Part shown: positions 1 through 64,000 of the stretch, in pieces
How the letters are laid out: each line of letters begins with the position of its first letter
Numbering within the stretch: the first letter of the stretch is position 1
Origin: Lachnospiraceae bacterium
GTDB lineage: Bacteria > Bacillota > Clostridia > Lachnospirales > Lachnospiraceae
Assembly (NCBI GenBank): GCA_022510525.1
Contig: JAFLTH010000001.1
Location: forward strand, 1 to 64,000
Length of the DNA stretch: 64,000 nucleotides
Direction of reading: 5' to 3'
Notes under the pieces: model-generated
The model's database searches: none
Told to the model about the DNA's origin: nothing
What the model saw: only the letters and a program-made list of their open reading frames with translations
Program-made: the position numbers and the translations under genes

Positions 1-422
1 TAATAAAAATCCACATCTGTCTGTTCATTTCCCGACACTATAAGGATATCTTCATTCGGAAAAATGCCATTTTCATATTCTTCCCAGATAGAGTCCATCC
101 GTTTTCTTTCTGCATCAGAGAATGGTCTGGAAAACAAATCCGCATGTATCTTTTGGCTGTTGGTCATATCAGCCAAATCCTGTACTTCTGCCTGCGGCAT
201 AGCCTGCATGCGCTCTTTAACAACGGGCAGCTTTGCTGCCACCGGCACTGAAATTAAAAGAATCGGGATACAGATAGTTGCAAAGATATATTTTATCTGA
301 AATCTGTTACCTCTTTTTTTAACCGGATCAATGCAGCCACTATCCATCGAAAAATGAATATCTCCATAATATTCAGGCATTTCATCAATTAGCTTCTTTA
401 AATATTTTTCTGTTTTTTTCAT
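1..422 (-). CDS. Membrane protein paired with ECF sigma factor, partial (putative anti-sigma)
   Basis: The start codon at 422 overlaps the sigma-factor stop codon by one base (TAATG), so the two genes are translationally coupled. About 140 codons are visible before the gene runs off the left edge. The first 43 residues are hydrophilic, one membrane segment follows (about residues 44-63, rich in I, L, V), and the rest is a presumably extracellular region with no domain I recognise. Gene order and topology fit an anti-sigma factor or sensor that holds the ECF sigma factor at the membrane. This is inferred from context, because no zinc-type anti-sigma motif is visible. Confidence 0.6.
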   Translation of the reverse strand, partial: MKKTEKYLKKLIDEMPEYYGDIHFSMDSGCIDPVKKRGNRFQIKYIFATICIPILLISVPVAAKLPVVKERMQAMPQAEVQDLADMTNSQKIHADLFSRPFSDAERKRMDSIWEEYENGIFPNEDILIVSGNEQTDVDFY

Positions 423-928
423 TAATGCTCCTCCATCCCATGCGATATCCTTTTAATTGCTCTTTCATATCTTTTTTTAACAGCACTGACACTCATGTTT
501 AAAATATGAGCAATTTCACGGTGCTTCAACTCGCTTATCAAGTGTAAGCTTACAATCTGCCTATCCAGTTCACTCAGCGGTTCAATAAGCTGCAAAAATC
601 CTATATCATTATCACAATTTATTACTGCATCCGGTATTTCCCTTTGACTTAATATTTCTTCTTGAATTATTTCCTTTTTTCTCTTCCTTAGTATATCAAT
701 GGCAATATTATGAGCTATTGTCATAATCCATTCTCGCTCACTGTTTCTGAATTGGTAAGATTTTGCATTTTGCTGAACTCTTAAAAAAGTTTCCTGTACT
801 ACATCTTCTGAGAGGAATCGGTCCCCTAAAATAGCCAAAGCCATACGAAATACCTTTTCTTTATATAAAAGAAACAGTTCCTCCAATGCCTTATTTTCGC
901 CCTTGCTAATCCGTTTAATTATGTCCAT
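422..928 (-). CDS. ECF-type RNA polymerase sigma factor (sigma-70 family)
   Basis: 168 residues, the usual ECF length. Region 2 is recognisable (DRFLSEDVVQETFLRVQQ, about residues 36-53). Region 4 ends in a helix-turn-helix (ELKHREIAHILNMSVSAVKK, about residues 129-148). It would direct RNA polymerase to a small regulon, probably including its own operon. The ribosome binding site (GAGGTGG) lies just before the ATG. A perfect 12-bp palindrome (954-965) sits in the leader. The target promoters were not identified. Confidence 0.9.
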   Translation of the reverse strand: MDIIKRISKGENKALEELFLLYKEKVFRMALAILGDRFLSEDVVQETFLRVQQNAKSYQFRNSEREWIMTIAHNIAIDILRKRKKEIIQEEILSQREIPDAVINCDNDIGFLQLIEPLSELDRQIVSLHLISELKHREIAHILNMSVSAVKKRYERAIKRISHGMEEH

Positions 929-953
929 TATACTATGTATCCACCTCTATATA

Positions 954-965
954 ATAAACGTTTAT
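954..965. promoter_or_regulatory. Palindrome ATAAACGTTTAT upstream of the sigma gene
   Basis: A perfect 12-bp palindrome lies about 26-37 bases upstream of the sigma-factor start codon, in an A/T-rich leader. Its position fits an operator or part of an autoregulated promoter. It could also be chance in A/T-rich DNA. Confidence 0.35.
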
Positions 966-1066
966 AACTAATAAAAAGAGACATTTTCTTTTTAATGTTA
1001 AATGTTTATTTATTTTATTAGTTTTTAATGTGACACAAATGTGAATCTTGTTAAATGTTTACAAAG

Positions 1067-1114
1067 AAGATGAGGATAATTTATAAATATATGCATATAA
1101 ATTATCCTCATCTT
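1067..1114. repeat. Perfect 19-bp inverted repeat, 10-nt loop
   Basis: Left arm 1067-1085 and right arm 1096-1114 are exact reverse complements (AAGATGAGGATAATTTATA). It lies between the end of the SH3b gene and the start of the sigma gene, both on the minus strand. It may be a terminator or RNA-stabilising hairpin for the SH3b transcript, but no U-tract follows, so it is not a textbook intrinsic terminator. Confidence 0.7.
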
Positions 1115-1212
1115 AATAGTATAAATAAATCTAATGCTTAGGAATAAATTTGTGCAATAGTCAAAAGAAATTTTACTTATAATCGATAAATCGCGCACCA
1201 CTCATTTCAATA

Positions 1213-1674
1213 TTAACAATTTGGATATGGGATAACATATAATGCATAAACATATCCCTTTGTCTTTGTTTTTTCTCTTGTAATGTAATACCAATCCCCA
1301 TCAGCATTATTTGAGCCGCTATGAATAGTTACTTCTTCATTACTATACATATACTCCAAAGTTGTAGACGATAATGATGGTTTAGAACGTAAACGAACTC
1401 CGTCACCATTTACAAAGCCAGGCGTACCGTCAGATCTTACAGAAAAATGCCCATATGCATCACCAGATTCCTTATCAACCCCAGTGATTACTAATACAAT
1501 TTCATAATCAGCATTTTTTTCAACAACAATCGTAGCAGGTACAGTTTCATCTGAAACTCGCTCATATTTCCAGTCACTTCTCTCTTGAGCGCTTACTGGA
1601 ATATACTGCCCACATACAATACTTAGTGCTAGCGACATACATATTATCGCTTTTGTAATTTTTTTAATTCTCAT
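1213..1674 (-). CDS. Secreted protein with C-terminal bacterial SH3 (SH3b) domain
   Basis: 153 residues. The N-terminus has a Sec signal peptide (basic MRIKKITK, then a hydrophobic stretch ending near VSA at about residue 29). Residues 90-150 form an SH3b-like domain (GDGVRLRSKPSLSSTTLEYM, then DGDWYYI and GYVYALYV), a fold that commonly binds cell-wall peptides. No catalytic domain is attached, so it may be a wall-binding or adaptor protein. The ribosome binding site is GGAGGTATAACC. A 20-bp-pitch direct repeat (1750-1778) lies upstream and is shared with the secreted PPC-domain gene at 11299-12186. Confidence 0.75.
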   Translation of the reverse strand: MRIKKITKAIICMSLALSIVCGQYIPVSAQERSDWKYERVSDETVPATIVVEKNADYEIVLVITGVDKESGDAYGHFSVRSDGTPGFVNGDGVRLRSKPSLSSTTLEYMYSNEEVTIHSGSNNADGDWYYITREKTKTKGYVYALYVIPYPNC

Positions 1675-1749
1675 ATGGTTATACCTCCATGAATAATATT
1701 TGTCAAAATCTTATATTAAAAAAATTTTTTTTTCAACAAAAAATGATTA

Positions 1750-1778
1750 ATGTACAACATTTTATCACGACGTACAAT
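1750..1778 (-). promoter_or_regulatory. Direct-repeat operator, ATGTACAAC-N11-ACGTACAAT
   Basis: Two 9-bp half sites start at 1750 and 1770, exactly 20 bp apart, 76-104 bp upstream of the SH3b gene. The same pair with the same pitch occurs at 12507-12535 upstream of another secreted-protein gene. Two-turn spacing on one face of the helix is typical of dimeric response regulators such as LytTR-type activators. The regulator is not identified here. Confidence 0.6.
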
Positions 1779-1851
1779 TTCAAATAACCTAAGACCCTGA
1801 ATCAGCATAAATTGATTCAAAAATATCTTAAAAAATATAAAATATAAGTGG

Positions 1852-1887
1852 AAAAAACGCGGGAAGAGACAATCTCCCTTTCCCGCG
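1852..1887 (-). terminator. Intrinsic terminator of the dnaN-like operon
   Basis: On the minus strand the stem CGCGGGAAG/CTTTCCCGCG closes 12 bases after the dnaN-like stop codon and is followed by GTTTTTT. Confidence 0.85.
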
Positions 1888-1898
1888 CTAATTTCTGC

Positions 1899-3083
1899 TT
1901 ATTCCGCAATTCTTATTATTATATTAAAGTCTTCCGTTTCTTTTGAGTCTTTAAGCAGGACGCTCTCGTTTTTATCCCCAACGAAGATGCTCATAGCTTC
2001 TTCTTTATTGTAATTTTCAAGTACCATGCGGAAAATTTTGGAATTGAGAATCATATCTTCAAACTTTCCTTCGACCTTGCACGGCACAACACCTTTGTAC
2101 GTCTTTGCCTTTGTGCTGAAGCAGAGTCCACCGCCTTTGTTCTTTGTAATATAGACGAAGGGCTCTTCTCCCTGGTTGGCCACATCGAAAACATCAAGGG
2201 CCTCCAGAACATCCTTTGGAAGGACTGAAATCTTGCTGATCCGGCTATGCCCATCTGCCATAGAGATTACTCCGCCGAGTGCATATGGGTTATCTCCAGC
2301 ATCTTTGACCATCACCATAGCGATATCTGCCTCGCTCTTAAAGTACAGATAATTCTCATAGGCGCAGATTTCCGTATTTTCTCCTGATAGAAACTTTGAG
2401 AGTATTTTCAGATTGTCTCCATCCACCTGATAAAGAAGTTCTTTTTTCTGCTCCGGGTCTTTCCCCTGCATTGCATCGGACAGTTCATATTTCACATCAT
2501 CCCCATAAAACGCCAGCTTATAGGTGTCCGTGCTGCTCATCTGGAACTTTCCGTTCTCTATATCAAATCGTATACACACGGAACCGGTTACTTCGTCAGC
2601 ACCAGCATCGTAAAACCTGCCCGCCTTGAACAGAATTTCATGAAACTTTTTGGTATCCATAGTCGTTCTCACCAACCAGTCGTTTGTCGGCGTAATAATG
2701 ACAGGTTCCTCCCCGAGTGGTATCTGGACCTGACTACCACCCTTTTTAATAACACAATTCTTTTCAACTTCCAATGTCAAAGGAACATCATTGCCATTAT
2801 TCAGGACATTCGTGACGTCACACAGCTTTTTACCACTGATGTAGGCGTCAAAATTCTCCTCTTCCATCTCCAGTTCATTAATCAGAAACGCACTGAATAA
2901 TTGTATTTTTCCATTAAAACTGACTGCCATTCCAATATAACCTTCTTTGATTTTCTGTTTTTTTGTCATGGTCAGCCGTATAGCATTTTCCGTAACCTCC
3001 TTTTTTTCCTTAGTAACTCCTACTGCGGGCTGGATCTTTTTCATACAATCCGCAAATCTTCCACTTTCCACTGTAAATTTCAT
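1899..3083 (-). CDS. DnaN-like DNA polymerase III sliding clamp (beta subunit)
   Basis: 394 residues from the ATG at 3083, chosen because AAGGAGG lies 7 bases upstream; an in-frame ATG at 3125 has no such site. Length matches the three-domain beta clamp. A central segment resembles the second clamp domain (SVCIRFDIENGKFQMSSTDT followed by YKLAF, like the G-x-L-x-x-x-a-T-D-x-x-R-L-A pattern). Overall similarity is weak, so this is a divergent clamp. It is the third gene of the methylase-helicase-clamp operon. With DnaE, DnaX and a delta-prime-like protein elsewhere in the window it suggests an element-encoded replisome. Confidence 0.6.
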   Translation of the reverse strand: MKFTVESGRFADCMKKIQPAVGVTKEKKEVTENAIRLTMTKKQKIKEGYIGMAVSFNGKIQLFSAFLINELEMEEENFDAYISGKKLCDVTNVLNNGNDVPLTLEVEKNCVIKKGGSQVQIPLGEEPVIITPTNDWLVRTTMDTKKFHEILFKAGRFYDAGADEVTGSVCIRFDIENGKFQMSSTDTYKLAFYGDDVKYELSDAMQGKDPEQKKELLYQVDGDNLKILSKFLSGENTEICAYENYLYFKSEADIAMVMVKDAGDNPYALGGVISMADGHSRISKISVLPKDVLEALDVFDVANQGEEPFVYITKNKGGGLCFSTKAKTYKGVVPCKVEGKFEDMILNSKIFRMVLENYNKEEAMSIFVGDKNESVLLKDSKETEDFNIIIRIAE

Positions 3084-3137
3084 ATATTTATCCTCCTTTT
3101 TATTGACAGTTGGTTTACCTGCCATTAATTACATCTG

Positions 3138-6100
3138 TTAAACACTGAACAATGTTGGCATTTTTTTACCTGTTTTCTTTTTCTTTTTTTCATCTTTGCC
3201 AAGAATCCCACTCATAGAACCTGTATCCAAAAAGAAAGAAGTAAGCAGTGTATTTGAATCCGTTTTGGCGTCCGTAACCTGCTCTTCCTGCAGAACCTCT
3301 TCCTTTACTGCTACCTCATCAGCCTCCTCTTTTATATCAAATATCACTTCCTGCGGCATTTGGGGTTCCTCCTTCTGTTCCTCTATCTGGCCTGCATTGC
3401 TCGTTTTTAGGCCAAACAGGTCAAACAGGTCTATAGACTCTCCCGTATCAGACAATAATCCTCCGGAACGGCTCACTTTTGTCGTGATGTCTATACCTGT
3501 CAATTCCTCAAAGGTCTTCATCTTTCTGTGTTCCTGCCGTTCCTCAGTGGTTGAATGCCATTGGTTCAGCACGTCAAACATGCTCTTTAAACCTTTCATC
3601 TGCTCCGGTGTTTTTTCGGTTACAGCCTGTGCAAGCTTGATCTTAGGGTCTACTCCCTGCGCCATGGCGCATAAGCCTTCCGATGAGAAATGCCCCTGTA
3701 TCGCGCTGGTGGCTACCTGTTTGCTCGCCACCATCTCTAGCGCATCGATTTGGATAGTCCTTTCTGACAATAAATATATGGTCCGGCATTCTAGTATCTG
3801 ATTCAAGCGGTAATGACGTCTGCTCGCCTGCCACATGGTAAAAAGATCGTAGCTGTATTGGTAAAAGATGATTGTCGGGAAGTTATACATCACTTCCTTA
3901 TACTCAAAAAGAAAATCCAGCCCGGTCTTTACGCAGCGCGGGTTTGTGATAAAAACGCGCACTCCCTTTGATGCCATATAGTGCATCCACTCTTCCCGTT
4001 CTTCTGCCGATGGACTGCTGCTTTCAAGGACTTCCACTTCTTTCGCCCGCAGACCGCATTCTCTGGTAATGATATCTTTCAGCCGCTTTGTTACCTGAGC
4101 CTCTCCTTTTCCGGTATACTCACAGTAGACAAAAACGTTTCTGTCCTCCTCCAGCTCCTGCTTGACAATTTCGCAAAGGCGCTTTTCCTTATTTAACAGC
4201 TTTCCTTCTTCTGTCAGGTAAGAAAGATCCGGTATTTCCGCAATGATCCCGCCGTCTATCGGTGACAGGACATCTGAACGTCCATATGGCTTATCCGTAT
4301 AGGAAAGCGAAAACTGTAAGAAGCTCCCTAAAATGGAATTGCCGAGTTCCAGCTCAATCATTGCTTTCTTCATCTTATCCCTGACATTGCGGTAGGCATC
4401 ATAAATCTCATCCTCCAGCTCTACATACTCCACTGTCTCATTAAGCGGTGGTAAGTAAGAACTCATATCCGATAAATTTAAAAATACCGCCTTATCCATG
4501 AGGAAATCCGTAAATATGCTCAGGGAAATTCCGGGACGGCATTTAGGTGATCCTATCATCCTGCCCCTGGACATGGTGTTATAATTTCCGTTCTTGCCGG
4601 TTTCCACCTCATATTCCGTTGCAGTGGTCCCATACCTTTCCACGAACCGCCGTTCCCCGGCTGCATCACAGGTATATCCCATGCTGCACATCTTTCGCGG
4701 GTCTAAGCGGAAAAGAAGATAAAAGAAATGGCTGGCATAGCCTCCGGCAATCGTGCCAGTAAGCGCCAACTGCCAACGGCTTGCCTTTATAAGATCATGC
4801 ATGGCAAGACCCTGTGCGCTTCCGCCGCCCTTATATTCGTGCGCCTCATCAAAAATGGCAAAGTCGAAATAACCTCTAAGGTATTTTTTGATATACCTTG
4901 ACACTGCATACTTACGCACGCCTGTAACTTTGGGATACGTGATTTCATCCCTGTCGAGACCGTTTTCTTCAATATACTGCTCTTTCCACTTATCATGCAC
5001 CCAGACGGTCTTTTTGTTCTTCTTTGCTTTGTTCGCCCAGTGTGTCATTTTAACCCATGATTTTTTCTTAATAGATACTGGCTTGAATGATAATGTCTTG
5101 TTCACCGGTTTGCATGCCGGCTTCCAAAGCGCAGTGCCGCAGTTCCTGCAGATATGGTTTGCCTTAGTCTGTGTGGCAAAATCTGATGGCTGGAGCGGGT
5201 GGTTTTGGTCTGACGGAATACAAGTTTCCGTGTCAGCAGGATATAAAAGCTGACCACATTCCGGGCACACCAGACCCGTTGCATAGAAATTACTTTCTTC
5301 AATCTCCCATTCCTTGCTACCGCAGGCGCACTGCGTCATCATAGACAAATGCTGCACGTCCCTGCAATTTTTACACCGCTTAATAATGGGTCTTTTCTTT
5401 TTCATTTGTGACGGAATCGGTTCATAGGTATATGAAAGCTTTCCGGTTTCTTTGCTCATTATGTAAAATTCCTTTCCGGTCCTCTCCTTTCCCTGCTTCC
5501 TCAGCCGGCACAGTTCCTTGATGTTCTTTATGATTACCACTCTGGCATATGGAATATCTGCCTGTATTGCCTCTTTCCATTTTTTCACCAGATGCGGTGG
5601 GCACATAACGATGTTCCGATACTTCACCAGCGAACTGTCCTTATATACCTCTTCTGCAGAAATGTGGTTTGCCTCCATAATCATCTTGTTAAAAAAGCCT
5701 TCCGGAATGCCCATCCCCTGTAAAGTCTTGCCGCATCCCATATCTTCGTTAAGGATTGCATAGGAACTGTGTCTCATGCACTCCATAAGCCCGTTAACTA
5801 TAGCAGCCTGCTGTGGGAAGTATCGCTTTTTCAAAAATGCGATTTCATCCACTGTGTCCTTTAAATCGACCAAAGGGTTCAGCTTTTTTTCCAGATTCTC
5901 TATCAAAGAGCTTCCATATTTCATGAAATAGTCGTCCATGTTATCAAACTGTAGCGGTTCCTGCGGTTCTTCCGATATCTTTATCTTTCGGTTCCTTAAG
6001 CCGTTTGTCACCAGCTCCTGAAGGATAACATCTGTCATGGACATTTCATACACCAAGGCGTTTTTTGCCCATTCAGGTGCATTCCCGTACACCTCTGTAT

Positions 6101-6527
6101 CAATCTTGTACATATACTCTTTCCCGGCTTCCCTAAGATATGGTATCCATTCGATTAATAACGGCAAATCGAAATGGTTCATCAACCAGTTGTAAATGTC
6201 TTTGTCCTGCATCTGCTCCGAAGTAATAATATACGTTTCATTCAAATCCTCCGAGATGCAGAGTGCATGGTTTATGGGTTCTTTCCCTTTCATCAGCTTT
6301 GTGTGATAATTGTTGGTCTGTGTTTTAGGGAATATCGTTATATCTCCGCCGGTTTCCTGTTCCGGATACAGATTAACGTTCCCAATGCCGATATTGGCGG
6401 TAAACCCCCGCAATGCGATCTCACTTCGCTCAAAACAGGAATATACCAAAGCTACCTTGCGGTAACCTTTGATTGCAGCAAATACATAATCCACATAGGC
6501 AAATGCCCCGTTTGCTGAAATCCGCAT
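3138..6527 (-). CDS. Large SNF2/DEAH-like helicase with zinc-binding insert
   Basis: 1129 residues. Walker A motif at about residue 260 (NEDMGCGKT) and DEAH box at about 559 (FDEAHEYKGG), then the second RecA lobe with VFVYCEY and a Q/R-rich motif VI region (MWQASRRHYRLNQ). Between motifs I and II lie three Cys pairs (CKNC/CACG, CPECG, CRNCG; residues about 385-480) that probably bind zinc. It likely remodels or unwinds DNA during plasmid replication or maintenance. The basic C-terminal tail ends KKKKKTGKKMP. It starts 12 bases after AGGAGGACATG, downstream of a hairpin that separates it from the methylase gene. The gene after it is the DnaN-like clamp. Confidence 0.8.
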   Translation of the reverse strand: MRISANGAFAYVDYVFAAIKGYRKVALVYSCFERSEIALRGFTANIGIGNVNLYPEQETGGDITIFPKTQTNNYHTKLMKGKEPINHALCISEDLNETYIITSEQMQDKDIYNWLMNHFDLPLLIEWIPYLREAGKEYMYKIDTEVYGNAPEWAKNALVYEMSMTDVILQELVTNGLRNRKIKISEEPQEPLQFDNMDDYFMKYGSSLIENLEKKLNPLVDLKDTVDEIAFLKKRYFPQQAAIVNGLMECMRHSSYAILNEDMGCGKTLQGMGIPEGFFNKMIMEANHISAEEVYKDSSLVKYRNIVMCPPHLVKKWKEAIQADIPYARVVIIKNIKELCRLRKQGKERTGKEFYIMSKETGKLSYTYEPIPSQMKKKRPIIKRCKNCRDVQHLSMMTQCACGSKEWEIEESNFYATGLVCPECGQLLYPADTETCIPSDQNHPLQPSDFATQTKANHICRNCGTALWKPACKPVNKTLSFKPVSIKKKSWVKMTHWANKAKKNKKTVWVHDKWKEQYIEENGLDRDEITYPKVTGVRKYAVSRYIKKYLRGYFDFAIFDEAHEYKGGGSAQGLAMHDLIKASRWQLALTGTIAGGYASHFFYLLFRLDPRKMCSMGYTCDAAGERRFVERYGTTATEYEVETGKNGNYNTMSRGRMIGSPKCRPGISLSIFTDFLMDKAVFLNLSDMSSYLPPLNETVEYVELEDEIYDAYRNVRDKMKKAMIELELGNSILGSFLQFSLSYTDKPYGRSDVLSPIDGGIIAEIPDLSYLTEEGKLLNKEKRLCEIVKQELEEDRNVFVYCEYTGKGEAQVTKRLKDIITRECGLRAKEVEVLESSSPSAEEREEWMHYMASKGVRVFITNPRCVKTGLDFLFEYKEVMYNFPTIIFYQYSYDLFTMWQASRRHYRLNQILECRTIYLLSERTIQIDALEMVASKQVATSAIQGHFSSEGLCAMAQGVDPKIKLAQAVTEKTPEQMKGLKSMFDVLNQWHSTTEERQEHRKMKTFEELTGIDITTKVSRSGGLLSDTGESIDLFDLFGLKTSNAGQIEEQKEEPQMPQEVIFDIKEEADEVAVKEEVLQEEQVTDAKTDSNTLLTSFFLDTGSMSGILGKDEKKKKKTGKKMPTLFSV

Positions 6528-6565
6528 ATAAACATGTCCTCCTTTTATTAATATTTTTGTTCTTA

Positions 6566-6597
6566 AAATAAAAAACGCCTCTCTTTATGAGAAGCGT
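6566..6597 (-). terminator. Intercistronic terminator between methylase and helicase genes
   Basis: Minus-strand hairpin ACGCTTCTC/GAGAGGCGT (6575-6597) followed by TTTTTTATTTT, 3 bases after the methylase stop and upstream of the helicase ribosome binding site. It would make expression of helicase and clamp depend on read-through. Confidence 0.75.
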
Positions 6598-6599
6598 TC

Positions 6600-7685
6600 C
6601 TACTGCAGCATTTGGATTTGCCCAGATGATTCTATAATATTGTAACTAATTTGGGGATATGTAATCTCCACCTCTTTCATGACGCCGTTTTCATCTTGCA
6701 CATACTCACTCCTTTTTGCAATCTTTGCTACGCCGCGCTGTAAATGCAGGTCTCCGTTTTCCGCATTACCGACTAATCCCTGCCCTGCACCGGAGACTGC
6801 CAGCAAGTACATATGTCCTTCCGACGGCATAATCGGTGGCCTTGCAAGGTTGTCTATAAGATACGGCGGAACACATATCGCATCCTGCAGGACTCGCGTT
6901 AACGGGCTTCTTTTTAATGTTTCCATCGCTTCATCCGCGTGGAATATCCTCGTCATAAACTCCTCGATGCCTTTTTCAGAAGATCTGGGCACTGCTAAGC
7001 GTTCGCCGTCATAAGCCTCCGGAATGACAGGCATATCCCTGTTAAGGGAAATAACGGTCCTAAGTCTTTGTTCCTCGTCTTTGTCCCGTTCATTAGATGT
7101 TTTTCTCTGTCCTATCAGCACAATCTGCTTGTATTTGTCATATTCATTGTCCTGAAACCGGTACAGAAAGTACGTCTCAAAGTGGCTGCACCATTCCTTC
7201 AGCAGTTCTTCCTCCGTTGCTACATATTGTGGAATGACAAACACCATGACTGCCCCTTTTGTTGCATATGGGATTACCTTCCTTAAAAAACCAAGTTCAT
7301 ACCTCGTTTTCTCCTCTGATGTACCATATGGCGGATTCATAAAAATGAAAGAAAACGAATTGTGGCTGATGATCGTGTCATTTAAAAAATCTGCCTTCAG
7401 GCACTGGTCAACTCCCTTTGTGTCCTTCACATCCTGATACGTTTCATCGTTAATCTCAATCCCGTAGATTTTCAGGTTTTCCCTTGTCCCCTCTGTTTTC
7501 CCAGTAACGGTTAGAATCGCTTTTCCGTCCCCGATTGACGGTTCCAAACAGCATACTTCCTCTTCATCCGGGAACTGCAGAAAACGACTGATATACCTGC
7601 AATGCTGCGGATCGGTATAATAAGCACCCATTTTTGCCTCGTTATACCTTGTTCGACTAAATCTTGACTGTTTTTTTACGTCCAT
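6600..7685 (-). CDS. N6-adenine DNA methyltransferase-like protein
   Basis: 361 residues. The catalytic motif IV NPPYG lies near residue 117 (FIFMNPPYGTSEE) and the SAM-binding motif I region is CLEPSIGDGKAIL (about residues 45-57), both typical of adenine-N6 methyltransferases. The C-terminal part may recognise the target. It is the first gene of a three-gene operon with helicase and clamp and has no partner restriction enzyme nearby. It may therefore protect the element's DNA or mark its origin rather than act in restriction-modification. A leader with a conserved hairpin and terminator precedes it. Confidence 0.85.
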   Translation of the reverse strand: MDVKKQSRFSRTRYNEAKMGAYYTDPQHCRYISRFLQFPDEEEVCCLEPSIGDGKAILTVTGKTEGTRENLKIYGIEINDETYQDVKDTKGVDQCLKADFLNDTIISHNSFSFIFMNPPYGTSEEKTRYELGFLRKVIPYATKGAVMVFVIPQYVATEEELLKEWCSHFETYFLYRFQDNEYDKYKQIVLIGQRKTSNERDKDEEQRLRTVISLNRDMPVIPEAYDGERLAVPRSSEKGIEEFMTRIFHADEAMETLKRSPLTRVLQDAICVPPYLIDNLARPPIMPSEGHMYLLAVSGAGQGLVGNAENGDLHLQRGVAKIAKRSEYVQDENGVMKEVEITYPQISYNIIESSGQIQMLQ

Positions 7686-7723
7686 TACTACCTCCTTTTA
7701 TGTTTTGTTTTTTGCACAAAAAA

Positions 7724-7830
7724 AAGCCCCCTGAGAGGCTTACTACTTTTATTCCCCATTATATAACCTGTTCCCAGGAATTAATGCAACGTCTTTTCCT
7801 CTATGGAATAGACTGAAAAATAAAAATAGT
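7724..7830 (-). ncRNA. Leader RNA with GNRA hairpin and terminator, methylase operon
   Basis: Transcribed from the promoter at 7838-7866. About 53 nt after the inferred start comes CCUG-GGAA-CAGG (7767-7778), a 4-bp stem with a GNRA tetraloop, followed by UUA. The terminator AAGCC..GGGCUU plus eight U (7717-7741) follows, then the AGGAGG site and ATG. The same order occurs upstream of two other operons (27037-27132 and 51637-51722). Confidence 0.6.
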
Positions 7831-7837
7831 TTCCACC

Positions 7838-7866
7838 ATTCTATCATTATTATTTCAATTCTGCAA
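7838..7866 (-). promoter_or_regulatory. Sigma-A-type promoter of the methylase-helicase-clamp operon
   Basis: Minus strand: TTGCAG (7861-7866), 17-bp spacer, TAGAAT (7838-7843). It gives a leader of about 145 nt. Confidence 0.6.
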
Positions 7867-7906
7867 GTCATTCTCTCCGGAAACCACAAACTTGTCAACT
7901 CTTTCT

Positions 7907-7935
7907 TTGCGTTTTTTCTTTTTCTGCGTTATAAT
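7907..7935 (+). promoter_or_regulatory. Promoter of the winged-helix initiator gene
   Basis: TTGCGT (7907-7912), 17-bp spacer, TATAAT (7930-7935), 39 bases before the start codon. Confidence 0.6.
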
Positions 7936-7973
7936 TACATATGAACCTTTTGTAATATTATAAGGAGGTACTT

Positions 7974-9434
7974 ATGGCATACCCTAAACAGTTAATATCG
8001 TCTCTAGCAGACAATCTTAATAAAACTTTAGTCGATTTCTTTGAAATAGAGCATTTAAAAGTATTTCCGATTTACAGCAGTCTCAATGACCTGATCGCTG
8101 AGACATTATTGGAATATGTAAAAGAAGAGACTGGAAAGTCTGAATTGAAATCCATCCACGGCACACAGGTAAAAATGCGCCGCCAAAAGAAAAATCGCTG
8201 GTTAATTGCACTTGAGGAAAATATTGGCAAATATGAAATAACGAATAAAAAGCATCCATTTTATTCCGTCCAACATGATTATGAAGTCCTGCCCGGTCAC
8301 AGTTTCCTAAAATTGTATGATGCCAAAGACGTAGATTCAGCTATTAAGAAATGTAATGATTCTATAACACAGTGGACAGAAAATGATCAAGCCTTGTTGA
8401 TTGAATATCCTTTGATTTCCAACAAGACAAAAAAACAGATCCTCTCTTCTTTCCGAATTGATTTGATCATCAACCTGATTGACAGCATTATTACTTACTG
8501 GGATGGTAATATAGAAGCTTACTTTGCAAAGAAACCTGAAATCTTATTAGATACACCGTTTTTTTCACCTAACCGTTACTCAGTTCCTCTACATCAATCT
8601 GTTGATGCTTATGTTGCGGATTTAATAAGCTTTGATGCAGAAAATACAGTATTCCAGATGCTTGTAAGTGGCGATTCTGAGCACATCGAGGACCGACAGA
8701 AAGTAAAGGTATTCGACTCCAAGGATAACCAAATCCTTCTGACGCTGCTTAATAACATAAAATTGGATTTTTATGAGAGCAAGGCCATCACAATCGAAAT
8801 CGGAACGCTGGCAAAAGCCCTGAACAGCCGCCCTAACAAGCATTGTTATGAAGACGTAAAGACTAGGCTCCACACAATGGCCGGAACTACATTCCGCTTA
8901 TACCGTAAAGATAATCCGGATGAAGCTCTGCTTACATTTAATTTCTTTGATAATGTGATGACACCAGAGAAAGATGGCAAGGAATATGCCATTGTCACAT
9001 TCGGCAATATACTGTTTGATGCTGTCACAAAAAAACAGATGATCGCCGTGACTGCCAGCAGTTACAATTCACTGGAGCTTGACTTGAGTAGACTTTTGTA
9101 TCACAATCTCCAAAAAGAACGCATTACACTGTCCTCATCTTCCGCCCCTGATGAAAACGGGCATCTGGTAAAGAGTTATGACTACTCCTATTTTCAGCGT
9201 ATTATACTCTTCAAAAAACGGAAGAAGGCAGACAATATTTTACTGATAAGACAGACACTGGATGAATTTGTGGATAAGAAAATTGCACTTGCAAAGTACG
9301 AATATCAGCAGAACAATGGGTTGTTTACTTTATATTTTTTCAATCTTACAGATGATGAGAAATCAGATCTAATTCCCAAAAACTATGAACCTGGGAATGG
9401 CACTCAAATGGAACTTACAGATATTTGGGAATAA
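7974..9434 (+). CDS. Plasmid replication initiator-like protein (winged-helix Rep type)
   Basis: 486 residues; ribosome binding site AAGGAGGTACTT. Residues about 240-385 resemble the tandem winged-helix region of Rep_3/TrfA-like initiators: SKDNQILLTLLNNIKLDF, then a helix-rich IEIGTLAKALNS, then a predicted strand region and LDLSRLLYHNLQKERI. The N-terminal 200 residues are not recognised. It is transcribed away from the methylase operon. Family assignment is from pattern only; a transcription regulator with the same fold is the main alternative. A second candidate initiator is at 16528-17745. Confidence 0.55.
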   Translation: MAYPKQLISSLADNLNKTLVDFFEIEHLKVFPIYSSLNDLIAETLLEYVKEETGKSELKSIHGTQVKMRRQKKNRWLIALEENIGKYEITNKKHPFYSVQHDYEVLPGHSFLKLYDAKDVDSAIKKCNDSITQWTENDQALLIEYPLISNKTKKQILSSFRIDLIINLIDSIITYWDGNIEAYFAKKPEILLDTPFFSPNRYSVPLHQSVDAYVADLISFDAENTVFQMLVSGDSEHIEDRQKVKVFDSKDNQILLTLLNNIKLDFYESKAITIEIGTLAKALNSRPNKHCYEDVKTRLHTMAGTTFRLYRKDNPDEALLTFNFFDNVMTPEKDGKEYAIVTFGNILFDAVTKKQMIAVTASSYNSLELDLSRLLYHNLQKERITLSSSSAPDENGHLVKSYDYSYFQRIILFKKRKKADNILLIRQTLDEFVDKKIALAKYEYQQNNGLFTLYFFNLTDDEKSDLIPKNYEPGNGTQMELTDIWE

Positions 9435-9448
9435 GTTTATTTTTGTTG

Positions 9449-9501
9449 GGAGTGTTGCAAAATAGCTCAATTTAGACTACTAAGCTATTATGCGACGCTC
9501 C
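9449..9501 (+). terminator. Long hairpin after the initiator gene
   Basis: Arms 9449-9467 and 9483-9501 pair over 19 positions with two G-U pairs and one mismatch, around a 15-base loop. It starts 15 bases after the initiator stop codon and is followed by TCTTCTTGT. It is probably a terminator or RNA-stabilising hairpin; a small transposon end is less likely. Confidence 0.55.
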
Positions 9502-10259
9502 TCTTCTTGTACCCATCCTTTTGTCAGATTATAGCAAATCGCTTTCTAAAACCTGCTATCTTGGCAAATCCACTGCCGGATAAACATGTATCTGATATAT
9601 TTTACATGGATATAAATCCCCTGTATAAGAAAAACTTCTCTTATTCTCATTATCCAATCTTGTTCGCTAATGGCATTCCCTCTTTCTTTTATATTTTGAA
9701 ATACACAAATTTATACATAAAAAGCACCTGAGCTTATAACCCAAGTGCAATCCTATTATTTAGTTACTACACCTATTTTCAAGAATTAAAAGAAATTGTA
9801 CCGTCTATTCCGATAATATTGAAAAGTTTAATCAATATAAGGATATTAAAATATATCGCTTTTCTTGTATAGTTTTTACTTTGTTTTGTAACAGGTTTCT
9901 GATCCCAGTCCGGGCTAAAACTGACCCATGAAAGACTGAAACGAAGATTTTATTTAAATTGTATTGCATAGCAATAAAAATTTTTCTTATCATAGTAATT
10001 GGACTTAAACTAACTGTATATATGACATTCAAGCAATTATATATTTTAATCCTTGGTAAGGTTACAGTAGGCGGGAACTATAATTCGGCACGTGACAGTG
10101 GCAGACGGCTAGATTTTACCCGCCTATCTCTGTCTCTTTACATAAAATTAAACTGTAATGTATCAGATATACAATCATTTAAAATATATAAAAACAGGAA
10201 CTGTATTGATACGGAATATTTTACCTGATTTTATATTGCTATTATTGAAGCTCATCATG
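9502..10259. other. Gene-poor interval with two RNA-like hairpins
   Basis: No convincing gene. A 74-codon plus-strand frame at 9507-9731 lacks a ribosome binding site. Two structures stand out: a minus-strand terminator-like hairpin (9724-9748, GCACTTGGG/CTCAGGTGC then TTTTT) and a structured block at 10051-10126. Confidence 0.5.
10051..10126. ncRNA. Possible structured RNA
   Basis: A perfect 8-bp closing stem (TAGGCGGG at 10068-10075 with CCCGCCTA at 10119-10126) encloses 43 bases with further G/C-rich pairing potential, much more G/C-rich than its A/T-rich surroundings. On the plus strand it is preceded by AATCCTTGGTAAGGTTAC, loosely like the leader hairpin of the replication operons. Strand and function are unknown. 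Confidence 0.35.
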
Positions 10260-11198
10260 TTAATTCCTACTTGGATATTTAATTTCTGTTGATGTGAATA
10301 TATCATCAATAGAAATATTGAGATGTCCGCTGCTGTCAATGGCATACTCGTTGCCATAAACAGAAAATGTATCCCCTTCTTTATAGCCGATTGCTATCCA
10401 GTTCATTTTGTTCAACCGTTTTATCTCTGCGTTAACGTTTATGACCTTACCAGATTCCTGCAGTATATAAGTATGTTTTCCTGCTCCCGCATCTATGGAA
10501 AAGAAACCTGGGGTAATTCCGACTTTTTCACAGGTCGATAAAACCTCATCTCTGCTATATCCCCACAGATCTATTCCTCGTGCCAGATGCGTCAGAATAT
10601 TCGACGCCTTTTGCATCTCCCACTTATAATTTGTCCCTTTTTGTCCTGTTTTCTCTGACAGTAACGACTCCGAAGCTGCATATCCAATTCTTCCATTTTT
10701 GACAGTCCACGCGTATCTACTGCCACTTGATGTTGTCCATGAATAATAACTTTTATTATTCAGAACCAGAGAATTGTTTACAGCACGAATGCCTGGCAAA
10801 GAGTTTGCGTTAATCTTCGGCACTGCATAATTTGGTACTACCTGGCTACTACCATTATAATCAAAACAAATCACGCCATAATCCTTAAAATCAGGGTTAT
10901 ATCCGCAGGAAACATTCTCCCCAAAATTGATTGCAGCCAGAATAGCACTTGGATTATTATAGTTTGCAAAATAATAGGATAATTCATTTGCAGATACATT
11001 TGCGCTTTTGTCTATCAGTGCAGCTATGGATTTCTTTGAAAAACTCCGTGCCGTATCAGAAATAAATATACTATCTCGATTTTTATTATTTCCTCCCCCA
11101 AGCAATATCTGAATCGCTTTTTGATGCATTGTCACTTCTGACTGTTTTGAATATGCCAATAGCCGGTTTACTGCATTAACATCTGTCACTGACTTCAT
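10260..11198 (-). CDS. Hypothetical protein
   Basis: 312 residues, not recognised. There is no signal peptide or membrane segment. The middle is rich in Asn, Ser and Tyr with repeated aromatic-containing strands (KSYYSWTTSSGSRYAWTVKN), suggesting a beta-rich fold. The C-terminal part (EGDTFSVYGNEYAIDSSGHL) also looks beta-sheet. The ribosome binding site GGAGGGTAATC is clear. A 14-bp inverted repeat at 11251-11290 lies just upstream and may be its operator. Confidence 0.65.
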   Translation of the reverse strand: MKSVTDVNAVNRLLAYSKQSEVTMHQKAIQILLGGGNNKNRDSIFISDTARSFSKKSIAALIDKSANVSANELSYYFANYNNPSAILAAINFGENVSCGYNPDFKDYGVICFDYNGSSQVVPNYAVPKINANSLPGIRAVNNSLVLNNKSYYSWTTSSGSRYAWTVKNGRIGYAASESLLSEKTGQKGTNYKWEMQKASNILTHLARGIDLWGYSRDEVLSTCEKVGITPGFFSIDAGAGKHTYILQESGKVINVNAEIKRLNKMNWIAIGYKEGDTFSVYGNEYAIDSSGHLNISIDDIFTSTEIKYPSRN

Positions 11199-11250
11199 GA
11201 TTACCCTCCAAAAATTTTAATAATATTATTTTTTCATCGTCATTATATCC

Positions 11251-11290
11251 TTAGTGTATCAGCTATAATAAATATTAGCTGATACACTAA
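11251..11290. repeat. Perfect 14-bp inverted repeat between two genes
   Basis: TTAGTGTATCAGCT (11251-11264) and its exact complement (11277-11290). It sits 9 bases after the stop of the PPC-domain gene and immediately upstream of a TATAAT-like element for the 10260-11198 gene. There is no U-tract, so an operator is at least as likely as a terminator. Confidence 0.65.
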
Positions 11291-11298
11291 GTAACATA

Positions 11299-12186
11299 TT
11301 ATTCAACCGGTAAATCGGGTGCCACATATCTTATTGTCATAGTTGGAGAAAATGTTTTGCTGGACGAACTAGTAGATACAATTTTTGCTCCCCATTCTTG
11401 ATCCAATGATGAAGCAGTCTCTGAAACCGGCAAACTATATGAAAATGTTGATTTTGTTGCTACCCAATGGCCATAATGCTTATTATAGAAATATCTTTCT
11501 GAACTTACAGAGGACGTACATCCGCCAATACTTATTTCGTATCCTATCGCATTTTCCGGTATGCTGGAAATTTCACTAAGGTCAACTGTATCATCCCACG
11601 TTCCTTTAGCCGCTAATGTAGTCGATCTAAATGTATGCGTATAGCTTCCAAGTGTATATTGAGGATTACCAATGGTAAAATAGTATGTTGAAGAAATGCT
11701 TGTTGTATCATGATATACTCTTAAATAATATAATCCACTTTCTGGAACGGGAACACTGTATACATTTGTATCTCCATACTTCTGAAATTCAAAAGTTGTT
11801 AAAGGTACAACGGAATTTGAAGAAGTATACAGCTCCACAGTTATTGTACCTGATCCAACATTCAAATCCAGATAGTTTTCATCATCTGAATATAAATAAA
11901 CCTTATACCAATCCTCATCATCATAAGACAATGTCCCTGTAACATAACGATATACCGATGTCTGATTGGAAACATACTGCGCCGGCGTCTGTGCATTTCT
12001 TGTAATAAGTTGTGCTTGTTCATAAGAGTCATTCGGCTCGGCGTCAGTATAAGCTGTTGAAGCATATACTGTCTGCCCACTAAAATACAGACTTGCACTT
12101 AATGCTACTGCAAAAGCCAAAGATACTCCAACACATTTCCTAAGCCACCTATCAAATTTTCTTTCTGTGATTTTTTTAGTTTTCAT
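11299..12186 (-). CDS. Secreted protein with PPC (pre-peptidase C-terminal) domain
   Basis: 295 residues. A Sec signal peptide occupies about residues 1-43 (basic start, hydrophobic core, end near VYA). Next comes a PPC-like beta-sandwich (AEPNDSYEQAQLI, then DEDWYKVYLYSDD and SGLYYLRVYHD, about residues 48-175). The C-terminal third is a beta-rich region with no assignment. No protease domain is attached, so it is a stand-alone PPC protein acting outside the cell. It shares the ACGTACAA direct-repeat operator with the SH3b gene although they lie 10 kb apart. It has an unusually long leader of more than 300 bases. Confidence 0.7.
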   Translation of the reverse strand: MKTKKITERKFDRWLRKCVGVSLAFAVALSASLYFSGQTVYASTAYTDAEPNDSYEQAQLITRNAQTPAQYVSNQTSVYRYVTGTLSYDDEDWYKVYLYSDDENYLDLNVGSGTITVELYTSSNSVVPLTTFEFQKYGDTNVYSVPVPESGLYYLRVYHDTTSISSTYYFTIGNPQYTLGSYTHTFRSTTLAAKGTWDDTVDLSEISSIPENAIGYEISIGGCTSSVSSERYFYNKHYGHWVATKSTFSYSLPVSETASSLDQEWGAKIVSTSSSSKTFSPTMTIRYVAPDLPVE

Positions 12187-12535
12187 GTCAATACCTCCTG
12201 ATTTTTAATTTGGTGCAAATAACAATACACCTTTGTAAGTTAGTAGAAGATCTAAGAATCTTTTGTAAAAACACCTTTCCGCAGTTCATTCGTCATTCAG
12301 AACCGCATCGCTCCACCGAAAGGTTTGAGCGATTTATATTATTTCTGATATATACTTAATTTTTCACCTCCCTATTAAGATAAATAGCCATGAGCAGAAC
12401 TACATATATTTATCTTTGAATCAATGTGTTATTCACATCTCTAAAGATAAATATAGCTACTATATGACTCGTCGGAATCACATAATTTTTTAATAGCATT
12501 TTACAAACGTACAACTTTTTGTTCTGACGTACAAT
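12187..12535 (-). promoter_or_regulatory. Long leader with operator repeats and hairpins for the PPC gene
   Basis: The pair ACGTACAAC (12507-12515) and ACGTACAAT (12527-12535) has a 20-bp pitch, matching 1750-1778. Downstream on the minus strand lie an 11-bp inverted repeat (12407-12417 with 12443-12453) containing an inner 5-bp repeat, and a 7-bp repeat ATCGCTC/GAGCGAT (12307-12333). A translated leader is not evident; a structured 5' UTR is possible. I could not match it to a known riboswitch. Confidence 0.45.
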
Positions 12536-12638
12536 GGATACATTCCAGTTTATATATTTATTTCTTCAACTTTCCCCATTTTATTGCTGCCCATATAAAA
12601 CATATGTTTAAGAATACCTTCAAAAATATCTATTAATG

Positions 12639-12666
12639 CAAAAAACCGCCCCATAATAGGAGCAGT
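12639..12666 (-). terminator. Terminator downstream of the 12787-13488 gene
   Basis: Minus-strand ACTGCTCC..GGGGCGGT followed by TTTTTT, about 120 bases after the stop codon. Confidence 0.6.
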
Positions 12667-12786
12667 TTTGTAGTTCTGTCTTGTACTTTTTATCTTCATC
12701 CCTGATATCGGCAGGAAGGTACTTTGAAACAGTATCATATGATATTTCATTTTGCAGAATGACTTTGTCTCCTTTTGACGGTTTGC

Positions 12787-13488
12787 TCAATCCACAGTAA
12801 TAATCGTCTCTATATATGCATTAAATTCATCTAAAAGCTTGAGCAAATCATCATACTGCTCCTTCCGTTCATCATTAGCAACGTTGATTATAAAATTAAA
12901 TAATTGCACAAAGCAGCAGTATGTCTCCGTATGCTGTACCATTTTGCAAAAATTACTGTAAGAAATTATACCTTCGTGCTCGTCTCCGCAAAGCATCATC
13001 TGTCCAATATCATACTGTATCACATAATAAATGCCATAGTCTCTGTTTAAAATCTCTTGTAATTTCTCTATGTATCCTAATATTTTTCTTCTATGGCTAT
13101 TTTTAAAATTAACAAGGGTCATATGCTGCTTCACATGATAAGAATGCGCAATCAGGCAAGCTAGCAGATAACAGGTTGAGGCCAGATTGGCTCCATGTTC
13201 ATAGTACCATTTCAGTTCTTTACCCTTAATGTCCCTTATGCTTCTTATTATCTGTCCATTAATTACGCGTATAGAATTATTTTCTCCCTTCTTCTCTTTA
13301 CGCTCCTTATTGTAGCGCAAACGAGTTAAATTATCCAAAATTTGCTTATTCAGCGGCTCAAGATATCTGGAAATATTTTCTTTTTTCTTTCCTTGAATCT
13401 CTCTTTTATTGATAAGAAACTGCGCCGCAATCTGTGTAATACAAGTAGAAAAGACACCAATTAAACCTATTAAAATTTCATTTTCCAT
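12787..13488 (-). CDS. Hypothetical protein with one N-terminal membrane segment
   Basis: 233 residues from the ATG at 13488, preferred because GGAG lies 10 bases upstream. The frame is open to an ATG at 13599, but that extension may be a remnant of upstream DNA. One hydrophobic segment near the start (EILIGLIGVFSTCITQIAAQ) is followed by a basic helix and an alpha-helical cytoplasmic part. No domain is recognised. Confidence 0.6.
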   Translation of the reverse strand: MENEILIGLIGVFSTCITQIAAQFLINKREIQGKKKENISRYLEPLNKQILDNLTRLRYNKERKEKKGENNSIRVINGQIIRSIRDIKGKELKWYYEHGANLASTCYLLACLIAHSYHVKQHMTLVNFKNSHRRKILGYIEKLQEILNRDYGIYYVIQYDIGQMMLCGDEHEGIISYSNFCKMVQHTETYCCFVQLFNFIINVANDERKEQYDDLLKLLDEFNAYIETIITVD

Positions 13489-13726
13489 ACAATTCAACTC
13501 CGTCATTTGTTTCATATATTCTTTAATCTGTGTTTCTACACATACCTCTGTATCTCCTCTAGGCTGGCATGCCGAATATTTCTCAATCGCTTTATCCAAA
13601 GCCGCCTCATTGTCCCCCCGTCATAGCTATTTATCTATTGAATGCGTTTACCCGTTTTTGCTTACCAACTCTTACAAAACAAAGCTGTCAACCGCCCCTC
13701 CGTTATACAATCGCTTTCATCCAGAC

Positions 13727-13940
13727 CTATAGTATAGCTGCCTGCAGTTTCGACAGAGCGCGGATATACCCGATGAACGAATCTATACGCTTCTCAAAAG
13801 AAAGCAGCTCAAACAGGTTGGGTTTTGTCAGCGGTTCAAGCGTGTAACCTGTAACTTTCGCACCTACACGCAATAATACACTACACAGCTAGTCGCCTTT
13901 GAAGCCGGTATACCTGTCACCAAGATTCTTTTGCTTTGGT
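13727..13940 (-). pseudogene. Relic of CDP-glucose 4,6-dehydratase (rfbG-like)
   Basis: The minus strand encodes a fragment that closely follows the N-terminal Rossmann part of RfbG: ILVTG in one frame, then TGFKGD, an in-frame TAG, LCSVLLRVGAKVTGY, LEPLTKPNLFELL and DSFIGYIRALSKLQ before a final stop. So there is at least one frameshift and one nonsense codon, and the remaining two thirds of the gene are gone. It shows that this stretch once held O-antigen or capsule sugar genes. Confidence 0.7.
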
Positions 13941-13979
13941 AAAAATCTGATAATTCATTCTCTTCCTCATCTTATCTTC

Positions 13980-14615
13980 CTATTGTCCAATCCTTTCTAA
14001 TGCCCAGGTCGCACGCTTTCTAAGTTCTTCGTTTACAATCGGTTTCCCATCCACACTCAGATATCCATACTCTCCTGTTTCTAAGAATTTACGCATACCT
14101 TCTCTGTTTACCCAAAAATAAATTCCCCAATGTTCAAAATCCCATTCCTCTGAAAATTCATTACATTCGAAATCTACATAAAATAACTTCTGATCCTTTA
14201 CAATAAAATTCTGAGGCATATAATCAATATTTAAGCAATTTGCATATAAAATCCGGCACATCTTCCGCATCTGCACAAAATATGACAACGGAAGATCTTG
14301 CTGTGCCAACATCTCAGCCAACGATGGGCCTTTTATATACTCCTTGAGCAGATACTGCTCATCTCTGTTAAATCCGAATAACTTCGGCATCGGAATCTGT
14401 AATTTCCGCAGAGTTTCATAGTCCCTTAATTCAGCTTCTAACTTGTCGCTTCCAAAATTATAAACTTCACATTTTTCATAATGCAGCTTTTTCAAAACGG
14501 CAGGATGCTCTTTATATTGAACCAGATAAGAATATCCGCCTTTTCCCTTCCCCAGAAATCGGAGTACTGATATCAGATTGCCTTCAAAGATTATTTTATC
14601 TCCAATTTGCAACAA
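13980..14615 (-). CDS. Protein-kinase-fold protein (small lipopolysaccharide/RIO kinase-like)
   Basis: About 211 residues from a TTG at 14615, chosen because GAAGG lies about 8 bases upstream; the frame is open to an ATG at 14768. Visible kinase-like parts are a glycine-rich loop (LGKGKGGYSYLV), a lysine in AVLKKLHYEK, an alpha-C-like glutamate region (AELRDYETL), hinge (YLLKEYIKGPSL), a catalytic-loop position (INIDYMPQNFIV-like, with N present but HxD replaced by D in LNIDYMPQN) and the metal-binding VDFECNE. It may phosphorylate a small molecule or sugar. It lies next to the sugar-gene relic. Confidence 0.6.
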   Translation of the reverse strand: MLQIGDKIIFEGNLISVLRFLGKGKGGYSYLVQYKEHPAVLKKLHYEKCEVYNFGSDKLEAELRDYETLRKLQIPMPKLFGFNRDEQYLLKEYIKGPSLAEMLAQQDLPLSYFVQMRKMCRILYANCLNIDYMPQNFIVKDQKLFYVDFECNEFSEEWDFEHWGIYFWVNREGMRKFLETGEYGYLSVDGKPIVNEELRKRATWALERIGQ

Positions 14616-14857
14616 ATCATCACCTTCTCTGATGTGCAGCAGCACAATTTTCACACATTTTATGTTATAAGGAAGTGTGTTGATGCGCACCCCCTCATTA
14701 ACTGAATACATTTTCCTTTCTGACAAACATAATGTACACACTATATCAAATGTAAAGCGAAAAAACAATATAGGTCAAATTGCATTTTTTGACAAAATAT
14801 TTGCATATTTTGCTTATTTGCATGCATAGGTTTATGTTATATCTATTATGATACGCT

Positions 14858-15196
14858 ATGATACTCGTTTGCTATTACAAAATCTCTATGACAAATATAC
14901 AATTTAATCAACTAACACCAACTATTATGCTCTTTGTTACAAGTGATCAAGTAGAAGAAAACTCTGGACATCTCGAAATCCGCTTAGATGAAATACTAAA
15001 AAGGAATCAGCAAAATAAGTTATGTTATATGCCGGAAATGAACTGGAAACAGATTAATAACTACTGCATCAACAGCATTACACTATTAAATGCTTATCAT
15101 ATAAAACTTTCACAATCAATCATTAATATTAAACTTGTAGCTCTTAAGAAGCTGTATTGTAGCGTAATACGCACCATTATAATTATTATTAGAAAA
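14858..15196. other. A/T-rich interval before the iteron array, doubtful ORF
   Basis: A 113-codon plus-strand frame (14858-15199) exists but has no ribosome binding site. It ends inside the first iteron and has a low-complexity end (IRTIIIIIRK). I see no supported gene. Confidence 0.3.
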
Positions 15197-16397
15197 TGAT
15201 ACCCTTTTCTTCGCCTTTTTTACTTTTTCTTCTATTTACATATTTTTTTTGATAAAATGATACTTTTTTTTTCGCCAATTATTAAATTTTATCGCTTGAC
15301 TTACTCAGTCAATACTGAAATCTAAAGAAAATGAATTCTAAATCCATATTTTTGATACTTTTTTTTTCGCCTTTTTTAAGATTTTATTCCTTTTCATAGA
15401 GAATTAAGCAATATCGTTAAAAATGATACCATTTTTTTCGCTATTTTACTGCTTTACATTTTAGTACTGACCTGGTCAATAATCATATTTTTACATTTGA
15501 CTATATTTTTGATACTACTTTTTTCGCCTTTTATTCAGATTTTATCTATATATGCTATTTCCATATTTTTTGATGACAATTTTTTCGCCAAAATATTATA
15601 TTTTTTTGAAATACTTTCTTTCAAACCTTTCCATAAAACGCTCTAAACCTAGATATTTCTAAATTTGATACCTTTTATTTCGCCTTTTATTAACATGGTG
15701 TGCATCTCATACAGATTGTTCAAGATATAACTGAGTTACCTTTCCTGATAGCTCCTCAGTTCCATTTTGCTGTTTTTCTATTTTCCCTGAATGAATTATG
15801 ACAGTTAATTACAAATTGCCTTTTATTGAGAAAAATGATACCTTTTTTTTCGCCAATTAGTTAATTACGGATTAAAGCATATTATAATGGAATAAATGAT
15901 ACCTTTTTTTTCGCCTTTTTTCCTAAGTATCATTTTTTTTCTTCTTTAGAATGCTTCTTAATGCTTTTAGAGCATATCAAATAGCAAAAATGATACTTTT
16001 TATCTCGCCAAATAAGTTTTTTTATACTATTTTTTTCGCCAGTTCTGGTAAATTTGAAAAATGATATCTCTTTTTTCGCTATTTAAGTAAAAATATCTTG
16101 TTGTAAAAAATTTTTTTGATTAAAATAATAATAAATTAGTTTATTTTGCTGCTTTTTTGATACCATTTTTTTCGCCCTTTTTGCGCTTATGCTTTCCACT
16201 TTCTAAAAATTCAGTTTTTGATACCGTTTATTTCGCCCAAAAAAATCCAAAAAAATTTTTTAGCTGACATTTATTTCCTGAGACAGCATAAATCACTTGT
16301 TTTCCGAAAATGATACCTCTTTTTTCGCCAGTTATATATCCCCTATGAAAACACGATAATTTCGTATTTTTTGAAGATTGATACTCTTTTTTTCGCC
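15197..16397 (+). repeat. Iteron array, 16 copies of a 19-bp repeat (candidate origin)
   Basis: Consensus TGATACCTTTTTTTTCGCC. Copies start at 15197, 15258, 15353, 15424, 15510, 15571, 15666, 15836, 15897, 15991, 16022, 16062, 16158, 16219, 16311 and 16379. All are direct and all 19 bp; TGATAC and TCGCC ends are conserved, the centre varies. Two interleaved series each recur roughly every 147-170 bp, with frequent 61-bp and about 95-bp gaps. The region is very A/T-rich and non-coding. Direct iterons upstream of a DNA-binding-protein gene are the hallmark of an iteron-type plasmid origin. The missing copy near 15730 breaks the pattern once. Confidence 0.85.
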
Positions 16398-16409
16398 TTT
16401 TTCACATGA

Positions 16410-16438
16410 TTTACAATTCATTTAAAACCCGCTATAAT
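16410..16438 (+). promoter_or_regulatory. Consensus promoter of the Cys-rich initiator candidate
   Basis: TTTACA (16410-16415), exactly 17 bp, TATAAT (16433-16438). The last iteron ends 13 bp upstream, so a protein bound to the iterons could repress or activate this promoter. Confidence 0.8.
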
Positions 16439-16527
16439 GCAACTTGAAAATACTATATCATGTACTCGGTTTATGTACAAATACAATATCTATTCTGACA
16501 TAGATAGATATGGAAAGGAGCACTGCT

Positions 16528-17745
16528 TTGGAACTGAACAGCTACGCACGCATCGGTAAGGCGGTCATCACAAAAGCGATTGGTCTGCAGAAAAATTATA
16601 AAGAAGTTTATGTAAAATCTGAAGACAAGCTGAATGAAAGCAAATCCGGATGCTATAATTGTGAAATATATAAGTTGAAGTGCCAGTTTTCCGCATTAGA
16701 ACTTGCAGAAGTCTGTGATGCGCTGCAGGAGCAGTGTGGGACATGCTCTCAGGCAGTGTGGGAGCCTTCTTATACCACACATATTAAATATTTCAATGAG
16801 AAAAACCGTTATGGCTACCAGCCAACACTCAAAACCAACGCTATCAAGCTTTTTATTACATATCACTTCTTGCAACCGGATGCGCTTGGTTTCATAAAAA
16901 ACGTAAGCATAAAAGAGCTTGCTGAGTCTCTTGGCTGCACTCCTGCCACAATACGTTTCAGTAACGATATCCTGAGTTGCTATGGATACTGTTACTTTTG
17001 CAGTTCTGGCATTGATGATAACCATATCAATGTGCTCTTACCTGAATATAAGAATTATCATAAGCCTGCAAGCGAAGGCGGTCGGGGATATCTTGACCTG
17101 TCAAGTGATATGCTCTCCGAGCTGCTGTCTATTGACCATCTGAACACGCTCCGCCTAACCATAAAAGGGATACTTGAAGTTGATAACGCTTCTATATATG
17201 ATGTTGCAAACCCGAATTTAACCAATGTTACATCATCTTTTGATAAATTGCGTGGTTTTCTCCCGTCCTATTGCAAACCAAATGTAATCCGGAAAGCGTT
17301 GGAGCAGGGTGACGCCATTTTTCAGTATTCTTTCTCAGACAATTCCGTAACCTTCAGTATGAAGGAGGAATACTCTAAAAAGAATATGCGTAAGGCTATG
17401 CTTTGGGAAAGCGAACAGGCAATTAAGGATCATGTCGACTGTCTCAATGATGTGCTAGAGCTTGCAGATGACAAAGGTCTTTCCGCTTATGAAGATCGTA
17501 CACAGGCACTCCTTGCAATGTTCTCCATCGGCTCATTCTCAACGTATCCCACATTGATGCTGACTAATGACGATTATTATGATCTTGCATCCATGTGCGT
17601 TCAGTATAATCTGAATATGGTAAAACAAGCAATCTCGTGTATATATAATGACTACATAGCAAGGCATATTTCGGTGGATTCCTTTGGCGCCTTAACACGG
17701 CATTATATCCGCAATATGTCGGTTTTCAACATTTCTGCTTCATAG
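16528..17745 (+). CDS. Cys-rich helix-turn-helix protein, candidate replication initiator
   Basis: 405 residues from TTG at 16528, preferred because AAAGGAG ends 7 bases before it; the in-frame ATG at 16510 overlaps that site and leaves none of its own. N-terminal Cys pairs (CYNCEIYKLKC and CGTC) could bind zinc. A helix-turn-helix follows (VSIKELAESLGCTPATIRFS, about residues 130-149), then a long helical C-terminal part. I do not recognise the family. Its position directly behind the iteron array and promoter makes it the best candidate for the iteron-binding initiator. An origin-linked transcription regulator is the alternative. Confidence 0.6.
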   Translation: MELNSYARIGKAVITKAIGLQKNYKEVYVKSEDKLNESKSGCYNCEIYKLKCQFSALELAEVCDALQEQCGTCSQAVWEPSYTTHIKYFNEKNRYGYQPTLKTNAIKLFITYHFLQPDALGFIKNVSIKELAESLGCTPATIRFSNDILSCYGYCYFCSSGIDDNHINVLLPEYKNYHKPASEGGRGYLDLSSDMLSELLSIDHLNTLRLTIKGILEVDNASIYDVANPNLTNVTSSFDKLRGFLPSYCKPNVIRKALEQGDAIFQYSFSDNSVTFSMKEEYSKKNMRKAMLWESEQAIKDHVDCLNDVLELADDKGLSAYEDRTQALLAMFSIGSFSTYPTLMLTNDDYYDLASMCVQYNLNMVKQAISCIYNDYIARHISVDSFGALTRHYIRNMSVFNISAS

Positions 17746-18241
17746 GGGGCTTTTTTGTCGTGCCCTTTTTTTCTGTTTTTTAAAAAAAGTTCTGCTTTTT
17801 TCTTATTTTTACCTCTATTGTCACTCAATTTAATCCTTGCTGCCGGAAAAGTTTTCCACGTTGTAAAAAGTTTTCATCCACATTGTTCTTCTATTAATCC
17901 TTTTATGGTTTATTTTCATCCATATCAGAAAGTTTTCTTCTATCTTAAGAAACTATTCGTCTACAATTATGAGGTTTTGTTCCCCTGTCTGATATCTTTC
18001 TTCCACTTTTTTTCTAACCGCCTCTTTTGAAATTTTTGCTATTCATTGATTTTACTAGGATTTTGAGACATTCATTTATCAATTACTGTTTTAATTACTA
18101 TATAATATCTGTTTAAATATATGATAAAGAATGAATAAGATGACAGCCTCATCATCCATTTATATCTTTCTATATGATGAAGCAAGCCTATAGATAGTTA
18201 TTATTATATAGCTGTTTTTCATTTTGCACAATAAAAAATAT
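17746..18241. other. A/T-rich intergenic region
   Basis: A weak hairpin GGGGC..GCCC followed by seven T (17744-17770) may terminate the plus-strand gene. Otherwise no gene, repeat or RNA is supported; a 91-codon frame at 17755 begins in the terminator and is low-complexity. Confidence 0.45.
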
Positions 18242-18262
18242 GGGAGCTGTTAACCAACTCCC
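18235..18262 (-). terminator. Intrinsic terminator after dnaE
   Basis: Minus-strand GGGAGTTGG..CAGCTCCC followed by ATATTTTTTATT, 15 bases after the dnaE stop codon. Confidence 0.85.
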
Positions 18263-18277
18263 GTGTAAATCATTTAA

Positions 18278-21200
18278 TTATCTAAGCCTTACATTTTCCT
18301 GTCCCAATAACCCACATAAAGAATTCCATGATTCTTCGTTTACCAGCAAACGGTTTGTGTCCAAACGCTTGACCTGCCTGGTATTCTTTAAATAGATCTT
18401 TATTTCAGCATTACCGTCATAGTTTGCATAGATCTGCTCTAGTGTATGATTAAGTTTTTCGTATATCTGTATATTTGGAAACTGTAGCCATACTTCGGAA
18501 ATGGATTCATTTATGGGCATTATTTTTTTAAAGATAAGTGTTGCATTCTTATCATCCTCTTCCTTTACAGTCCCGGTAAAAAACACCTTTTCCCCTTCCT
18601 TCAATTTTTCACGGCAATCTTCATATTCCTGTGGAAAGACAATCACATCTATACTGCCAACCAAATCTTCCAGCGTAACAATTGCCATTTTCTTTTTATG
18701 ACGTGTCTGCTTTTCTACCACTGAGGATATGATTCCGCCAATTGTGACTATTTTTCCGTCTTCCAACGTGCAGACCTCTTTCGACTGCTGGAAATCCGTG
18801 CTTTTAGCTGTTATGCCGGATATCCATTGCAGATAAAACTCATCTAGTGGGTGGCCGCTCAGGTAGATGCCAAGGACTTCCTTTTCGTACGCAAGCAGCA
18901 CGGATAGCGGAAATTCCTCTTCCGGTGCCTTTTTTTGGACTGTAAACAAATTGAACAGCGGAGTCTGTCCTGCCATTCCGTTCTTTTTTTCATAGCTGAT
19001 CCTGTTTAAGATTTCCGGATACTGCTCCAGCATATGTTTTCTTGTGTGTCCAAAACAATCCATAGCTCCTGCCTTTATCAATGCCTCTACCGTTCTCTTG
19101 TTGAACGTACTGTAGTTGCTCATACGTGAGAGAAAGTCTTTCATATCTTGAAAAGGCTTTTTTGACCGTTCCGAGCAAAGGTTTACAACACAGTTTGCGC
19201 CAACGTCTCTTATGGATGCCAGAGAATATATAATAGCGTTTTGCTTGACGGTAAAATCCAGGTTTCCGCAATTGACATCGGGTTTGGTTATGGGGATGGA
19301 GAGTTGCCGGCTTAAAAGCAGATATTCTGCTGTTTTTCCTGCATCGCTCCGTACAGAACTCATCAGTGCAGCAAGAAATTCCGCGGGATAATAATATTTA
19401 AGATATGCCGTCTGATAGGCTACCACCGCATAAGTCGTTGCATGGGACTTATTGAAGGCGTATTTTGCAAAGTCTATCATTTGGTCGTAGATCCTGTTTG
19501 CCGCATCTTCTGCAATTCCGTTGCTGACGCAGCCGTTGACGTTCTCATTGCCAAAAAGAAATACTTTCCTTTCATCCTCCATGACCTTGCTTTTTTTCTT
19601 TGACATAGCGCGCCTTACTAAATCTGCCCGCCCGTAATTATAGCCGGCCAATGTCCGGACAATCTGCATTACCTGTTCCTGATAAATGATACACCCGTAA
19701 GTAGGATCGAGAATTTCTTTTAACTGCGGAATCTCATAGGTGATGCCTGTTGGATCTGCCTTTCCGCTTATATACTTGGGAATGAAATCCATAGGTCCCG
19801 GGCGGTAAAGCGATATGCCGGCGATTAAATCTTCCAGGTTCTGCGGCTTTAACTGTCGCATAAAGCTCTTCATACCATTGCTCTCCAACTGGAATATACC
19901 ATCTGTCTTGCCCGTGCTGATATACCGGAAAACAGCGGGATCCTGATAATCAAACGTAACCTCTGTATTATAGTTTTGTTTTATGGCGTCTCTGGCTTTT
20001 TGTATTACAGTCAGCGTCCGCAATCCTAGAAAATCCATTTTTAATAAGCCGAGCTCCTCCAACGTAGTCATAACAAACTGCGTTGTCAAGGCTCCTTCAC
20101 TGGAAATGCAAACAGGTACGAAGGAAGAAACTTCTTTCGGACAGATGACAACTCCTGCAGCATGTGTGGATGTGTGCCGCGGAAGACCTTCAAGGCATTT
20201 AGAAATATCAATCAGTTTCCGTATGGTGTCATTGTCATCATATTTTTTCTTAAGTTCGGGAACGTCAGCAAGTGCGCTATCAAGCGTGGTCTTTGTATCC
20301 GATGGGATGAGCTGGCTTATCTGGGAGACCGTTGAAGCCGGTATTCCTAGTACGCGCCCCACATCACGGATTACGCCTTTAGCAGCAAGCGTACCGAAGG
20401 TAACAATCTGCGCGACCTGATCCTTGCCGTATTTTGATACAACATAGTCGATAACCTCGTGGCGTCGCTCGTAGCAGAAGTCGATGTCAATATCAGGCAT
20501 CGTAACACGTTCCGGGTTGAGAAAACGCTCAAAAAGCAGGTTATATTTCTTTGGGTCAACCTCCGTGATTTTTAAGCAGTATGCAACAAGGCTGCCGGCG
20601 GCGGAACCGCGGCCGGGACCGACCGGTATGCCATTTTCTTTGGCATAGTTTATAAAATCCCATGTAATCAAAAAGTAATCAACAAAACCCATCTTTTTTA
20701 TCGTATTAAGTTCATAGGAAAGACTGTCCTCATGGTCTTTATAGCAGTCTGGATAGCGTTCCATCAGCCCGTCCATGCACAGCTTGTTTAAGTACCCCCA
20801 TGAATCATATCCCTTTGGAGGCTCAAATTTCGGCAAATGGTAACGGTTAAAAGTAAATTCGACCTGACAGCGGCTTGCTATCTTTTCCGTATTTTCCAGC
20901 GCTTCAGGAATTTCAGGAAAAAGCTGGTACATTTCTTCCGGTGACTTTACATAGTACTGGTTTCCCTCGTAGCGCAGGCGGTCTTTGTCTGTAAGCAGTC
21001 TTTTTGTCTGTATGCACAAAAGGACATCATGCGCCTCAGCATCCTCCTGCTTCGTATAATGCACATCATTTGTGGCAACCAAAGGGATTCCCAGCTCTTT
21101 GTGCATCCGTATCAGTTTCTCGTTGACTGTTTTCTGATCGGCGATACCGTGATCCTGCAGTTCCAGGAAATAATTATCGCTGCCGAAAAGTGACTGGTAC

Positions 21201-21679
21201 CGCAGCGCAGTCTCACATGCCCCCTTGTAATTGCCCTGTAAGAGCTTTTTAGGCACTTCTCCGGCGAGACAGCCGCTCAGTGCAATTAAACCTTTATGAT
21301 GGTCAGAAAGGGCCTTAAAATCGATTCTAGGGCGATAATAAAAGCCGTCTGTATGGCCAAGAGATACCAGCTTGATAAGATTCTGGTATCCTTCATTATT
21401 TTCAGCCAGCAGTATAAGGTGGTAATAACCACGGTCATTTTTATTTGTCATGGAATCCTGTGCAACATATACTTCGCAGCCGATGACCGGATGAATGCCG
21501 GCTTCCTTGGCGCATTTGTAGAATTCCACCACTCCATACATAACTCCGTGGTCTGTTATGGCCGCGCTCTTCATTCCAAGTTCCTTAACTTGTTTTATGT
21601 ACTCAGGAATCTTGTTTGAGCCGTCCAGCAGACTGTAAGACGTATGGGAGTGTAAATGTGCAAATGGTATTTGATTCAT
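18278..21679 (-). CDS. dnaE: DNA polymerase III alpha subunit, DnaE type
   Basis: 1133 residues, full length for DnaE. It starts with the PHP domain (AHLHSHTSYSLLDGS, ITDHGVMYG). The C-family polymerase active site is at about residue 395 (MPDIDIDFCYERR), followed by palm/fingers motifs (GPGRGSAAGSLVAYCL just before; GIFQLESNGMKSFM, YRPGPMDFIP, YQEQVMQI, KKKSKVMEDER after). A C-terminal OB-fold lies near VTLEDLVGSIDVIVFPQEY. No proofreading exonuclease insertion, so it is DnaE rather than PolC. It is the last gene of the minus-strand replication cluster. The leader has its own hairpin and U-tract. A complete polymerase in this plasmid-like context suggests self-sufficient replication. Confidence 0.95.
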   Translation of the reverse strand: MNQIPFAHLHSHTSYSLLDGSNKIPEYIKQVKELGMKSAAITDHGVMYGVVEFYKCAKEAGIHPVIGCEVYVAQDSMTNKNDRGYYHLILLAENNEGYQNLIKLVSLGHTDGFYYRPRIDFKALSDHHKGLIALSGCLAGEVPKKLLQGNYKGACETALRYQSLFGSDNYFLELQDHGIADQKTVNEKLIRMHKELGIPLVATNDVHYTKQEDAEAHDVLLCIQTKRLLTDKDRLRYEGNQYYVKSPEEMYQLFPEIPEALENTEKIASRCQVEFTFNRYHLPKFEPPKGYDSWGYLNKLCMDGLMERYPDCYKDHEDSLSYELNTIKKMGFVDYFLITWDFINYAKENGIPVGPGRGSAAGSLVAYCLKITEVDPKKYNLLFERFLNPERVTMPDIDIDFCYERRHEVIDYVVSKYGKDQVAQIVTFGTLAAKGVIRDVGRVLGIPASTVSQISQLIPSDTKTTLDSALADVPELKKKYDDNDTIRKLIDISKCLEGLPRHTSTHAAGVVICPKEVSSFVPVCISSEGALTTQFVMTTLEELGLLKMDFLGLRTLTVIQKARDAIKQNYNTEVTFDYQDPAVFRYISTGKTDGIFQLESNGMKSFMRQLKPQNLEDLIAGISLYRPGPMDFIPKYISGKADPTGITYEIPQLKEILDPTYGCIIYQEQVMQIVRTLAGYNYGRADLVRRAMSKKKSKVMEDERKVFLFGNENVNGCVSNGIAEDAANRIYDQMIDFAKYAFNKSHATTYAVVAYQTAYLKYYYPAEFLAALMSSVRSDAGKTAEYLLLSRQLSIPITKPDVNCGNLDFTVKQNAIIYSLASIRDVGANCVVNLCSERSKKPFQDMKDFLSRMSNYSTFNKRTVEALIKAGAMDCFGHTRKHMLEQYPEILNRISYEKKNGMAGQTPLFNLFTVQKKAPEEEFPLSVLLAYEKEVLGIYLSGHPLDEFYLQWISGITAKSTDFQQSKEVCTLEDGKIVTIGGIISSVVEKQTRHKKKMAIVTLEDLVGSIDVIVFPQEYEDCREKLKEGEKVFFTGTVKEEDDKNATLIFKKIMPINESISEVWLQFPNIQIYEKLNHTLEQIYANYDGNAEIKIYLKNTRQVKRLDTNRLLVNEESWNSLCGLLGQENVRLR

Positions 21680-21691
21680 ATGTTCCTCCTT

Positions 21692-21723
21692 TTAAAAATG
21701 CAGGTGCCGTAAAAGGCGCCTGC
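21692..21723 (-). terminator. Hairpin with U-tract immediately upstream of dnaE
   Basis: Minus-strand GCAGGCGCC/GGCACCTGC (one mismatch, 6-nt loop) followed by ATTTTT and at once by AAAAGGAGG of dnaE. It can act as a terminator or attenuator in the dnaX-dnaE gap. Confidence 0.6.
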
Positions 21724-21998
21724 AGTACCGGTTTATGTTAAGGCGACTTTGTCAGGCATATAAAGTGACAGAGCTGCCGCGGTAAATAATCTGTATCATA
21801 GAAAGTTCCGTGTATACAGACAAGTATTTTTTTATTATTAGGAATACCGGATAAAGCGTTGTTTCGTAAGAAAAAGCCCCAGTTTTCCTGCAGCAGTTTA
21901 GCGCTGTGGAAAACAAAGGACTTTCCAGATGCCATTCAAGGCAATGATTTAGGTAGCATTCCTCTATTATACTTGGTTTATAGACTGCGGGAAGATTT
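21724..21998 (-). other. dnaX-dnaE gap with competing open frames
   Basis: A TATAAT-like box near 21967 may start dnaE transcription. Two minus-strand frames are open: a 65-codon ATG frame (21738-21935) without a ribosome binding site, and a 97-codon frame (22045-21752) that overlaps the end of dnaX in the +1 register and has no start codon before its interior. Neither is supported as a gene. Confidence 0.4.
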
Positions 21999-23432
21999 TT
22001 AGGGTCGTATTTTAAACAGAACGGAAGTTTGCGTGGATCCGGAGCTTATCATCTCCTCTTCATCCGGCGTTTCCGGTCTGTCTGATTGCATCCCCCCTTC
22101 CCACTCCTCATCTTCCTGGTAGCTTTCGTAATATTTGGAATACAGTTCCTCATCCGCAAGATGCTGATTGCCGGAAGATATTTCAAAAGGAATATCTTGC
22201 TGATCGACTGCGTAGAAATGTTCATTGGACTGAGGTGTCTCCTGTAAAATTGCAGTGCCTGCAGGTCGGACGTGCATCAGCTTTTCTACCGTGGATCTGA
22301 GATCTGTCAGTTCCTGCTCCAGTTTCCGGATTTTTGCCGACATAATGGCCGGATCACTGTCCGTAAGTTCGCGGTTGCTCATTTTTATGAGCGCAAGTTT
22401 GATATCCATGGCAGGGTTTACGCTGCCTCTTATGGAACTCCGCAGATCGCAGCATTGTTCGCACAGCCAGTAAAGTCGCTCGAAGCTCATGTCGTTGCCA
22501 ATCTCGAAAGCGGACTGCACATAATCCTTGCTGTGAAGCACAGATTCTGGATGTCCGGTTGTCTTAATTGTTAGTATATCCATTAAAGCAGACAGTATGG
22601 ATTCTGTTATCAAGGCGGGCGATTTGCCTTGCTCTGACAGTTCTTCCAGACAGTTGAGGGCAGATTGTGTGTCATAAGCTGATATCGCAGACAGTGTTGC
22701 CAGGATACGGTCGCTGTCCAATGAACCCAGTCTCTTTTTTGTAGCCTCTGTCGTGATGTTGTTGTCAGTGCTGGTCAAGAGTTGCTCCAGTATGCCCAGG
22801 GCATCACGCAATCCGCCGTTGGCGTTCCGTATAATGAGATTCAGTGCGTCTTCCTCGCAGGTTGCATTCTGATCCTTTAGCACTTCTTTTAGGCGCTCCC
22901 GCATAGGTTCCGGAGCGATTGGATGAAAAACATATTCCTCGCACCGGCTCCGTATGGTAACAGGTATTTTATGTAGTTCTGTCGTACAAAGGACAAATAC
23001 GCAGTATGAAGGCGGCTCTTCCAGTGGCTTTAATAGCGCATCGAAGGCTGCCGCAGAAAGGTTGTGAACTTCGTCTATGATAAATACTTTGCTTTTCAAC
23101 TGGACAGGACGGTATTTTGTCTGAGCCAGCATATCCTTTATTTTGTCAACACCGTTGTTCGAGGCGGCATCCAGTTCCAGCACATCAAGGCTTTTGCCGT
23201 ATGCAAGGCAGTTAGGACAATGCCCGCAGGGGCCGTCTTCTGTCGGATGTTCACAGTTTATGGCTTTTGAAAGAATTCGCGCTATTGTAGTTTTGCCGGT
23301 ACCTCTATGACCGGCGAACAGATAAGCGTGACCGAATTTCTGAGAGAAAGACTGCTTTTTTAATGTGATGAGCACGTCCTCCTGCCCTTTGACCTCGGTA
23401 AAGTCTTTTGGGCGGTATGAATTGTATAACAT
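21999..23432 (-). CDS. dnaX: DNA polymerase III clamp-loader subunit DnaX (gamma/tau)
   Basis: 477 residues. Walker A GHRGTGKTT (residues about 42-50), zinc-binding Cys (CEHPTEDGPCGHCPNC), Walker B/DEVH (VFIIDEVHNLSAAAF), sensor 1 (CTTELHKIPVTIRSRCEEY with the SRC arginine finger) and the collar domain. A Gly/Asp/Glu-rich tail replaces the long tau-type tail, so it is between gamma and tau length. It loads the sliding clamp together with delta and delta-prime. AAAAGGAGGAAC precedes the ATG. The neighbour upstream is the delta-prime-like gene, 40 bases away. Confidence 0.93.
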   Translation of the reverse strand: MLYNSYRPKDFTEVKGQEDVLITLKKQSFSQKFGHAYLFAGHRGTGKTTIARILSKAINCEHPTEDGPCGHCPNCLAYGKSLDVLELDAASNNGVDKIKDMLAQTKYRPVQLKSKVFIIDEVHNLSAAAFDALLKPLEEPPSYCVFVLCTTELHKIPVTIRSRCEEYVFHPIAPEPMRERLKEVLKDQNATCEEDALNLIIRNANGGLRDALGILEQLLTSTDNNITTEATKKRLGSLDSDRILATLSAISAYDTQSALNCLEELSEQGKSPALITESILSALMDILTIKTTGHPESVLHSKDYVQSAFEIGNDMSFERLYWLCEQCCDLRSSIRGSVNPAMDIKLALIKMSNRELTDSDPAIMSAKIRKLEQELTDLRSTVEKLMHVRPAGTAILQETPQSNEHFYAVDQQDIPFEISSGNQHLADEELYSKYYESYQEDEEWEGGMQSDRPETPDEEEMISSGSTQTSVLFKIRP

Positions 23433-23471
23433 TAAGTTCCTCCTTTTATTTTAGCGTTTCGCTACCAGATG

Positions 23472-24398
23472 CTACTGCTCTTTTACCATTAAACGTATAA
23501 GATCAAAAAAGTCGTTTTTGGAATAGCTGCTGTTCTGCCATTGATTCTGATGGACAGTCAGTTTGGAGCATACCTGATAGATATGAGGCAAAGAATAAAG
23601 AACTTCAAGCTGCTTAAAATCTATGCTGTTTTCATTCTCTGCAATCTTAAGTTTTTGCAGCAAGAGCTGCTCAAACAGATAATAAAACATTTGCAGTGCC
23701 ACCCAGTAATGCCCAGAATGTACTTCATAGAAGTTTTCAGGGTCCTTTTCACGGATTAGATGGAGTATCTGGAAAAAATCTTCCTTTCTCCGGGCCTGCA
23801 TAAGCTTTTTGCAGGTTTCTAACAATATGGGATAATAATCGCCCATATTTTCTATCGCGTGGGGGCAGAAGTCACAGAGATACGCAGCAAACAATAATTC
23901 TTCCTGAGCAATTCCCTTTTCTAAGAAGTATGGTACTATCTCCTTTATGGATAATGGGTTAAATGAAATGATATTACAGCGGCTTTTTATTGTTTCCAGC
24001 AAAGCATCCTGATTACATAGGAAAATAAGGACATTCGTGCTGTTTCTATCCTCCAGTAGCTTCAGTAGCTTATTTTGCGCCTGCACGTTCATGTTCTCTG
24101 CATTGCATACCAGAAAAAACTTTTTCCTTTTTAATGCAGCAAGGGAACTTTTCTCAAGAAGAGCCTGAATATCCTCTACCTTTATGGTTTCCTGTTGCTT
24201 GTCAAGTAGGTAAAAATCGGGATCTTTATATAGCTCTTTACTATCGCATCCCATAAACTGCGTGATGACATCAATTGCAGCCTGCCGTTTTCCTAGTCCC
24301 CGTTTACCCGATAGTATGAGTGGGCCGGGATTTTGAGATTGGGCATAAGAATTAAGATTAAGGAAAGCCTCATCGTTCCCTATGAAATTTTTATCCAT
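23472..24398 (-). CDS. Clamp-loader delta-prime-like AAA+ subunit (HolB-like)
   Basis: 308 residues. A degenerate P-loop (SGKRGLGKRQAAIDV) near residue 33, Walker-B-like region (KKFFLVCNAENMNVQAQNKL) and sensor LIFLCNQDALLETIKSRCN with the conserved SRC. These match the clamp-loader fold with weakened nucleotide binding, as in delta-prime. The start overlaps the preceding gene's stop by 8 bases (ATGGATAA), indicating translational coupling. A delta (HolA) gene was not seen in the window. Confidence 0.82.
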   Translation of the reverse strand: MDKNFIGNDEAFLNLNSYAQSQNPGPLILSGKRGLGKRQAAIDVITQFMGCDSKELYKDPDFYLLDKQQETIKVEDIQALLEKSSLAALKRKKFFLVCNAENMNVQAQNKLLKLLEDRNSTNVLIFLCNQDALLETIKSRCNIISFNPLSIKEIVPYFLEKGIAQEELLFAAYLCDFCPHAIENMGDYYPILLETCKKLMQARRKEDFFQILHLIREKDPENFYEVHSGHYWVALQMFYYLFEQLLLQKLKIAENENSIDFKQLEVLYSLPHIYQVCSKLTVHQNQWQNSSYSKNDFFDLIRLMVKEQ

Positions 24399-25377
24399 TT
24401 TTCACATGCTCCTTTTGAATGTAAATATAATTGTTAAGCGTGGGATCGAATACCGAGCCGCATTTGTCCTGATTGCTGAATAGGAAATATTCGAGCTTTG
24501 TGATATCATGCTGTAGCTGTATTGCGTTCTTTAAAATAATTGCCTCGCGTATCATCGGTTTCCGGTCGATGCTCTCATATACGCAGCCGATTGTATGCAT
24601 CAAGAGGCTTTGCTCCTCCTCTGTTAGCTGGAAATCATCGTTCTGCGATAATACCCTGCACAAAAACTGCATCGTAAGCTCATGCAGGTTCAGCGGGATT
24701 GATTCCGGAATGCGTTTCATTTCCGGGAATGGTTTAAGCATATTGACGGTTCCGATTGCATGAAGTAGTCCTCCGGCTATGATTAGGTCACTGTTATAGG
24801 ATAACGCATAAGAGGGGTTTAAATTGTATTGCTCCAGTGAATGTGCCGTGTATTTTGCAAGGCATGTGACGCTTACAATGTATACTAAGAACCCTCCGTT
24901 AAAATTATGGTGCCCTTTCAGGGTTGCCGGGAGTTTTTCAAAATCAGGAATGTTCGTGAAGATATGATGCAGGAAATTACGATAATTTGGTGATTGGACG
25001 GATTCAATATACTTGTGGAGTAATTTCAGATAATTCTCTGTCTCTTTCTCTGAAATGCCGTTAACGTAATCTGAATACAGGTACTCATCCATAGGCTTCA
25101 TATGGGTTATGACCAGTTGGTATGATGCTTCCTGGTTCTGAACCACCATTCCGCTGACCTGAACCACTTTTCCTTTATAGGTTTCATACTCCACCTCCAT
25201 GTATTCTTCCCATACCGTTCCAAATATCGTTCCAGTACAATCCTGAAGCAAGATTTCAAAATATCTTCTCCTGTTCTCATTTGTTTGCTTTTCGGCAATG
25301 TTTCTTACAAAAAAAGACGTCTCGATTGTCTGGGTGAAATATTCAGATATTCCTGAAATATAGATGTTCTTTGACAT
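24391..25377 (-). CDS. YhaM-like OB-fold/HD-domain protein with degenerate HD residues
   Basis: 328 residues. The N-terminal OB-fold (residues about 20-95) and the following HD-type region resemble the YhaM/CBF1 3'-5' exoribonuclease family: GHHNFNGGFLVY (family usually HHxGGLLxH) and LLHAIGT where HDxG is expected. The signature Asp of HD is Ala here and the second His of the first motif is Tyr. If the alignment is right the nuclease centre is dead, and the protein may bind single-stranded DNA or RNA for the replisome. It is the second gene of the clamp-loader operon. Confidence 0.7.
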   Translation of the reverse strand: MSKNIYISGISEYFTQTIETSFFVRNIAEKQTNENRRRYFEILLQDCTGTIFGTVWEEYMEVEYETYKGKVVQVSGMVVQNQEASYQLVITHMKPMDEYLYSDYVNGISEKETENYLKLLHKYIESVQSPNYRNFLHHIFTNIPDFEKLPATLKGHHNFNGGFLVYIVSVTCLAKYTAHSLEQYNLNPSYALSYNSDLIIAGGLLHAIGTVNMLKPFPEMKRIPESIPLNLHELTMQFLCRVLSQNDDFQLTEEEQSLLMHTIGCVYESIDRKPMIREAIILKNAIQLQHDITKLEYFLFSNQDKCGSVFDPTLNNYIYIQKEHVKNG

Positions 25378-25392
25378 AAGTTCCTCCTTTTA

Positions 25393-26982
25393 TTAAACTG
25401 CCTGTTTAAAGGCCGTGCTGTTTGCCAGCTCATTTAAGAGCTGCTCATAGTATTTTTCAATGAGCGTGTTTAGTTCTTCGCATTCCGGATAAGCATAAGT
25501 GAGGGAAGGCTCTAATAAGGAACTTTTCACATTAAGAATCCGGTTGAAGTATATTTCTCCGCACCTTGCAAAAATTTCCGCCCGGCGGAAAAAATACTTT
25601 AAGTTATACTTGCTGGAACCGTTGAGCTTTTTTCTTACAGCAGGATCAAGGTTTTTCATTTCATTTAAAAACGCTGCTTTATATGCCTTCACAATTGCAT
25701 CGAAGTCTACCTCAAGGGATAAATCACCAAGCTGATCGTCAAGCATATGAAAATGTTCGTGAATAAATGATGAAGGGTTCTGTATGTCTACGCATAGATT
25801 ATGTATGCTCGGATAATACAGACCGCTTGCCTTGTGTTTCCCAAGCTTCCGAAAGCGCAATGTTACGTCCGTGAAACTTAAACCAGAAAAATACTGCTTG
25901 TTTATTGCCCTGTACTCCTCTTCTATTTTGCTGACTGCGTTTAGATCTACGTCTTCATCAAATTCTACGTATCCGAAATAGTTAAGGAAGGCAGAGTTAT
26001 TCATTGCCTTCTGGATTGACAACGGTATGTTCTTTTTGGTTATGTATGCCGTTGCTATCTTTTTATGAAGAGATTCCCTGTGATGGAATTCATTCTGCAC
26101 ATCCTGAAATACGTCAGCGACCTGATAAAACACATGAACCAGCTTATAATAAATCGTATAATTAGGGCTGAAATAATATGGCTGAGGATGACCTTCAGAC
26201 TTATTAAACTTCCTGAATAGGAATTCCAGCGGCACAGTTTCCTTGTCCTTAAGAAACTGTATTAACGGGGCATAGTCAGGGTATTTGTGTATATTCGCGT
26301 TAAGTTCATCGAGCTGCCTCGAAAAAATGTTGGTTATTAATGGAGAGATATCTTCCGATATGATTGAGTGGAGACAACTGCATACAGATATAAGAGCTAA
26401 AAAGAAACTGATATTAACGATCTCGACACTGTAATTCGGGTTATTTCTCATATAGTAGAATCCCGGTTTCCTCTTTGAAATGGAGCCAATGCCACCATAT
26501 ACTTCAATCTTCTCCGATCCTTTAACCTCTACCCTTAATATGTGGCTTGTCTTTAATGTTGCCGAAGCGATTTCAGCGCCACTATGCACTTTTGGGTCTG
26601 GGAATGAAAAAGATAGTTTATCTTTATACACTCCTGAAAGTTCAGATAAAAAAAGAATTCCCTGATCTGCCAGAGAACCCTCGTTTTTGATTTTGCATAA
26701 TTTAGACTGGATGTACTTCCCAATGATCTTAATTATGTTGTAATAGTGTGATGCAGAGTAATAATCAATCATTGGAAATGAAAGATTCAGGAAACTATGC
26801 ATATTTAATTTGGGGAGCATTGCCTCATAAGTGCTTTCTCTTTTCAGGCTTATTATCCGGTTGCCTTCAAGGAAATCCGTCTTCCTTGAGAATGATTCTG
26901 AAGCTGGAGTTCCTGGCGGAAAATATACTCCCATCTGGTAGAGCATTTCGTCAGTAATTGGCTGACTTTGTTTTTTCTTCAT
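25393..26982 (-). CDS. Zincin-like protein (HExxH), first gene of the clamp-loader operon
   Basis: 529 residues from the ATG at 26982, which has AAGGAGGATTTAAA upstream; the longer frame to 27045 has none. Near residue 407 is FIHEHFHMLDD, an HExxH motif, and about 65 residues later EIFARCGEIYFN, like the glutamate helix of polyvalent-type metallopeptidases found on plasmids and phages. The rest is not recognised. It might process a replication or host protein. A parS-like palindrome lies inside the coding sequence at 25576-25590, exactly over the FFRRAEIFA codons. Confidence 0.55.
   Translation of the reverse strand: MKKKQSQPITDEMLYQMGVYFPPGTPASESFSRKTDFLEGNRIISLKRESTYEAMLPKLNMHSFLNLSFPMIDYYSASHYYNIIKIIGKYIQSKLCKIKNEGSLADQGILFLSELSGVYKDKLSFSFPDPKVHSGAEIASATLKTSHILRVEVKGSEKIEVYGGIGSISKRKPGFYYMRNNPNYSVEIVNISFFLALISVCSCLHSIISEDISPLITNIFSRQLDELNANIHKYPDYAPLIQFLKDKETVPLEFLFRKFNKSEGHPQPYYFSPNYTIYYKLVHVFYQVADVFQDVQNEFHHRESLHKKIATAYITKKNIPLSIQKAMNNSAFLNYFGYVEFDEDVDLNAVSKIEEEYRAINKQYFSGLSFTDVTLRFRKLGKHKASGLYYPSIHNLCVDIQNPSSFIHEHFHMLDDQLGDLSLEVDFDAIVKAYKAAFLNEMKNLDPAVRKKLNGSSKYNLKYFFRRAEIFARCGEIYFNRILNVKSSLLEPSLTYAYPECEELNTLIEKYYEQLLNELANSTAFKQAV
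25576..25590. repeat. parS-like palindrome inside a coding sequence
   Basis: TTCCGCCCGGCGGAA, identical to the sites flanking parA. It is the most distant copy, 3.4 kb from parA. Confidence 0.6.
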
Positions 26983-27005
26983 TTTAAATCCTCCTTTTTT
27001 AAAAT

Positions 27006-27025
27006 AGCCGCTAAGAATATGCGGC
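27006..27025 (-). terminator. Second hairpin in the clamp-loader operon leader
   Basis: Minus-strand GCCGC ATATTCTTA GCGGC followed by TATTTTAAAAAAGGAGG, directly before the ribosome binding site of the 25393-26982 gene. Confidence 0.5.
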
Positions 27026-27036
27026 GAAATAAAAAA

Positions 27037-27132
27037 GGACATCAAAGATGTCCTTATAACTGTGAATAAGACCTATTGCTAGGAATTGTATAAACTGCCT
27101 GCTTGCTGCAGAAGCATAAATAAAAAATCATT
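27037..27132 (-). ncRNA. Leader RNA with GNRA hairpin and terminator, clamp-loader operon
   Basis: About 49 nt after the inferred start comes CCUA-GCAA-UAGG (27072-27083), a GNRA-capped hairpin whose closing pair is A-U where the other two leaders have G-C. It is followed by UCUUA and the terminator GGACATC/GATGTCC with six U (27031-27053). A 25-codon frame (ATG near 27127, ending TAA just before the terminator) could be a leader peptide. Confidence 0.6.
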
Positions 27133-27138
27133 TTATAC

Positions 27139-27167
27139 AGTATAGCAAATCAAGGGCGGTATGACAA
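27139..27167 (-). promoter_or_regulatory. Promoter of the clamp-loader operon
   Basis: Minus strand TTGTCA (27162-27167), 17-bp spacer, TATACT (27139-27144). Confidence 0.75.
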
Positions 27168-27182
27168 GAAGAAAGTTAAAAA

Positions 27183-27238
27183 TTCCGCCGGGCGGAAAAA
27201 TTATATTAAAATTCAAGTAAAAATTCCGCCCGGCGGAA
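27183..27238. repeat. Pair of parS-like palindromes
   Basis: TTCCGCCGGGCGGAA at 27183-27197 and TTCCGCCCGGCGGAA at 27224-27238, 41 bp apart and flanked by A-tracts. They lie between the clamp-loader promoter and the primase terminator. Confidence 0.75.
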
Positions 27239-27243
27239 TTTTT

Positions 27244-27283
27244 TAAAAAAATACAGGCATATAGTTTACAAACTATACGCCTG
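27244..27283 (-). terminator. Terminator of the primase-like gene
   Basis: Minus-strand CAGGCGTATAGTTT/ACTATATGCCTG followed by TATTTTTTT; the stem overlaps the last codons of the gene. Confidence 0.85.
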
Positions 27284-28502
27284 CAATTTCCTTGACCAAT
27301 TCGTAATTTGGACGGACATTGATTGAAAGAATGTCGTCCAGTCCTTTGCCGAAGCCCGGATTCCAGAAAGCAATTCCGATGTAGAAATCCTGCGAAGAAA
27401 GGAATTCTATGATTTTATTCTCATACATCAGGACAGACTGATTAATATATTTGTCGGAATCATATGCAATAATCAGTATTCTGCAGCCTTGTGATTTTAA
27501 GTAATCTAAAACAGTAAAACCATTTTCTGATTTTTCCAGCAGCTTGTTAAAGGAATTTACTCCAGGAATTGATACTACCGGAACGCGGAGAACATGGTTG
27601 GCATATATAGCCTTTTTTTCGCCTTCCGTGATATAGCATACAGTGTAGTCATCGACCGTAGGATTATCATACAGTCCGATGTGACTCCCTGAGCGGCATC
27701 CGTTTATATAAGCATTTACTAAAGCACCGCCTTTTGTCTTGGATTCAAAGTAAGAAGAAAAATTGTTGTATTTGTTTTTTTCTTTTCCCGAATCGTCAGC
27801 CTGGGGATGATCCAACCGTATCCGAAGCCTGTATAAGCAGTGGTTGTGGTCATATAACGGTATCAGGATGCCCGACGAACCCGTAAAGGTCCATTTTCCG
27901 TCTGGCTTTTGGTAAAAACCGGGTACGCCCTGCACGGAACCGAATTCATGGATCAGTTCAAGCGTGATTCGTTCCCTGTCATCTGAGTTGTAATGCCTGC
28001 TATGGTTTACAGGCAGGGAACGAAGCATGGAACGCTGTATCAGTTGGTTTGACCAGCCTTCTTTTTTTAGATACCGTATGTGCATCTTATTCAGGTGAAG
28101 GTGCTTTAAAAAGGAACGGTATACGAGGTCGAGTTCGCGATTGGGCTTTGCCTGTACCGATAAAGCATTGTTTCCTGCATGGCTTTCGGGCTGTTTTGGA
28201 GGTTCCTGCTTGGGACGCTCCTTTTGTTGGCGGATTTGATGATAACCGCTGTTCTGTAGCAGCCATTCATCTCGGTCGGCATCATATTGTTCCCGGTCTT
28301 TGTACAGGCAGGAGCCGTCCTTCGATTGTTTGATAAAGACGTACTCCCTGTTGTTGACCGGACTTATGATGTCGAAGCCTGAGAGGACCCTCCGGCAGTA
28401 GTGGAGCTGTACGGAAGAACCCACTTCCTGAATGCTACACCAGTCAGGTTTCCCGCAGATTGGGCAAGGTTCTCTTTTGGAGACGTTACGAAAATTTGAC
28501 AT
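27273..28502 (-). CDS. Primase-like protein with zinc finger and TOPRIM-type domain
   Basis: 409 residues. Near the start, CPICGKPDWC with further Cys (YCRR) forms a DnaG/CHC2-like zinc finger. The C-terminal half carries a TOPRIM-like core (CYITEGEKKAIYA, then IAYDSDKYIN with the Asp-x-Asp). This arrangement matches DUF3854-type primase-like proteins of plasmids and phages. It probably primes replication at the element's origin. The ribosome binding site is GGAGGGTGAA. The long leader carries its own terminator-like hairpin. Confidence 0.75.
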   Translation of the reverse strand: MSNFRNVSKREPCPICGKPDWCSIQEVGSSVQLHYCRRVLSGFDIISPVNNREYVFIKQSKDGSCLYKDREQYDADRDEWLLQNSGYHQIRQQKERPKQEPPKQPESHAGNNALSVQAKPNRELDLVYRSFLKHLHLNKMHIRYLKKEGWSNQLIQRSMLRSLPVNHSRHYNSDDRERITLELIHEFGSVQGVPGFYQKPDGKWTFTGSSGILIPLYDHNHCLYRLRIRLDHPQADDSGKEKNKYNNFSSYFESKTKGGALVNAYINGCRSGSHIGLYDNPTVDDYTVCYITEGEKKAIYANHVLRVPVVSIPGVNSFNKLLEKSENGFTVLDYLKSQGCRILIIAYDSDKYINQSVLMYENKIIEFLSSQDFYIGIAFWNPGFGKGLDDILSINVRPNYELVKEIAGV

Positions 28503-28603
28503 TTCACCCTCCTTTCACGATTACCGAAGAAGTAACCGCTGGACACGGCGAGCTGCCTGTCCGTATTAGAATTAACCTGTAATCCTATTGTGTCGCGTGG
28601 ACA

Positions 28604-28641
28604 CAGAAAAAGGCATACAGAAACAAACGTTTCAGGATGCC
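28604..28641 (-). terminator. Terminator-like hairpin in the primase leader
   Basis: Minus-strand GGCATCCTGAAAC/GTTTCTGTATGCC followed by TTTTTCTG, about 110 bases before the start codon. Downstream, GTGTC/GACAC and GGACA/TGTCC stems can pair alternatively. There is no upstream minus-strand gene for it to terminate, so an attenuator is likely. Confidence 0.55.
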
Positions 28642-28723
28642 CAAAATAAAATAATAAAATAGTTGTCGCAAGAATTATAATGTATTTTCTTGGCCACACG
28701 CAAGGTGTATGGATATTAAAAAA

Positions 28724-28738
28724 TTCCGCCGGGCGGAA
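28724..28738. repeat. parS-like palindrome
   Basis: TTCCGCCGGGCGGAA in the intergenic region between the divergent primase and parA genes, flanked by A/T. Confidence 0.75.
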
Positions 28739-28814
28739 AAATGGATACGACATAATCCAAAAGAGTATTGAGGTTTATAACATGCGACAAACAATTCTTT
28801 TTTTGATAATAAAA

Positions 28815-28869
28815 TTCCGCCCGGCGGAATTTAAAGTTTGTTTTAGAAATATTTTTCCGCCGGGCGGAA
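28815..28869. repeat. Pair of parS-like palindromes upstream of parA
   Basis: TTCCGCCCGGCGGAA at 28815-28829 and TTCCGCCGGGCGGAA at 28855-28869, 40 bp apart. The second abuts a possible parA promoter (TTGCGA at 28873 with TATAAT at 28894), so ParB binding could also repress parAB. Confidence 0.78.
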
Positions 28870-28983
28870 AAAATTGCGAAAGAAAACTTGATTATATAAT
28901 TTTTTTTTAGTATCATTAAAAATAACACGGGATAAAAAATAACATAGCAGAAAAATTGCGGCTCTAAACAGGAAGGAGATCAT

Positions 28984-30006
28984 ATGTCAGAAAAAACATG
29001 GAATGATAAGATGGAAGCTTTGCTCAAACAAAAGAAGTGGGATACGAAAGACTGGCATAGGGCAGTAGGGCTGAATCAGTGGCAATTGGAATACTTATTG
29101 TCCACGGATACGACTCAATTTGAACCAGAAAACCTTCAGAAAATCTATGATGATACCAAAGCAGCGAAACTAGACAAAAAATTAATGAGATTTCAGTCGC
29201 CCGTCATTATTGTTGTCTGGACACATAAAGGAGGGACCGGAAAATCAACAACGGCAATGAATATGTCTTATGAGCTCTCTCGGCGAGGTTATAATGTGCT
29301 TGGTATTGACATTGACAGTCAATCAGATATGTCAAGCGTCCTTTATCCGGAATATCTGGAAGAACCGGATGTCAGCTTTTACGAGGCTTTTTCGTTGCAT
29401 GACGATTTTGTAGAACACGGGTATATACGGCATACGCAATATGCAAATTTAGACATTGTTCCCGGTTCGGCAAAATGCGAGGGACTGGAGGGACAGCTTA
29501 GCGTTATAGATCAGGGCATCAGAGGACGCATCTGGGAAAGGTGTCTGAAGAGCATCCGCCAGGAAAATTATTACGATTTTATATTTATAGACATGGATAA
29601 GACAGCCGGGTTGGTGAACGTGGCAGCATTGGCGGAAGCGGATTATGTACTGGCACCGCTGGAACCTACGATTTTTGCGGTAAAAGCTGTTCCACCTGTT
29701 ATTGCTCAGGTGGAGGAAGTACGGAAAATGAATCCTAGATTGGAGATTTTAGGATTTCTATACAACAAAGTGGATATGCGTAAAAAGAAGGCCCTTCCGG
29801 AAGCCATCGAATTAGTGAACCAAATAGCCCCGGGCATGGCTTTTGAAAGCTTTATAAAGAATGATGCCAACATTGACAATTCGCAGCGGGAACATTTCCC
29901 GTTGGGGGTTTATAACAGAAGCTGCGCAGCAAATAAACAGATGATAGAAGTTGCAGATGAATTATTAAAGAAAATCAAAGAAAAATCGGACAAGGTGGTG
30001 AAGTAA
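28984..30006 (+). CDS. parA: Plasmid partition ATPase ParA with N-terminal extension
   Basis: 340 residues. The deviant Walker A THKGGTGKSTTAMNMSYEL lies at about residues 80-98, then DIDSQSDMSSVLYP and the Walker B-type FIFIDMDKTAG. The 75-residue N-terminal extension looks helical and may be a DNA-binding region as in type Ia ParA proteins, which repress their own operon. The ribosome binding site is AGGAAGGAGATCAT. The parB start codon follows the stop codon directly. The palindromes upstream are the probable partition sites. Confidence 0.92.
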   Translation: MSEKTWNDKMEALLKQKKWDTKDWHRAVGLNQWQLEYLLSTDTTQFEPENLQKIYDDTKAAKLDKKLMRFQSPVIIVVWTHKGGTGKSTTAMNMSYELSRRGYNVLGIDIDSQSDMSSVLYPEYLEEPDVSFYEAFSLHDDFVEHGYIRHTQYANLDIVPGSAKCEGLEGQLSVIDQGIRGRIWERCLKSIRQENYYDFIFIDMDKTAGLVNVAALAEADYVLAPLEPTIFAVKAVPPVIAQVEEVRKMNPRLEILGFLYNKVDMRKKKALPEAIELVNQIAPGMAFESFIKNDANIDNSQREHFPLGVYNRSCAANKQMIEVADELLKKIKEKSDKVVK

Positions 30007-30957
30007 ATGGCTGGCAAAAAAGGCAATGTGAATAATGCCGATTTTTTGAGGCAGGTATCCGCAAATGCACAATCGGCCGCAAAGGATGTTTCAAAGACGA
30101 TGGAAAGAATAGGTGCGGGTGAGATTGCGGAAAAAGGAAAGAAAAAGATCGTACATGTGGACATCGATAAAATGATAGATGCTCCGGAGGATTGGAATAA
30201 GTATCCAAGGTTAAAGGATACCCAGGCCGACAAGTATCTTGAACTGAAATTGTCGATCTATGAGAACGGAATTGAGGAACCCCTCATTTTGTGGGAACAG
30301 CCGGGGGAACGGTACATGATACTTGCTGGGCATAACCGGCATGATATCAGTTGTGAGATAATACAGGAATGTAAGAATGAGCCCGGATTTCAGGAAGAAA
30401 AATACCGATATCCCGCATGTATAGTCTATTCAAAAGAAGAATTGACCGAGGATCAGGCACGTGGTATTATTGACGATACAAATCTGTACAGGGATTTTTC
30501 CAAGTTACCACCAAAAGTAAAAAATGAAATCATCAAATCAAGGCTGGAAGTCTATAAAAGAAGACGATACAGCAAGGGCGAAAGGATTGACCAGTTAGCG
30601 AAAGAACTTGGGATTAAGAAAACGGCAATTTATGAGAATCTGACAATCGGCGAAAATGTTTATCCGCCGCTGCGGGACCTTTATTACAATGGGAGTCTGA
30701 CTAGAAAGGCAATACTGAAGTTTGTTTACTTTGATGGTGATACTCAGGAGTGGATATATGACAATTTCAAAGGCCAGATAACAGAGCCAAAAGTTTTGGC
30801 TTTAAAAAAGAACATGACGAGGGATGCGATTGGGAAAGTTTTTAGATCGGAAGTGGAAAGTGTTAAAAAACTGACTATTGAGGTTCCGGCAAGTCGTGTT
30901 GATGAGTTCCGGGCGATGTTTGAGAAATGGCTAGCAGATACAGAGCAAGGCGAATAG
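30007..30957 (+). CDS. parB: Partition protein ParB (centromere-binding CTP switch family)
   Basis: 316 residues. The N-terminal ParB/Sulfiredoxin-like domain contains YENGIEEPLILWEQ and AGHNRHDIS (the GERRxRA-equivalent box). DTNLYRDFSKL follows, then a helix-turn-helix (IDQLAKELGIKKTAIYENL, about residues 195-213) and a helical C-terminus for dimerisation. It should bind the TTCCGCCSGGCGGAA sites and load them for ParA-driven segregation. It is adjacent to parA with no gap. Confidence 0.9.
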   Translation: MAGKKGNVNNADFLRQVSANAQSAAKDVSKTMERIGAGEIAEKGKKKIVHVDIDKMIDAPEDWNKYPRLKDTQADKYLELKLSIYENGIEEPLILWEQPGERYMILAGHNRHDISCEIIQECKNEPGFQEEKYRYPACIVYSKEELTEDQARGIIDDTNLYRDFSKLPPKVKNEIIKSRLEVYKRRRYSKGERIDQLAKELGIKKTAIYENLTIGENVYPPLRDLYYNGSLTRKAILKFVYFDGDTQEWIYDNFKGQITEPKVLALKKNMTRDAIGKVFRSEVESVKKLTIEVPASRVDEFRAMFEKWLADTEQGE

Positions 30958-31002
30958 GGCTATTATATCGCATGATGGAAAGCGGTGTGGAAGTGACAAT
31001 TC

Positions 31003-31031
31003 TTGATAAATTTGACTAGGCGTGCTAAAAT
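31003..31031 (+). promoter_or_regulatory. Promoter of the t6A gene cluster
   Basis: TTGATA (31003-31008), 17 bp, TAAAAT (31026-31031), about 60-90 bases before the tsaC-like gene. Confidence 0.65.
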
Positions 31032-31090
31032 ACTGTTAGTTTTTTTATTGTCCATCCTTGGAATAATATAAATATATTATTTTATGCAAA

Positions 31091-31771
31091 ATGATTTTCA
31101 TAAATGGGAAATGGGGTATCATTTTGGATTACGAAAATAACAATGATTGTATATCGTTAGAAAAAATTGCAGATTTAGATAAGTTGGTTAATTATAGTGC
31201 AGAATTGTTATATGATAATGGTGTTATTTTGACGCCCACAGATACGGTTTATGGATTGATTTGTTTGCCAACTTCTAACATTGCAATAAATAAAATATTT
31301 GAAATGAAGGGGCGGCCAGTAAACCGACATCTTCCGATAATTGTTGCAGATTGGCAACAGGCAGAATCTGAGTTACCAATTGCCTGGAATCAGCCGGCCA
31401 GAAAGCTGGCAGAGAAATTTTGGCCGGGAGCATTGACGCTTGCTTGCGGAATAATAGAAAATGATGTGAAATGGCTAGCGGGGCGTGTTGAAGTAGGAAT
31501 CAGGGTTCCTGATCATATTTATATTCAAAAACTTGCCAGAAAAATGGGACCTTTATTCATGACAAGTGCAAATAGACATGGTGAAGATACCCCTCATACT
31601 ATTGAAGGCGCACTGGGGAGTCTTGTAATTGCTCCTTCACTTGCGATAGATGGAGGGTTACTAAGTGGGGCTCCATCCACATTGGTAAATGTGAATCTTC
31701 CAAAGCCTAAAGTGGAAAGAGTAGGAACTATACCAGAGTCAGAGATTGAGAGAGTGATTTATCATGGATAA
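31091..31771 (+). CDS. tsaC: Threonylcarbamoyl-AMP synthase (TsaC/Sua5/YrdC family)
   Basis: 226 residues. Family motifs: TPTDTVYGLICLP, KGRPVNRHLPIIV, FWPGALTLAC, VGIRVPDH and MTSANRHGEDTP. It makes threonylcarbamoyl-AMP from threonine, bicarbonate and ATP, the first step of t6A37 tRNA modification. The start is uncertain: the ATG at 31091 lacks a good ribosome binding site, and a TTG at 31124 is possible. It overlaps tsaD by 8 bases. The short Sua5 C-terminal domain is absent, so it is the TsaC form. Confidence 0.9.
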   Translation: MIFINGKWGIILDYENNNDCISLEKIADLDKLVNYSAELLYDNGVILTPTDTVYGLICLPTSNIAINKIFEMKGRPVNRHLPIIVADWQQAESELPIAWNQPARKLAEKFWPGALTLACGIIENDVKWLAGRVEVGIRVPDHIYIQKLARKMGPLFMTSANRHGEDTPHTIEGALGSLVIAPSLAIDGGLLSGAPSTLVNVNLPKPKVERVGTIPESEIERVIYHG

Positions 31772-32783
31772 AAAACAAATACTTTTAGCCATTGAATCAT
31801 CTTGCGATGAAACAGCAGCTGCTATTGTACAGGATGATTTTACGGTAATATCATCGGTAGTATCGAGCCAAATAGCATTACATGCCAAATATGGAGGCGT
31901 GGTGCCGGGAATTGCCAGCAGGCAACATGTTGTTGCGATGAATGGTGTCATAAAAGAGACATTAGAAAAGGCAAAAGCAACACCTGAAGAATTATCTGCT
32001 GTGGCAGTTACAGTCGGACCAGGGCTCCCGGGTAGTTTGGCAACAGGTATTTCAGCCGCCAAAGCACTTTGCTTGGCATGGTCGAAGCCTTTTGTTGCCG
32101 TTAACCATCTTGAGGGACATCTTTTTTCGGCAGAACTTGATGGGGCAAAGGTAGAATTTCCTGCAATATATCTTCTTGTCTCAGGTGGTCATTGTATGAT
32201 TGTTTATGCAGCTGAAAGAGGAAAGTATAAGTTACTCGGGACAACGCGGGATGATTCTGTAGGGGAGGCATATGATAAAGTTGCTCGAGAACTTGGTTTT
32301 GAATATCCGGGTGGGCCAATCATTGATAAGTTATCATTGCAAGGTAAAGATAGCTATACTCTTCCTCGTCCAATGCTTGAACAAGGATATGATTTTTCCT
32401 TTTCAGGATTAAAATCAGCCGTACGTCGAGAAATTGATAAAGGAAATATTGTCAAAGAAGATATTGCTACTTCCTTCGTTGTTGCAAGTATGGATGTTTT
32501 ATCGACAAAGCTTCGTAAAGCTGTAAAAGAGTATAATCCACATAGTGTAATAGTTGTTGGCGGCGTATCTAAAAGTCCGATTTTACGTAGTAAACTTACA
32601 GATGGTTCTTTAGGAAAAGTTAATGTGATTTTCCCAAGTTTAAAGTATTCTACTGATAACGCAGCTATGATTGGAGCAGCTGGTTGGTGGCAATTTAAAA
32701 CTAATGGCGCATCTTCAGATAATATCCCTATGATGCCGAATTTGTCCCTTCCGTTAGCAGATAGAAAGGTTGATGATTTATAA
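31764..32783 (+). CDS. tsaD: tRNA threonylcarbamoyltransferase TsaD
   Basis: 339 residues, normal length. AIESSCDETAAAIV at the start, metal-binding HLEGHLFS near residue 113, VSGGHC, and GGVSKSP in the second ASKHA lobe. It transfers the threonylcarbamoyl group to A37 of ANN-decoding tRNAs with TsaB and TsaE. Most bacteria already have a chromosomal copy, so this is an accessory or replacement allele. It overlaps the next gene by one base. Confidence 0.95.
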   Translation: MDKKQILLAIESSCDETAAAIVQDDFTVISSVVSSQIALHAKYGGVVPGIASRQHVVAMNGVIKETLEKAKATPEELSAVAVTVGPGLPGSLATGISAAKALCLAWSKPFVAVNHLEGHLFSAELDGAKVEFPAIYLLVSGGHCMIVYAAERGKYKLLGTTRDDSVGEAYDKVARELGFEYPGGPIIDKLSLQGKDSYTLPRPMLEQGYDFSFSGLKSAVRREIDKGNIVKEDIATSFVVASMDVLSTKLRKAVKEYNPHSVIVVGGVSKSPILRSKLTDGSLGKVNVIFPSLKYSTDNAAMIGAAGWWQFKTNGASSDNIPMMPNLSLPLADRKVDDL

Positions 32784-33457
32784 TGAATGAAAGGCTACGA
32801 TTTGGCGCTCCTATGCCAGAATTTCGTACCGATCAAGGTACTTTAAGAACTAGAGAACTTGAAAAAATATATAGCTTTATAAATCAAAGAGGGGTATTGA
32901 TAGCAGATTGCTTTGACAGAAAAATTGTCATTATTCATCCGCATCTTGTGAAGGATACTCAGGAAAAAATGATAAATGCAGGGTTTCAGCCTCTTCTTAT
33001 TGGTTCAACTGTATCAAATTTAAGGAAAAATGAGAAGCTGAATCTTGCTCAGAATAGAGTATTGGAAGCACTTACCCCAGGTGCGTTAATTATTAATCGT
33101 AGCGGTGAAAATAGTGCCAGTTTAATACCTGTAGCCATACCGGACAACATTGATTTGAGAGACATTTGCAGTTTATACGAGGGTGTGATTCAAGTTTTTA
33201 TTACAAATAAATGCATTAAAGAAAATGACTTGGCTGAATCGTTAAGTAAATTGGAGTTAGACGGACTTAATATGAATAAGATTGGAATTTTGGAATATCC
33301 GTACATTGATGAAGATTCGGTTAATAGAATTGCGACGGTTGCATATGTTTATGGGCCCGATAATATTGAGCTGGTAAAAACGGGCATGTATGATTTGGGT
33401 ACTGTGAAACAAGCATCGGCTCAGTTATCACAATATGAGATTGGAGAGTGGACATAA
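32783..33457 (+). CDS. Probable degenerate TsaC/YrdC-fold protein
   Basis: 224 residues, inside the t6A operon with one-base junctions on both sides. The stretch EALTPGALIINRSGENSASL, VAIPDNIDLRDICSLYEGVI and VFITN follows the WPGALTL - VRVPDH - TSAN order of TsaC, but DTVYGL, the KR-rich loop and the SAN signature are missing. I infer a catalytically dead or repurposed YrdC-fold paralogue that may scaffold or regulate the complex. Similarity is only at the level of pattern spacing. Confidence 0.45.
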   Translation: MNERLRFGAPMPEFRTDQGTLRTRELEKIYSFINQRGVLIADCFDRKIVIIHPHLVKDTQEKMINAGFQPLLIGSTVSNLRKNEKLNLAQNRVLEALTPGALIINRSGENSASLIPVAIPDNIDLRDICSLYEGVIQVFITNKCIKENDLAESLSKLELDGLNMNKIGILEYPYIDEDSVNRIATVAYVYGPDNIELVKTGMYDLGTVKQASAQLSQYEIGEWT

Positions 33458-33931
33458 ATGTTTACACAGGATATAGAACCTATTGTAAAAACAATGAACT
33501 CAGTTGAAGATACAGCATTTTTGGCGTCTAAGTTTTCAGAGATTCTTGAAAAAGGAGATATCCTTTTATTCACAGGCGAAATTGGTACCGGGAAAACCAC
33601 ATTTATTCAAGCTTTGGCTAAGGACCTTGGAATTAAAGAATTAGTTACGAGTCCGACTTTTGTGATTCATATGCTCCGGGAATCCGGAAGAGTTCCATTA
33701 AGTCATGTTGATCTCTATCGTTTAAACAGTGATGAGGAGGTAGAAGGTATTGGTTTTGAGGAATACTATGATACAGCTGTAACGGTAGTAGAATGGGCTG
33801 ATCGATATTCTGGATTTGAACCACCGTACATTGAACTTCATTTTGAGTATGGATCACATGAAAATGAGCGTATTGTCTCGATTTTGCCAAATGGCGGAGA
33901 TTGGAATAAACGATTAAGTAATATCTTTTGA
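33458..33931 (+). CDS. tsaE: tRNA threonylcarbamoyladenosine ATPase TsaE
   Basis: 157 residues. Walker A FTGEIGTGKTTFIQALAKDL, SPTFVIHM, HVDLYRL and VVEWADRY are classic TsaE motifs. ATP hydrolysis by TsaE resets the TsaBD complex. The start follows the preceding stop directly. Confidence 0.93.
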   Translation: MFTQDIEPIVKTMNSVEDTAFLASKFSEILEKGDILLFTGEIGTGKTTFIQALAKDLGIKELVTSPTFVIHMLRESGRVPLSHVDLYRLNSDEEVEGIGFEEYYDTAVTVVEWADRYSGFEPPYIELHFEYGSHENERIVSILPNGGDWNKRLSNIF

Positions 33932-33975
33932 TATTGTTTAATCAATTTAGTATTTGTATACGGCGGAGGTGACAT

Positions 33976-34557
33976 ATGTCTATCAGAATTGGCATAGATG
34001 CTTCGCAGTCAGTTGCTAGTTGTGCAATATCTACTGATGTAGGAATAATTGCGTCTGCAACGATTGAGAGGCCAATTGAAAATTTTCCCACATTGACCCG
34101 GGATGTTATCGCTCGTGCAAATATTTGTTTGAACGACATTGACGAGATTGTAGTATGTATTGGGCCGGGTTCGCAAACAGGGATTCGAACTGCAGTTGTA
34201 ACAGGAAACGCCTTAGCGTTGGCTTTGAATAAACCGGTTTCTGGTGTATTAAGCACAGATGCTGCAGCCGTGATTTCGAAATCCGATGAAACCTATAAAG
34301 TTGCTATTTCGGCTGGAAGAAGACGCTGGTTTATAGAAGATTATAGTTGGCAAAATGGCAGATTGAACCGGTTGGGTACATTAAAATTAGTTGATGATTT
34401 GCCTGAAAGTATAGAACCAAGTTTTTATGCCATTGAGGACAAATCTGATAATGAAAAGAACTGCGCAGTCGGAATTCTAATGATAGCAGAGCAGCAGAGA
34501 CATCTTATTTCACAATTAATGCTTGGTGAGGTAAGGCCATATGAGTATAAGGACTGA
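33976..34557 (+). CDS. tsaB: t6A complex subunit TsaB
   Basis: 193 residues, slightly short. N-terminal GIDASQSVASCAI and the signature GPGSQTGIRTAVVTGNALAL identify the TsaB ASKHA fold. It dimerises with TsaD. A good GGCGGAGGTGAC site lies 5 bases upstream. It is the last gene of the t6A set. Confidence 0.9.
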   Translation: MSIRIGIDASQSVASCAISTDVGIIASATIERPIENFPTLTRDVIARANICLNDIDEIVVCIGPGSQTGIRTAVVTGNALALALNKPVSGVLSTDAAAVISKSDETYKVAISAGRRRWFIEDYSWQNGRLNRLGTLKLVDDLPESIEPSFYAIEDKSDNEKNCAVGILMIAEQQRHLISQLMLGEVRPYEYKD

Positions 34558-34670
34558 TTATGAAACTTGATTTTTTTTATTCCTCGCATATCGGGGAATG
34601 TAGCCAATTTAGGCATATATAAATTAACAATATAATAATCGAATAAGAGTTTGACAAACCGAACAAAGGC

Positions 34671-34713
34671 CGCCTCGCAATTACTATTTTAAAATGCGAG
34701 GCGCTTTTTTTGC
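34671..34713 (+). terminator. Terminator after the t6A genes
   Basis: CGCCTCGCA/TGCGAGGCG stem followed by CTTTTTTT, about 115 bases after tsaB. Confidence 0.85.
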
Positions 34714-34729
34714 AGGTCTTATTTATTAT

Positions 34730-35050
34730 CTATATGCACGCTGCCGTTAAAACCTTTAACTTTTCTTGCTTATATGAATTTAGATAAAGCTCTTCCTGAC
34801 AGATCATATCCAGGTATTTGCTGATTGGGAAACGTGATTTCTTCCCGGAATAACCTGATTTTCTAATGTAATAGTTTGTCATATCCATCAAAAATTCAAT
34901 GTCATCTTCCTTGTATGGGTAATCCGTGCAAAGGATATCGCGGATGGTCTGGACTGTTTCCGGCCTGCAGTGGTAAAAGCCGGATGTATTGTGTATTACC
35001 CGTTCCAGCAATCTTAAATACTCTGCATACAGAAATTGTTGTGCTGCCAT
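34730..35050 (-). CDS. Small hypothetical protein
   Basis: 106 residues, mostly helical, rich in Tyr and Leu, no recognised domain and no membrane segment. The ribosome binding site GGCGGTGATGAT precedes the ATG. It lies between the t6A terminator and the KfrA-like gene and is transcribed towards the terminator. Confidence 0.6.
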   Translation of the reverse strand: MAAQQFLYAEYLRLLERVIHNTSGFYHCRPETVQTIRDILCTDYPYKEDDIEFLMDMTNYYIRKSGYSGKKSRFPISKYLDMICQEELYLNSYKQEKLKVLTAACI

Positions 35051-35123
35051 ATCATCACCGCCTTTTGTAATATATTTATCCTATTTATAGTATAAAGTAT
35101 ATTCTCAAATAAATCAATAAAAA

Positions 35124-35254
35124 TGTAATACATATAAATATATAAATATCTTAATAAATTAAAGAAATATAATGTAATACATAGTAATGTAATACATATA
35201 ATAAGTCAAAATAATAAGTAATAAGTAATAAAATATACATAGTAATGTATTACA
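35124..35254. repeat. Operator-like repeats TGTAATACAT (three direct, one inverted)
   Basis: TGTAATACAT at 35124-35133, 35173-35182 and 35188-35197, and its inverse ATGTATTACA at 35245-35254, which ends two bases before the -35 box of the next gene. They are probably bound by the KfrA-like product. Confidence 0.65.
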
Positions 35255-35256
35255 AC

Positions 35257-35284
35257 TTGAAAAAGCTGCTGAATGGTGTATAAT
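35257..35284 (+). promoter_or_regulatory. Promoter of the KfrA-like gene
   Basis: TTGAAA (35257-35262), 16 bp, TATAAT (35279-35284), adjacent to the inverted operator copy. Confidence 0.75.
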
Positions 35285-35314
35285 TATAGAAAAAGGCACC
35301 GGGAGGATATAACA

Positions 35315-36142
35315 ATGCCAAATGCAGATAAAAGACCACAAAAAGCGCCGACATCGTTTCGCATAGACCAGGAAACTGCGGATAAATTTAAGGAAGTTGC
35401 AAAGGAATTCTCAAATCAGGATGCTGCATTGAATGCATTATTGGCGGCTTTTGAGAGGGAAAAGCTGCAGGAAACCAATCCGCAATTTTCCGAAGATTTA
35501 AATATGTTTGAAAATTATCAAAGATGTCTTTCGGCGAAATTTGTTGATATTCTTAAAGCATTGGCAACTGCTGATGAAAGAGCTAAGGTAGATGTGCAGA
35601 AACTTTTGGACTCGAAAGATACTACGATTGCCGACCTTCAGACCACATTGGAGGAAGCAAAAAGGCAGAAACAGGCATACGAGGATCTATATCGAGAAGC
35701 CCAAAAAGAGAAAAAGACAGTTGAAGATAGTCTGCATAGCGCACAGTTGGACACTGAAAGACTGCAGCGCAACATACAAGAAAAAACGGAACAGCATGCA
35801 TCAATCTTGGCTGATAAGGAGAGATTGAATGATATTTTGAGTAAAAACGTGGCGGAGCTACAAGGAAAAATAGAGGAGTATCAAGGATACGCGCAGCAAA
35901 TTACAGAGATGGAAGGACAAATTACCTCCAATAATGCTAAGATCAGAGAACTTGAGAATGCAAATAAAGAACTGGAATATCAGCATAAGATGGAATTACT
36001 GGATAAGGAAAGACAGTTCGAGAAAGAAAAATCGGATATGAAGACGCAATTTGATGATAAACAGGAGGCTTTGCGTGACAAATACGAAAAAGAGATCGAG
36101 AAACTAAGGCAAAGGCTAGAAGAGGGTCAAAAGAAGAACTAG
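35315..36142 (+). CDS. KfrA-like DNA-binding coiled-coil protein
   Basis: 275 residues from ATG 35315, which has GGGAGGATAT upstream; the open frame begins earlier at 35273 but lies in the promoter. The N-terminal 50 residues (TSFRIDQETADKFKEVAKEF) look like a small DNA-binding domain. The rest (about residues 85-275) is an uninterrupted Lys/Glu/Gln-rich coiled coil. This layout fits KfrA-type plasmid proteins that help partition and repress themselves. The TGTAATACAT repeats are the likely operator. It precedes abiH by 35 bases and probably forms a bicistron with it. Confidence 0.6.
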   Translation: MPNADKRPQKAPTSFRIDQETADKFKEVAKEFSNQDAALNALLAAFEREKLQETNPQFSEDLNMFENYQRCLSAKFVDILKALATADERAKVDVQKLLDSKDTTIADLQTTLEEAKRQKQAYEDLYREAQKEKKTVEDSLHSAQLDTERLQRNIQEKTEQHASILADKERLNDILSKNVAELQGKIEEYQGYAQQITEMEGQITSNNAKIRELENANKELEYQHKMELLDKERQFEKEKSDMKTQFDDKQEALRDKYEKEIEKLRQRLEEGQKKN

Positions 36143-36177
36143 GTGATATCACTTAATTACAAAAAGGGAGAACAGCA

Positions 36178-37194
36178 ATGAGGAATTTGTTTATTATTGG
36201 AAATGGTTTTGACAGGGCGCACGATTTGCAAACGGGTTACGAAGATTTCCATCGGTATTTAAAGCAAACATATCCTGATGCAGATGAGAATACGAGCATG
36301 CTACCTTCTGTATATCAGGATCAGCATGGAGAGATTTGTTGTAATGACAGTGAGGCTGTTGGTTTTTTGATGAGGATTATTACACAAGCCGAATTATCCC
36401 TTAAGCTGAGGGATATGACACTAGAGGAGTTGGAACTTAACCTGAAGAATATAGAGCAGGAAGAATTTGAGCAGAGGCTTAAAATGTGGAGTGCATTGGA
36501 GAAAGTCATGGGAGAACTTGACTATAGTGAGGTGTTTGACGTCTTGACAGAACCGCTTGATGAAGATGGTGATGTGGATTTATGGGACGATGCATATCAG
36601 AATGAGGATGTGGCAACTGATTTGCATGTGGTTATTGAGAAATTTTCGGATTACTTTGCAGATTGGATTAAAACGATAAATATAGCAAAAGCAAAACAGA
36701 TTCCTTCTTTTAAAAAATTAATAGAATCGGATGATGTTTTCCTGAATTTTAATTACACGGAAACATTGGAAGTAGTATATAAGGTGCTAGCTAAAAATGT
36801 ATGTCACATACATGGGAAACAAGGAGAAATCCTGATTTTAGGACATGGAAGAGATGAAAGGGAGGAAGAGTATAATCATAATATGAGTTACCATACCGGA
36901 GCGGAAGACATATTATCAGATATACATCGCATGTTAAAAAAAGATACAGACTTGGCAATAAAGAAACATGAAGAATTCTTCACATCACTTCGTGATGGGA
37001 TTAACAATATATATTCGCACGGGTTTTCCTTTGGGGAGGTTGACCAGCCATACATAAAAAAGATTTGTGAAATGATACCGACTGAAAATATTACTTGGTA
37101 TTTAAATGATTTTGATAAAAGCCAGCTTCAAGTGTTTGAGGAACAACTGCGTTCTGCTGGGTTTAAGGGGGAGATTTCAACATTTTCAATATAA
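36178..37194 (+). CDS. abiH: AbiH-family abortive infection protein
   Basis: 338 residues. The N-terminus NLFIIGNGFDRAHDLQTGYEDF and the downstream FLNFNYTETLEVVY, HIHGK and LGHGRDE blocks are the family signature (bacteriophage abortive infection AbiH, first known from Lactococcus plasmids). It would stop phage multiplication by an unknown mechanism, at a cost to the infected cell. The ribosome binding site is AAAGGGAG. It is downstream of the KfrA-like gene and followed by a terminator at 37420. Confidence 0.88.
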   Translation: MRNLFIIGNGFDRAHDLQTGYEDFHRYLKQTYPDADENTSMLPSVYQDQHGEICCNDSEAVGFLMRIITQAELSLKLRDMTLEELELNLKNIEQEEFEQRLKMWSALEKVMGELDYSEVFDVLTEPLDEDGDVDLWDDAYQNEDVATDLHVVIEKFSDYFADWIKTINIAKAKQIPSFKKLIESDDVFLNFNYTETLEVVYKVLAKNVCHIHGKQGEILILGHGRDEREEEYNHNMSYHTGAEDILSDIHRMLKKDTDLAIKKHEEFFTSLRDGINNIYSHGFSFGEVDQPYIKKICEMIPTENITWYLNDFDKSQLQVFEEQLRSAGFKGEISTFSI

Positions 37195-37419
37195 TATTTA
37201 GATTATATAACGGTATCACTTGATTCCTTACCTTTCCATAGGTCCGATAAAAATCGCCGAGTTCTATTCTATCCACAAAAGCACCCGGCGGGCGGACCGG
37301 ATATTTTTGCAGGGATTAAGATTTCTAGATTCAGCAGAAGTTTGAACTTATTGTAAACAGAATACAGGGTATAATTTTTCTGTAAGATTTTATTTAGTGG
37401 CATATATAAATTTTACACC
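37195..37419. other. Intergenic region between abiH and terminator
   Basis: No gene supported. A G/C-rich patch (37280-37300) resembles the parS core but is not a match. Confidence 0.4.
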
Positions 37420-37457
37420 AAGAGTCGGGCTATTCAAAGACCCGGCTCTTACTTTTT
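37420..37457 (+). terminator. Intrinsic terminator after abiH
   Basis: AAGAGTCGGG/CCCGGCTCTT stem then ACTTTTT. Confidence 0.85.
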
Positions 37458-37539
37458 GACATAAAAATGCTGCAGCACTAATTTCTATTTAATACGACAG
37501 CCCCTATTTACATAATTATTAAATTTGTATGCAAAGAAA

Positions 37540-37603
37540 GTTGGTAAAATTGTCAAAAAATCGGTAAAATTGAAAAAATATATCTATATAACAAATGATA
37601 TAA
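37540..37603 (+). promoter_or_regulatory. Activator-type promoter with 20-bp-pitch direct repeats
   Basis: TTGGTAAAATTG (from 37540) and TCGGTAAAATTG (from 37560) lie exactly 20 bp apart. TATAAT follows at 37598-37603, with no good -35 at the right distance. This fits a promoter that needs an activator bound to tandem half sites. It drives the Hint-thiaminase-TPR genes. Confidence 0.55.
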
Positions 37604-37678
37604 TTAAGAAAACAAAAACTATATGTCGATATTTTTGTATTTGACAATATTAATTAAATTATTAAAGGAGGAAAACAA

Positions 37679-39178
37679 ATGAAAAAAGATGTAGAGAATC
37701 AAATGGCAAGAATGCTGGGAACAGCTTTTCTCGCCGAAATCCCCACTATCGCTAAAGATGCGAGGCAGGTATCAGATAAGACGGCGCTTAATGCGGCAGC
37801 TGACGGACCGGAGGAAAAGTTCGAAGTGATGAGCGTTGATTTCTTCTATCACAAAGAAAACAATCAGGTTGAGGCGGTGATATGGCTTCGCTCCGGTGTG
37901 CAGATGGAATATGGAGTGATCCAGGCAGAACTGTTACAGAATGACATATGTATTGGAACGAACACTGTAGCCGGTGTGAAACCGGACACTTTGATGTTCT
38001 CCGTCCACGGAACGCCAAAAGGAAATACGGTAAATACAGATGATATAAAGGTAAGAGTCAGCACTCTTGAGAAAGGGCGGTCAATGGCACTCTCTGCATG
38101 TGAAAATGTTTTTGAGAGTTCTATGATGACCGGTTTTGACGAATGCATCGATCGGATTGAAATCACGGATCCCGTCAATAAGAAGACTAAACAAGACAGT
38201 ACGATTCATGTATCCTTCAACAGATACTCCAAGCTGCAGCAACTGGTGGATTATGACTATACCAGCTACTGGGGCTCCGGCGGTGACCAGCCTGCTTATC
38301 TGGATATGAAGGGAAGCATTTATCTTAAACCCGGTTATAGCTATGTAGAAAATAGTTTCAAAACAGATAAAATTTTTCTGCGGCGTAATCAGGAATTTCT
38401 GGAATATTGTAATGGAGAGGCCAAGATAGATGTCGGCAACGATAAGAGTATTACTTATACTTACAATAACGAGTGGAAGACTGAGTTCAAAAGAAGTGTA
38501 TTTGGCGCTTGCGCCACGATGGACTACCGTATGTCGGCGACCCTACGATGCCGTGAAGACAGCAGCGGAAAGGAGTCCACAACCATGATCGTTGTGTCCA
38601 GCCAGGATTACGATAATGTACTGTCCATAGGCGCCGCTCCCTCCAACTATAAAAAGATTCCCAATATTTTGTTCTACTGGGGCTGCGTGGAGGAAAATAC
38701 TCTGATTACTATGGCTGATGGATCTAAGAAAAAGATCAAAGAGATTCAACCGGGAGAAGATGTGCTTGGAACAAATGGAAATGCCCACCGTGTGGCAGAT
38801 ATCATGAAGGGGGATGAGGAGAGTCTGATCAGTATTATGGTTGTCGGAAGTACTCCGATCCTAGTGACCAGAGATCATCCTTTCATGACAAAACAAGGGG
38901 AGAAGACCGCATTGCTCCTGACGGCAGAGGATGAGCTCCTTTTGGAAGACGGCACCTATGCGGCTATAGAAGAAGTCTATCTGTCAGAGAAGAAATATAG
39001 CGTATATTCTCTTGTACTTGAACCGGAAGGATTTTTCTATGGAAACGGCTATGCCATCGGCGATTCCGCCGCGCAGGGAAGATCGGCAAGAACACTGGCA
39101 GACACCTGTGACTTTACGGTACCAGAGGAAATCTTAAAAGAATGTGAAAAAATCAATCAGGTCATGAGCCAAAAATAA
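37679..39178 (+). CDS. Protein with C-terminal Hint (hedgehog/intein) domain
   Basis: 499 residues, no signal peptide. Residues about 341-480 are a Hint domain: the starter Cys in YWGCVEENTLITMADGSKKK, DVLGTNGNAHRV, then VTRDHPFMT (TxxH block) and a final FYGNGYAIGD. The N-terminal 340 residues are beta-rich and unrecognised. Hint domains cleave or splice their own chain, or release a toxin or effector. Here the domain is at the very C-terminus, with no payload after it, so cleavage would free the N-terminal part. It is followed 13 bases later by the thiaminase gene. Confidence 0.72.
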   Translation: MKKDVENQMARMLGTAFLAEIPTIAKDARQVSDKTALNAAADGPEEKFEVMSVDFFYHKENNQVEAVIWLRSGVQMEYGVIQAELLQNDICIGTNTVAGVKPDTLMFSVHGTPKGNTVNTDDIKVRVSTLEKGRSMALSACENVFESSMMTGFDECIDRIEITDPVNKKTKQDSTIHVSFNRYSKLQQLVDYDYTSYWGSGGDQPAYLDMKGSIYLKPGYSYVENSFKTDKIFLRRNQEFLEYCNGEAKIDVGNDKSITYTYNNEWKTEFKRSVFGACATMDYRMSATLRCREDSSGKESTTMIVVSSQDYDNVLSIGAAPSNYKKIPNILFYWGCVEENTLITMADGSKKKIKEIQPGEDVLGTNGNAHRVADIMKGDEESLISIMVVGSTPILVTRDHPFMTKQGEKTALLLTAEDELLLEDGTYAAIEEVYLSEKKYSVYSLVLEPEGFFYGNGYAIGDSAAQGRSARTLADTCDFTVPEEILKECEKINQVMSQK

Positions 39179-39191
39179 GGAGCGTGATAAA

Positions 39192-40415
39192 ATGAATTTG
39201 AAAAACAAAAAGAAAGTTGCGGCACTTCTGTCAACAGTGTTGGTTATTTTTATCCTCTCTGCCTGTACAAGTGCTAGTACTGCATCCAATGAGTATACGA
39301 CGCTTGAGGCAAACGAAAATATATCTCTTAGTGTGGCTCTGTTTCCATACGTGCCGGATGTTAATCTATTTAAAACTGTGATTAGCGAAGAGTGGGAAAA
39401 GGCGCACCCGGATGTCGAACTAAAATTTTTGGATTGGAACTGCTATGACAATAAGACCCTCACGCAAGACGACGCTGATGTTGTCACATTTGATGCTCTC
39501 TATCTGACAGAGTATGCCAGTACGGGACAGCTTTTGGAGTTGGATTCTTCCGCCATATCACAGCAAGAGGATATTCTGGAGTTTGTCCGCGAGGGAGTCA
39601 AATATGACGGAAAAACATATGGTGCAGCACAAATGATCTGCGCCAACCTGTTCTTTTACCGCGAAGGCGACACAGAGCTTGCTAATGTATACAATGTGGA
39701 TGAGCTATACGATATATTGGGTGAAAATATACTGGATGAGCCCAATCCCAAGGAAGGACAGGGGTTGGCAGTGGATTTGTCCTCCGGTACAGGAAACGTA
39801 TGTTTTTACCTGGATGCCATAATAGATGCGAAATCCGTATACACAGATTTTGCAGAATTACCGGACCTGCAACACATCAATGAGAAAGCTGTGGAAGGGT
39901 TGAATCAGATGATACTGATGGAAGGCCGGGCTCTGAGCAGTAAGGAGCTGAACTGGGCCAAATTGTTCGGACAAGGAATAGGAAAAGCTTATATAGGCTA
40001 CAGCGAAACTATGGCAGATATGAATATGGACCCGTCACAGCTGCATGTAGGTACTCTGTCTCTGGCAGACAGAGAAGATATTCCGCTGTTTTATGTGGAT
40101 ATTGTGGCAGTTAACAACAGCCGCGCCAAGAAAATGAGCTCTAGGAAACGGGAACTTGCAATTGAGCTGGTAGAACTTATGACGAGCAAGGATACCATGA
40201 CGAAAATCATAAGCGGAGGTGATGGAGGTGCATGCCAGTATATCCTGCCCGCAAGAACCGGCTGTTATGATACATTGGAAACGAACTTTCCAATCTATAC
40301 ACAGTTAAAAGCCATAGCCGGACAAGACGGTAATCATGTATTCCGCATGGGAGCGAATGCCCACGACTACATTGATGAAGCCAAGAAGGTATTGCCCCAT
40401 TATCTGTTGCAGTGA
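39192..40415 (+). CDS. Thiaminase I (thiamine pyridinylase), lipoprotein
   Basis: 407 residues. Signal peptide with lipobox LSAC (Cys25), so it is anchored outside the membrane. The mature part follows the Bacillus/Clostridium thiaminase I pattern throughout: VALFPYVPDVNLF, EDILEFVREGVKYDGKTYGA, MICANLFFYREGD (Cys150 at the known catalytic position), QGIGKAYIGYSETM (Glu272 at the catalytic-base position), DIPLFYVDIVAVN and FPIYTQLKAIAG. The fold is that of a periplasmic binding protein. It cleaves thiamine by base exchange, either to destroy competitors' vitamin or to salvage its pieces. RBS AAGGAG. It sits between the Hint and TPR genes. Confidence 0.85.
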   Translation: MNLKNKKKVAALLSTVLVIFILSACTSASTASNEYTTLEANENISLSVALFPYVPDVNLFKTVISEEWEKAHPDVELKFLDWNCYDNKTLTQDDADVVTFDALYLTEYASTGQLLELDSSAISQQEDILEFVREGVKYDGKTYGAAQMICANLFFYREGDTELANVYNVDELYDILGENILDEPNPKEGQGLAVDLSSGTGNVCFYLDAIIDAKSVYTDFAELPDLQHINEKAVEGLNQMILMEGRALSSKELNWAKLFGQGIGKAYIGYSETMADMNMDPSQLHVGTLSLADREDIPLFYVDIVAVNNSRAKKMSSRKRELAIELVELMTSKDTMTKIISGGDGGACQYILPARTGCYDTLETNFPIYTQLKAIAGQDGNHVFRMGANAHDYIDEAKKVLPHYLLQ

Positions 40416-40660
40416 GAATAGCCCCTTCGTCTATGTAACTTAAACTTTTGGCGTTCATGACTTTTATTGGTGGATTGTAAGCTAGTCAAAAATATACACT
40501 TATTCTCTTAAAAATGCGGATAGTAAGGCAGACTCTGAAACTCCATAGAGAAAGAAGTGAGGAATATCAATGACAGTATCACCTTAAAGGGGCTTGTATT
40601 GGGAAGAGTATCCTGTAAAAATAAAGAAAATTACTTAAAAGAATGTCAAGGGGAGTCTAT

Positions 40661-42748
40661 ATGAATTTGCAGAATTTGATATCAACCATTCAATCATATG
40701 AAGCAATAGGATACAGTCTTTTGTTTATTAATGCAATATTATCAGCTTTATTTGCGGAAATAGCACTTACAAAGAATCGTTTTAAAGGAATACGTGATAA
40801 GATGATTGGGCATTTGATAATGTGTGCGCTATTTTTTATGATATTATTTGCATGTGTATTGGGTCTTTTAGCGTTGATTTTTCAATTTGTTCCTCAAGAA
40901 GAAAGCCTCCTAACCCTTCTGAGAAGAATCTGGAAATTTTATTCCACAAGCTTTTTTATCTCCTTTGCCGCAGCAATCATATCCAGTTACCTGCTGTTCT
41001 ATATGAACAAAGGGAGTAAGCCAGCGATCAACCTCGGCATCGCTCTTTTGGTGTTGTCGGCTATCATAAGCGGTGTACAATTTTTTCTTAGTTCCTTCCG
41101 ATTGGTAAATCGTCCATATATGCCAATGCCCGTTGAGGCAATTTCTTCTTTGATTAATTCCCGCATGAACTCATATCCCTTTGTTATTTCATCGACTGTA
41201 TTAGAGTCTCTTGGGGATGGAAGTTACCTATTGATTCCTGAAAATACCGATCTTAGCGGGGAAACAGGTGAAAGTGGTCTGGAAGATGAAACCACACAGC
41301 CGGAAGTGATTACGGAACCAACGGATTTAAGTGGCTATATTTCAGCTTTGTATACAGACTCCTATGCACCAGGAATGGGTGCAGAAGACTACTTGAGAAA
41401 AGCATATGACTTATTTTTAGCGGGAAGATATGATGATATTGACTATGTCGCACTTATGTGGCATTGTATGTATGACTATAGTATATATCTTCCTGAGTAT
41501 AGCGGTCCAGGTTACCTATATGAAGCTCTGTATTACTACCAACAGGCAATGGATAACTATGGCGAAGCTGTGTTCAGATACTATAATATGGCGGTGGCTT
41601 ATTATACACTAGGTGATTTTCCCCAGGTACGTGATTGCCTGAAGCGGGCGCTAGAATTGGATGAAGACGTAGATGAAAAACATCTAACCTATTCCTATTA
41701 TAAAAAGTGTATTCTGGAATGGGTGGATACAGAATCTTGTAATTATCTTATGGAGGATGCGCTAACCGTCCTGGATTATGATCCACAGAATCTTTCCATG
41801 ATTGTATTGTATGGCGCCTGTGCCCTGGACCAAAATGAGGATGTTGATAATGCATATCGACTGCTGTGTAAAGCTGATGACTATTTTCAGGGCGGTAGCG
41901 CGATGATCAAAATCCTTCGTGTCATCTGTGCGGATCTGACAGGAAAAGATGAGTCTTTTCTGCTGAAAGACATTTTTGAGTTAGAAGAGAAAAAAGGACT
42001 CAGCAATTCAGAGGAGATATATCTTGTCCGCTATCTTTTTGCTACAAACCGAAGTGAGGAATTGTGGGGTTATATCGCCAATATAGGAAACGAAAATGGT
42101 GAAACACTAAATGCTGAACGGGCGCTGATGAAAGCAGAATGGTTTTTTAAAATTTCTCATTTAGAGTCCTTTGTTCCTGAGGAAGCCCAGGTATTTCTTG
42201 CTCAGGTCCAGGAACGCCTAACCCAGTTAGAAAATGGAACAGAAGAAAAAGAACTTTTGATTTTGGCAAAAACTTTGTTGCAAAGCAGCCTTGGTGAGAT
42301 AGAGCCAGTTTCGGAAATTGATAGATATGAACCAATGGGAATTTCCTATACGGAATATGCCTTAGCAGCGGTCACCGCATTTAACGCTGGACGGTATGAG
42401 GAGGCAATTTCTTATTGCGAGAGCTTCTTCCGTTCGGCGAAAGAAGCGGACAGTGATTCGGTGGATACCAAGACACCTCAACTGCAACCTCAAGAATATA
42501 TGAATTTATACTACTATATTCAACTTATATCCGCATATTCCAACTTTGAATATGCGAAGGAATTCCGAAAAAATTCCGATCAGTGGATGGCTTACATGGA
42601 GCGTGCGGAACTAGAATGTGCTGCCTTTGAACAATCTTCAAAAAGCCTTTATTACATTGGGGAACTTTTCCAAAACCTAAAAAACAGCATTGCCATCGAA
42701 AATGGAGATATGCCCGATGAAGAAACTGCTAATATTGAAGTACCTTAG
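40661..42748 (+). CDS. Membrane protein with C-terminal TPR-like repeats
   Basis: 695 residues from ATG 40661 (AAGGGGAG upstream; the frame opens at 40643). Four membrane segments fall in residues 1-165, and an acidic linker follows. The rest, residues about 240-680, is built of helical hairpins typical of TPR repeats (GEAVFRYYNMAVAYYTLGDF, CLKRALELDEDVDEKHLTYS). Such proteins usually organise complexes. It is co-directional with the Hint and thiaminase genes, so it may handle their secretion or folding. Confidence 0.65.
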   Translation: MNLQNLISTIQSYEAIGYSLLFINAILSALFAEIALTKNRFKGIRDKMIGHLIMCALFFMILFACVLGLLALIFQFVPQEESLLTLLRRIWKFYSTSFFISFAAAIISSYLLFYMNKGSKPAINLGIALLVLSAIISGVQFFLSSFRLVNRPYMPMPVEAISSLINSRMNSYPFVISSTVLESLGDGSYLLIPENTDLSGETGESGLEDETTQPEVITEPTDLSGYISALYTDSYAPGMGAEDYLRKAYDLFLAGRYDDIDYVALMWHCMYDYSIYLPEYSGPGYLYEALYYYQQAMDNYGEAVFRYYNMAVAYYTLGDFPQVRDCLKRALELDEDVDEKHLTYSYYKKCILEWVDTESCNYLMEDALTVLDYDPQNLSMIVLYGACALDQNEDVDNAYRLLCKADDYFQGGSAMIKILRVICADLTGKDESFLLKDIFELEEKKGLSNSEEIYLVRYLFATNRSEELWGYIANIGNENGETLNAERALMKAEWFFKISHLESFVPEEAQVFLAQVQERLTQLENGTEEKELLILAKTLLQSSLGEIEPVSEIDRYEPMGISYTEYALAAVTAFNAGRYEEAISYCESFFRSAKEADSDSVDTKTPQLQPQEYMNLYYYIQLISAYSNFEYAKEFRKNSDQWMAYMERAELECAAFEQSSKSLYYIGELFQNLKNSIAIENGDMPDEETANIEVP

Positions 42749-43037
42749 GATTTGCGAGAAAAATTTAACTAAAATGAAATAGAGAAATATCAAGGCTCAA
42801 TAGAATTTAGCTACAATTCCGCCTTGGCAAGAAACTCTATGTACTCTGCTAAAGATATTCCATATTTTCCTATCATTCGTGAAAAAGTAACCCATGTACC
42901 GTATGGCTTAAAAATGCAATGACCTTAATGGTATTTTCCATGCTCTCTTTTCCGATAGTAGCATTAAATGTTAGATCGCCGCATAGTGATTGTACTTACT
43001 TCTCGATGCCATATAATCATTGAATACGGAGGACAAA
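42749..43037 (-). pseudogene. Gene remnant between TPR gene and radical SAM gene
   Basis: The minus strand around 42800-42910 encodes a short protein-like end, KPYGTWVTFSRMIGKYGISL followed by AEYIEFLAKAEL and a stop, with no start codon or upstream coding part. It is probably the tail of a deleted gene; the family was not identified. Confidence 0.35.
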
Positions 43038-44105
43038 TCATGGTATTTCCTCACAATATTCATAGAAAAGCCCGTTTTCCCGGATATCGCTGCTTATCGT
43101 TGAAATATACCTGCCGTTGTCCCTATTGACGTAACTTTCTATGTGATTAATAATACAAATGATATTACTGCATTTTATGTGCGTGTATTCCCTACCGAGT
43201 TCAAGGCTGTTGACATCCATCCAGCATGCGCCGGCGCATATATCCCGAACGGCGCATGCTGCACATCGTCTGCACGCTCCGCAAAAGGTCGGATTATGAT
43301 GACGCCTGGTACTATCACACTCTGAAATATGACCGATTTTATACTTCTGTTCAAAAACCGAATCTACGCAGGGGAAAATACTCCCATCAACATCAATTGT
43401 AAAGTGGGTTGAATTAGCACCGCACCGCACCTTTTCCTGTTTCAGATTCAGCGATAAATCGCGATATATTAGATTAAAAATTGGAAAAGACATGGCAACT
43501 CCTGCTTTTAAGCCGGAATACCAAAAATCAATCAATCTGCGCGTCTGTTCGTTATAGCGTTCGCTAAAGTCTATATAAGTATCCGGTGAATAATCCTTGT
43601 CGCAAGTTTGCCAGAAAATGCCGTCAAAACAGTTAATCAAACTGATAACAGAATAATCAACATATTCGATAGCGTCCGATATTGTCAATCTGGCGTATAT
43701 TTTTGTCATTTTTTTTATTTTCCTGACGTTGTCTATGATAGTTCTGTACGTTCCATGACCTCTGAATTTATCATTGGATACCTCATATCCATCGATGGAA
43801 ACCATAATCATATCAAATAGTGCAAGTTCCTCTAGAGACAGTCTGCTTAACAGAATACCGTTTGTCTGAATTCCGAATTTTATATTATCCGAATCGAAAA
43901 AACTTATTACATCTTTGATAAAGTCAATATTTAAAAGCGGCTCTCCACCGTAGAATACAATGCACTTTTCCCCTTCAAAATCCGATATGTATCGTTGTAA
44001 ATGGTAAAGGTTGTATTCCGCTTTTTGTTTTGATGTTTTATCCTGCGCACAGTATGCACAGCTTAAATTACATTCTCTTGTAGTATATAGGTCAAAATAA
44101 TACAT
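43038..44105 (-). CDS. Radical SAM/SPASM enzyme
   Basis: 355 residues. The CX3CX2C cluster motif is at Cys12-Cys16-Cys19 (RECNLSCAYC), followed by the SAM-binding GGEPLL. The C-terminal SPASM-type Cys set (CVDSV, CGACRRCAACAVRDICAGAC) binds auxiliary iron-sulfur clusters. Such enzymes modify peptides in RiPP pathways or act on small molecules. The start overlaps the preceding gene by 14 bases. No precursor peptide was seen next to it. Confidence 0.88.
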   Translation of the reverse strand: MYYFDLYTTRECNLSCAYCAQDKTSKQKAEYNLYHLQRYISDFEGEKCIVFYGGEPLLNIDFIKDVISFFDSDNIKFGIQTNGILLSRLSLEELALFDMIMVSIDGYEVSNDKFRGHGTYRTIIDNVRKIKKMTKIYARLTISDAIEYVDYSVISLINCFDGIFWQTCDKDYSPDTYIDFSERYNEQTRRLIDFWYSGLKAGVAMSFPIFNLIYRDLSLNLKQEKVRCGANSTHFTIDVDGSIFPCVDSVFEQKYKIGHISECDSTRRHHNPTFCGACRRCAACAVRDICAGACWMDVNSLELGREYTHIKCSNIICIINHIESYVNRDNGRYISTISSDIRENGLFYEYCEEIP

Positions 44106-45195
44106 GGTTGTTTTTTATCTCCTGTAGTTCCATTATTAGCCTGCCGTCCAACATATAATCTTTTTTCTCGATAAAAAAGCCCAGTGTTTTGAGATACTCT
44201 ATGATAGTATCACAATGCTCCTCGGCAATCTCTGTCATTGTATATACCTTTTTTTGTGTCAGTAAGTCGATTATGTGTATTGCTGACAGTACCCCGCAGA
44301 CAACCTGCCAGCTTGTACCGTTAACGCCGTATTTCTTATAACATTCCTGATGGTCTGCTCTATTGTAATAATAGTGAAACAGTTCGTCGGGTTGTTCTTC
44401 GTTATGAATCAATATTCCCACGCAATCTTCCCCAGTTATATCATGATAAACTGGAATATTTTTTATCGCCTTTTCCGCCGTTTTTTGTGAAGAACTAATA
44501 AAATAATCACTAATTCTTTTTGGCGGTGAATACAAAAACGCCGACAATAGACATTTTTCATTGCTCCGAACCATGGACACTATTTCTTCGTGTGGTACAA
44601 GATTAAACCTATCAGCTCTCGAACCAAAAGATTCCTTGAACGAAATCTGCTTTGCCGTTTTCTCTAATGGGACTATCTCTCTGTTATAATAAAAAGTGTT
44701 GTCAACGCAGAATTCGCTGTAAAGCGAAAACGGAGACCATGTGTTGAATATCTCTCCAGAACATTCCGCACTGTCTGTTTCCAGTTCAATAGCCGAATGA
44801 TAATAATCCGGCTTATACTTGCTGTATATAACTTCTATTATACCCGGATTCATGCCTGCTCCGATAATTGCTTTTACGTTCGGTTCGGAACTTTTAAAGA
44901 TTTCAAATGCCTCAAGCACATCTCTTACAGTTGTATTATCAACTTCCACTCCCGTATCGATATAATTTATACCACGCTCGCTGCACATCAATAATATTTC
45001 ATTTGAAGCGGCACCAGTTAAATTTATCAGGATATCCGGTAAACTATCGATTTTTACTGATTTTAGATATTCCTCAATCGAACAGTTAACCGCGCTATCA
45101 ATAAATTCAAATTCTAAATCCACGCGGTAGCTACTGGCTACATTTTGCAGCGCCTTCCCTATATTCCCATATCCTGCTACCAATATTTTCTTCAT
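44092..45195 (-). CDS. Saccharopine dehydrogenase-like NAD(P)-binding protein
   Basis: 367 residues. The N-terminal Rossmann motif KKILVAGYGNIGKALQ, then LINLTGAASNEILLMCSERG and YIDTGVEVDNT, and AIIGAGMNPGIIEVIYSKY, match the saccharopine dehydrogenase/homospermidine synthase-like fold. It would oxidise or reduce an amine, or condense an amino acid. It lies between two radical SAM genes in one transcription unit, so it probably shares their substrate. Confidence 0.7.
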   Translation of the reverse strand: MKKILVAGYGNIGKALQNVASSYRVDLEFEFIDSAVNCSIEEYLKSVKIDSLPDILINLTGAASNEILLMCSERGINYIDTGVEVDNTTVRDVLEAFEIFKSSEPNVKAIIGAGMNPGIIEVIYSKYKPDYYHSAIELETDSAECSGEIFNTWSPFSLYSEFCVDNTFYYNREIVPLEKTAKQISFKESFGSRADRFNLVPHEEIVSMVRSNEKCLLSAFLYSPPKRISDYFISSSQKTAEKAIKNIPVYHDITGEDCVGILIHNEEQPDELFHYYYNRADHQECYKKYGVNGTSWQVVCGVLSAIHIIDLLTQKKVYTMTEIAEEHCDTIIEYLKTLGFFIEKKDYMLDGRLIMELQEIKNNHVLF

Positions 45196-45206
45196 ACCGC
45201 TCTCCC

Positions 45207-46361
45207 TTAAAATACATACTCTGTAGATTCATTGACAGCAAAATTGACCGAATACACAGTTTTCATGTAGTTTCTGAAATCATAGAAATAGGCTCCTGTT
45301 TTATCGTAGCCTCTGTCGTTCATCATGTCACTCGGGATAATATAGGTGAATCCTTTTTTATATTCATTTTCTTTGAAATGTTCCTTGATATCGCTAAAAA
45401 CAAGCAGACCTGCGCTTGTAATACTTCCTCCGTATCCCCTGTTTTCTACGCAAATCGTTTTTATATCCTTATGATGCTTCAAAAAGTAGCTGTGTGTAGA
45501 TTTGGTGCAAACAACAATAAAATCATCAAATCGTTTTTTTAGCTGCTCCAAATTCTGGTCTATTACGCGGCAGTGCTCCTTGTATAAAACGCTCTTCATA
45601 TCCGTTTCATTATCCAGATACTGAACTTCGTTATAGAAATCATCATTATGAAGTTCATATATTTTTTCAAGAGCGTCATAATGAGTGGCTTGGCACTTGA
45701 CGGCAAAATCTCTGCTAAACTTATTGGAAAAATTTGTATGATGAATTTTATATATGCACATGTTCCCCCTGTTTTTATAGCCCTTCAGTGTTTCCACGTC
45801 GTCGCAGAGCATAGAGATATCACCGAAATATTTCAGATAGCTGAAGCTGATAGGCATCTCCTCTAAAAAGGTTCTGACACGTTCCACATTATTAATGCTC
45901 ATTATCTTATTTCTGAAATCACTGTTGAAGGTGTTTACAGAGAGACAAATTTTTAAGTTGTTAATCTTTTTTAATTCTTCAATCATTTCATCGGTGGCAT
46001 AAACAGCGGAGGTATCAAAGTGTATAGTTGCATCGGGATACCTTTCGTTTATTCTCTTTAAAAAATAAACAAAGTCCGGATGCGCCATTGGCTCGTTCCA
46101 ATACATGCCGAATCCGCCGCCGATGATTATTTCAGGGCATTTAAACGGATTGACAAAATCAAGAGCATCTTCAAATTCATCTCTGGATATAAAAGGGATT
46201 TTCATTAATGAATCCGGGAAATCGTTATTATTGAAACAAAATTTGCAGCCAATCCGGCATACAGAACCAAGTTCAATCGTATAGGGATCAATACCCTCAG
46301 ATGCAGCGTTTAATAAAAATCTTTTATATTGTGACATATTTAGATTTTTTTTACGTTCCAT
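45207..46361 (-). CDS. Radical SAM enzyme
   Basis: 384 residues from ATG 46361 (GAGAGGAAAAGC upstream); the longer frame to 46427 has no such site. CX3CX2C at Cys35-Cys39-Cys42 (CRIGCKFCFNN), then a GGGFGMYWNEP SAM-binding region and an HFDTSAVYATDEM strand. No SPASM-type C-terminal Cys set is obvious. It is first of the three-gene minus-strand unit. Its substrate is unknown. Confidence 0.82.
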   Translation of the reverse strand: MERKKNLNMSQYKRFLLNAASEGIDPYTIELGSVCRIGCKFCFNNNDFPDSLMKIPFISRDEFEDALDFVNPFKCPEIIIGGGFGMYWNEPMAHPDFVYFLKRINERYPDATIHFDTSAVYATDEMIEELKKINNLKICLSVNTFNSDFRNKIMSINNVERVRTFLEEMPISFSYLKYFGDISMLCDDVETLKGYKNRGNMCIYKIHHTNFSNKFSRDFAVKCQATHYDALEKIYELHNDDFYNEVQYLDNETDMKSVLYKEHCRVIDQNLEQLKKRFDDFIVVCTKSTHSYFLKHHKDIKTICVENRGYGGSITSAGLLVFSDIKEHFKENEYKKGFTYIIPSDMMNDRGYDKTGAYFYDFRNYMKTVYSVNFAVNESTEYVF

Positions 46362-46612
46362 TGCTTTTCCTCTCATTGATAAATAGTACGTGTGTAATTC
46401 ACATTGCTTATGCTGTAGTTTTAACAATTTATGTGAATTATATCGATAATTGTCTGAACTAGCAATAATGTGGTCTATATTGGATAAAAATTGGGTAAAA
46501 ATAGTATAAAATCCGTACTAGAGTTTCATTCCCACAAAATTGAGGTATACTTGACCTTGAAAATTATAGAGGGGTTCCAAAACTATGATTAAAAGGCTAC
46601 AGCTCCTTTGTT
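46362..46612. promoter_or_regulatory. Upstream region of the radical SAM trio
   Basis: A/T-rich. ATTGGATAAAAATTGGGTAAAAATAG near 46477-46502 contains a loose direct repeat (GGATAAAAATTG/GGGTAAAAATAG), recalling the repeats at 37540-37571 in composition only. No small ORF with a convincing ribosome binding site was found. Confidence 0.3.
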
Positions 46613-47572
46613 TTAAAATGAGATAGAATGCCGTATCGCCGTCAGATGACCGTCTTCCTCTGTTCTGCAGGAATAAATAGCGTCAAGTGGCGGGTAGGAT
46701 ACTAACAGGCTGTCCGGACAAAAATATACGGAAAAACTTTGCAACAGCGGTTCTTCCTGCATATGTGAGTACAGTGTCAGCGCCATTGACAGATTTTCCA
46801 CCAGGAAGATAACAAAAGGCACAGGGTACTCGTCAGAATGTCTCTGCAGCCAGATGCGAAGCATTTTAAGCCGGGTAAGATTGTTTTTTGTCCAGTTCCC
46901 GTACTCTCTGCAGGAAAACACAAAAAGCCAGATATATTCTTTCCCCTCGAAAACTGGATGCGTTGCACTGCAGCATAAAACAGAATCAATGGTAAACGGT
47001 GTAGAACCTATTTTGGTGCCTTTTATATACTGCAATGAGTCAACACGTGTACTATAATGCTGCTGGAACCGTATCAGGAACTGATTTAGCGATGCAAGCT
47101 CCAGTTTACGGACTGCAGAAATAGCGGCAGTGGCCGCCTGATGGAGGTTCGGGGTAATGGATGCCATATATGTATGTGCCGCCTGGGATAAACAGTATAG
47201 ACGCAGTGGTGAGGTTGTGGCGTCCGTTCCTTCGACTTGTTTTGCAGAGTCAGCGAAGGCATAGCGGAGGATAATCCCTGCTTTCTTTAGTTTATTCAGG
47301 TTGCTTAGGTAGGATGGCTTCTGATATCCCTGATGCAGTGTGTAGTTAAGCAAAAAGGCTATGTTACCGCTGTTTGTGTATGGATAGCGGGCCAGTATCT
47401 TCATGATTTCAATGTCGATAAGATTGATAATCCGCTTCTGTAGCAGAAGCTCTATCTCAGAATGGCTGCAGTTTTTATTACTGTTTTCAAGCACAAGCTC
47501 CCATCCGACTTCCATATGGAAAGGGGTCTTGGCGACAAAAGATTCTATATCCGATGTTTCTTTATGATCCAT
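46613..47572 (-). CDS. Winged-helix protein, replication-relaxation-like
   Basis: 319 residues. The first 110 residues look like a winged-helix domain (IMKILARYPYTNSGNIAFLL, LSNLNKLKKAGIILRY), as in the replication-relaxation family encoded beside coupling proteins on Firmicute mobile elements. A C-terminal region of unknown role follows. It lies 16 bases after the coupling-protein gene and is co-transcribed with it. It may regulate transfer. Confidence 0.6.
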   Translation of the reverse strand: MDHKETSDIESFVAKTPFHMEVGWELVLENSNKNCSHSEIELLLQKRIINLIDIEIMKILARYPYTNSGNIAFLLNYTLHQGYQKPSYLSNLNKLKKAGIILRYAFADSAKQVEGTDATTSPLRLYCLSQAAHTYMASITPNLHQAATAAISAVRKLELASLNQFLIRFQQHYSTRVDSLQYIKGTKIGSTPFTIDSVLCCSATHPVFEGKEYIWLFVFSCREYGNWTKNNLTRLKMLRIWLQRHSDEYPVPFVIFLVENLSMALTLYSHMQEEPLLQSFSVYFCPDSLLVSYPPLDAIYSCRTEEDGHLTAIRHSISF

Positions 47573-47588
47573 AAGTCCTCCTCATATT

Positions 47589-50009
47589 TTATAAGATATC
47601 ATCAATATTCTCGCTGCCATCAGGCAGGGTATTTGCAATCATCTGATCGGTGATATCTGAATCGTCCGATACAGTTGATGCACTTTGAAAATAGCTTAGT
47701 GGCGTCCCGGGAAGGAAGCTGAAGCCTGTTTCCATTTCAATATCGGAGAGAATATCGTCTTGGATGTCTAAATTGTCCGGAATAGGGCTGTCAGCATTGA
47801 CAGTGACCGGATAAAAGAAAATGTCACTCCGTTTTATGTTCTCCCAGTCTTCTGGCTTTAAGAACTCCACAATCCCCTGCAAAGCGGGAAGGGGTCGTCC
47901 GTTTCTGGTCGTAAAGAAGGTCACTTCCTGAAAGTCCTTCATTCGGATGTCGATTTCTTCAAGGAAATTCTTCTGTGTTGTCATTTCCCTGCTTGAAAAT
48001 GAATAGTGCGGGGAACTGTCAGTGATAGCGGTTTCCGTCGTTGACCGCTGTACTTCAGTCACATCATGTACACCCGCCAGGGCAGAAAAAATCTCCATAT
48101 CGGAAAGGGAGGAACGCCCGAACACAATGATATGCGCGCATCCCAGAATGACACCTTTTAAATACTTGGTAATCTCGTTTTTTTCCATCTGATCCAGTGT
48201 CTGTATTGCTACAGTCATCGCAACCCGGAACTTGCGGAATAGCGAGAAGTTCTTTTCGAGAGAAGGGTGGATCAGTACGGGAAGTTCGTCTACATAGAAA
48301 AAGTGCGGAATGCGGGTAAATTCTGTTCCCGGTCGTGATAATACGGCATTATTAAATGAAAGAAGAAAGAATAAACCGAAAGCTACGGCATCCGTGTCGC
48401 CGCTGGCGAGATTGTAGTTACATACAGTGACCTCTCCGTTTGCCAATGCACGGTCGAAATCAATACTGTTCTGTGAGCAGAAAATCTCCCTGTTGGCAGG
48501 CATCAGCAGGAACTCATTGATAATGTTGCGTGTGCCTCGGCTCTGGTCCTCCATCTTATCCCTGCCTTTTCCGAGCAGGTCTTCACGTATGTACTGGATG
48601 ATAAAGGCGTACTGCTTTGTACTTCGGTCCAGGTCCTCCAGTTTATCAACGTATTCTATTAGCAGATCAAAGTTGTTGATGATTGCCTGTAAGTCCGTAG
48701 GTGTGGCCTGCCTCTTGCGTAATATAGGTACGGTTGCCATTACCAGAATAGCGAGGTTGGCAATCATCTGGCGGTTTAAGCCGGTAAAATAGGAGTCTGC
48801 TTTTCCCTTTAGATCCGTTATTGCCTGCATGACATCGGAGAAGATGACGGCTCTCTTTACGATCATCTGGTTTTTTGCATCTTCTTCCATATGGGTAGGG
48901 ATATAAAACGGGTTTAGTCCGATTGTGTTCTTTTTGTGCTTTCCGTCTGCATCACGTACGGCATCTATCCGATTGTATGGGATGTCCCGTGCGTCACACA
49001 GACGGCATACATCATCCGTCAGTGAATCGTCCGGAGCAAGCACGGTAAGACCGCATATGGGATAGTTAAGGCGGATATCTTCCAGCTTCTTTTGTATCTC
49101 CTGAAGCTTGTGGTCGATTTCATAAGGCGATATGTCTTCCGGCTGTTTGACGATAGGGATGCAGTCATTGACGGAAAAGCTCCGTGTATTGGCTGGAGGG
49201 GAGTATGTGATAAGACCGGCGGCCTCCAGCTGCTTTACATGGAATTTCTGCACATCCTCTGCCTTGCAGCGCATATTTAAGTCGTCACGGATAGCGGGCA
49301 GGATGGTGGAAGATGTTTTTCCGGTGCCGGAAGTCCCGTCGATCAGCGTGTGCAGGAAGCGGTCCTTTGCATATACAGTAATGTTTTTACCTGTATTGAT
49401 GTCCCGCACGATATTCATGTTATAAGCAATCTCGTTCTTTTTCTTCGCTTCCGGCTCTATGAAATGTGTTATCTTGTAAGCTAGTACCTTTTTGCGGCAC
49501 GCCGGGTCCCGGAGGGCAAAAAAGACTCCCTTTGATAATAGAAATCCTATAGGGATAAGGGGAAGCTGCGTTGCAATTCGGCCTAGTAGCAGCACCATGT
49601 TCTTTGTAAAAGCCTCGTCCACGGGAAGCCGGAGGATTGCAGGCAGGAAAACACGGGACAGTCCGCAGTAAATCAGCGACAGCAGGATCAGGAAAGCGGA
49701 GGATAGTACGCTCCCCAGGCATAGCAGCTTTATTTGGTGGAAATTGTAAAAAGAGTACTTTGTTCCATAGAGATAAAGCAGTATCGGGGCGGTCAGCCAG
49801 AATACGAGGTATACCGGGTTTAAGGGGATAAAGCTGTAATCCAGCCGATAAAGGGAAAACAGGAACTTGATGGTAAAGTGCAGCATATGCAGGAATAAGG
49901 CTATGTATCCGGCATTAACGGGCAGAATGGCGCGGTTTCCCTTTATATTTGCGGCAGCCTCCTCCCTGATGCTGTTGAAAAAACTTGTTAGGGAGTGTAT
50001 TTTACTCAA
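47589..50009 (-). CDS. VirD4/TraG-type coupling ATPase (conjugation)
   Basis: 806 residues. Four N-terminal membrane segments (within residues about 30-175), Walker A LIDGTSGTGKTSSTILPAI at about residue 226, Walker B FFYVDELPVLIHP at about 570 and the following ATP-binding region (KGVILGCAHIIVFGRSSLSD). These are the hallmarks of type IV coupling proteins that drive DNA to the transfer channel. It overlaps the preceding winged-helix gene by 4 bases. It is the only clear conjugation protein in the window; no relaxase is present. Confidence 0.85.
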   Translation of the reverse strand: MSKIHSLTSFFNSIREEAAANIKGNRAILPVNAGYIALFLHMLHFTIKFLFSLYRLDYSFIPLNPVYLVFWLTAPILLYLYGTKYSFYNFHQIKLLCLGSVLSSAFLILLSLIYCGLSRVFLPAILRLPVDEAFTKNMVLLLGRIATQLPLIPIGFLLSKGVFFALRDPACRKKVLAYKITHFIEPEAKKKNEIAYNMNIVRDINTGKNITVYAKDRFLHTLIDGTSGTGKTSSTILPAIRDDLNMRCKAEDVQKFHVKQLEAAGLITYSPPANTRSFSVNDCIPIVKQPEDISPYEIDHKLQEIQKKLEDIRLNYPICGLTVLAPDDSLTDDVCRLCDARDIPYNRIDAVRDADGKHKKNTIGLNPFYIPTHMEEDAKNQMIVKRAVIFSDVMQAITDLKGKADSYFTGLNRQMIANLAILVMATVPILRKRQATPTDLQAIINNFDLLIEYVDKLEDLDRSTKQYAFIIQYIREDLLGKGRDKMEDQSRGTRNIINEFLLMPANREIFCSQNSIDFDRALANGEVTVCNYNLASGDTDAVAFGLFFLLSFNNAVLSRPGTEFTRIPHFFYVDELPVLIHPSLEKNFSLFRKFRVAMTVAIQTLDQMEKNEITKYLKGVILGCAHIIVFGRSSLSDMEIFSALAGVHDVTEVQRSTTETAITDSSPHYSFSSREMTTQKNFLEEIDIRMKDFQEVTFFTTRNGRPLPALQGIVEFLKPEDWENIKRSDIFFYPVTVNADSPIPDNLDIQDDILSDIEMETGFSFLPGTPLSYFQSASTVSDDSDITDQMIANTLPDGSENIDDIL

Positions 50010-51604
50010 TAAAGCTCACTCCTTTCTGTGATGGATAGCTGCCCGGTAAAGTCGTCAAAATCAATCATGGCAGGCAGCCAGAGTTTTTCCTTTTTAAAAT
50101 AGGCATTCTGCAGGGCAGGCGTTTGGTACAGGTCTGCCTTTTTGTCCAAGAAACAGATATGCACACAGGCATTTTCCGGTTTCTGCAGGATATTGGACAG
50201 CTCAGACATAAACTGGACTGCATCTTTCCGGTCTGAAACCAGCAATATGAACAGGCAGTCTCGTTCTTTCCGATGCTTCCGCAAAAAAAAGCGGACGCGT
50301 TCGCGTCCACCAAGATCATGTACAATATCCTCGAATATAATCACGGATTGGGAAGAATCCTTATTTTCAAAAGTGTTATAAAAAAAGAACTGAAGTTCTC
50401 CCATATCGGAAAGAGACTGGGAGGGGTGATATTCCCATGCATCCAGGTTCTGCAGTCCAATATGGAACAAGATTTGCGGAAACCATTGCTGCAGGTGATA
50501 TTCTTTCTGGAAAAGAAAAGGAATGTTGTCTGCCAGTCTATGGTTAGGAATGACATACAGACGCATACCTTGGCGGATACGGTGCTGTAATGTGGCATAG
50601 CTGCGGTTATCCAATATGCTGTAAAATTTCTGCTTCAGACGTTTCAGAAAAAGCGCATCCTGATTGGAAGCACGCTCGTCCTGAAGGGATGTATCATACA
50701 GGAATTCTTTTTTCATCAGGATGGCATCATTTAACGAGATATCGGGATACTGCCTGCATAAATTCCTTAAAATCGTTTTGTCGTTTCCCGACAGCAGAGA
50801 TAAATAAGGAGAGCTGCCGTTCTCAACAATGTCGAAAAATGACGAAAAGTGCAGAGGTTTCCCCTGTTCCTTCTCCAGAGTCTGCCATATGCGGATTGTC
50901 TTTAACATAATCCGGTATACGGAATAGGGTGGCTTCTTTATCGGTGGTGATTTAATTTCTGTATTTAAAGTGAAAACAAGGGTATTTTCCATTGCATTCA
51001 TGCCAAGGAACAAGTCTGAGTCCATATATTGAGACAGCTTGTTTTCCAATGCGGCATCCCCTTGTGTACGGTTATCCAGCTCTATATAGTAATTGCCGTA
51101 TCCCGTTTCCAGAAGCCCGTCACAGCGGGGTGTCTGCTGTCTGTCCGGTGCAGCCTGATAGCGGGCTTCCAACTGCCAAATGGGAAGATGCTCAAGGCAT
51201 GGGCAGGAAAGATACGCAAAATATATATCGTTGGTGTGGATGCGGTGTGGGAGCTGCTGCTGGCTTGTCGGGGGTCTGCGCTCAAGGTCGATCTGCTTTG
51301 CACATAGAAAAGTGCTGTCAAAAACCTTTTCAAGACGCGTTTTCCCTTTTGCGGTCAAGAGGAAATATCTTATACGGTTAGTGTTTGGCAGGGTTTTGCC
51401 TGTTATAAGCCCCTGCTCTATAAGTTTTTTCAGGCTCAGGCGTCCGCCTGTGGAAGAAATGCCGTGAAGCCCGGTAGCTGCCAACTGCTGATAGGTCAGT
51501 GTGTTTGCCTGCGCAAGAATAAAGAGGTCACAGTCGCTTTTTGTCAGGGAGAGCAGCCGGGCTTCCTTAATCAGCGTGTCCCTGAAATTTAGTGTGTTTT
51601 GCAT
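50006..51604 (-). CDS. Winged-helix replication-relaxation-type protein
   Basis: 532 residues. The N-terminal winged helix (LSLTKSDCDLFILAQANTLT, YQQLAATG, GGRLSLKKLIEQGLITGK) is followed by a nuclease-like or unknown middle region (ELEARYQAAPDRQQTPRCDG, YYIELDNRTQGD). The E-L-D-N-R-T pattern resembles the replication-relaxation domain. It is first in the transfer operon and shares the conserved leader RNA. Confidence 0.65.
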   Translation of the reverse strand: MQNTLNFRDTLIKEARLLSLTKSDCDLFILAQANTLTYQQLAATGLHGISSTGGRLSLKKLIEQGLITGKTLPNTNRIRYFLLTAKGKTRLEKVFDSTFLCAKQIDLERRPPTSQQQLPHRIHTNDIYFAYLSCPCLEHLPIWQLEARYQAAPDRQQTPRCDGLLETGYGNYYIELDNRTQGDAALENKLSQYMDSDLFLGMNAMENTLVFTLNTEIKSPPIKKPPYSVYRIMLKTIRIWQTLEKEQGKPLHFSSFFDIVENGSSPYLSLLSGNDKTILRNLCRQYPDISLNDAILMKKEFLYDTSLQDERASNQDALFLKRLKQKFYSILDNRSYATLQHRIRQGMRLYVIPNHRLADNIPFLFQKEYHLQQWFPQILFHIGLQNLDAWEYHPSQSLSDMGELQFFFYNTFENKDSSQSVIIFEDIVHDLGGRERVRFFLRKHRKERDCLFILLVSDRKDAVQFMSELSNILQKPENACVHICFLDKKADLYQTPALQNAYFKKEKLWLPAMIDFDDFTGQLSITERSELY

Positions 51605-51636
51605 TATTTTGTTGCTCCTTTCTCTTGAAAATAAAA

Positions 51637-51722
51637 AAGCCGCAGAATCTGCAGCTTAAGTAACCTGTCGCCAGGGATTTAGTCTATTTTTGATCCAAAA
51701 GGAGCTCATACATAATAAAAAC
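51637..51722 (-). ncRNA. Leader RNA with GNRA hairpin and terminator, transfer operon
   Basis: About 47 nt after the inferred start comes CCUG-GCGA-CAGG (51664-51675), a GNRA-capped hairpin, followed by UUA. The terminator AAGCTGCAG/CTGCGGCTT plus TTTTTT (51632-51657) comes next, then GAAAGGAGC and ATG. A nine-codon frame (ATGTATGAGC..TAG) lies before the hairpin. Confidence 0.6.
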
Positions 51723-51728
51723 AATAGA

Positions 51729-51758
51729 ATTGTAGCATAAGAAAGTTATAGTTGGCAA
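51729..51758 (-). promoter_or_regulatory. Promoter of the transfer operon
   Basis: Minus strand TTGCCA (51753-51758), 18-bp spacer, TACAAT (51729-51734). Confidence 0.65.
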
Positions 51759-51883
51759 GATATTAATTTTTCTTGAAGACTGATTTATACTGAGTATTTG
51801 GTTCAAATTTTTGGCGGAGATGTTCTATATCCATCTGTTCTACAAAAAATGCTTTGTCGAATAATATGGAAATGCACGAATGG

Positions 51884-51950
51884 TATTCCGTATTTGAAAT
51901 TCATGCGTGTTTTCTTCATACGCGAATTTAGGGTAGAGGCATACGGAATA
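51884..51950. ncRNA. Two-stem inverted-repeat structure
   Basis: TATTCCGTAT (51884-51893) and ATACGGAATA (51941-51950) close a nested stem (AAATTCATGCGT/ACGCGAATTT). Five T follow on the plus strand. It may be a small RNA or terminator in the gap between transfer and RiPP genes. Confidence 0.4.
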
Positions 51951-51958
51951 TTTTTATG

Positions 51959-52471
51959 TTAATCGCATATGGGATAAGAAAATTTCCCGATTCAATAGGA
52001 AAATAGAAATCTTGCTGCAATAAGAACACATACGAAAGAATATGTCCTTAAATAACACATTTTTTAAATACTTGTGTTAGAAGGAAAGGCGAAAAGAAAA
52101 TATTCACAGCATATGCTACAAGAGACGTCTGAAAGAATAGATAAACTACTGTGATATCTAATAAGCAAAGGGGTATAAGAGTATATGTGATCTATTTAGA
52201 AATGGGAAATCTGACATATAAACTCGGAATTATTGCATCTGGAAAAATAACCTTAATAAAAAGTGTACAGTATATGAAAACAGAACAGGAAAGAGAAGAA
52301 GAGATTTTAAAGAATTAATAAATTGTTTGGTCTAATGGATGAATGATGGATGGCTAGATAGTAAGTTGCTATGCATCCATTCTGTTACTGTACTTATTGT
52401 TATTTTTGTCGGGGTATACTCCACCAAAATATACAAATAGAGAATAATGAGTTAATGAGGAGGTTATATCA
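51959..52471 (+). other. Upstream region of the RiPP cluster
   Basis: It holds a possible small frame at 52187-52318, a 7-bp inverted repeat (ATGGATG/CATCCAT, 52346-52380) and a promoter-like TTATTG-N15-TATACT (52394-52420) ahead of the first radical SAM gene. Confidence 0.45.
52187..52318 (+). CDS. Possible small protein, 43 residues
   Basis: GTG start, no strong ribosome binding site (AGAG nearby). The composition is protein-like: hydrophobic middle (YKLGIIASGKITLIKS) and charged helical end (TEQEREEEILKN). It could be a small regulator of the RiPP cluster or chance. Confidence 0.25.
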   Translation: MIYLEMGNLTYKLGIIASGKITLIKSVQYMKTEQEREEEILKN

Positions 52472-53569
52472 TTGCTTAAATTATTGCTAACAAACCGTTG
52501 TAATTTAAATTGTCGATATTGTTATGAAGGAAGCAAAAAAACCAATACTCTCAATGATATAAAGGGAAAGAAAGCAATAGATTTTTATTTTGATTTACTA
52601 ATAAAGGAATATGAAAATATTGGGTTCATTCCAATTGTTTATCATGGAGGAGAGCCGCTATTAGAGTTTTCATTAATGAAAGAATTAACAGAGTATGCAA
52701 ACGAAAAATTATGTAAACTAAATAATAAAAAAGTGAAAAACTGTGCTTTCTCCTTTACCACGAATGGGATTTTACTTAATGAAAAGATGTATGATTTTTT
52801 CATAAAGAATAATTTCGATATTTCGATTAGCATAGATGGGAAGCAAAAAACACATGATTTAAACAGAGTAGACTATAGTAATAATGGATCATTTACAAAG
52901 GTTTTTTTTAACGCAAATGAATTAAAGAAAGTACTTGGGAACAAACTTAAAGTTAGAATGACGGTGACTCCAGATACAATAGCAGATTTAAGTCAAAATG
53001 TGAGTTGGTTTATTGAAGAAGGATTTACAAATATTGGGATAGTCTTAGATTATTTTGCAGATTGGACAGGCAAATTAGAAAGTATAGAGGAAGAATTTAG
53101 AAAGCTTCAAAATATTTATATTACTTATCGTAAAAATAATAAAGAGTTTATTGTTGATATATTTGACGGAAAGATAAAATCCTACTTAGTTAAAGAGGCT
53201 CCTGCTTATTGTAATGCAGGATATGGAAGTATTACGGTTGATGCAGACGGGGAAATTTATCCATGCGTTTACGGTATTAATGAGCAAATGGCAATAGGAA
53301 ATGTTTATAAAGGAATTAATTATAAAGAATATAGTAAAAAAATAGCTGAAGCTCTTTCAAAAGATGAACAAAGGATCTCAAATTGCGTAAACTGTGAAAT
53401 ACAATATTTTTGTCATGCAAAAAAGTGCGGGTTTCTAAATCATGCTACTACGGGATTTTTAAATGTTTCCAATGAGATAGTATGTTATCAGGAGAAAATA
53501 TTGTTTCCGATTATTAAAGAAATTGTTGAAATATTTAATATTGGATCTGCAGAAAGTGTGAAAGGATGA
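52472..53569 (+). CDS. Radical SAM/SPASM RiPP maturase (first)
   Basis: 365 residues from TTG 52472, which has GAGGAGG 8 bases upstream. CX3CX2C at Cys10-Cys14-Cys17, GGEPLLEFS SAM-binding motif, and a SPASM region with CNAGYGSI, CVYGI, CVNCEIQYFCHAKKCGF. SPASM enzymes typically form thioether or C-C crosslinks in a precursor peptide. It opens the RiPP operon, with the precursor gene two genes downstream. Confidence 0.88.
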   Translation: MLKLLLTNRCNLNCRYCYEGSKKTNTLNDIKGKKAIDFYFDLLIKEYENIGFIPIVYHGGEPLLEFSLMKELTEYANEKLCKLNNKKVKNCAFSFTTNGILLNEKMYDFFIKNNFDISISIDGKQKTHDLNRVDYSNNGSFTKVFFNANELKKVLGNKLKVRMTVTPDTIADLSQNVSWFIEEGFTNIGIVLDYFADWTGKLESIEEEFRKLQNIYITYRKNNKEFIVDIFDGKIKSYLVKEAPAYCNAGYGSITVDADGEIYPCVYGINEQMAIGNVYKGINYKEYSKKIAEALSKDEQRISNCVNCEIQYFCHAKKCGFLNHATTGFLNVSNEIVCYQEKILFPIIKEIVEIFNIGSAESVKG

Positions 53570-53575
53570 TTAGAT

Positions 53576-55078
53576 ATGTATGATATCATTCTTGTCGTTC
53601 CTCTATTTAAAGAAAAAGATTCATTGCCAATAATGGAATATCAGGGATTTGCTGTATTGCATGCATATTTGGCTAATAGAGGATTTAAAGTCAAAGTGAT
53701 AGATGCCTATGCTGAACAGTTAGAGTTTGAAGATGTTATTACAATATTAAATTCTTATGAATATCGTTGGATAGGATTTACAGTAATGTCATCTTTATAC
53801 TTAAAAAATGCCGAAAGAATAGTAAATGAATTGAATACTAAATATTCAAAAAATGCGAATGCTTTTTTGGGTGGCATTTATGCTACTTTGTATTGCAAAG
53901 ACATTTTGGAAAGTTCAAATACATTTCAATTTATAGTATTAGGAGATGGGGAGAAAACTATTTCGGAAGTATTGGCAGGTAATGATTTACATCAAATTAA
54001 AGGGGTAGCGTATAAGGAAAATGGTGCAATTACTGAAAAAATCGGGAAGCCTTTAAGTGAGGATGAATTGAATTGCGCTCCGGATCCGATACACATGGAT
54101 TTGCATAAATTTATAAAAGAGGGCGGCATAGTTCAAATTGTGACAAGCAGAGGCTGCTATGGACGATGTGATTTTTGTGCAGTTAATTCATACATGAAAA
54201 AAATCAATTGTTTTCAGTGGAGAGCCCTATCTGCCGAGAGAGTAGTTCGTGAGATACAGAGCCTTTACAGAATATACAATATTACGCATATTGATATTGC
54301 TGATGATAATTTTATAGGATTTGGTCAAAAAGGAAGAGATCGAGCAAAGAAAATTGCAGAGATGCTCATTAAAGAAGATATCAAAATTAGCTTTAATGTT
54401 TATTCAAGAGTAAATGATTTTGATGAAGAAACTTTTAAGTTGCTTAAAAAAGCTGGATTGAACAGTGTTTTTATGGGGATAGAATTTGGCGTACAGAGCA
54501 TATTAGATTTTTATGGAAAAAATATAACAACTGAACAAAATAAAGAAGTTTTAAAAAAAATGCATGATTTGAAAATAAAAGTTGCACCTGGATATATTAT
54601 GTTTGAGCCAAGAATGAGCATCGAAGAATTAAAGGAAAACTTAAAATTTTATTACGAAAATTGTGATTTTAAATTATATAAGATTTTTTCTAAATTAGAA
54701 ATATATAAGAATTCTATGGCACATAAGAAACTTCGATCAATAATAAATATAAGTGATTTGCCGGAATTTCATTACAATTTTGGGGATGTGTGTACGTATG
54801 ATTTTTTGAATCCTAAAATATCAAAAGTATTCGCAGAATTTAAAGAGGCTATTCCTCGCATTATGCCAAGCAAGTCTTATCAATACATAATGAGTCTAAA
54901 GACCGACTTAAATAATATTGAAAGCTTTCAGAATTTATGGAGTCATGAGATATATTGTATTCTTCAGGATAGTATTGACAGAATTAATTCTGGACATTAT
55001 GAAAAAGGAGAATTGGCAGTAAATTTAGTATCTTTTGACAACAATTTTTTGGAACAATTACAATCAATGAAATTATAA
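53576..55078 (+). CDS. Cobalamin-type radical SAM enzyme (class B methyltransferase-like)
   Basis: 500 residues. The N-terminal 140 residues follow the B12-binding Rossmann pattern of the family (GFAVLHAYLANRGFKVKVID, then FTVMS, FLGGIYATL and VLGDGEKTI). The radical SAM motif CYGRCDFC is at Cys194, Cys198 and Cys201. Such enzymes methylate unactivated carbons. In this cluster it probably methylates the precursor peptide. The usual His ligand motif of cobalamin proteins is not evident, as in many class B enzymes. Confidence 0.8.
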   Translation: MYDIILVVPLFKEKDSLPIMEYQGFAVLHAYLANRGFKVKVIDAYAEQLEFEDVITILNSYEYRWIGFTVMSSLYLKNAERIVNELNTKYSKNANAFLGGIYATLYCKDILESSNTFQFIVLGDGEKTISEVLAGNDLHQIKGVAYKENGAITEKIGKPLSEDELNCAPDPIHMDLHKFIKEGGIVQIVTSRGCYGRCDFCAVNSYMKKINCFQWRALSAERVVREIQSLYRIYNITHIDIADDNFIGFGQKGRDRAKKIAEMLIKEDIKISFNVYSRVNDFDEETFKLLKKAGLNSVFMGIEFGVQSILDFYGKNITTEQNKEVLKKMHDLKIKVAPGYIMFEPRMSIEELKENLKFYYENCDFKLYKIFSKLEIYKNSMAHKKLRSIINISDLPEFHYNFGDVCTYDFLNPKISKVFAEFKEAIPRIMPSKSYQYIMSLKTDLNNIESFQNLWSHEIYCILQDSIDRINSGHYEKGELAVNLVSFDNNFLEQLQSMKL

Positions 55079-55126
55079 TATTAATTTACATATTATAATT
55101 AATACTAAAGGAAGGAGGTAAAGAAA

Positions 55127-55282
55127 ATGAAAAACGATGCATATGTAGTAAAGCAGGAAGTAGAGTCTACCAACAATGATAAAAAAGATTATCAGGTAGA
55201 AGGTTATGCTACTTGCAATACAGCGGCAAAGAGATGTCAGCATGACTGTCTCGGCGATGTTTTTTGGACCTCTGCTAATTAA
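55127..55282 (+). CDS. RiPP precursor peptide candidate, 51 residues
   Basis: Strong ribosome binding site AAGGAAGGAGG. The leader (about residues 1-28) is hydrophilic with an acidic stretch. The C-terminal half carries Cys30, Cys37 and Cys41 (spacing X6, X3) plus Trp47 and ends SAN. It has no paralogue in the window. It sits between two radical SAM genes and the ABC exporter, the usual place for a sactipeptide or ranthipeptide-like substrate. Cleavage after EGYA is one possibility. A terminator-like hairpin follows, which would raise its transcript above the downstream genes. Confidence 0.8.
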   Translation: MKNDAYVVKQEVESTNNDKKDYQVEGYATCNTAAKRCQHDCLGDVFWTSAN

Positions 55283-55389
55283 AAGTTTTATCTTCGTGTT
55301 AGATATCATTTCATGAGAAAGCATTAATTATGCTATTTGACTGAAAATATATCTGTATACACAGAAAAACTAAATGGTCCAAAGCACAG

Positions 55390-55431
55390 GAAACTTCTGC
55401 TCAGCAATTTGTAAAGCAGAAGTTTCTTTTT
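55390..55431 (+). terminator. Terminator between precursor and exporter genes
   Basis: GAAACTTCTGC/GCAGAAGTTTC stem then TTTTT. Partial termination here is a common way to over-express a precursor. Confidence 0.85.
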
Positions 55432-55443
55432 AAGAGGTTTATT

Positions 55444-57138
55444 ATGGGTAAGTTATTACGATTTTATAAATTGTTTATGAAAAAATATATAAAAGTAAAT
55501 ATTGTAGTATTATTATTATCTTTATGTGAAAGTGGAATTAGTGTTTTTATACCTAAAGCATATCAATATATTATTGATTGCATTTTCGAAGAAAGTAATC
55601 ATAGGCTGTTTATTAAGGTGATTATATTAATTATATTAGCTTATTTAGTTATAGCGGCGATTTCATATATATCAGGAGTAGTGTGTACTAAAATGAGCGA
55701 GGGCATATTGGCCGATGTTAAAATAAACCTTTTCGAAAAAATCGTTAGTCAGAACATGTTTTATTTTGATGTAAGTAAAGTAGGAAAAGATGTATCTAAA
55801 ATAGAAAATGATGTAAATATATTAGAAAATTTCGTAGCTAATGGTTTTATTGATATATTAACGAGTATATTAAATTTTGGTTTAATCACCTATATGATGT
55901 TAAAAATTAATTTTGCGTTGACAATAATGACAATTGTAATGATGATTTTTTATATTATTTTAAGTAAAAAATTTATTTTTAAGACAAAAAAAATTAGTAG
56001 AGTTATTTTAGAGTCAAATGAAAATATTATGGCATTTATGTCGGAGTGTTTTCAAAAGATTCAGACAATTAAAATATTTACAATGGAGAATATTGTTAAA
56101 AGAAATTATTCATTTTTACAGAGAGATATAATTAAAAAGAAAATAGAAATGGCTAAAATACAAGTAAAAAACATTGAGTTATCTTATCTAACTTTTAAAT
56201 GTTCAGAAGTATTAGTTTGGTTGTTTGCTGGAATTTTAATAATGAAAGGAAAGTTAACTTTGGGTATGCTAACTGCTTTTTTATCATATCAAAGTAACTA
56301 TTTTGAACCAATTCGAAACATATCGGAATTAAATAGTCTTCTAGGGACATCTCTAGCAGCGATTGAAAGGATTTTTAATTTATTGGATATGAAAGATGAA
56401 CAAGAAGGGAATAAGGTGTTGCCCGATTTAAAGGATTCAGTATATATAAAAGACCTGATCTTTTCATACAATGACAAGCATATATTGAAAGGAATAAATT
56501 TATGTATCAGATGTGGAGAGTCAATTGCTGTTGTAGGAAAAAACGGTGCGGGAAAGAGTACGTTAATTAAAGTTTTGCAACGATTGTATAGGGAGCAAAG
56601 TGGAAGTATTTATTGGGATGATGAATGTGTTGATAATTACACATTAGAATCAGTCCGGAAAAAAATTGCAATTTTGCCACAAGATGTAAATTTATTTAGC
56701 ATGAGTATTGGAGATAATATTGGAGTTACCTCGTATAATACTGAAACTGCATTAAAACTGATTGACAGTATGAATATGAAAGAATTTATTGAGCAGTTGC
56801 CTGAAGGAATAAATACATATATTAACGAAAATGAAAGCAACTTATCTGGTGGAGAGAAACAAAAAATTGGGATAATAAGAGCATTGATTAAAAATGCAGA
56901 TATACTGATCCTAGATGAGCCATCAAATTCACTTGATAGTGAGCAGCGGAAACTAATGAACAATATTTTATCAAATGTTAATATGAAAATAGTGATCGTC
57001 ATTACACACGATTTGGAAGAGATATTGAAATTTCCAAGAGTTGTTTTTTTATATGAAGGCACAATAATTGCTGATGGTTCTCCACAAAAGCTATTAGAAG
57101 AAAATAAAGAATTTAGAGAATTATTTGGAGGGAATTAA
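55444..57138 (+). CDS. ABC exporter (transmembrane plus ATPase, no peptidase domain)
   Basis: 564 residues. Membrane segments fall in residues about 15-270, then the ATPase with Walker A GKNGAGKSTLIKVL, signature LSGGEKQKIGIIRAL and Walker B ILILDEPSNSLD. The N-terminal C39 peptidase of many bacteriocin exporters is missing, so the leader must be removed by another protease, possibly the subtilisin-like one at 59472. It most likely exports the modified peptide. Confidence 0.9.
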   Translation: MGKLLRFYKLFMKKYIKVNIVVLLLSLCESGISVFIPKAYQYIIDCIFEESNHRLFIKVIILIILAYLVIAAISYISGVVCTKMSEGILADVKINLFEKIVSQNMFYFDVSKVGKDVSKIENDVNILENFVANGFIDILTSILNFGLITYMMLKINFALTIMTIVMMIFYIILSKKFIFKTKKISRVILESNENIMAFMSECFQKIQTIKIFTMENIVKRNYSFLQRDIIKKKIEMAKIQVKNIELSYLTFKCSEVLVWLFAGILIMKGKLTLGMLTAFLSYQSNYFEPIRNISELNSLLGTSLAAIERIFNLLDMKDEQEGNKVLPDLKDSVYIKDLIFSYNDKHILKGINLCIRCGESIAVVGKNGAGKSTLIKVLQRLYREQSGSIYWDDECVDNYTLESVRKKIAILPQDVNLFSMSIGDNIGVTSYNTETALKLIDSMNMKEFIEQLPEGINTYINENESNLSGGEKQKIGIIRALIKNADILILDEPSNSLDSEQRKLMNNILSNVNMKIVIVITHDLEEILKFPRVVFLYEGTIIADGSPQKLLEENKEFRELFGGN

Positions 57139-58209
57139 ATGTTTACAATAGAGCTTGAGTTAACTAAATGCTGTAATTTACAGTGTAATTACTGTTTTGA
57201 GATTAAAAATTCTAATTATATTATATCATATAAAGAAGCTATTGAACGGATTAATTTTTCGTTAAATAGAGCAAATGAAATAGGAACAAAGGACATTTAT
57301 ATAGATTTTACTGGTGGAGAGCCTCTTCTAGCATTTAACATAATTAGTAAAGTCGTAATATCGCTTCAGTCAGAAAAATATAACAATTATAAATTTAATT
57401 TCGGTTTAGTAACCAATGGAACATTATTTGATTCCGAAAAAAAAGATTTTTTTGAGAAATATAAATTTGATCTAACCCTTAGTTTAGATGGTAATCAATC
57501 AGGTCATGATATAAATAGAGTTATGAAGAACGGAACTGGAAGTTATAATTCTATAATGAAGAATCTGGTTTACTTTACATCTTATACAAAACCAGTAACA
57601 ATCAATATGACTATAACTGACAATAATTTTGAACATTTTTTTGATAATTTTACTTCAATTTTTGATTTAGGTTTCAAAATCATAAGATCAAAATTAGATA
57701 TAAACAGTAAGTGGAAAAATGAAGATTTGGAATTATTAAAGCAGGAATTTTATAAGGTCGCGGATAAATATTTTGAAATTAATAAAGATGGATTAATTGT
57801 ATATTGGGATTTTATAGAAGAAGGGCTAGAAAGCATAATCAATGTTCGTTCCTGCTATTTTTGTGGGGCTGGAATAATATCATTTTGTGTTTCCGCAGAT
57901 GGAACTGTTAGATGTTGTGGAATGTGTGAAAACAATGGAATTATAGGAAATATAAATAATGGAATTAGTAAAGAGGAGTTTGAAAAATTTTCTTCATATT
58001 CTAATGAATTATCTGAGCGGTGTTTAGGCTGTAGCATAATTGATTATTGTCCACAACGCGATTGTATTTTTCTTAATGAAGCCCTCAGCGACGATGAAGA
58101 AAAACTCAACAAATATTGCGAGTGGTATAATTTACGGTATGAAATATGTAACTATATAATTAGAAAGCATGAAGAATATAGGAGAAAAAATAATGATACG
58201 ATGGGTTGA
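57139..58209 (+). CDS. Radical SAM/SPASM RiPP maturase (second)
   Basis: 356 residues. CX3CX2C at Cys12-Cys16-Cys19, GGEPLLAFN, and SPASM Cys in CYFCGAGIISFC, RCCGMC and CLGCSIIDYCPQRDC. It starts one base after the ABC stop codon. It overlaps the next gene by 17 bases. Confidence 0.87.
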   Translation: MFTIELELTKCCNLQCNYCFEIKNSNYIISYKEAIERINFSLNRANEIGTKDIYIDFTGGEPLLAFNIISKVVISLQSEKYNNYKFNFGLVTNGTLFDSEKKDFFEKYKFDLTLSLDGNQSGHDINRVMKNGTGSYNSIMKNLVYFTSYTKPVTINMTITDNNFEHFFDNFTSIFDLGFKIIRSKLDINSKWKNEDLELLKQEFYKVADKYFEINKDGLIVYWDFIEEGLESIINVRSCYFCGAGIISFCVSADGTVRCCGMCENNGIIGNINNGISKEEFEKFSSYSNELSERCLGCSIIDYCPQRDCIFLNEALSDDEEKLNKYCEWYNLRYEICNYIIRKHEEYRRKNNDTMG

Positions 58210-59470
58210 AAATATACAAATTACTAAGAATGGGGAGAAAGTTTTTCTGATTAACTGTCTTGAAGGAACTTGGTTAAGAATACATAAGGATGCAATAGAA
58301 GACTGTAATAATTATTTAATTGGGCGTAGCAAGGAGCAAATACAGCAAAACTTTGTTAATTTATATGAAATTCTTATAAAATATAGAATGATTACTGAAG
58401 AAACTGAGGTTTTGCAGCATTTTTCACGAGCGAACACTATTTATTTTCTCTTAACATTACAATGCAATATGGAGTGTGATTTTTGTTGTATATGTGCTTC
58501 ACCCAAAAAAGAATCTATAAATCTTGAAAAAGAAGTATTAATTAAATTTATAGATGAAATGGCAAAAGCGGAAATAAAAAAAATTATCTTGACTGGAGGA
58601 GAGCCATTACTGTATGAGAACCTAGATTTCTTGGTAACAGAGTTGAGAAAGAAGCTAAAATCTAAACTCCAAATATGTACTAATGGATTATTAATAAATG
58701 ATGCGAATATCAATATATTCTCAAAAATTGATTTAGTTGATATTAGCGTAGAAAATTTTTTTTGGAAGCCACAGGAATATGAAATTAAAAAATTAACAAA
58801 GAAAATAGATATTTTGAAAGAATTGGGTGTAAGTATATGCTTATCATATGTGGTTACAGAATATAATGAAGACATGGTATATAAATTTATAGACTATGCA
58901 TATGCTAATGATGTTAAGTTATCTACTAAAATAGTTTTATCCATAGGAAGAGCAGAGGCAAATACAGATATTTTAGTAAGTGAAGAAAAGGCATATAAAT
59001 TAATGGTAGGTATATATAAATATATTTATAAGAACAAGTATTTTAATGAGAATATGAAAGAGTTTTTATTTCCAACTGGTGTTCCTGAAAAACAGTGCGC
59101 TGCATCTGGAAAAATATTGTCAGTTTATCCAGATGGAAATGTTTATAGTTGCTTTTTGCTAAACAAAGATCCTTATTGCTTAGGAAATATAAAGAAAGAA
59201 AGTTTGCAGGATATAATAATTAATAATCAATGTAAAAACGAAACAGAGTTTTATAAACACTGTTTCGATAAAGATAGAAAAGAAATTTGTAGAGATTGTG
59301 AAGTTCGATATTTTTGTGAAGGAAATTGCATTGGAATTTCGGCAAACAAAAATGTTTTGTGTGAATTTAATAAAAAATATATTTCATATTATATGTGGTA
59401 CTACAGTGAGTTTAATAGCTTAGAACAGAATTTAGAAGATTTTTTAAATTATGTGGGGAGTAATGTGTGA
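58193..59470 (+). CDS. Radical SAM/SPASM maturase with N-terminal recognition domain
   Basis: 425 residues from ATG 58193 (GGAG 8 bases upstream). The first about 85 residues resemble a PqqD-like RiPP recognition element, which binds leader peptides. CX3CX2C follows at Cys91-Cys95-Cys98, then TGGEPLLYE and SPASM Cys (CAASGKIL, CFLLNKD, CRDCEVRYFCEGNC). It probably recruits the precursor for the other enzymes as well. Confidence 0.85.
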   Translation: MIRWVENIQITKNGEKVFLINCLEGTWLRIHKDAIEDCNNYLIGRSKEQIQQNFVNLYEILIKYRMITEETEVLQHFSRANTIYFLLTLQCNMECDFCCICASPKKESINLEKEVLIKFIDEMAKAEIKKIILTGGEPLLYENLDFLVTELRKKLKSKLQICTNGLLINDANINIFSKIDLVDISVENFFWKPQEYEIKKLTKKIDILKELGVSICLSYVVTEYNEDMVYKFIDYAYANDVKLSTKIVLSIGRAEANTDILVSEEKAYKLMVGIYKYIYKNKYFNENMKEFLFPTGVPEKQCAASGKILSVYPDGNVYSCFLLNKDPYCLGNIKKESLQDIIINNQCKNETEFYKHCFDKDRKEICRDCEVRYFCEGNCIGISANKNVLCEFNKKYISYYMWYYSEFNSLEQNLEDFLNYVGSNV

Positions 59471-59471
59471 A

Positions 59472-60584
59472 ATGGCTCGGTTAAAAATTGCAGTTTTGGA
59501 TAGCGGAGTTGATGTTGCCTGTATTCAATTAATTAATAATAATATATATTCGTTAGTGGTTAATGAGAGAAATGGAGTTTATCAAATTGAAAATTCTATA
59601 ATTAATGAAGAGCAACATGGAAGCTTAATTATTCGAGAGATATTGAATGGAGTTGAAAATGATAAATGTGAAATATATTCAATTAAGATATTAGATGATA
59701 ATCTAAATTGTGATGTAGAGAAACTGATATTTGCGCTTGATTATGTTTATAGAAATATAAAGCCCAATATAATTAATTTAAGCCTAGGATATAAAAAGGA
59801 GAATATTCAAGTATATAATATTATAAAAAGAATAATTGGTATGGGAACTTTAATTGTTGCAGCATATGATAATGAAAATGAAGAGAGTTTTCCAGCAAAG
59901 TACCCTGAAGTAATTGGAGTAAAGGGAATTAAAAAAAATAATGATCCGAAAAGATATATATATGATGAAAAAGAGAATAATATATATCTTTATAATGGGA
60001 CAAGGCGTTTTGATTTACCAGGGAAAGGTTATAAGTATATTATTGGAAATAGTATTGCATGCGCCAGTATTACTGCATATATAGCAAATATTTTGTGCAT
60101 GGAAGATTTGGGTATTTCCCAAATATATTCTAGGTTGGCGGAAAAAAGTTCAAGTGAAAGTGAAATAGAATTCAATCCATGTTTTCACAAATCAAAAGAA
60201 AGGATTTTACTATATCCACTAAATATAAGAACATTAAATAAAACGGATAATCTAAAAAAATATTGTTCTTTATGTGGATTTCTGGATTTTAGAAAATATA
60301 TATTTACTACTATTCGTGATAATACAGGGAATGAGTATCCTATTTTTAATAGTTTCGAGGATATACCCAAAGAAATTGATTACATTTATGTTGATGAGTT
60401 AATTGACTGCAAGAGTAGTAATATAAGTAAAGTGTATGAAAAAATATTGAAAGGTGCTTTAGTTTATAAAATAAATCTTTCATTTTATGAAAGACCGGAC
60501 AGTTACTTATTAGAGCGTTTTTCTTACAAATTCAATAAAGAGAAGCTTAACATTGAATTCGTAAATGTATTTGAAAGACTATGA
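59472..60584 (+). CDS. Subtilisin-like (S8) serine protease of the RiPP cluster
   Basis: 370 residues from the ATG at 59472; earlier in-frame ATGs (59463, 59451) are possible. Triad: Asp10 (AVLDSGVD), His49 (EEQHGS), Ser194 (GNSIACAS; canonical GTSxA is altered). IINLSLG precedes the oxyanion region, which reads AAYDNEN. No signal peptide, so it acts inside the cell or is co-exported. Because the exporter lacks a peptidase domain, this is the best candidate for leader removal. The C-terminal 170 residues are unrecognised. Confidence 0.78.
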   Translation: MARLKIAVLDSGVDVACIQLINNNIYSLVVNERNGVYQIENSIINEEQHGSLIIREILNGVENDKCEIYSIKILDDNLNCDVEKLIFALDYVYRNIKPNIINLSLGYKKENIQVYNIIKRIIGMGTLIVAAYDNENEESFPAKYPEVIGVKGIKKNNDPKRYIYDEKENNIYLYNGTRRFDLPGKGYKYIIGNSIACASITAYIANILCMEDLGISQIYSRLAEKSSSESEIEFNPCFHKSKERILLYPLNIRTLNKTDNLKKYCSLCGFLDFRKYIFTTIRDNTGNEYPIFNSFEDIPKEIDYIYVDELIDCKSSNISKVYEKILKGALVYKINLSFYERPDSYLLERFSYKFNKEKLNIEFVNVFERL

Positions 60585-60623
60585 TTAATAGGAAGGATTT
60601 GTCGCTATTTGTGGAGGATAATT

Positions 60624-60695
60624 ATGATGAATGCGCTCCTATACTTATGTATAGTTAATGTACATGCTGGATTACTAAATTGTGTCAGCAGGTAA
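60624..60695 (+). CDS. Possible small hydrophobic peptide, 23 residues
   Basis: Strong ribosome binding site GTGGAGGATAATT before ATG ATG. The product is hydrophobic with two Cys (MNALLYLCIVNVHAGLLNC). It might be an immunity peptide, a pheromone or a second small substrate of the cluster. Length alone makes this uncertain. Confidence 0.4.
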   Translation: MMNALLYLCIVNVHAGLLNCVSR

Positions 60696-60756
60696 TAAAT
60701 AGATGTTATTATGGAGCGGTAGTATGAAAGAGTACTGCACTGTGCTTGACAATTTT

Positions 60757-60813
60757 GAAAGAATAATACTAGAAAATCACGCCCTTTGCCATTATAATGG
60801 TAAAGGGCGTGAT
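60757..60813 (+). promoter_or_regulatory. Promoter with an 18-bp palindrome at the start site
   Basis: TTGACA (60757-60762), 18 bp, TAGAAA, then a 38-base nearly perfect inverted repeat ATCACGCCCTTTGCCATT-AT-complement (60776-60813, one G-U). The repeat overlaps the expected start site. It can be an operator or the hairpin of a short RNA upstream of the response regulator gene. Confidence 0.5.
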
Positions 60814-60990
60814 GTGTTAGACGGTTACTCATCATTTTCCTGTGTTAGTATAACAATAAAGAATGTTGCATTTATCAGTTTTTTAGGAGAAATATATTGT
60901 TTGGTTAAATAGTGAACATTATACTATATGATGAATAACAAAACATGGAAGTTTAGCATATGGCATGTTTACGAAATCGGGGGAAATTTT

Positions 60991-61668
60991 ATGGTAAAAT
61001 ATAAAATTTTAATAGTTGATGATGAACAGGGAATTGTCACTATGTTAAAAGATTATTTTGAATTCCATGGATATCTGGTATATACAGCTATGAGTGGGAC
61101 AGAAGCTCTCAAGGAAATCAATTCAAAACCTGATATTATTCTGCTTGATATCAATATGCCCGACATGAATGGGCTTGAAGTCTGTAGAACGATTAGGGGC
61201 AATGTATCATGCCCTATCATTTTTTTGACTGCGAGAATAGAAGAAACGGATGCAATCATTGGATTCCAGTCAGGCGGGGATGATTATGTGATAAAGCCTT
61301 TCAAGTTAGGCGAGTTAGGGGCAAGGGTAGAAGCGCACTTACGACGTGAAAACCGAGGGGATTCCAGCTCATCAGCAAAGTTTTTTGACAACCTTGCCAT
61401 AAATTATGATAAACGGCAGGTGTCTTATCAAGATAAAGTGATCCAGTTGACAAAAAAAGAATTTGATATTGTTGAGCTGCTTACAAGAAATCCGGGACAG
61501 GTATTTGATAAGGAAAGAATCTACGAAGTTATTTGGGGGTATGATGACGAAGGGAACAGTTCCATTATAGTAGAGCATGTACGGAGAATCAGAAAAAAGT
61601 TCATGGAATATACAGAGAGAACTTATATAGAAACGGTTTGGGGGATAGGGTATAGATGGGAAAATTAA
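60991..61668 (+). CDS. OmpR-family response regulator
   Basis: 225 residues from ATG 60991 (GGGGGAAATTTT upstream). Receiver domain: ILIVDDEQ, phospho-acceptor Asp in ILLDINMPDMNG, LTAR and the Lys in VIKPF. A winged-helix output domain follows (VIQLTKKEFDIVELLTRNPG, IVEHVRRIRKKF). It forms a two-component system with the kinase gene it overlaps by 13 bases. It probably controls the ABC transporter genes downstream. Confidence 0.93.
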   Translation: MVKYKILIVDDEQGIVTMLKDYFEFHGYLVYTAMSGTEALKEINSKPDIILLDINMPDMNGLEVCRTIRGNVSCPIIFLTARIEETDAIIGFQSGGDDYVIKPFKLGELGARVEAHLRRENRGDSSSSAKFFDNLAINYDKRQVSYQDKVIQLTKKEFDIVELLTRNPGQVFDKERIYEVIWGYDDEGNSSIIVEHVRRIRKKFMEYTERTYIETVWGIGYRWEN

Positions 61669-62756
61669 AAATAATTTATAAAAATCTTCCTTTGAAAAAG
61701 GCATTAACCATTACAATCGTGAGTTCTCTTTTCACTGCTTTTTTAGGAGCGATGGTGATATTATTGGCAACACGTCCAAGCTATTATGCTCTTGCGGCCA
61801 AAAACCCGGAAAATCCGGCTCTGCATTGGCACGATTTTTTTGCCATATCAACCGTGGGTATATATGTTTGTGTAGTGATCATTGCAGGATCATATATTTT
61901 CTATCGGTTAAAACTTTCCGCTCCCTTAAAGGTATTGACGGAGGGAATAGAGCAGATAGCCGTGGATAATCTGGATTTTTCGGTACAGTATGATGCAGAA
62001 GATGAATTGGGGACGCTCTGCAGGTCTTTTGAACGGATGAAGAATGAATTGCAGAATAATTATAAAAGGATATGGCGTATGACGGAGGAGCGCAGAAAAC
62101 TGGGTGCAGCCTTTGCACATGATTTACGCACACCGCTTACGGTATTGCAGGGATATACAGATTTTTTAGAAGAGTATATTCCGTTTCCCGAAAAAGAAGA
62201 TACAAAACTGCTGGAAACGAACCGCATGATGGCATATTATATTAAGCGTTTGGAAGATTATGTCGAAGTTATGAACAAAATCCAAAAATTAGAGGATACA
62301 CCAGTCAAAATACAGACTGTTTCAATAGACAGTTTTATGAAAATGTTGGATGACAACATAAAATTGACAGCTAAGGAATATGGGAAAGATATTTCCGTTA
62401 CAAATGAAGCCAATCTACAAGAGGTTAGGGGGGATATTTCCCTGATCTTCAGAGTGTTGGAAAATGTTATGAGAAACGCCTTCCGATATTCTGAAACCAA
62501 AGTTTTTGTGCGTCTGTATGAGCAGAATCATTTACTTTCTTTTGAAATGATTGATGATGGAGCAGGGTTTAGTCCGGAAGCTCTGGAGCAGGCGCTAAAT
62601 CCCTTTTATACTTCCGGACAATCGGGAACTTCCCATTTGGGACTTGGATTGAATATCTGTAAAATCCTTTGTGAAAAACATGGAGGCAGCATTTCAATCA
62701 GTAATACTCCAGATTCAGGCGCAAGAGTACAATTTTCATTTTTGTTGGAAAAGTAG
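61656..62756 (+). CDS. Sensor histidine kinase
   Basis: 366 residues. Membrane segments at about residues 16-38 and 66-88 flank a short extracellular loop. Then come a HAMP domain, the phospho-accepting His in AFAHDLRTPLTVLQGY (about residue 154), N-box LENVMRNAFRYS and G-boxes DDGAGFSPEAL and GLGLNICKILCEKHGG. The small sensory loop is typical of kinases that sense antimicrobial peptides through a partner ABC transporter. Confidence 0.92.
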   Translation: MGKLKIIYKNLPLKKALTITIVSSLFTAFLGAMVILLATRPSYYALAAKNPENPALHWHDFFAISTVGIYVCVVIIAGSYIFYRLKLSAPLKVLTEGIEQIAVDNLDFSVQYDAEDELGTLCRSFERMKNELQNNYKRIWRMTEERRKLGAAFAHDLRTPLTVLQGYTDFLEEYIPFPEKEDTKLLETNRMMAYYIKRLEDYVEVMNKIQKLEDTPVKIQTVSIDSFMKMLDDNIKLTAKEYGKDISVTNEANLQEVRGDISLIFRVLENVMRNAFRYSETKVFVRLYEQNHLLSFEMIDDGAGFSPEALEQALNPFYTSGQSGTSHLGLGLNICKILCEKHGGSISISNTPDSGARVQFSFLLEK

Positions 62757-62780
62757 ATACTTTTGTGATATTTTTCATTT

Positions 62781-62816
62781 ACACTCTCCTTATAGTAATG
62801 AGGAGAGTTTTTTTCT
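62781..62816 (+). terminator. Terminator between kinase and ABC ATPase genes
   Basis: ACTCTCCTT/AATGAGGAGAGT stem followed by TTTTTT. Confidence 0.8.
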
Positions 62817-62848
62817 CCGGAAAATAGCTTGTGAAGGAGTATCGGTAT

Positions 62849-63601
62849 ATGGAAAAAATACTATCTGTATCAGGATTGCAAAAATCTTACATTACAAAAG
62901 GGAATACCTATCCTGTGCTGAAAGGTGTCAGCATGGAGATGAACAGAGGTGAATTTGTTGCGGTCATGGGACCGTCCGGCAGCGGAAAAACGACGCTGCT
63001 GAATATTGTGTCGGGGTTTTTATCAGCAGACAGTGGTAAGGTGAAAGTGGGTTCTGTGGATATGCTTCACACGGATAAAGAAAAACAGGCTGAAATCCGT
63101 TCCAGTATTTTAGGTTTTATCTTCCAGGATTTTATGCTGATAGATGGGTTGACGGTGCAGGAAAATATTTATCTTCCACAGATCATCGCCAAAAAGCCTG
63201 CAGCAGATGTAGAAGGGAAAACAAGTGATCTGCTGTGCGCCTTTGGCATTGAGGATATTTCCGGCAAATACCCAAGCGAGCTTTCCGGCGGTCAAAAACA
63301 ACGGGTGGCTATTGCAAGAGCTTTATCCAATGAGCCGTTGTTAATCTTAGCTGATGAGCCGACCGGAAACCTTGATTCCAAGTCAAGCAATGCTGTCATA
63401 GAAGCATTTCTGTTTGCAAAGGAGCATATGGAGGCTACGGTTTTGATGGTAACACATGATGCAATAGCTGCTTCCCATGCGGATCGTGTGATTGCCTTGT
63501 CGGATGGGATGGTAGTAAGGGAATTGGTACGTCAGAAAGAACAGAGGCAGTTTATGAATGACATTCTGGAATTTTTGAAGATTGTGGAGGTGGGACAATG
63601 A
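62849..63601 (+). CDS. ABC transporter ATPase (BceA/MacB type)
   Basis: 250 residues from ATG 62849 (GAAGGAG upstream). Walker A MGPSGSGKTTLLNIVSGFL, Q-loop FIFQDFMLIDGLTVQEN, signature LSGGQKQRVAIARAL, Walker B LLILADEPTGNLDSK. It overlaps the permease start by 4 bases. With the two-component system it forms a Bce-like detoxification module, likely for self-resistance. Confidence 0.92.
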   Translation: MEKILSVSGLQKSYITKGNTYPVLKGVSMEMNRGEFVAVMGPSGSGKTTLLNIVSGFLSADSGKVKVGSVDMLHTDKEKQAEIRSSILGFIFQDFMLIDGLTVQENIYLPQIIAKKPAADVEGKTSDLLCAFGIEDISGKYPSELSGGQKQRVAIARALSNEPLLILADEPTGNLDSKSSNAVIEAFLFAKEHMEATVLMVTHDAIAASHADRVIALSDGMVVRELVRQKEQRQFMNDILEFLKIVEVGQ

Positions 63602-64000
63602 CATTAAATGAAATCACCAGGAAGCTGATCCGCCAGAATAAAAGCAGATATATTCTTTTTGGACTGTCAATCTGTTTTGCCGTTGCCATGACCGGGGCTT
63701 ATGGCACTTTGCTTTTCAGTAGGGTTATAACCGATGTATTGATGACAGATGGATCGACTTACTTAATTTCACTTGGAATGTATGGGATTACAATGATAGG
63801 TATTGTTGTTTTTCTTTTTTACGCAAATGCTATTTATATTCAGTTTCAAATGGGGGAGATTGGGGTATTCCTTTCTCTTGGTCTCCCGCCCAAATCTGTT
63901 GGTAGAATACAAAACCGGCAGCTTGACATCACATTTTTGATCGGAGGGGCTATAGGGCTTATTCTGGCTATGCCGTTTTCTTTTGGCATATGGTCGCTGT
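63598..64000 (+). CDS. ABC transporter permease, FtsX/BceB-like, partial
   Basis: The start overlaps the ATPase stop (ATGA). 134 residues are visible: an N-terminal basic segment and membrane segments at about residues 19-39, 58-76 and 116-134. The gene runs off the right edge. The layout fits a BceB-like permease (FtsX fold), which confers resistance to peptide antibiotics. Confidence 0.85.
   Translation, partial: MTLNEITRKLIRQNKSRYILFGLSICFAVAMTGAYGTLLFSRVITDVLMTDGSTYLISLGMYGITMIGIVVFLFYANAIYIQFQMGEIGVFLSLGLPPKSVGRIQNRQLDITFLIGGAIGLILAMPFSFGIWSL

Follow-up and report, generated by a model that had tools for sequence, protein, structure and literature searches.

The 64,000-nucleotide stretch of DNA analysed here (the window) holds what the evidence supports as a real RiPP-type cluster, in which a single precursor is accompanied by four radical SAM (rSAM) enzymes, an exporter and an S8 protease. 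The best reading of its product is a thioether-bridged, exported RiPP, resembling the PapB and QhpD systems rather than the sactipeptides. Its precursor carries a CxxDC motif typical of a group seen across many related clusters, for which we found no name, and this copy has an extra, unusual modifying enzyme, a B12-type rSAM.

Positions 52472-60584 form a single operon-like block with all genes on the forward strand, in the order PapB-like rSAM (papB1), B12-type rSAM, precursor, ABC exporter, second PapB-like rSAM (papB2), third SPASM rSAM and S8 protease (table 1). Four rSAM enzymes for one precursor had been proposed in the initial annotation, and both genes and domains bear this out; the genes lie at the coordinates given, all four enzymes score above the cut-off of the Pfam Radical_SAM model and each contains a CxxxCxxC motif. 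Its description of three of them as SPASM enzymes stands for papB1 and the third SPASM enzyme, where Pfam SPASM is above cut-off, whereas papB2 displays SPASM-like cysteines with no Pfam SPASM match. The hairpin (−21 kcal/mol, z −4.08) was equalled by none of 200 shuffles. A small ORF at 52151-52318 has neither a family match nor a cysteine. A defence-system reading was rejected, since in the PADLOC matches the rSAM enzymes resemble viperins weakly and the B12 enzyme matches a single unnamed candidate model.

Table 1. Features of the cluster and of the adjacent module (positions in the window).
Feature	Position	Strand	Description
papB1	52472..53569	+	PapB-like rSAM/SPASM enzyme, 365 aa, TTG start
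B12-binding-domain rSAM enzyme	53576..55078	+	500 aa, start 6 bp past papB1
Precursor peptide	55127..55282	+	51 aa; QVEGY, Cys30, CQHDC, CLGD, Trp47
Hairpin followed by T run	55388..55431	+	14-bp, between precursor and exporter genes, terminator/attenuator-like
ABC exporter	55444..57138	+	564 aa, membrane and ATPase domains
papB2	57139..58209	+	second PapB-like rSAM enzyme, 356 aa, SPASM-like cysteines
Third rSAM/SPASM enzyme	58193..59470	+	425 aa; 17 bp overlap with papB2
S8 subtilisin-like protease	59472..60584	+	370 aa, catalytic Asp/His/Asn/Ser present
Response regulator, adjacent module	60928..61668	+	cluster membership uncertain
Sensor histidine kinase, adjacent module	61656..62756	+	cluster membership uncertain
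ABC ATPase, adjacent module	62831..63601	+	regulator/transporter module

The precursor gene has a strong Shine-Dalgarno sequence (aaaggaaggagg), and its 51 residues include the three cysteines and the tryptophan previously noted (Cys30, Cys37, Cys41 and Trp47). The leader motif QVEGY spans residues 23-27, CQHDC residues 37-41 and CLGD residues 41-44, with CxxD found solely at 37-40 and 41-44. The ORF, whose conservation with the enzymes the initial annotation had made decisive, is indeed conserved alongside them. By blastp against a small database, the precursor retrieved those of loci L141 (E 1.6e-6), L142 (1.3e-4) and L154 (4.8e-4); the precursor of L143, which is devoid of EGYA, is not found in this way.

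Four other clusters, from a Eubacterium MAG, Anaerocolumna, a Clostridia MAG and Paenibacillus, also encode two PapB-like enzymes, together with counterparts of the three SPASM enzymes, the protease and the exporter and a CxxDC precursor; EGYAxC-x6-CxxDC is common to the precursors of this cluster and of three of these four relatives. Everything except the B12 enzyme thus recurs elsewhere with a matching precursor. In the tree, the PapB-like proteins split into two clades (support 100/96 each), one holding papB1 and one gene from each of the four relatives, the other papB2 and their second PapB-like gene; papB1 shares no more than 30.5-35.3% identity with the four counterparts nearest to it. 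This cluster lies inside a papB1 clade of at least 22 clusters (support 99/95) and a five-row two-PapB subclade (100/96), the 22 being a sample from the matches listed in scans of genome and viral contigs, gathered with profiles built from the clade's own members.

The third SPASM enzyme is present at all 22 sampled clusters and the S8 protease at 20, with none in the parts of L133 and L155 that were read. CxxDC was detected in 19 of 20 non-redundant precursors (shuffle mean 0.26, maximum 3 in 2000 sets) and the leader motif [DEQ][VIL]xx[QY] in 17 (shuffle mean 0.40, maximum 3), both motifs having been picked after the sequences were seen. These counts take one precursor per cluster and omit L200 and L221, which nearly duplicate L199 and L173; in one cluster of the 22 (L175), CxxNC takes the place of CxxDC. 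Outside the clade, one of 79 loci was positive, a qualifying small ORF being present at just 23 of the 79, within a search span of 4 kb each side of the enzyme gene versus 9 kb for the clade; at the 4 kb span, clade locus L182 drops from the count. The present precursor has both motifs, its leader motif starting with Gln rather than Asp/Glu and ending with Tyr rather than Gln.

The group occurs in Clostridia, a Paenibacillus and plasmids; agr-type genes are present at the P. sordellii clusters. A protein search with papB1 retrieved 24 phage and 82 plasmid records, all below 60% identity, and six plasmid regions were examined from the papB1 and S8 searches (one from the latter). No match to the cluster DNA was found in plasmids, and papB1 alone yielded none confirmed among the matches listed in viral contigs. 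Within the genus, 61 of 77 genomes match papB1 at 1e-25, its own included, the matches outside its own genome being mostly proteins of about 460-540 aa that resemble SCIFF maturases; three such proteins placed in the tree group together, apart from papB1. With the papB2 profile, only its own genome matched at 1e-70 among 392 genomes of the order.

The B12 enzyme, described earlier as cobalamin-type, indeed has B12-binding and rSAM domains above the Pfam cut-offs. Its score against the RiPP rSAM C-methyltransferase model TIGR03975 (55.7 bits) is under the cut-off of 281.85, and its enzyme class suggests C-methylation. It is possible, though we consider it rather doubtful, that only two or three rSAM enzymes act on the peptide and that the B12 enzyme works on something else or was inserted into the operon recently and is non-functional. 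The distribution of the enzyme is consistent with this view, as the 21 other sampled clusters gave no B12 match over the stretches that were read (some short, 4 kb for L155), the lone locus above 60 bits on the B12 profile, among 160 scanned, is outside the clade, and the matches found in the four two-PapB genomes sit away from their clusters. However, the gene lies 6 bp from papB1 and ends 48 bp ahead of the precursor gene, its two domains score above cut-off, and its CxxxCxxC motif is present.

A single-sequence scan of genome contigs with the B12 enzyme confirmed no relative, and among 394 relatives 11 match at E <= 1e-20, its own genome included, the best other being 32% identical. Twelve wider regions were read, ten covering 11 of the 14 other B12 places and two in genome G907 around B12 matches; none held a cluster of the CxxDC group, the best scores being 68 bits on the PapB profile and 27 bits on the S8 profile. 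The B12 enzyme, used as an anchor for related clusters, yielded none of the group. At two loci (L313 and L314), a B12 rSAM is paired with an enzyme of 177-179 bits on the third-SPASM profile.

The S8 protease is above the Pfam cut-off (PF00082) with its catalytic Asp, His, Asn and Ser intact; its start was chosen by eye, with 59451 or 59463 as alternatives. The GNSIA sequence reported as altered is present but neither unusual nor degenerate, since GNS is found in seven and GTS in six of 13 aligned proteases and the catalytic residues are retained. Its best curated model is QhpE (NF049966), at 98.2 bits against a cut-off of 165, and the QhpE family proved too general an anchor (matches in 227 of 391 genomes of the class, all below cut-off). 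The exporter has ABC_membrane and ABC_tran domains and no peptidase family at E <= 0.1, in agreement with its earlier description as peptidase-less. Downstream, the regulator/transporter module continues with a protein of 683 aa that matches FtsX below threshold and runs from 63598 past the end of the window. This module possibly confers immunity; it may lie outside the cluster, as its GC content differs (34-41% versus about 28-29%). All four two-PapB relatives have an ABC ATPase and a large protein, permease-like by eye, similar to the pair found here.

The product is perhaps antibacterial. That it is instead a signal, or a piece of a protein-borne cofactor, seems to us unlikely but worth weighing. 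SCIFF-derived ranthipeptides are reportedly linked to quorum sensing, as a title indicates, and the agr-type genes of the P. sordellii clusters point the same way. QhpD and QhpE mature an enzyme subunit (PMC7876137). However, no dehydrogenase subunit was seen by eye among the nearby ORFs, and the ABC ATPase and permease-like protein of the four two-PapB relatives, with the similar pair here, argue against this view.

As for the chemistry, papB1 and papB2 both have the PapB ranthipeptide maturase (NF047865) as best curated model, at 209.1 and 176.7 bits, under its curated cut-off of 340; indeed, no enzyme of the cluster clears a curated equivalog cut-off. Both are without an N-terminal extension (rSAM motif at residues 10 and 12, respectively). 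The third SPASM enzyme has about 88 residues ahead of its core, possibly a leader-binding domain. The PqqD-like domain assigned to it earlier could not be confirmed, as no PqqD/RRE match was found in Pfam or NCBIfam, nor in PDB with the N-terminal domain alone; hhalign against the N-termini of seven SCIFF maturases gave 0.5%. With the full-length profile, however, alignments reach into the N-terminal portions of 5wgg, 8vpo and 5v1q. Its best model is the StsB sactipeptide maturase (NF045574), at 67.7 bits, and three related enzymes reach 86.8, 105.2 and 118.6 bits against it, two of them having it as their best model. The initial comparison with sactipeptides, in which the SPASM enzymes would form sulfur-to-alpha-carbon thioethers, finds some support in these StsB scores but is improbable, as 67.7 bits is far under the 625-bit cut-off, PapB is the best model for the two other SPASM enzymes, and the second Cys has as its conserved neighbour an Asp, which serves PapB and QhpD as acceptor. 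Side-chain Cys-Asp/Glu thioethers therefore fit better than alpha-carbon links.

We thus favour a RiPP operon combining PapB-type bridging, a B12-dependent change, cleavage after Tyr27 and export, a reading which, taken as a whole, we hold to be moderately probable. The three SPASM enzymes would modify the precursor jointly, since both PapB-like enzymes are too short to accommodate a leader-binding domain of their own; TrnC and TrnD, two SPASM enzymes effective only together (PMC12093266), provide a precedent for such a complex. PapB links a Cys to the Asp that follows it in Cys-Xn-Asp, with n = 0-6 (PMC9413430). Here, papB1 would most likely link Cys37 to Asp40 within CxxDC, and papB2 would most likely form a second Cys-Asp/Glu bridge, Cys41-Asp44 being the best candidate. 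In the four two-PapB relatives, the first Cys is followed by an Asp/Glu at a distance of four or five residues; since Cys30 has none at that distance, the bridge pattern must differ, or Cys30 reacts otherwise. The B12 enzyme would add a copy-specific change, with C-methylation the likeliest. Cleavage by the S8 protease is predicted after Tyr27 and would free a core of 24 residues, A28-N51, with a mass of 2611.137 Da when unmodified, for the ABC exporter to send out of the cell. The S8 protease ElxP recognizes (Asp/Glu)-(Leu/Val)-X2-Gln just N-terminal to its cut (PMC10885120), and the closeness of this motif to the present leader motif supports the proposed site.

The CxxDC peptides thereby constitute a sharply defined, testable group with a predicted cut site, for which no curated NCBIfam precursor model scored above cut-off among 14 precursors scanned (two chance-level matches, E 0.02-0.04); a literature search for CXXDC had a sole match, by title, on phage sulfur genes. 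The two-PapB subtype offers a way to ask how rSAM enzymes that have no leader-binding domain recognize the peptide they act on, and whether a single peptide of such small size can take bridges from two PapB-like enzymes plus a B12 change. More tentatively, the cluster could represent an undescribed RiPP class, in which the two PapB-like enzymes, themselves free of leader domains, join the third SPASM enzyme in one assembly on a CxxDC peptide, with QhpE-like release and a B12-dependent carbon-carbon change; if so, one 24-residue peptide would be shaped by four different radical enzymes.

Among known systems, SCIFF precursors have six Cys versus three here, and the SCIFF maturase model (TIGR03974, cut-off 425 bits) gives 126.4 bits for papB1 and 109.5 for papB2. 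SPASM-type rSAM, ABC and S8 genes are also close together in many same-family loci (L044-L063) and in lachnocin (annotated in L102), but their rSAM and S8 proteins are mostly longer; the lachnocin maturase model (NF038170, cut-off 550) gives papB1 85.9 bits. Thuricin CD likewise has several SPASM enzymes on its precursor and provides the enzyme-complex precedent, but with sactipeptide chemistry and an RRE or RRE-like domain in both Trn enzymes. PapA/PapB (freyrasin, a ranthipeptide) shares the best curated model and a Cys with a close Asp in the precursor; it has one PapB and six Cys-X3-Asp motifs, whereas here two extension-free, below-cut-off PapB-like enzymes accompany CxxDC, together with additional SPASM and B12 enzymes. 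Finally, the qhp operon joins QhpD thioethers, leader removal by the subtilisin-like QhpE and an ABC exporter in one chain (PMC7876137), and the present cluster similarly brings thioether-type rSAM enzymes (QhpD model TIGR03906, cut-off 453 bits: papB1 129.2, papB2 120.1), a QhpE-like subtilisin and an ABC exporter to bear on one small peptide. It differs from qhp in that no dehydrogenase subunit or QhpG was recognized by eye near the cluster, and in having three SPASM enzymes and a B12 enzyme.

The seven genes between positions 52472 and 60584 all lie on one strand and are separated, in order, by 6, 48, 161, 0, -17 and 1 bp, so that we read them as a single operon. The 51-residue ORF, initially annotated as the precursor, is on comparative grounds a true one and is kept with the enzymes. 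Indeed, counterparts exist at four clusters with two PapB-like genes, three of them recovered by blastp.

Coordinates of features in the window and, where named, at other sampled loci (L-numbers)
Feature	Position	Strand	Remark
HINT-like matches	37679-39178		weak, under Pfam cut-offs
Solute-binding-like protein	39192-40415		Thiaminase-1 domain over Pfam cut-off
Two further rSAM enzymes	43038-46427	minus	on either side of a 367-aa protein with no Pfam match
TraG/VirD4-like coupling protein, replication-relaxation protein	47589-51604		directly upstream of cluster; probably belong to a conjugative element
papB1 (PapB-like rSAM/SPASM)	52472-53569		
B12-binding-domain rSAM (B12 enzyme)	53576-55078		
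51-aa precursor	55127-55282		Cys30, CQHDC (37-41), CLGD (41-44)
Strong hairpin and T run	161-bp gap 3' of precursor		
ABC exporter	55444-57138		
papB2 (PapB-like rSAM)	57139-58209		
Third SPASM enzyme	58193-59470		
S8 protease	59472-60584		
L173, Blautia sp. Marseille-P3201T	1669-9857		many similar CxxDC precursors in arrays around one enzyme set
L203	12473-12655		Cys-rich small ORF outside CxxDC clade; PapB-profile match (711-aa frame) and short S8 match nearby

A profile of papB1 and four other short PapB-like enzymes, run on 391 genomes of the class, gave four strong matches beyond the own genome (292-363 bits) over a broad background, as 316 of the 391 match at 1e-44, mostly through longer, SCIFF-maturase-like frames of at most 243 bits. 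A second profile of eight such enzymes was searched against genome_contigs and viral_contigs; among the best 160 loci (80 from each), four combine two PapB-like genes with a third SPASM enzyme, an ABC gene and an S8 protease: L141 (Eubacterium MAG), L142 (Anaerocolumna sp.), L143 (Clostridia MAG) and L154 (Paenibacillus bouchesdurhonensis). At all four, a small ORF is preceded by a Shine-Dalgarno sequence. In blastp against a small database, the window precursor retrieved those of L141, L142 and L154 (E 1.6e-6 to 4.8e-4), with which it shares EGYAxC-x6-CxxDC; the L143 precursor, not recovered from this database, lacks EGYA and has its CxxDC more widely spaced.

A tree of 93 rSAM rows splits the PapB-like genes of these four clusters between two clades, one gene of each cluster with papB1 and the other with papB2 (support 100/96 in both cases). 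The papB2 clade is confined to the five two-PapB clusters, whereas that of papB1 takes in 17 rows from further clusters (22 rows, support 99/95), including, among the matches listed, Paraclostridium sordellii and C. difficile plasmids, Romboutsia, Clostridium oryzae, Blautia and Lachnotalea. All 22 sampled clusters have the third SPASM enzyme and 20 the S8 protease, which is missing from the part of L133 that was read and from L155, a contig of 4 kb. Picked without motif selection, the closest qualifying small ORF carries CxxDC in 20 of the 22; of the other two, L132 has a CxxDC precursor recovered under a looser rule and L175 has CxxNC, and at L182 a CxxDC ORF lies 8 kb off. Excluding the near copies L200 and L221 leaves 20 precursors, with CxxDC in 19 (mean 0.26 and maximum 3 in 2000 shuffled sets) and the leader motif [DEQ][VIL]xx[QY] in 17 (mean 0.40, maximum 3; L143, L149 and L187 lack it), values that overstate the strength of both motifs because these were picked after the sequences were seen. 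Outside the clade, a CxxDC ORF occurs at one of 79 loci, only 23 of which had any qualifying small ORF. L221, an IMG/VR contig from the viral collection, also holds an array of similar CxxDC precursors, and the clusters of two P. sordellii plasmids (L099, L100) encode the third SPASM enzyme twice and also carry agr-type genes.

None of 14 precursors exceeded the cut-off of a curated model, and we recognised nothing as the CxxDC group in searches of open-access full text; as most subscription papers lie outside this coverage, the group may already be published.

PapB is the best model for papB1 (209.1 bits) and papB2 (176.7 bits), both under its cut-off of 340, followed by QhpD (129.2 and 120.1 bits). 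Their rSAM motifs start at residues 10 and 12, so that no leader-binding domain can precede them. Ahead of the core of the third SPASM enzyme lie about 88 residues that could be a PqqD-like domain; Pfam, NCBIfam and PDB searches gave no PqqD-like hit there, though the enzyme's full profile aligns with N-terminal regions of 5wgg, 8vpo and 5v1q. In the case of TrnC/TrnD, two SPASM enzymes can depend on each other within a complex (PMC12093266).

The described PapB substrate range is Cys-Xn-Asp, Cys leading, n = 0-6 (PMC9413430), which CxxD suits with n = 2. Because CxxDC is the motif common to the 22 clusters that the papB1 clade delimits, papB1 would join Cys37 to Asp40. The four other two-PapB clusters have Asp or Glu four or five residues past the first Cys, whereas the window precursor lacks it and has CLGD; our best guess is therefore that papB2 would join Cys41 to Asp44.

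The B12 enzyme, whose closest solved relative is OxsB (E 4.2e-20, partial length), is the sole part of the cluster without a counterpart at the clade loci read. Its profile exceeded 60 bits at one of the best 160 loci (L159, outside the clade) and matched nothing at the seven other clade loci, which come from plasmids and further genomes. Of the four genomes that carry two-PapB clusters, three contain matches (best E 5.8e-18), always away from the cluster. Its position inside the operon argues for a candidate peptide modifier. At L313 and L314, possibly another peptide cluster, a B12 rSAM adjoins a third-SPASM-like enzyme and an ABC exporter, with no PapB-like or S8 matches.

The S8 protease keeps Asp10, His49, Asn134 and Ser194 (370-aa numbering). 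Its GNSIA motif, initially considered altered, is ordinary here, since GNS occurs in seven of 13 aligned proteases and GTS in six. The motif ahead of the first Cys resembles the recognition motif of ElxP (PMC10885120), and the protease would accordingly cut after Tyr27.

The genes downstream encode a regulator pair, an ABC ATPase and a large protein that matches FtsX below threshold; all four two-PapB relatives likewise have an ABC ATPase together with a large protein that resembles a permease by eye. These neighbouring genes favour an antibacterial product with immunity; however, the GC of the module is above that of the cluster. GC falls to about 28-29% over 52-60 kb, versus 43-48% in the preceding 4 kb, which, with the TraG-like and replication-relaxation genes upstream, suggests arrival with a mobile element.

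The overall logic, a thioether rSAM enzyme with a subtilisin-like protease and an ABC exporter, matches that of the qhp operon (PMC7876137), and we class the cluster as a variant among PapB/QhpD-like thioether RiPP clusters.
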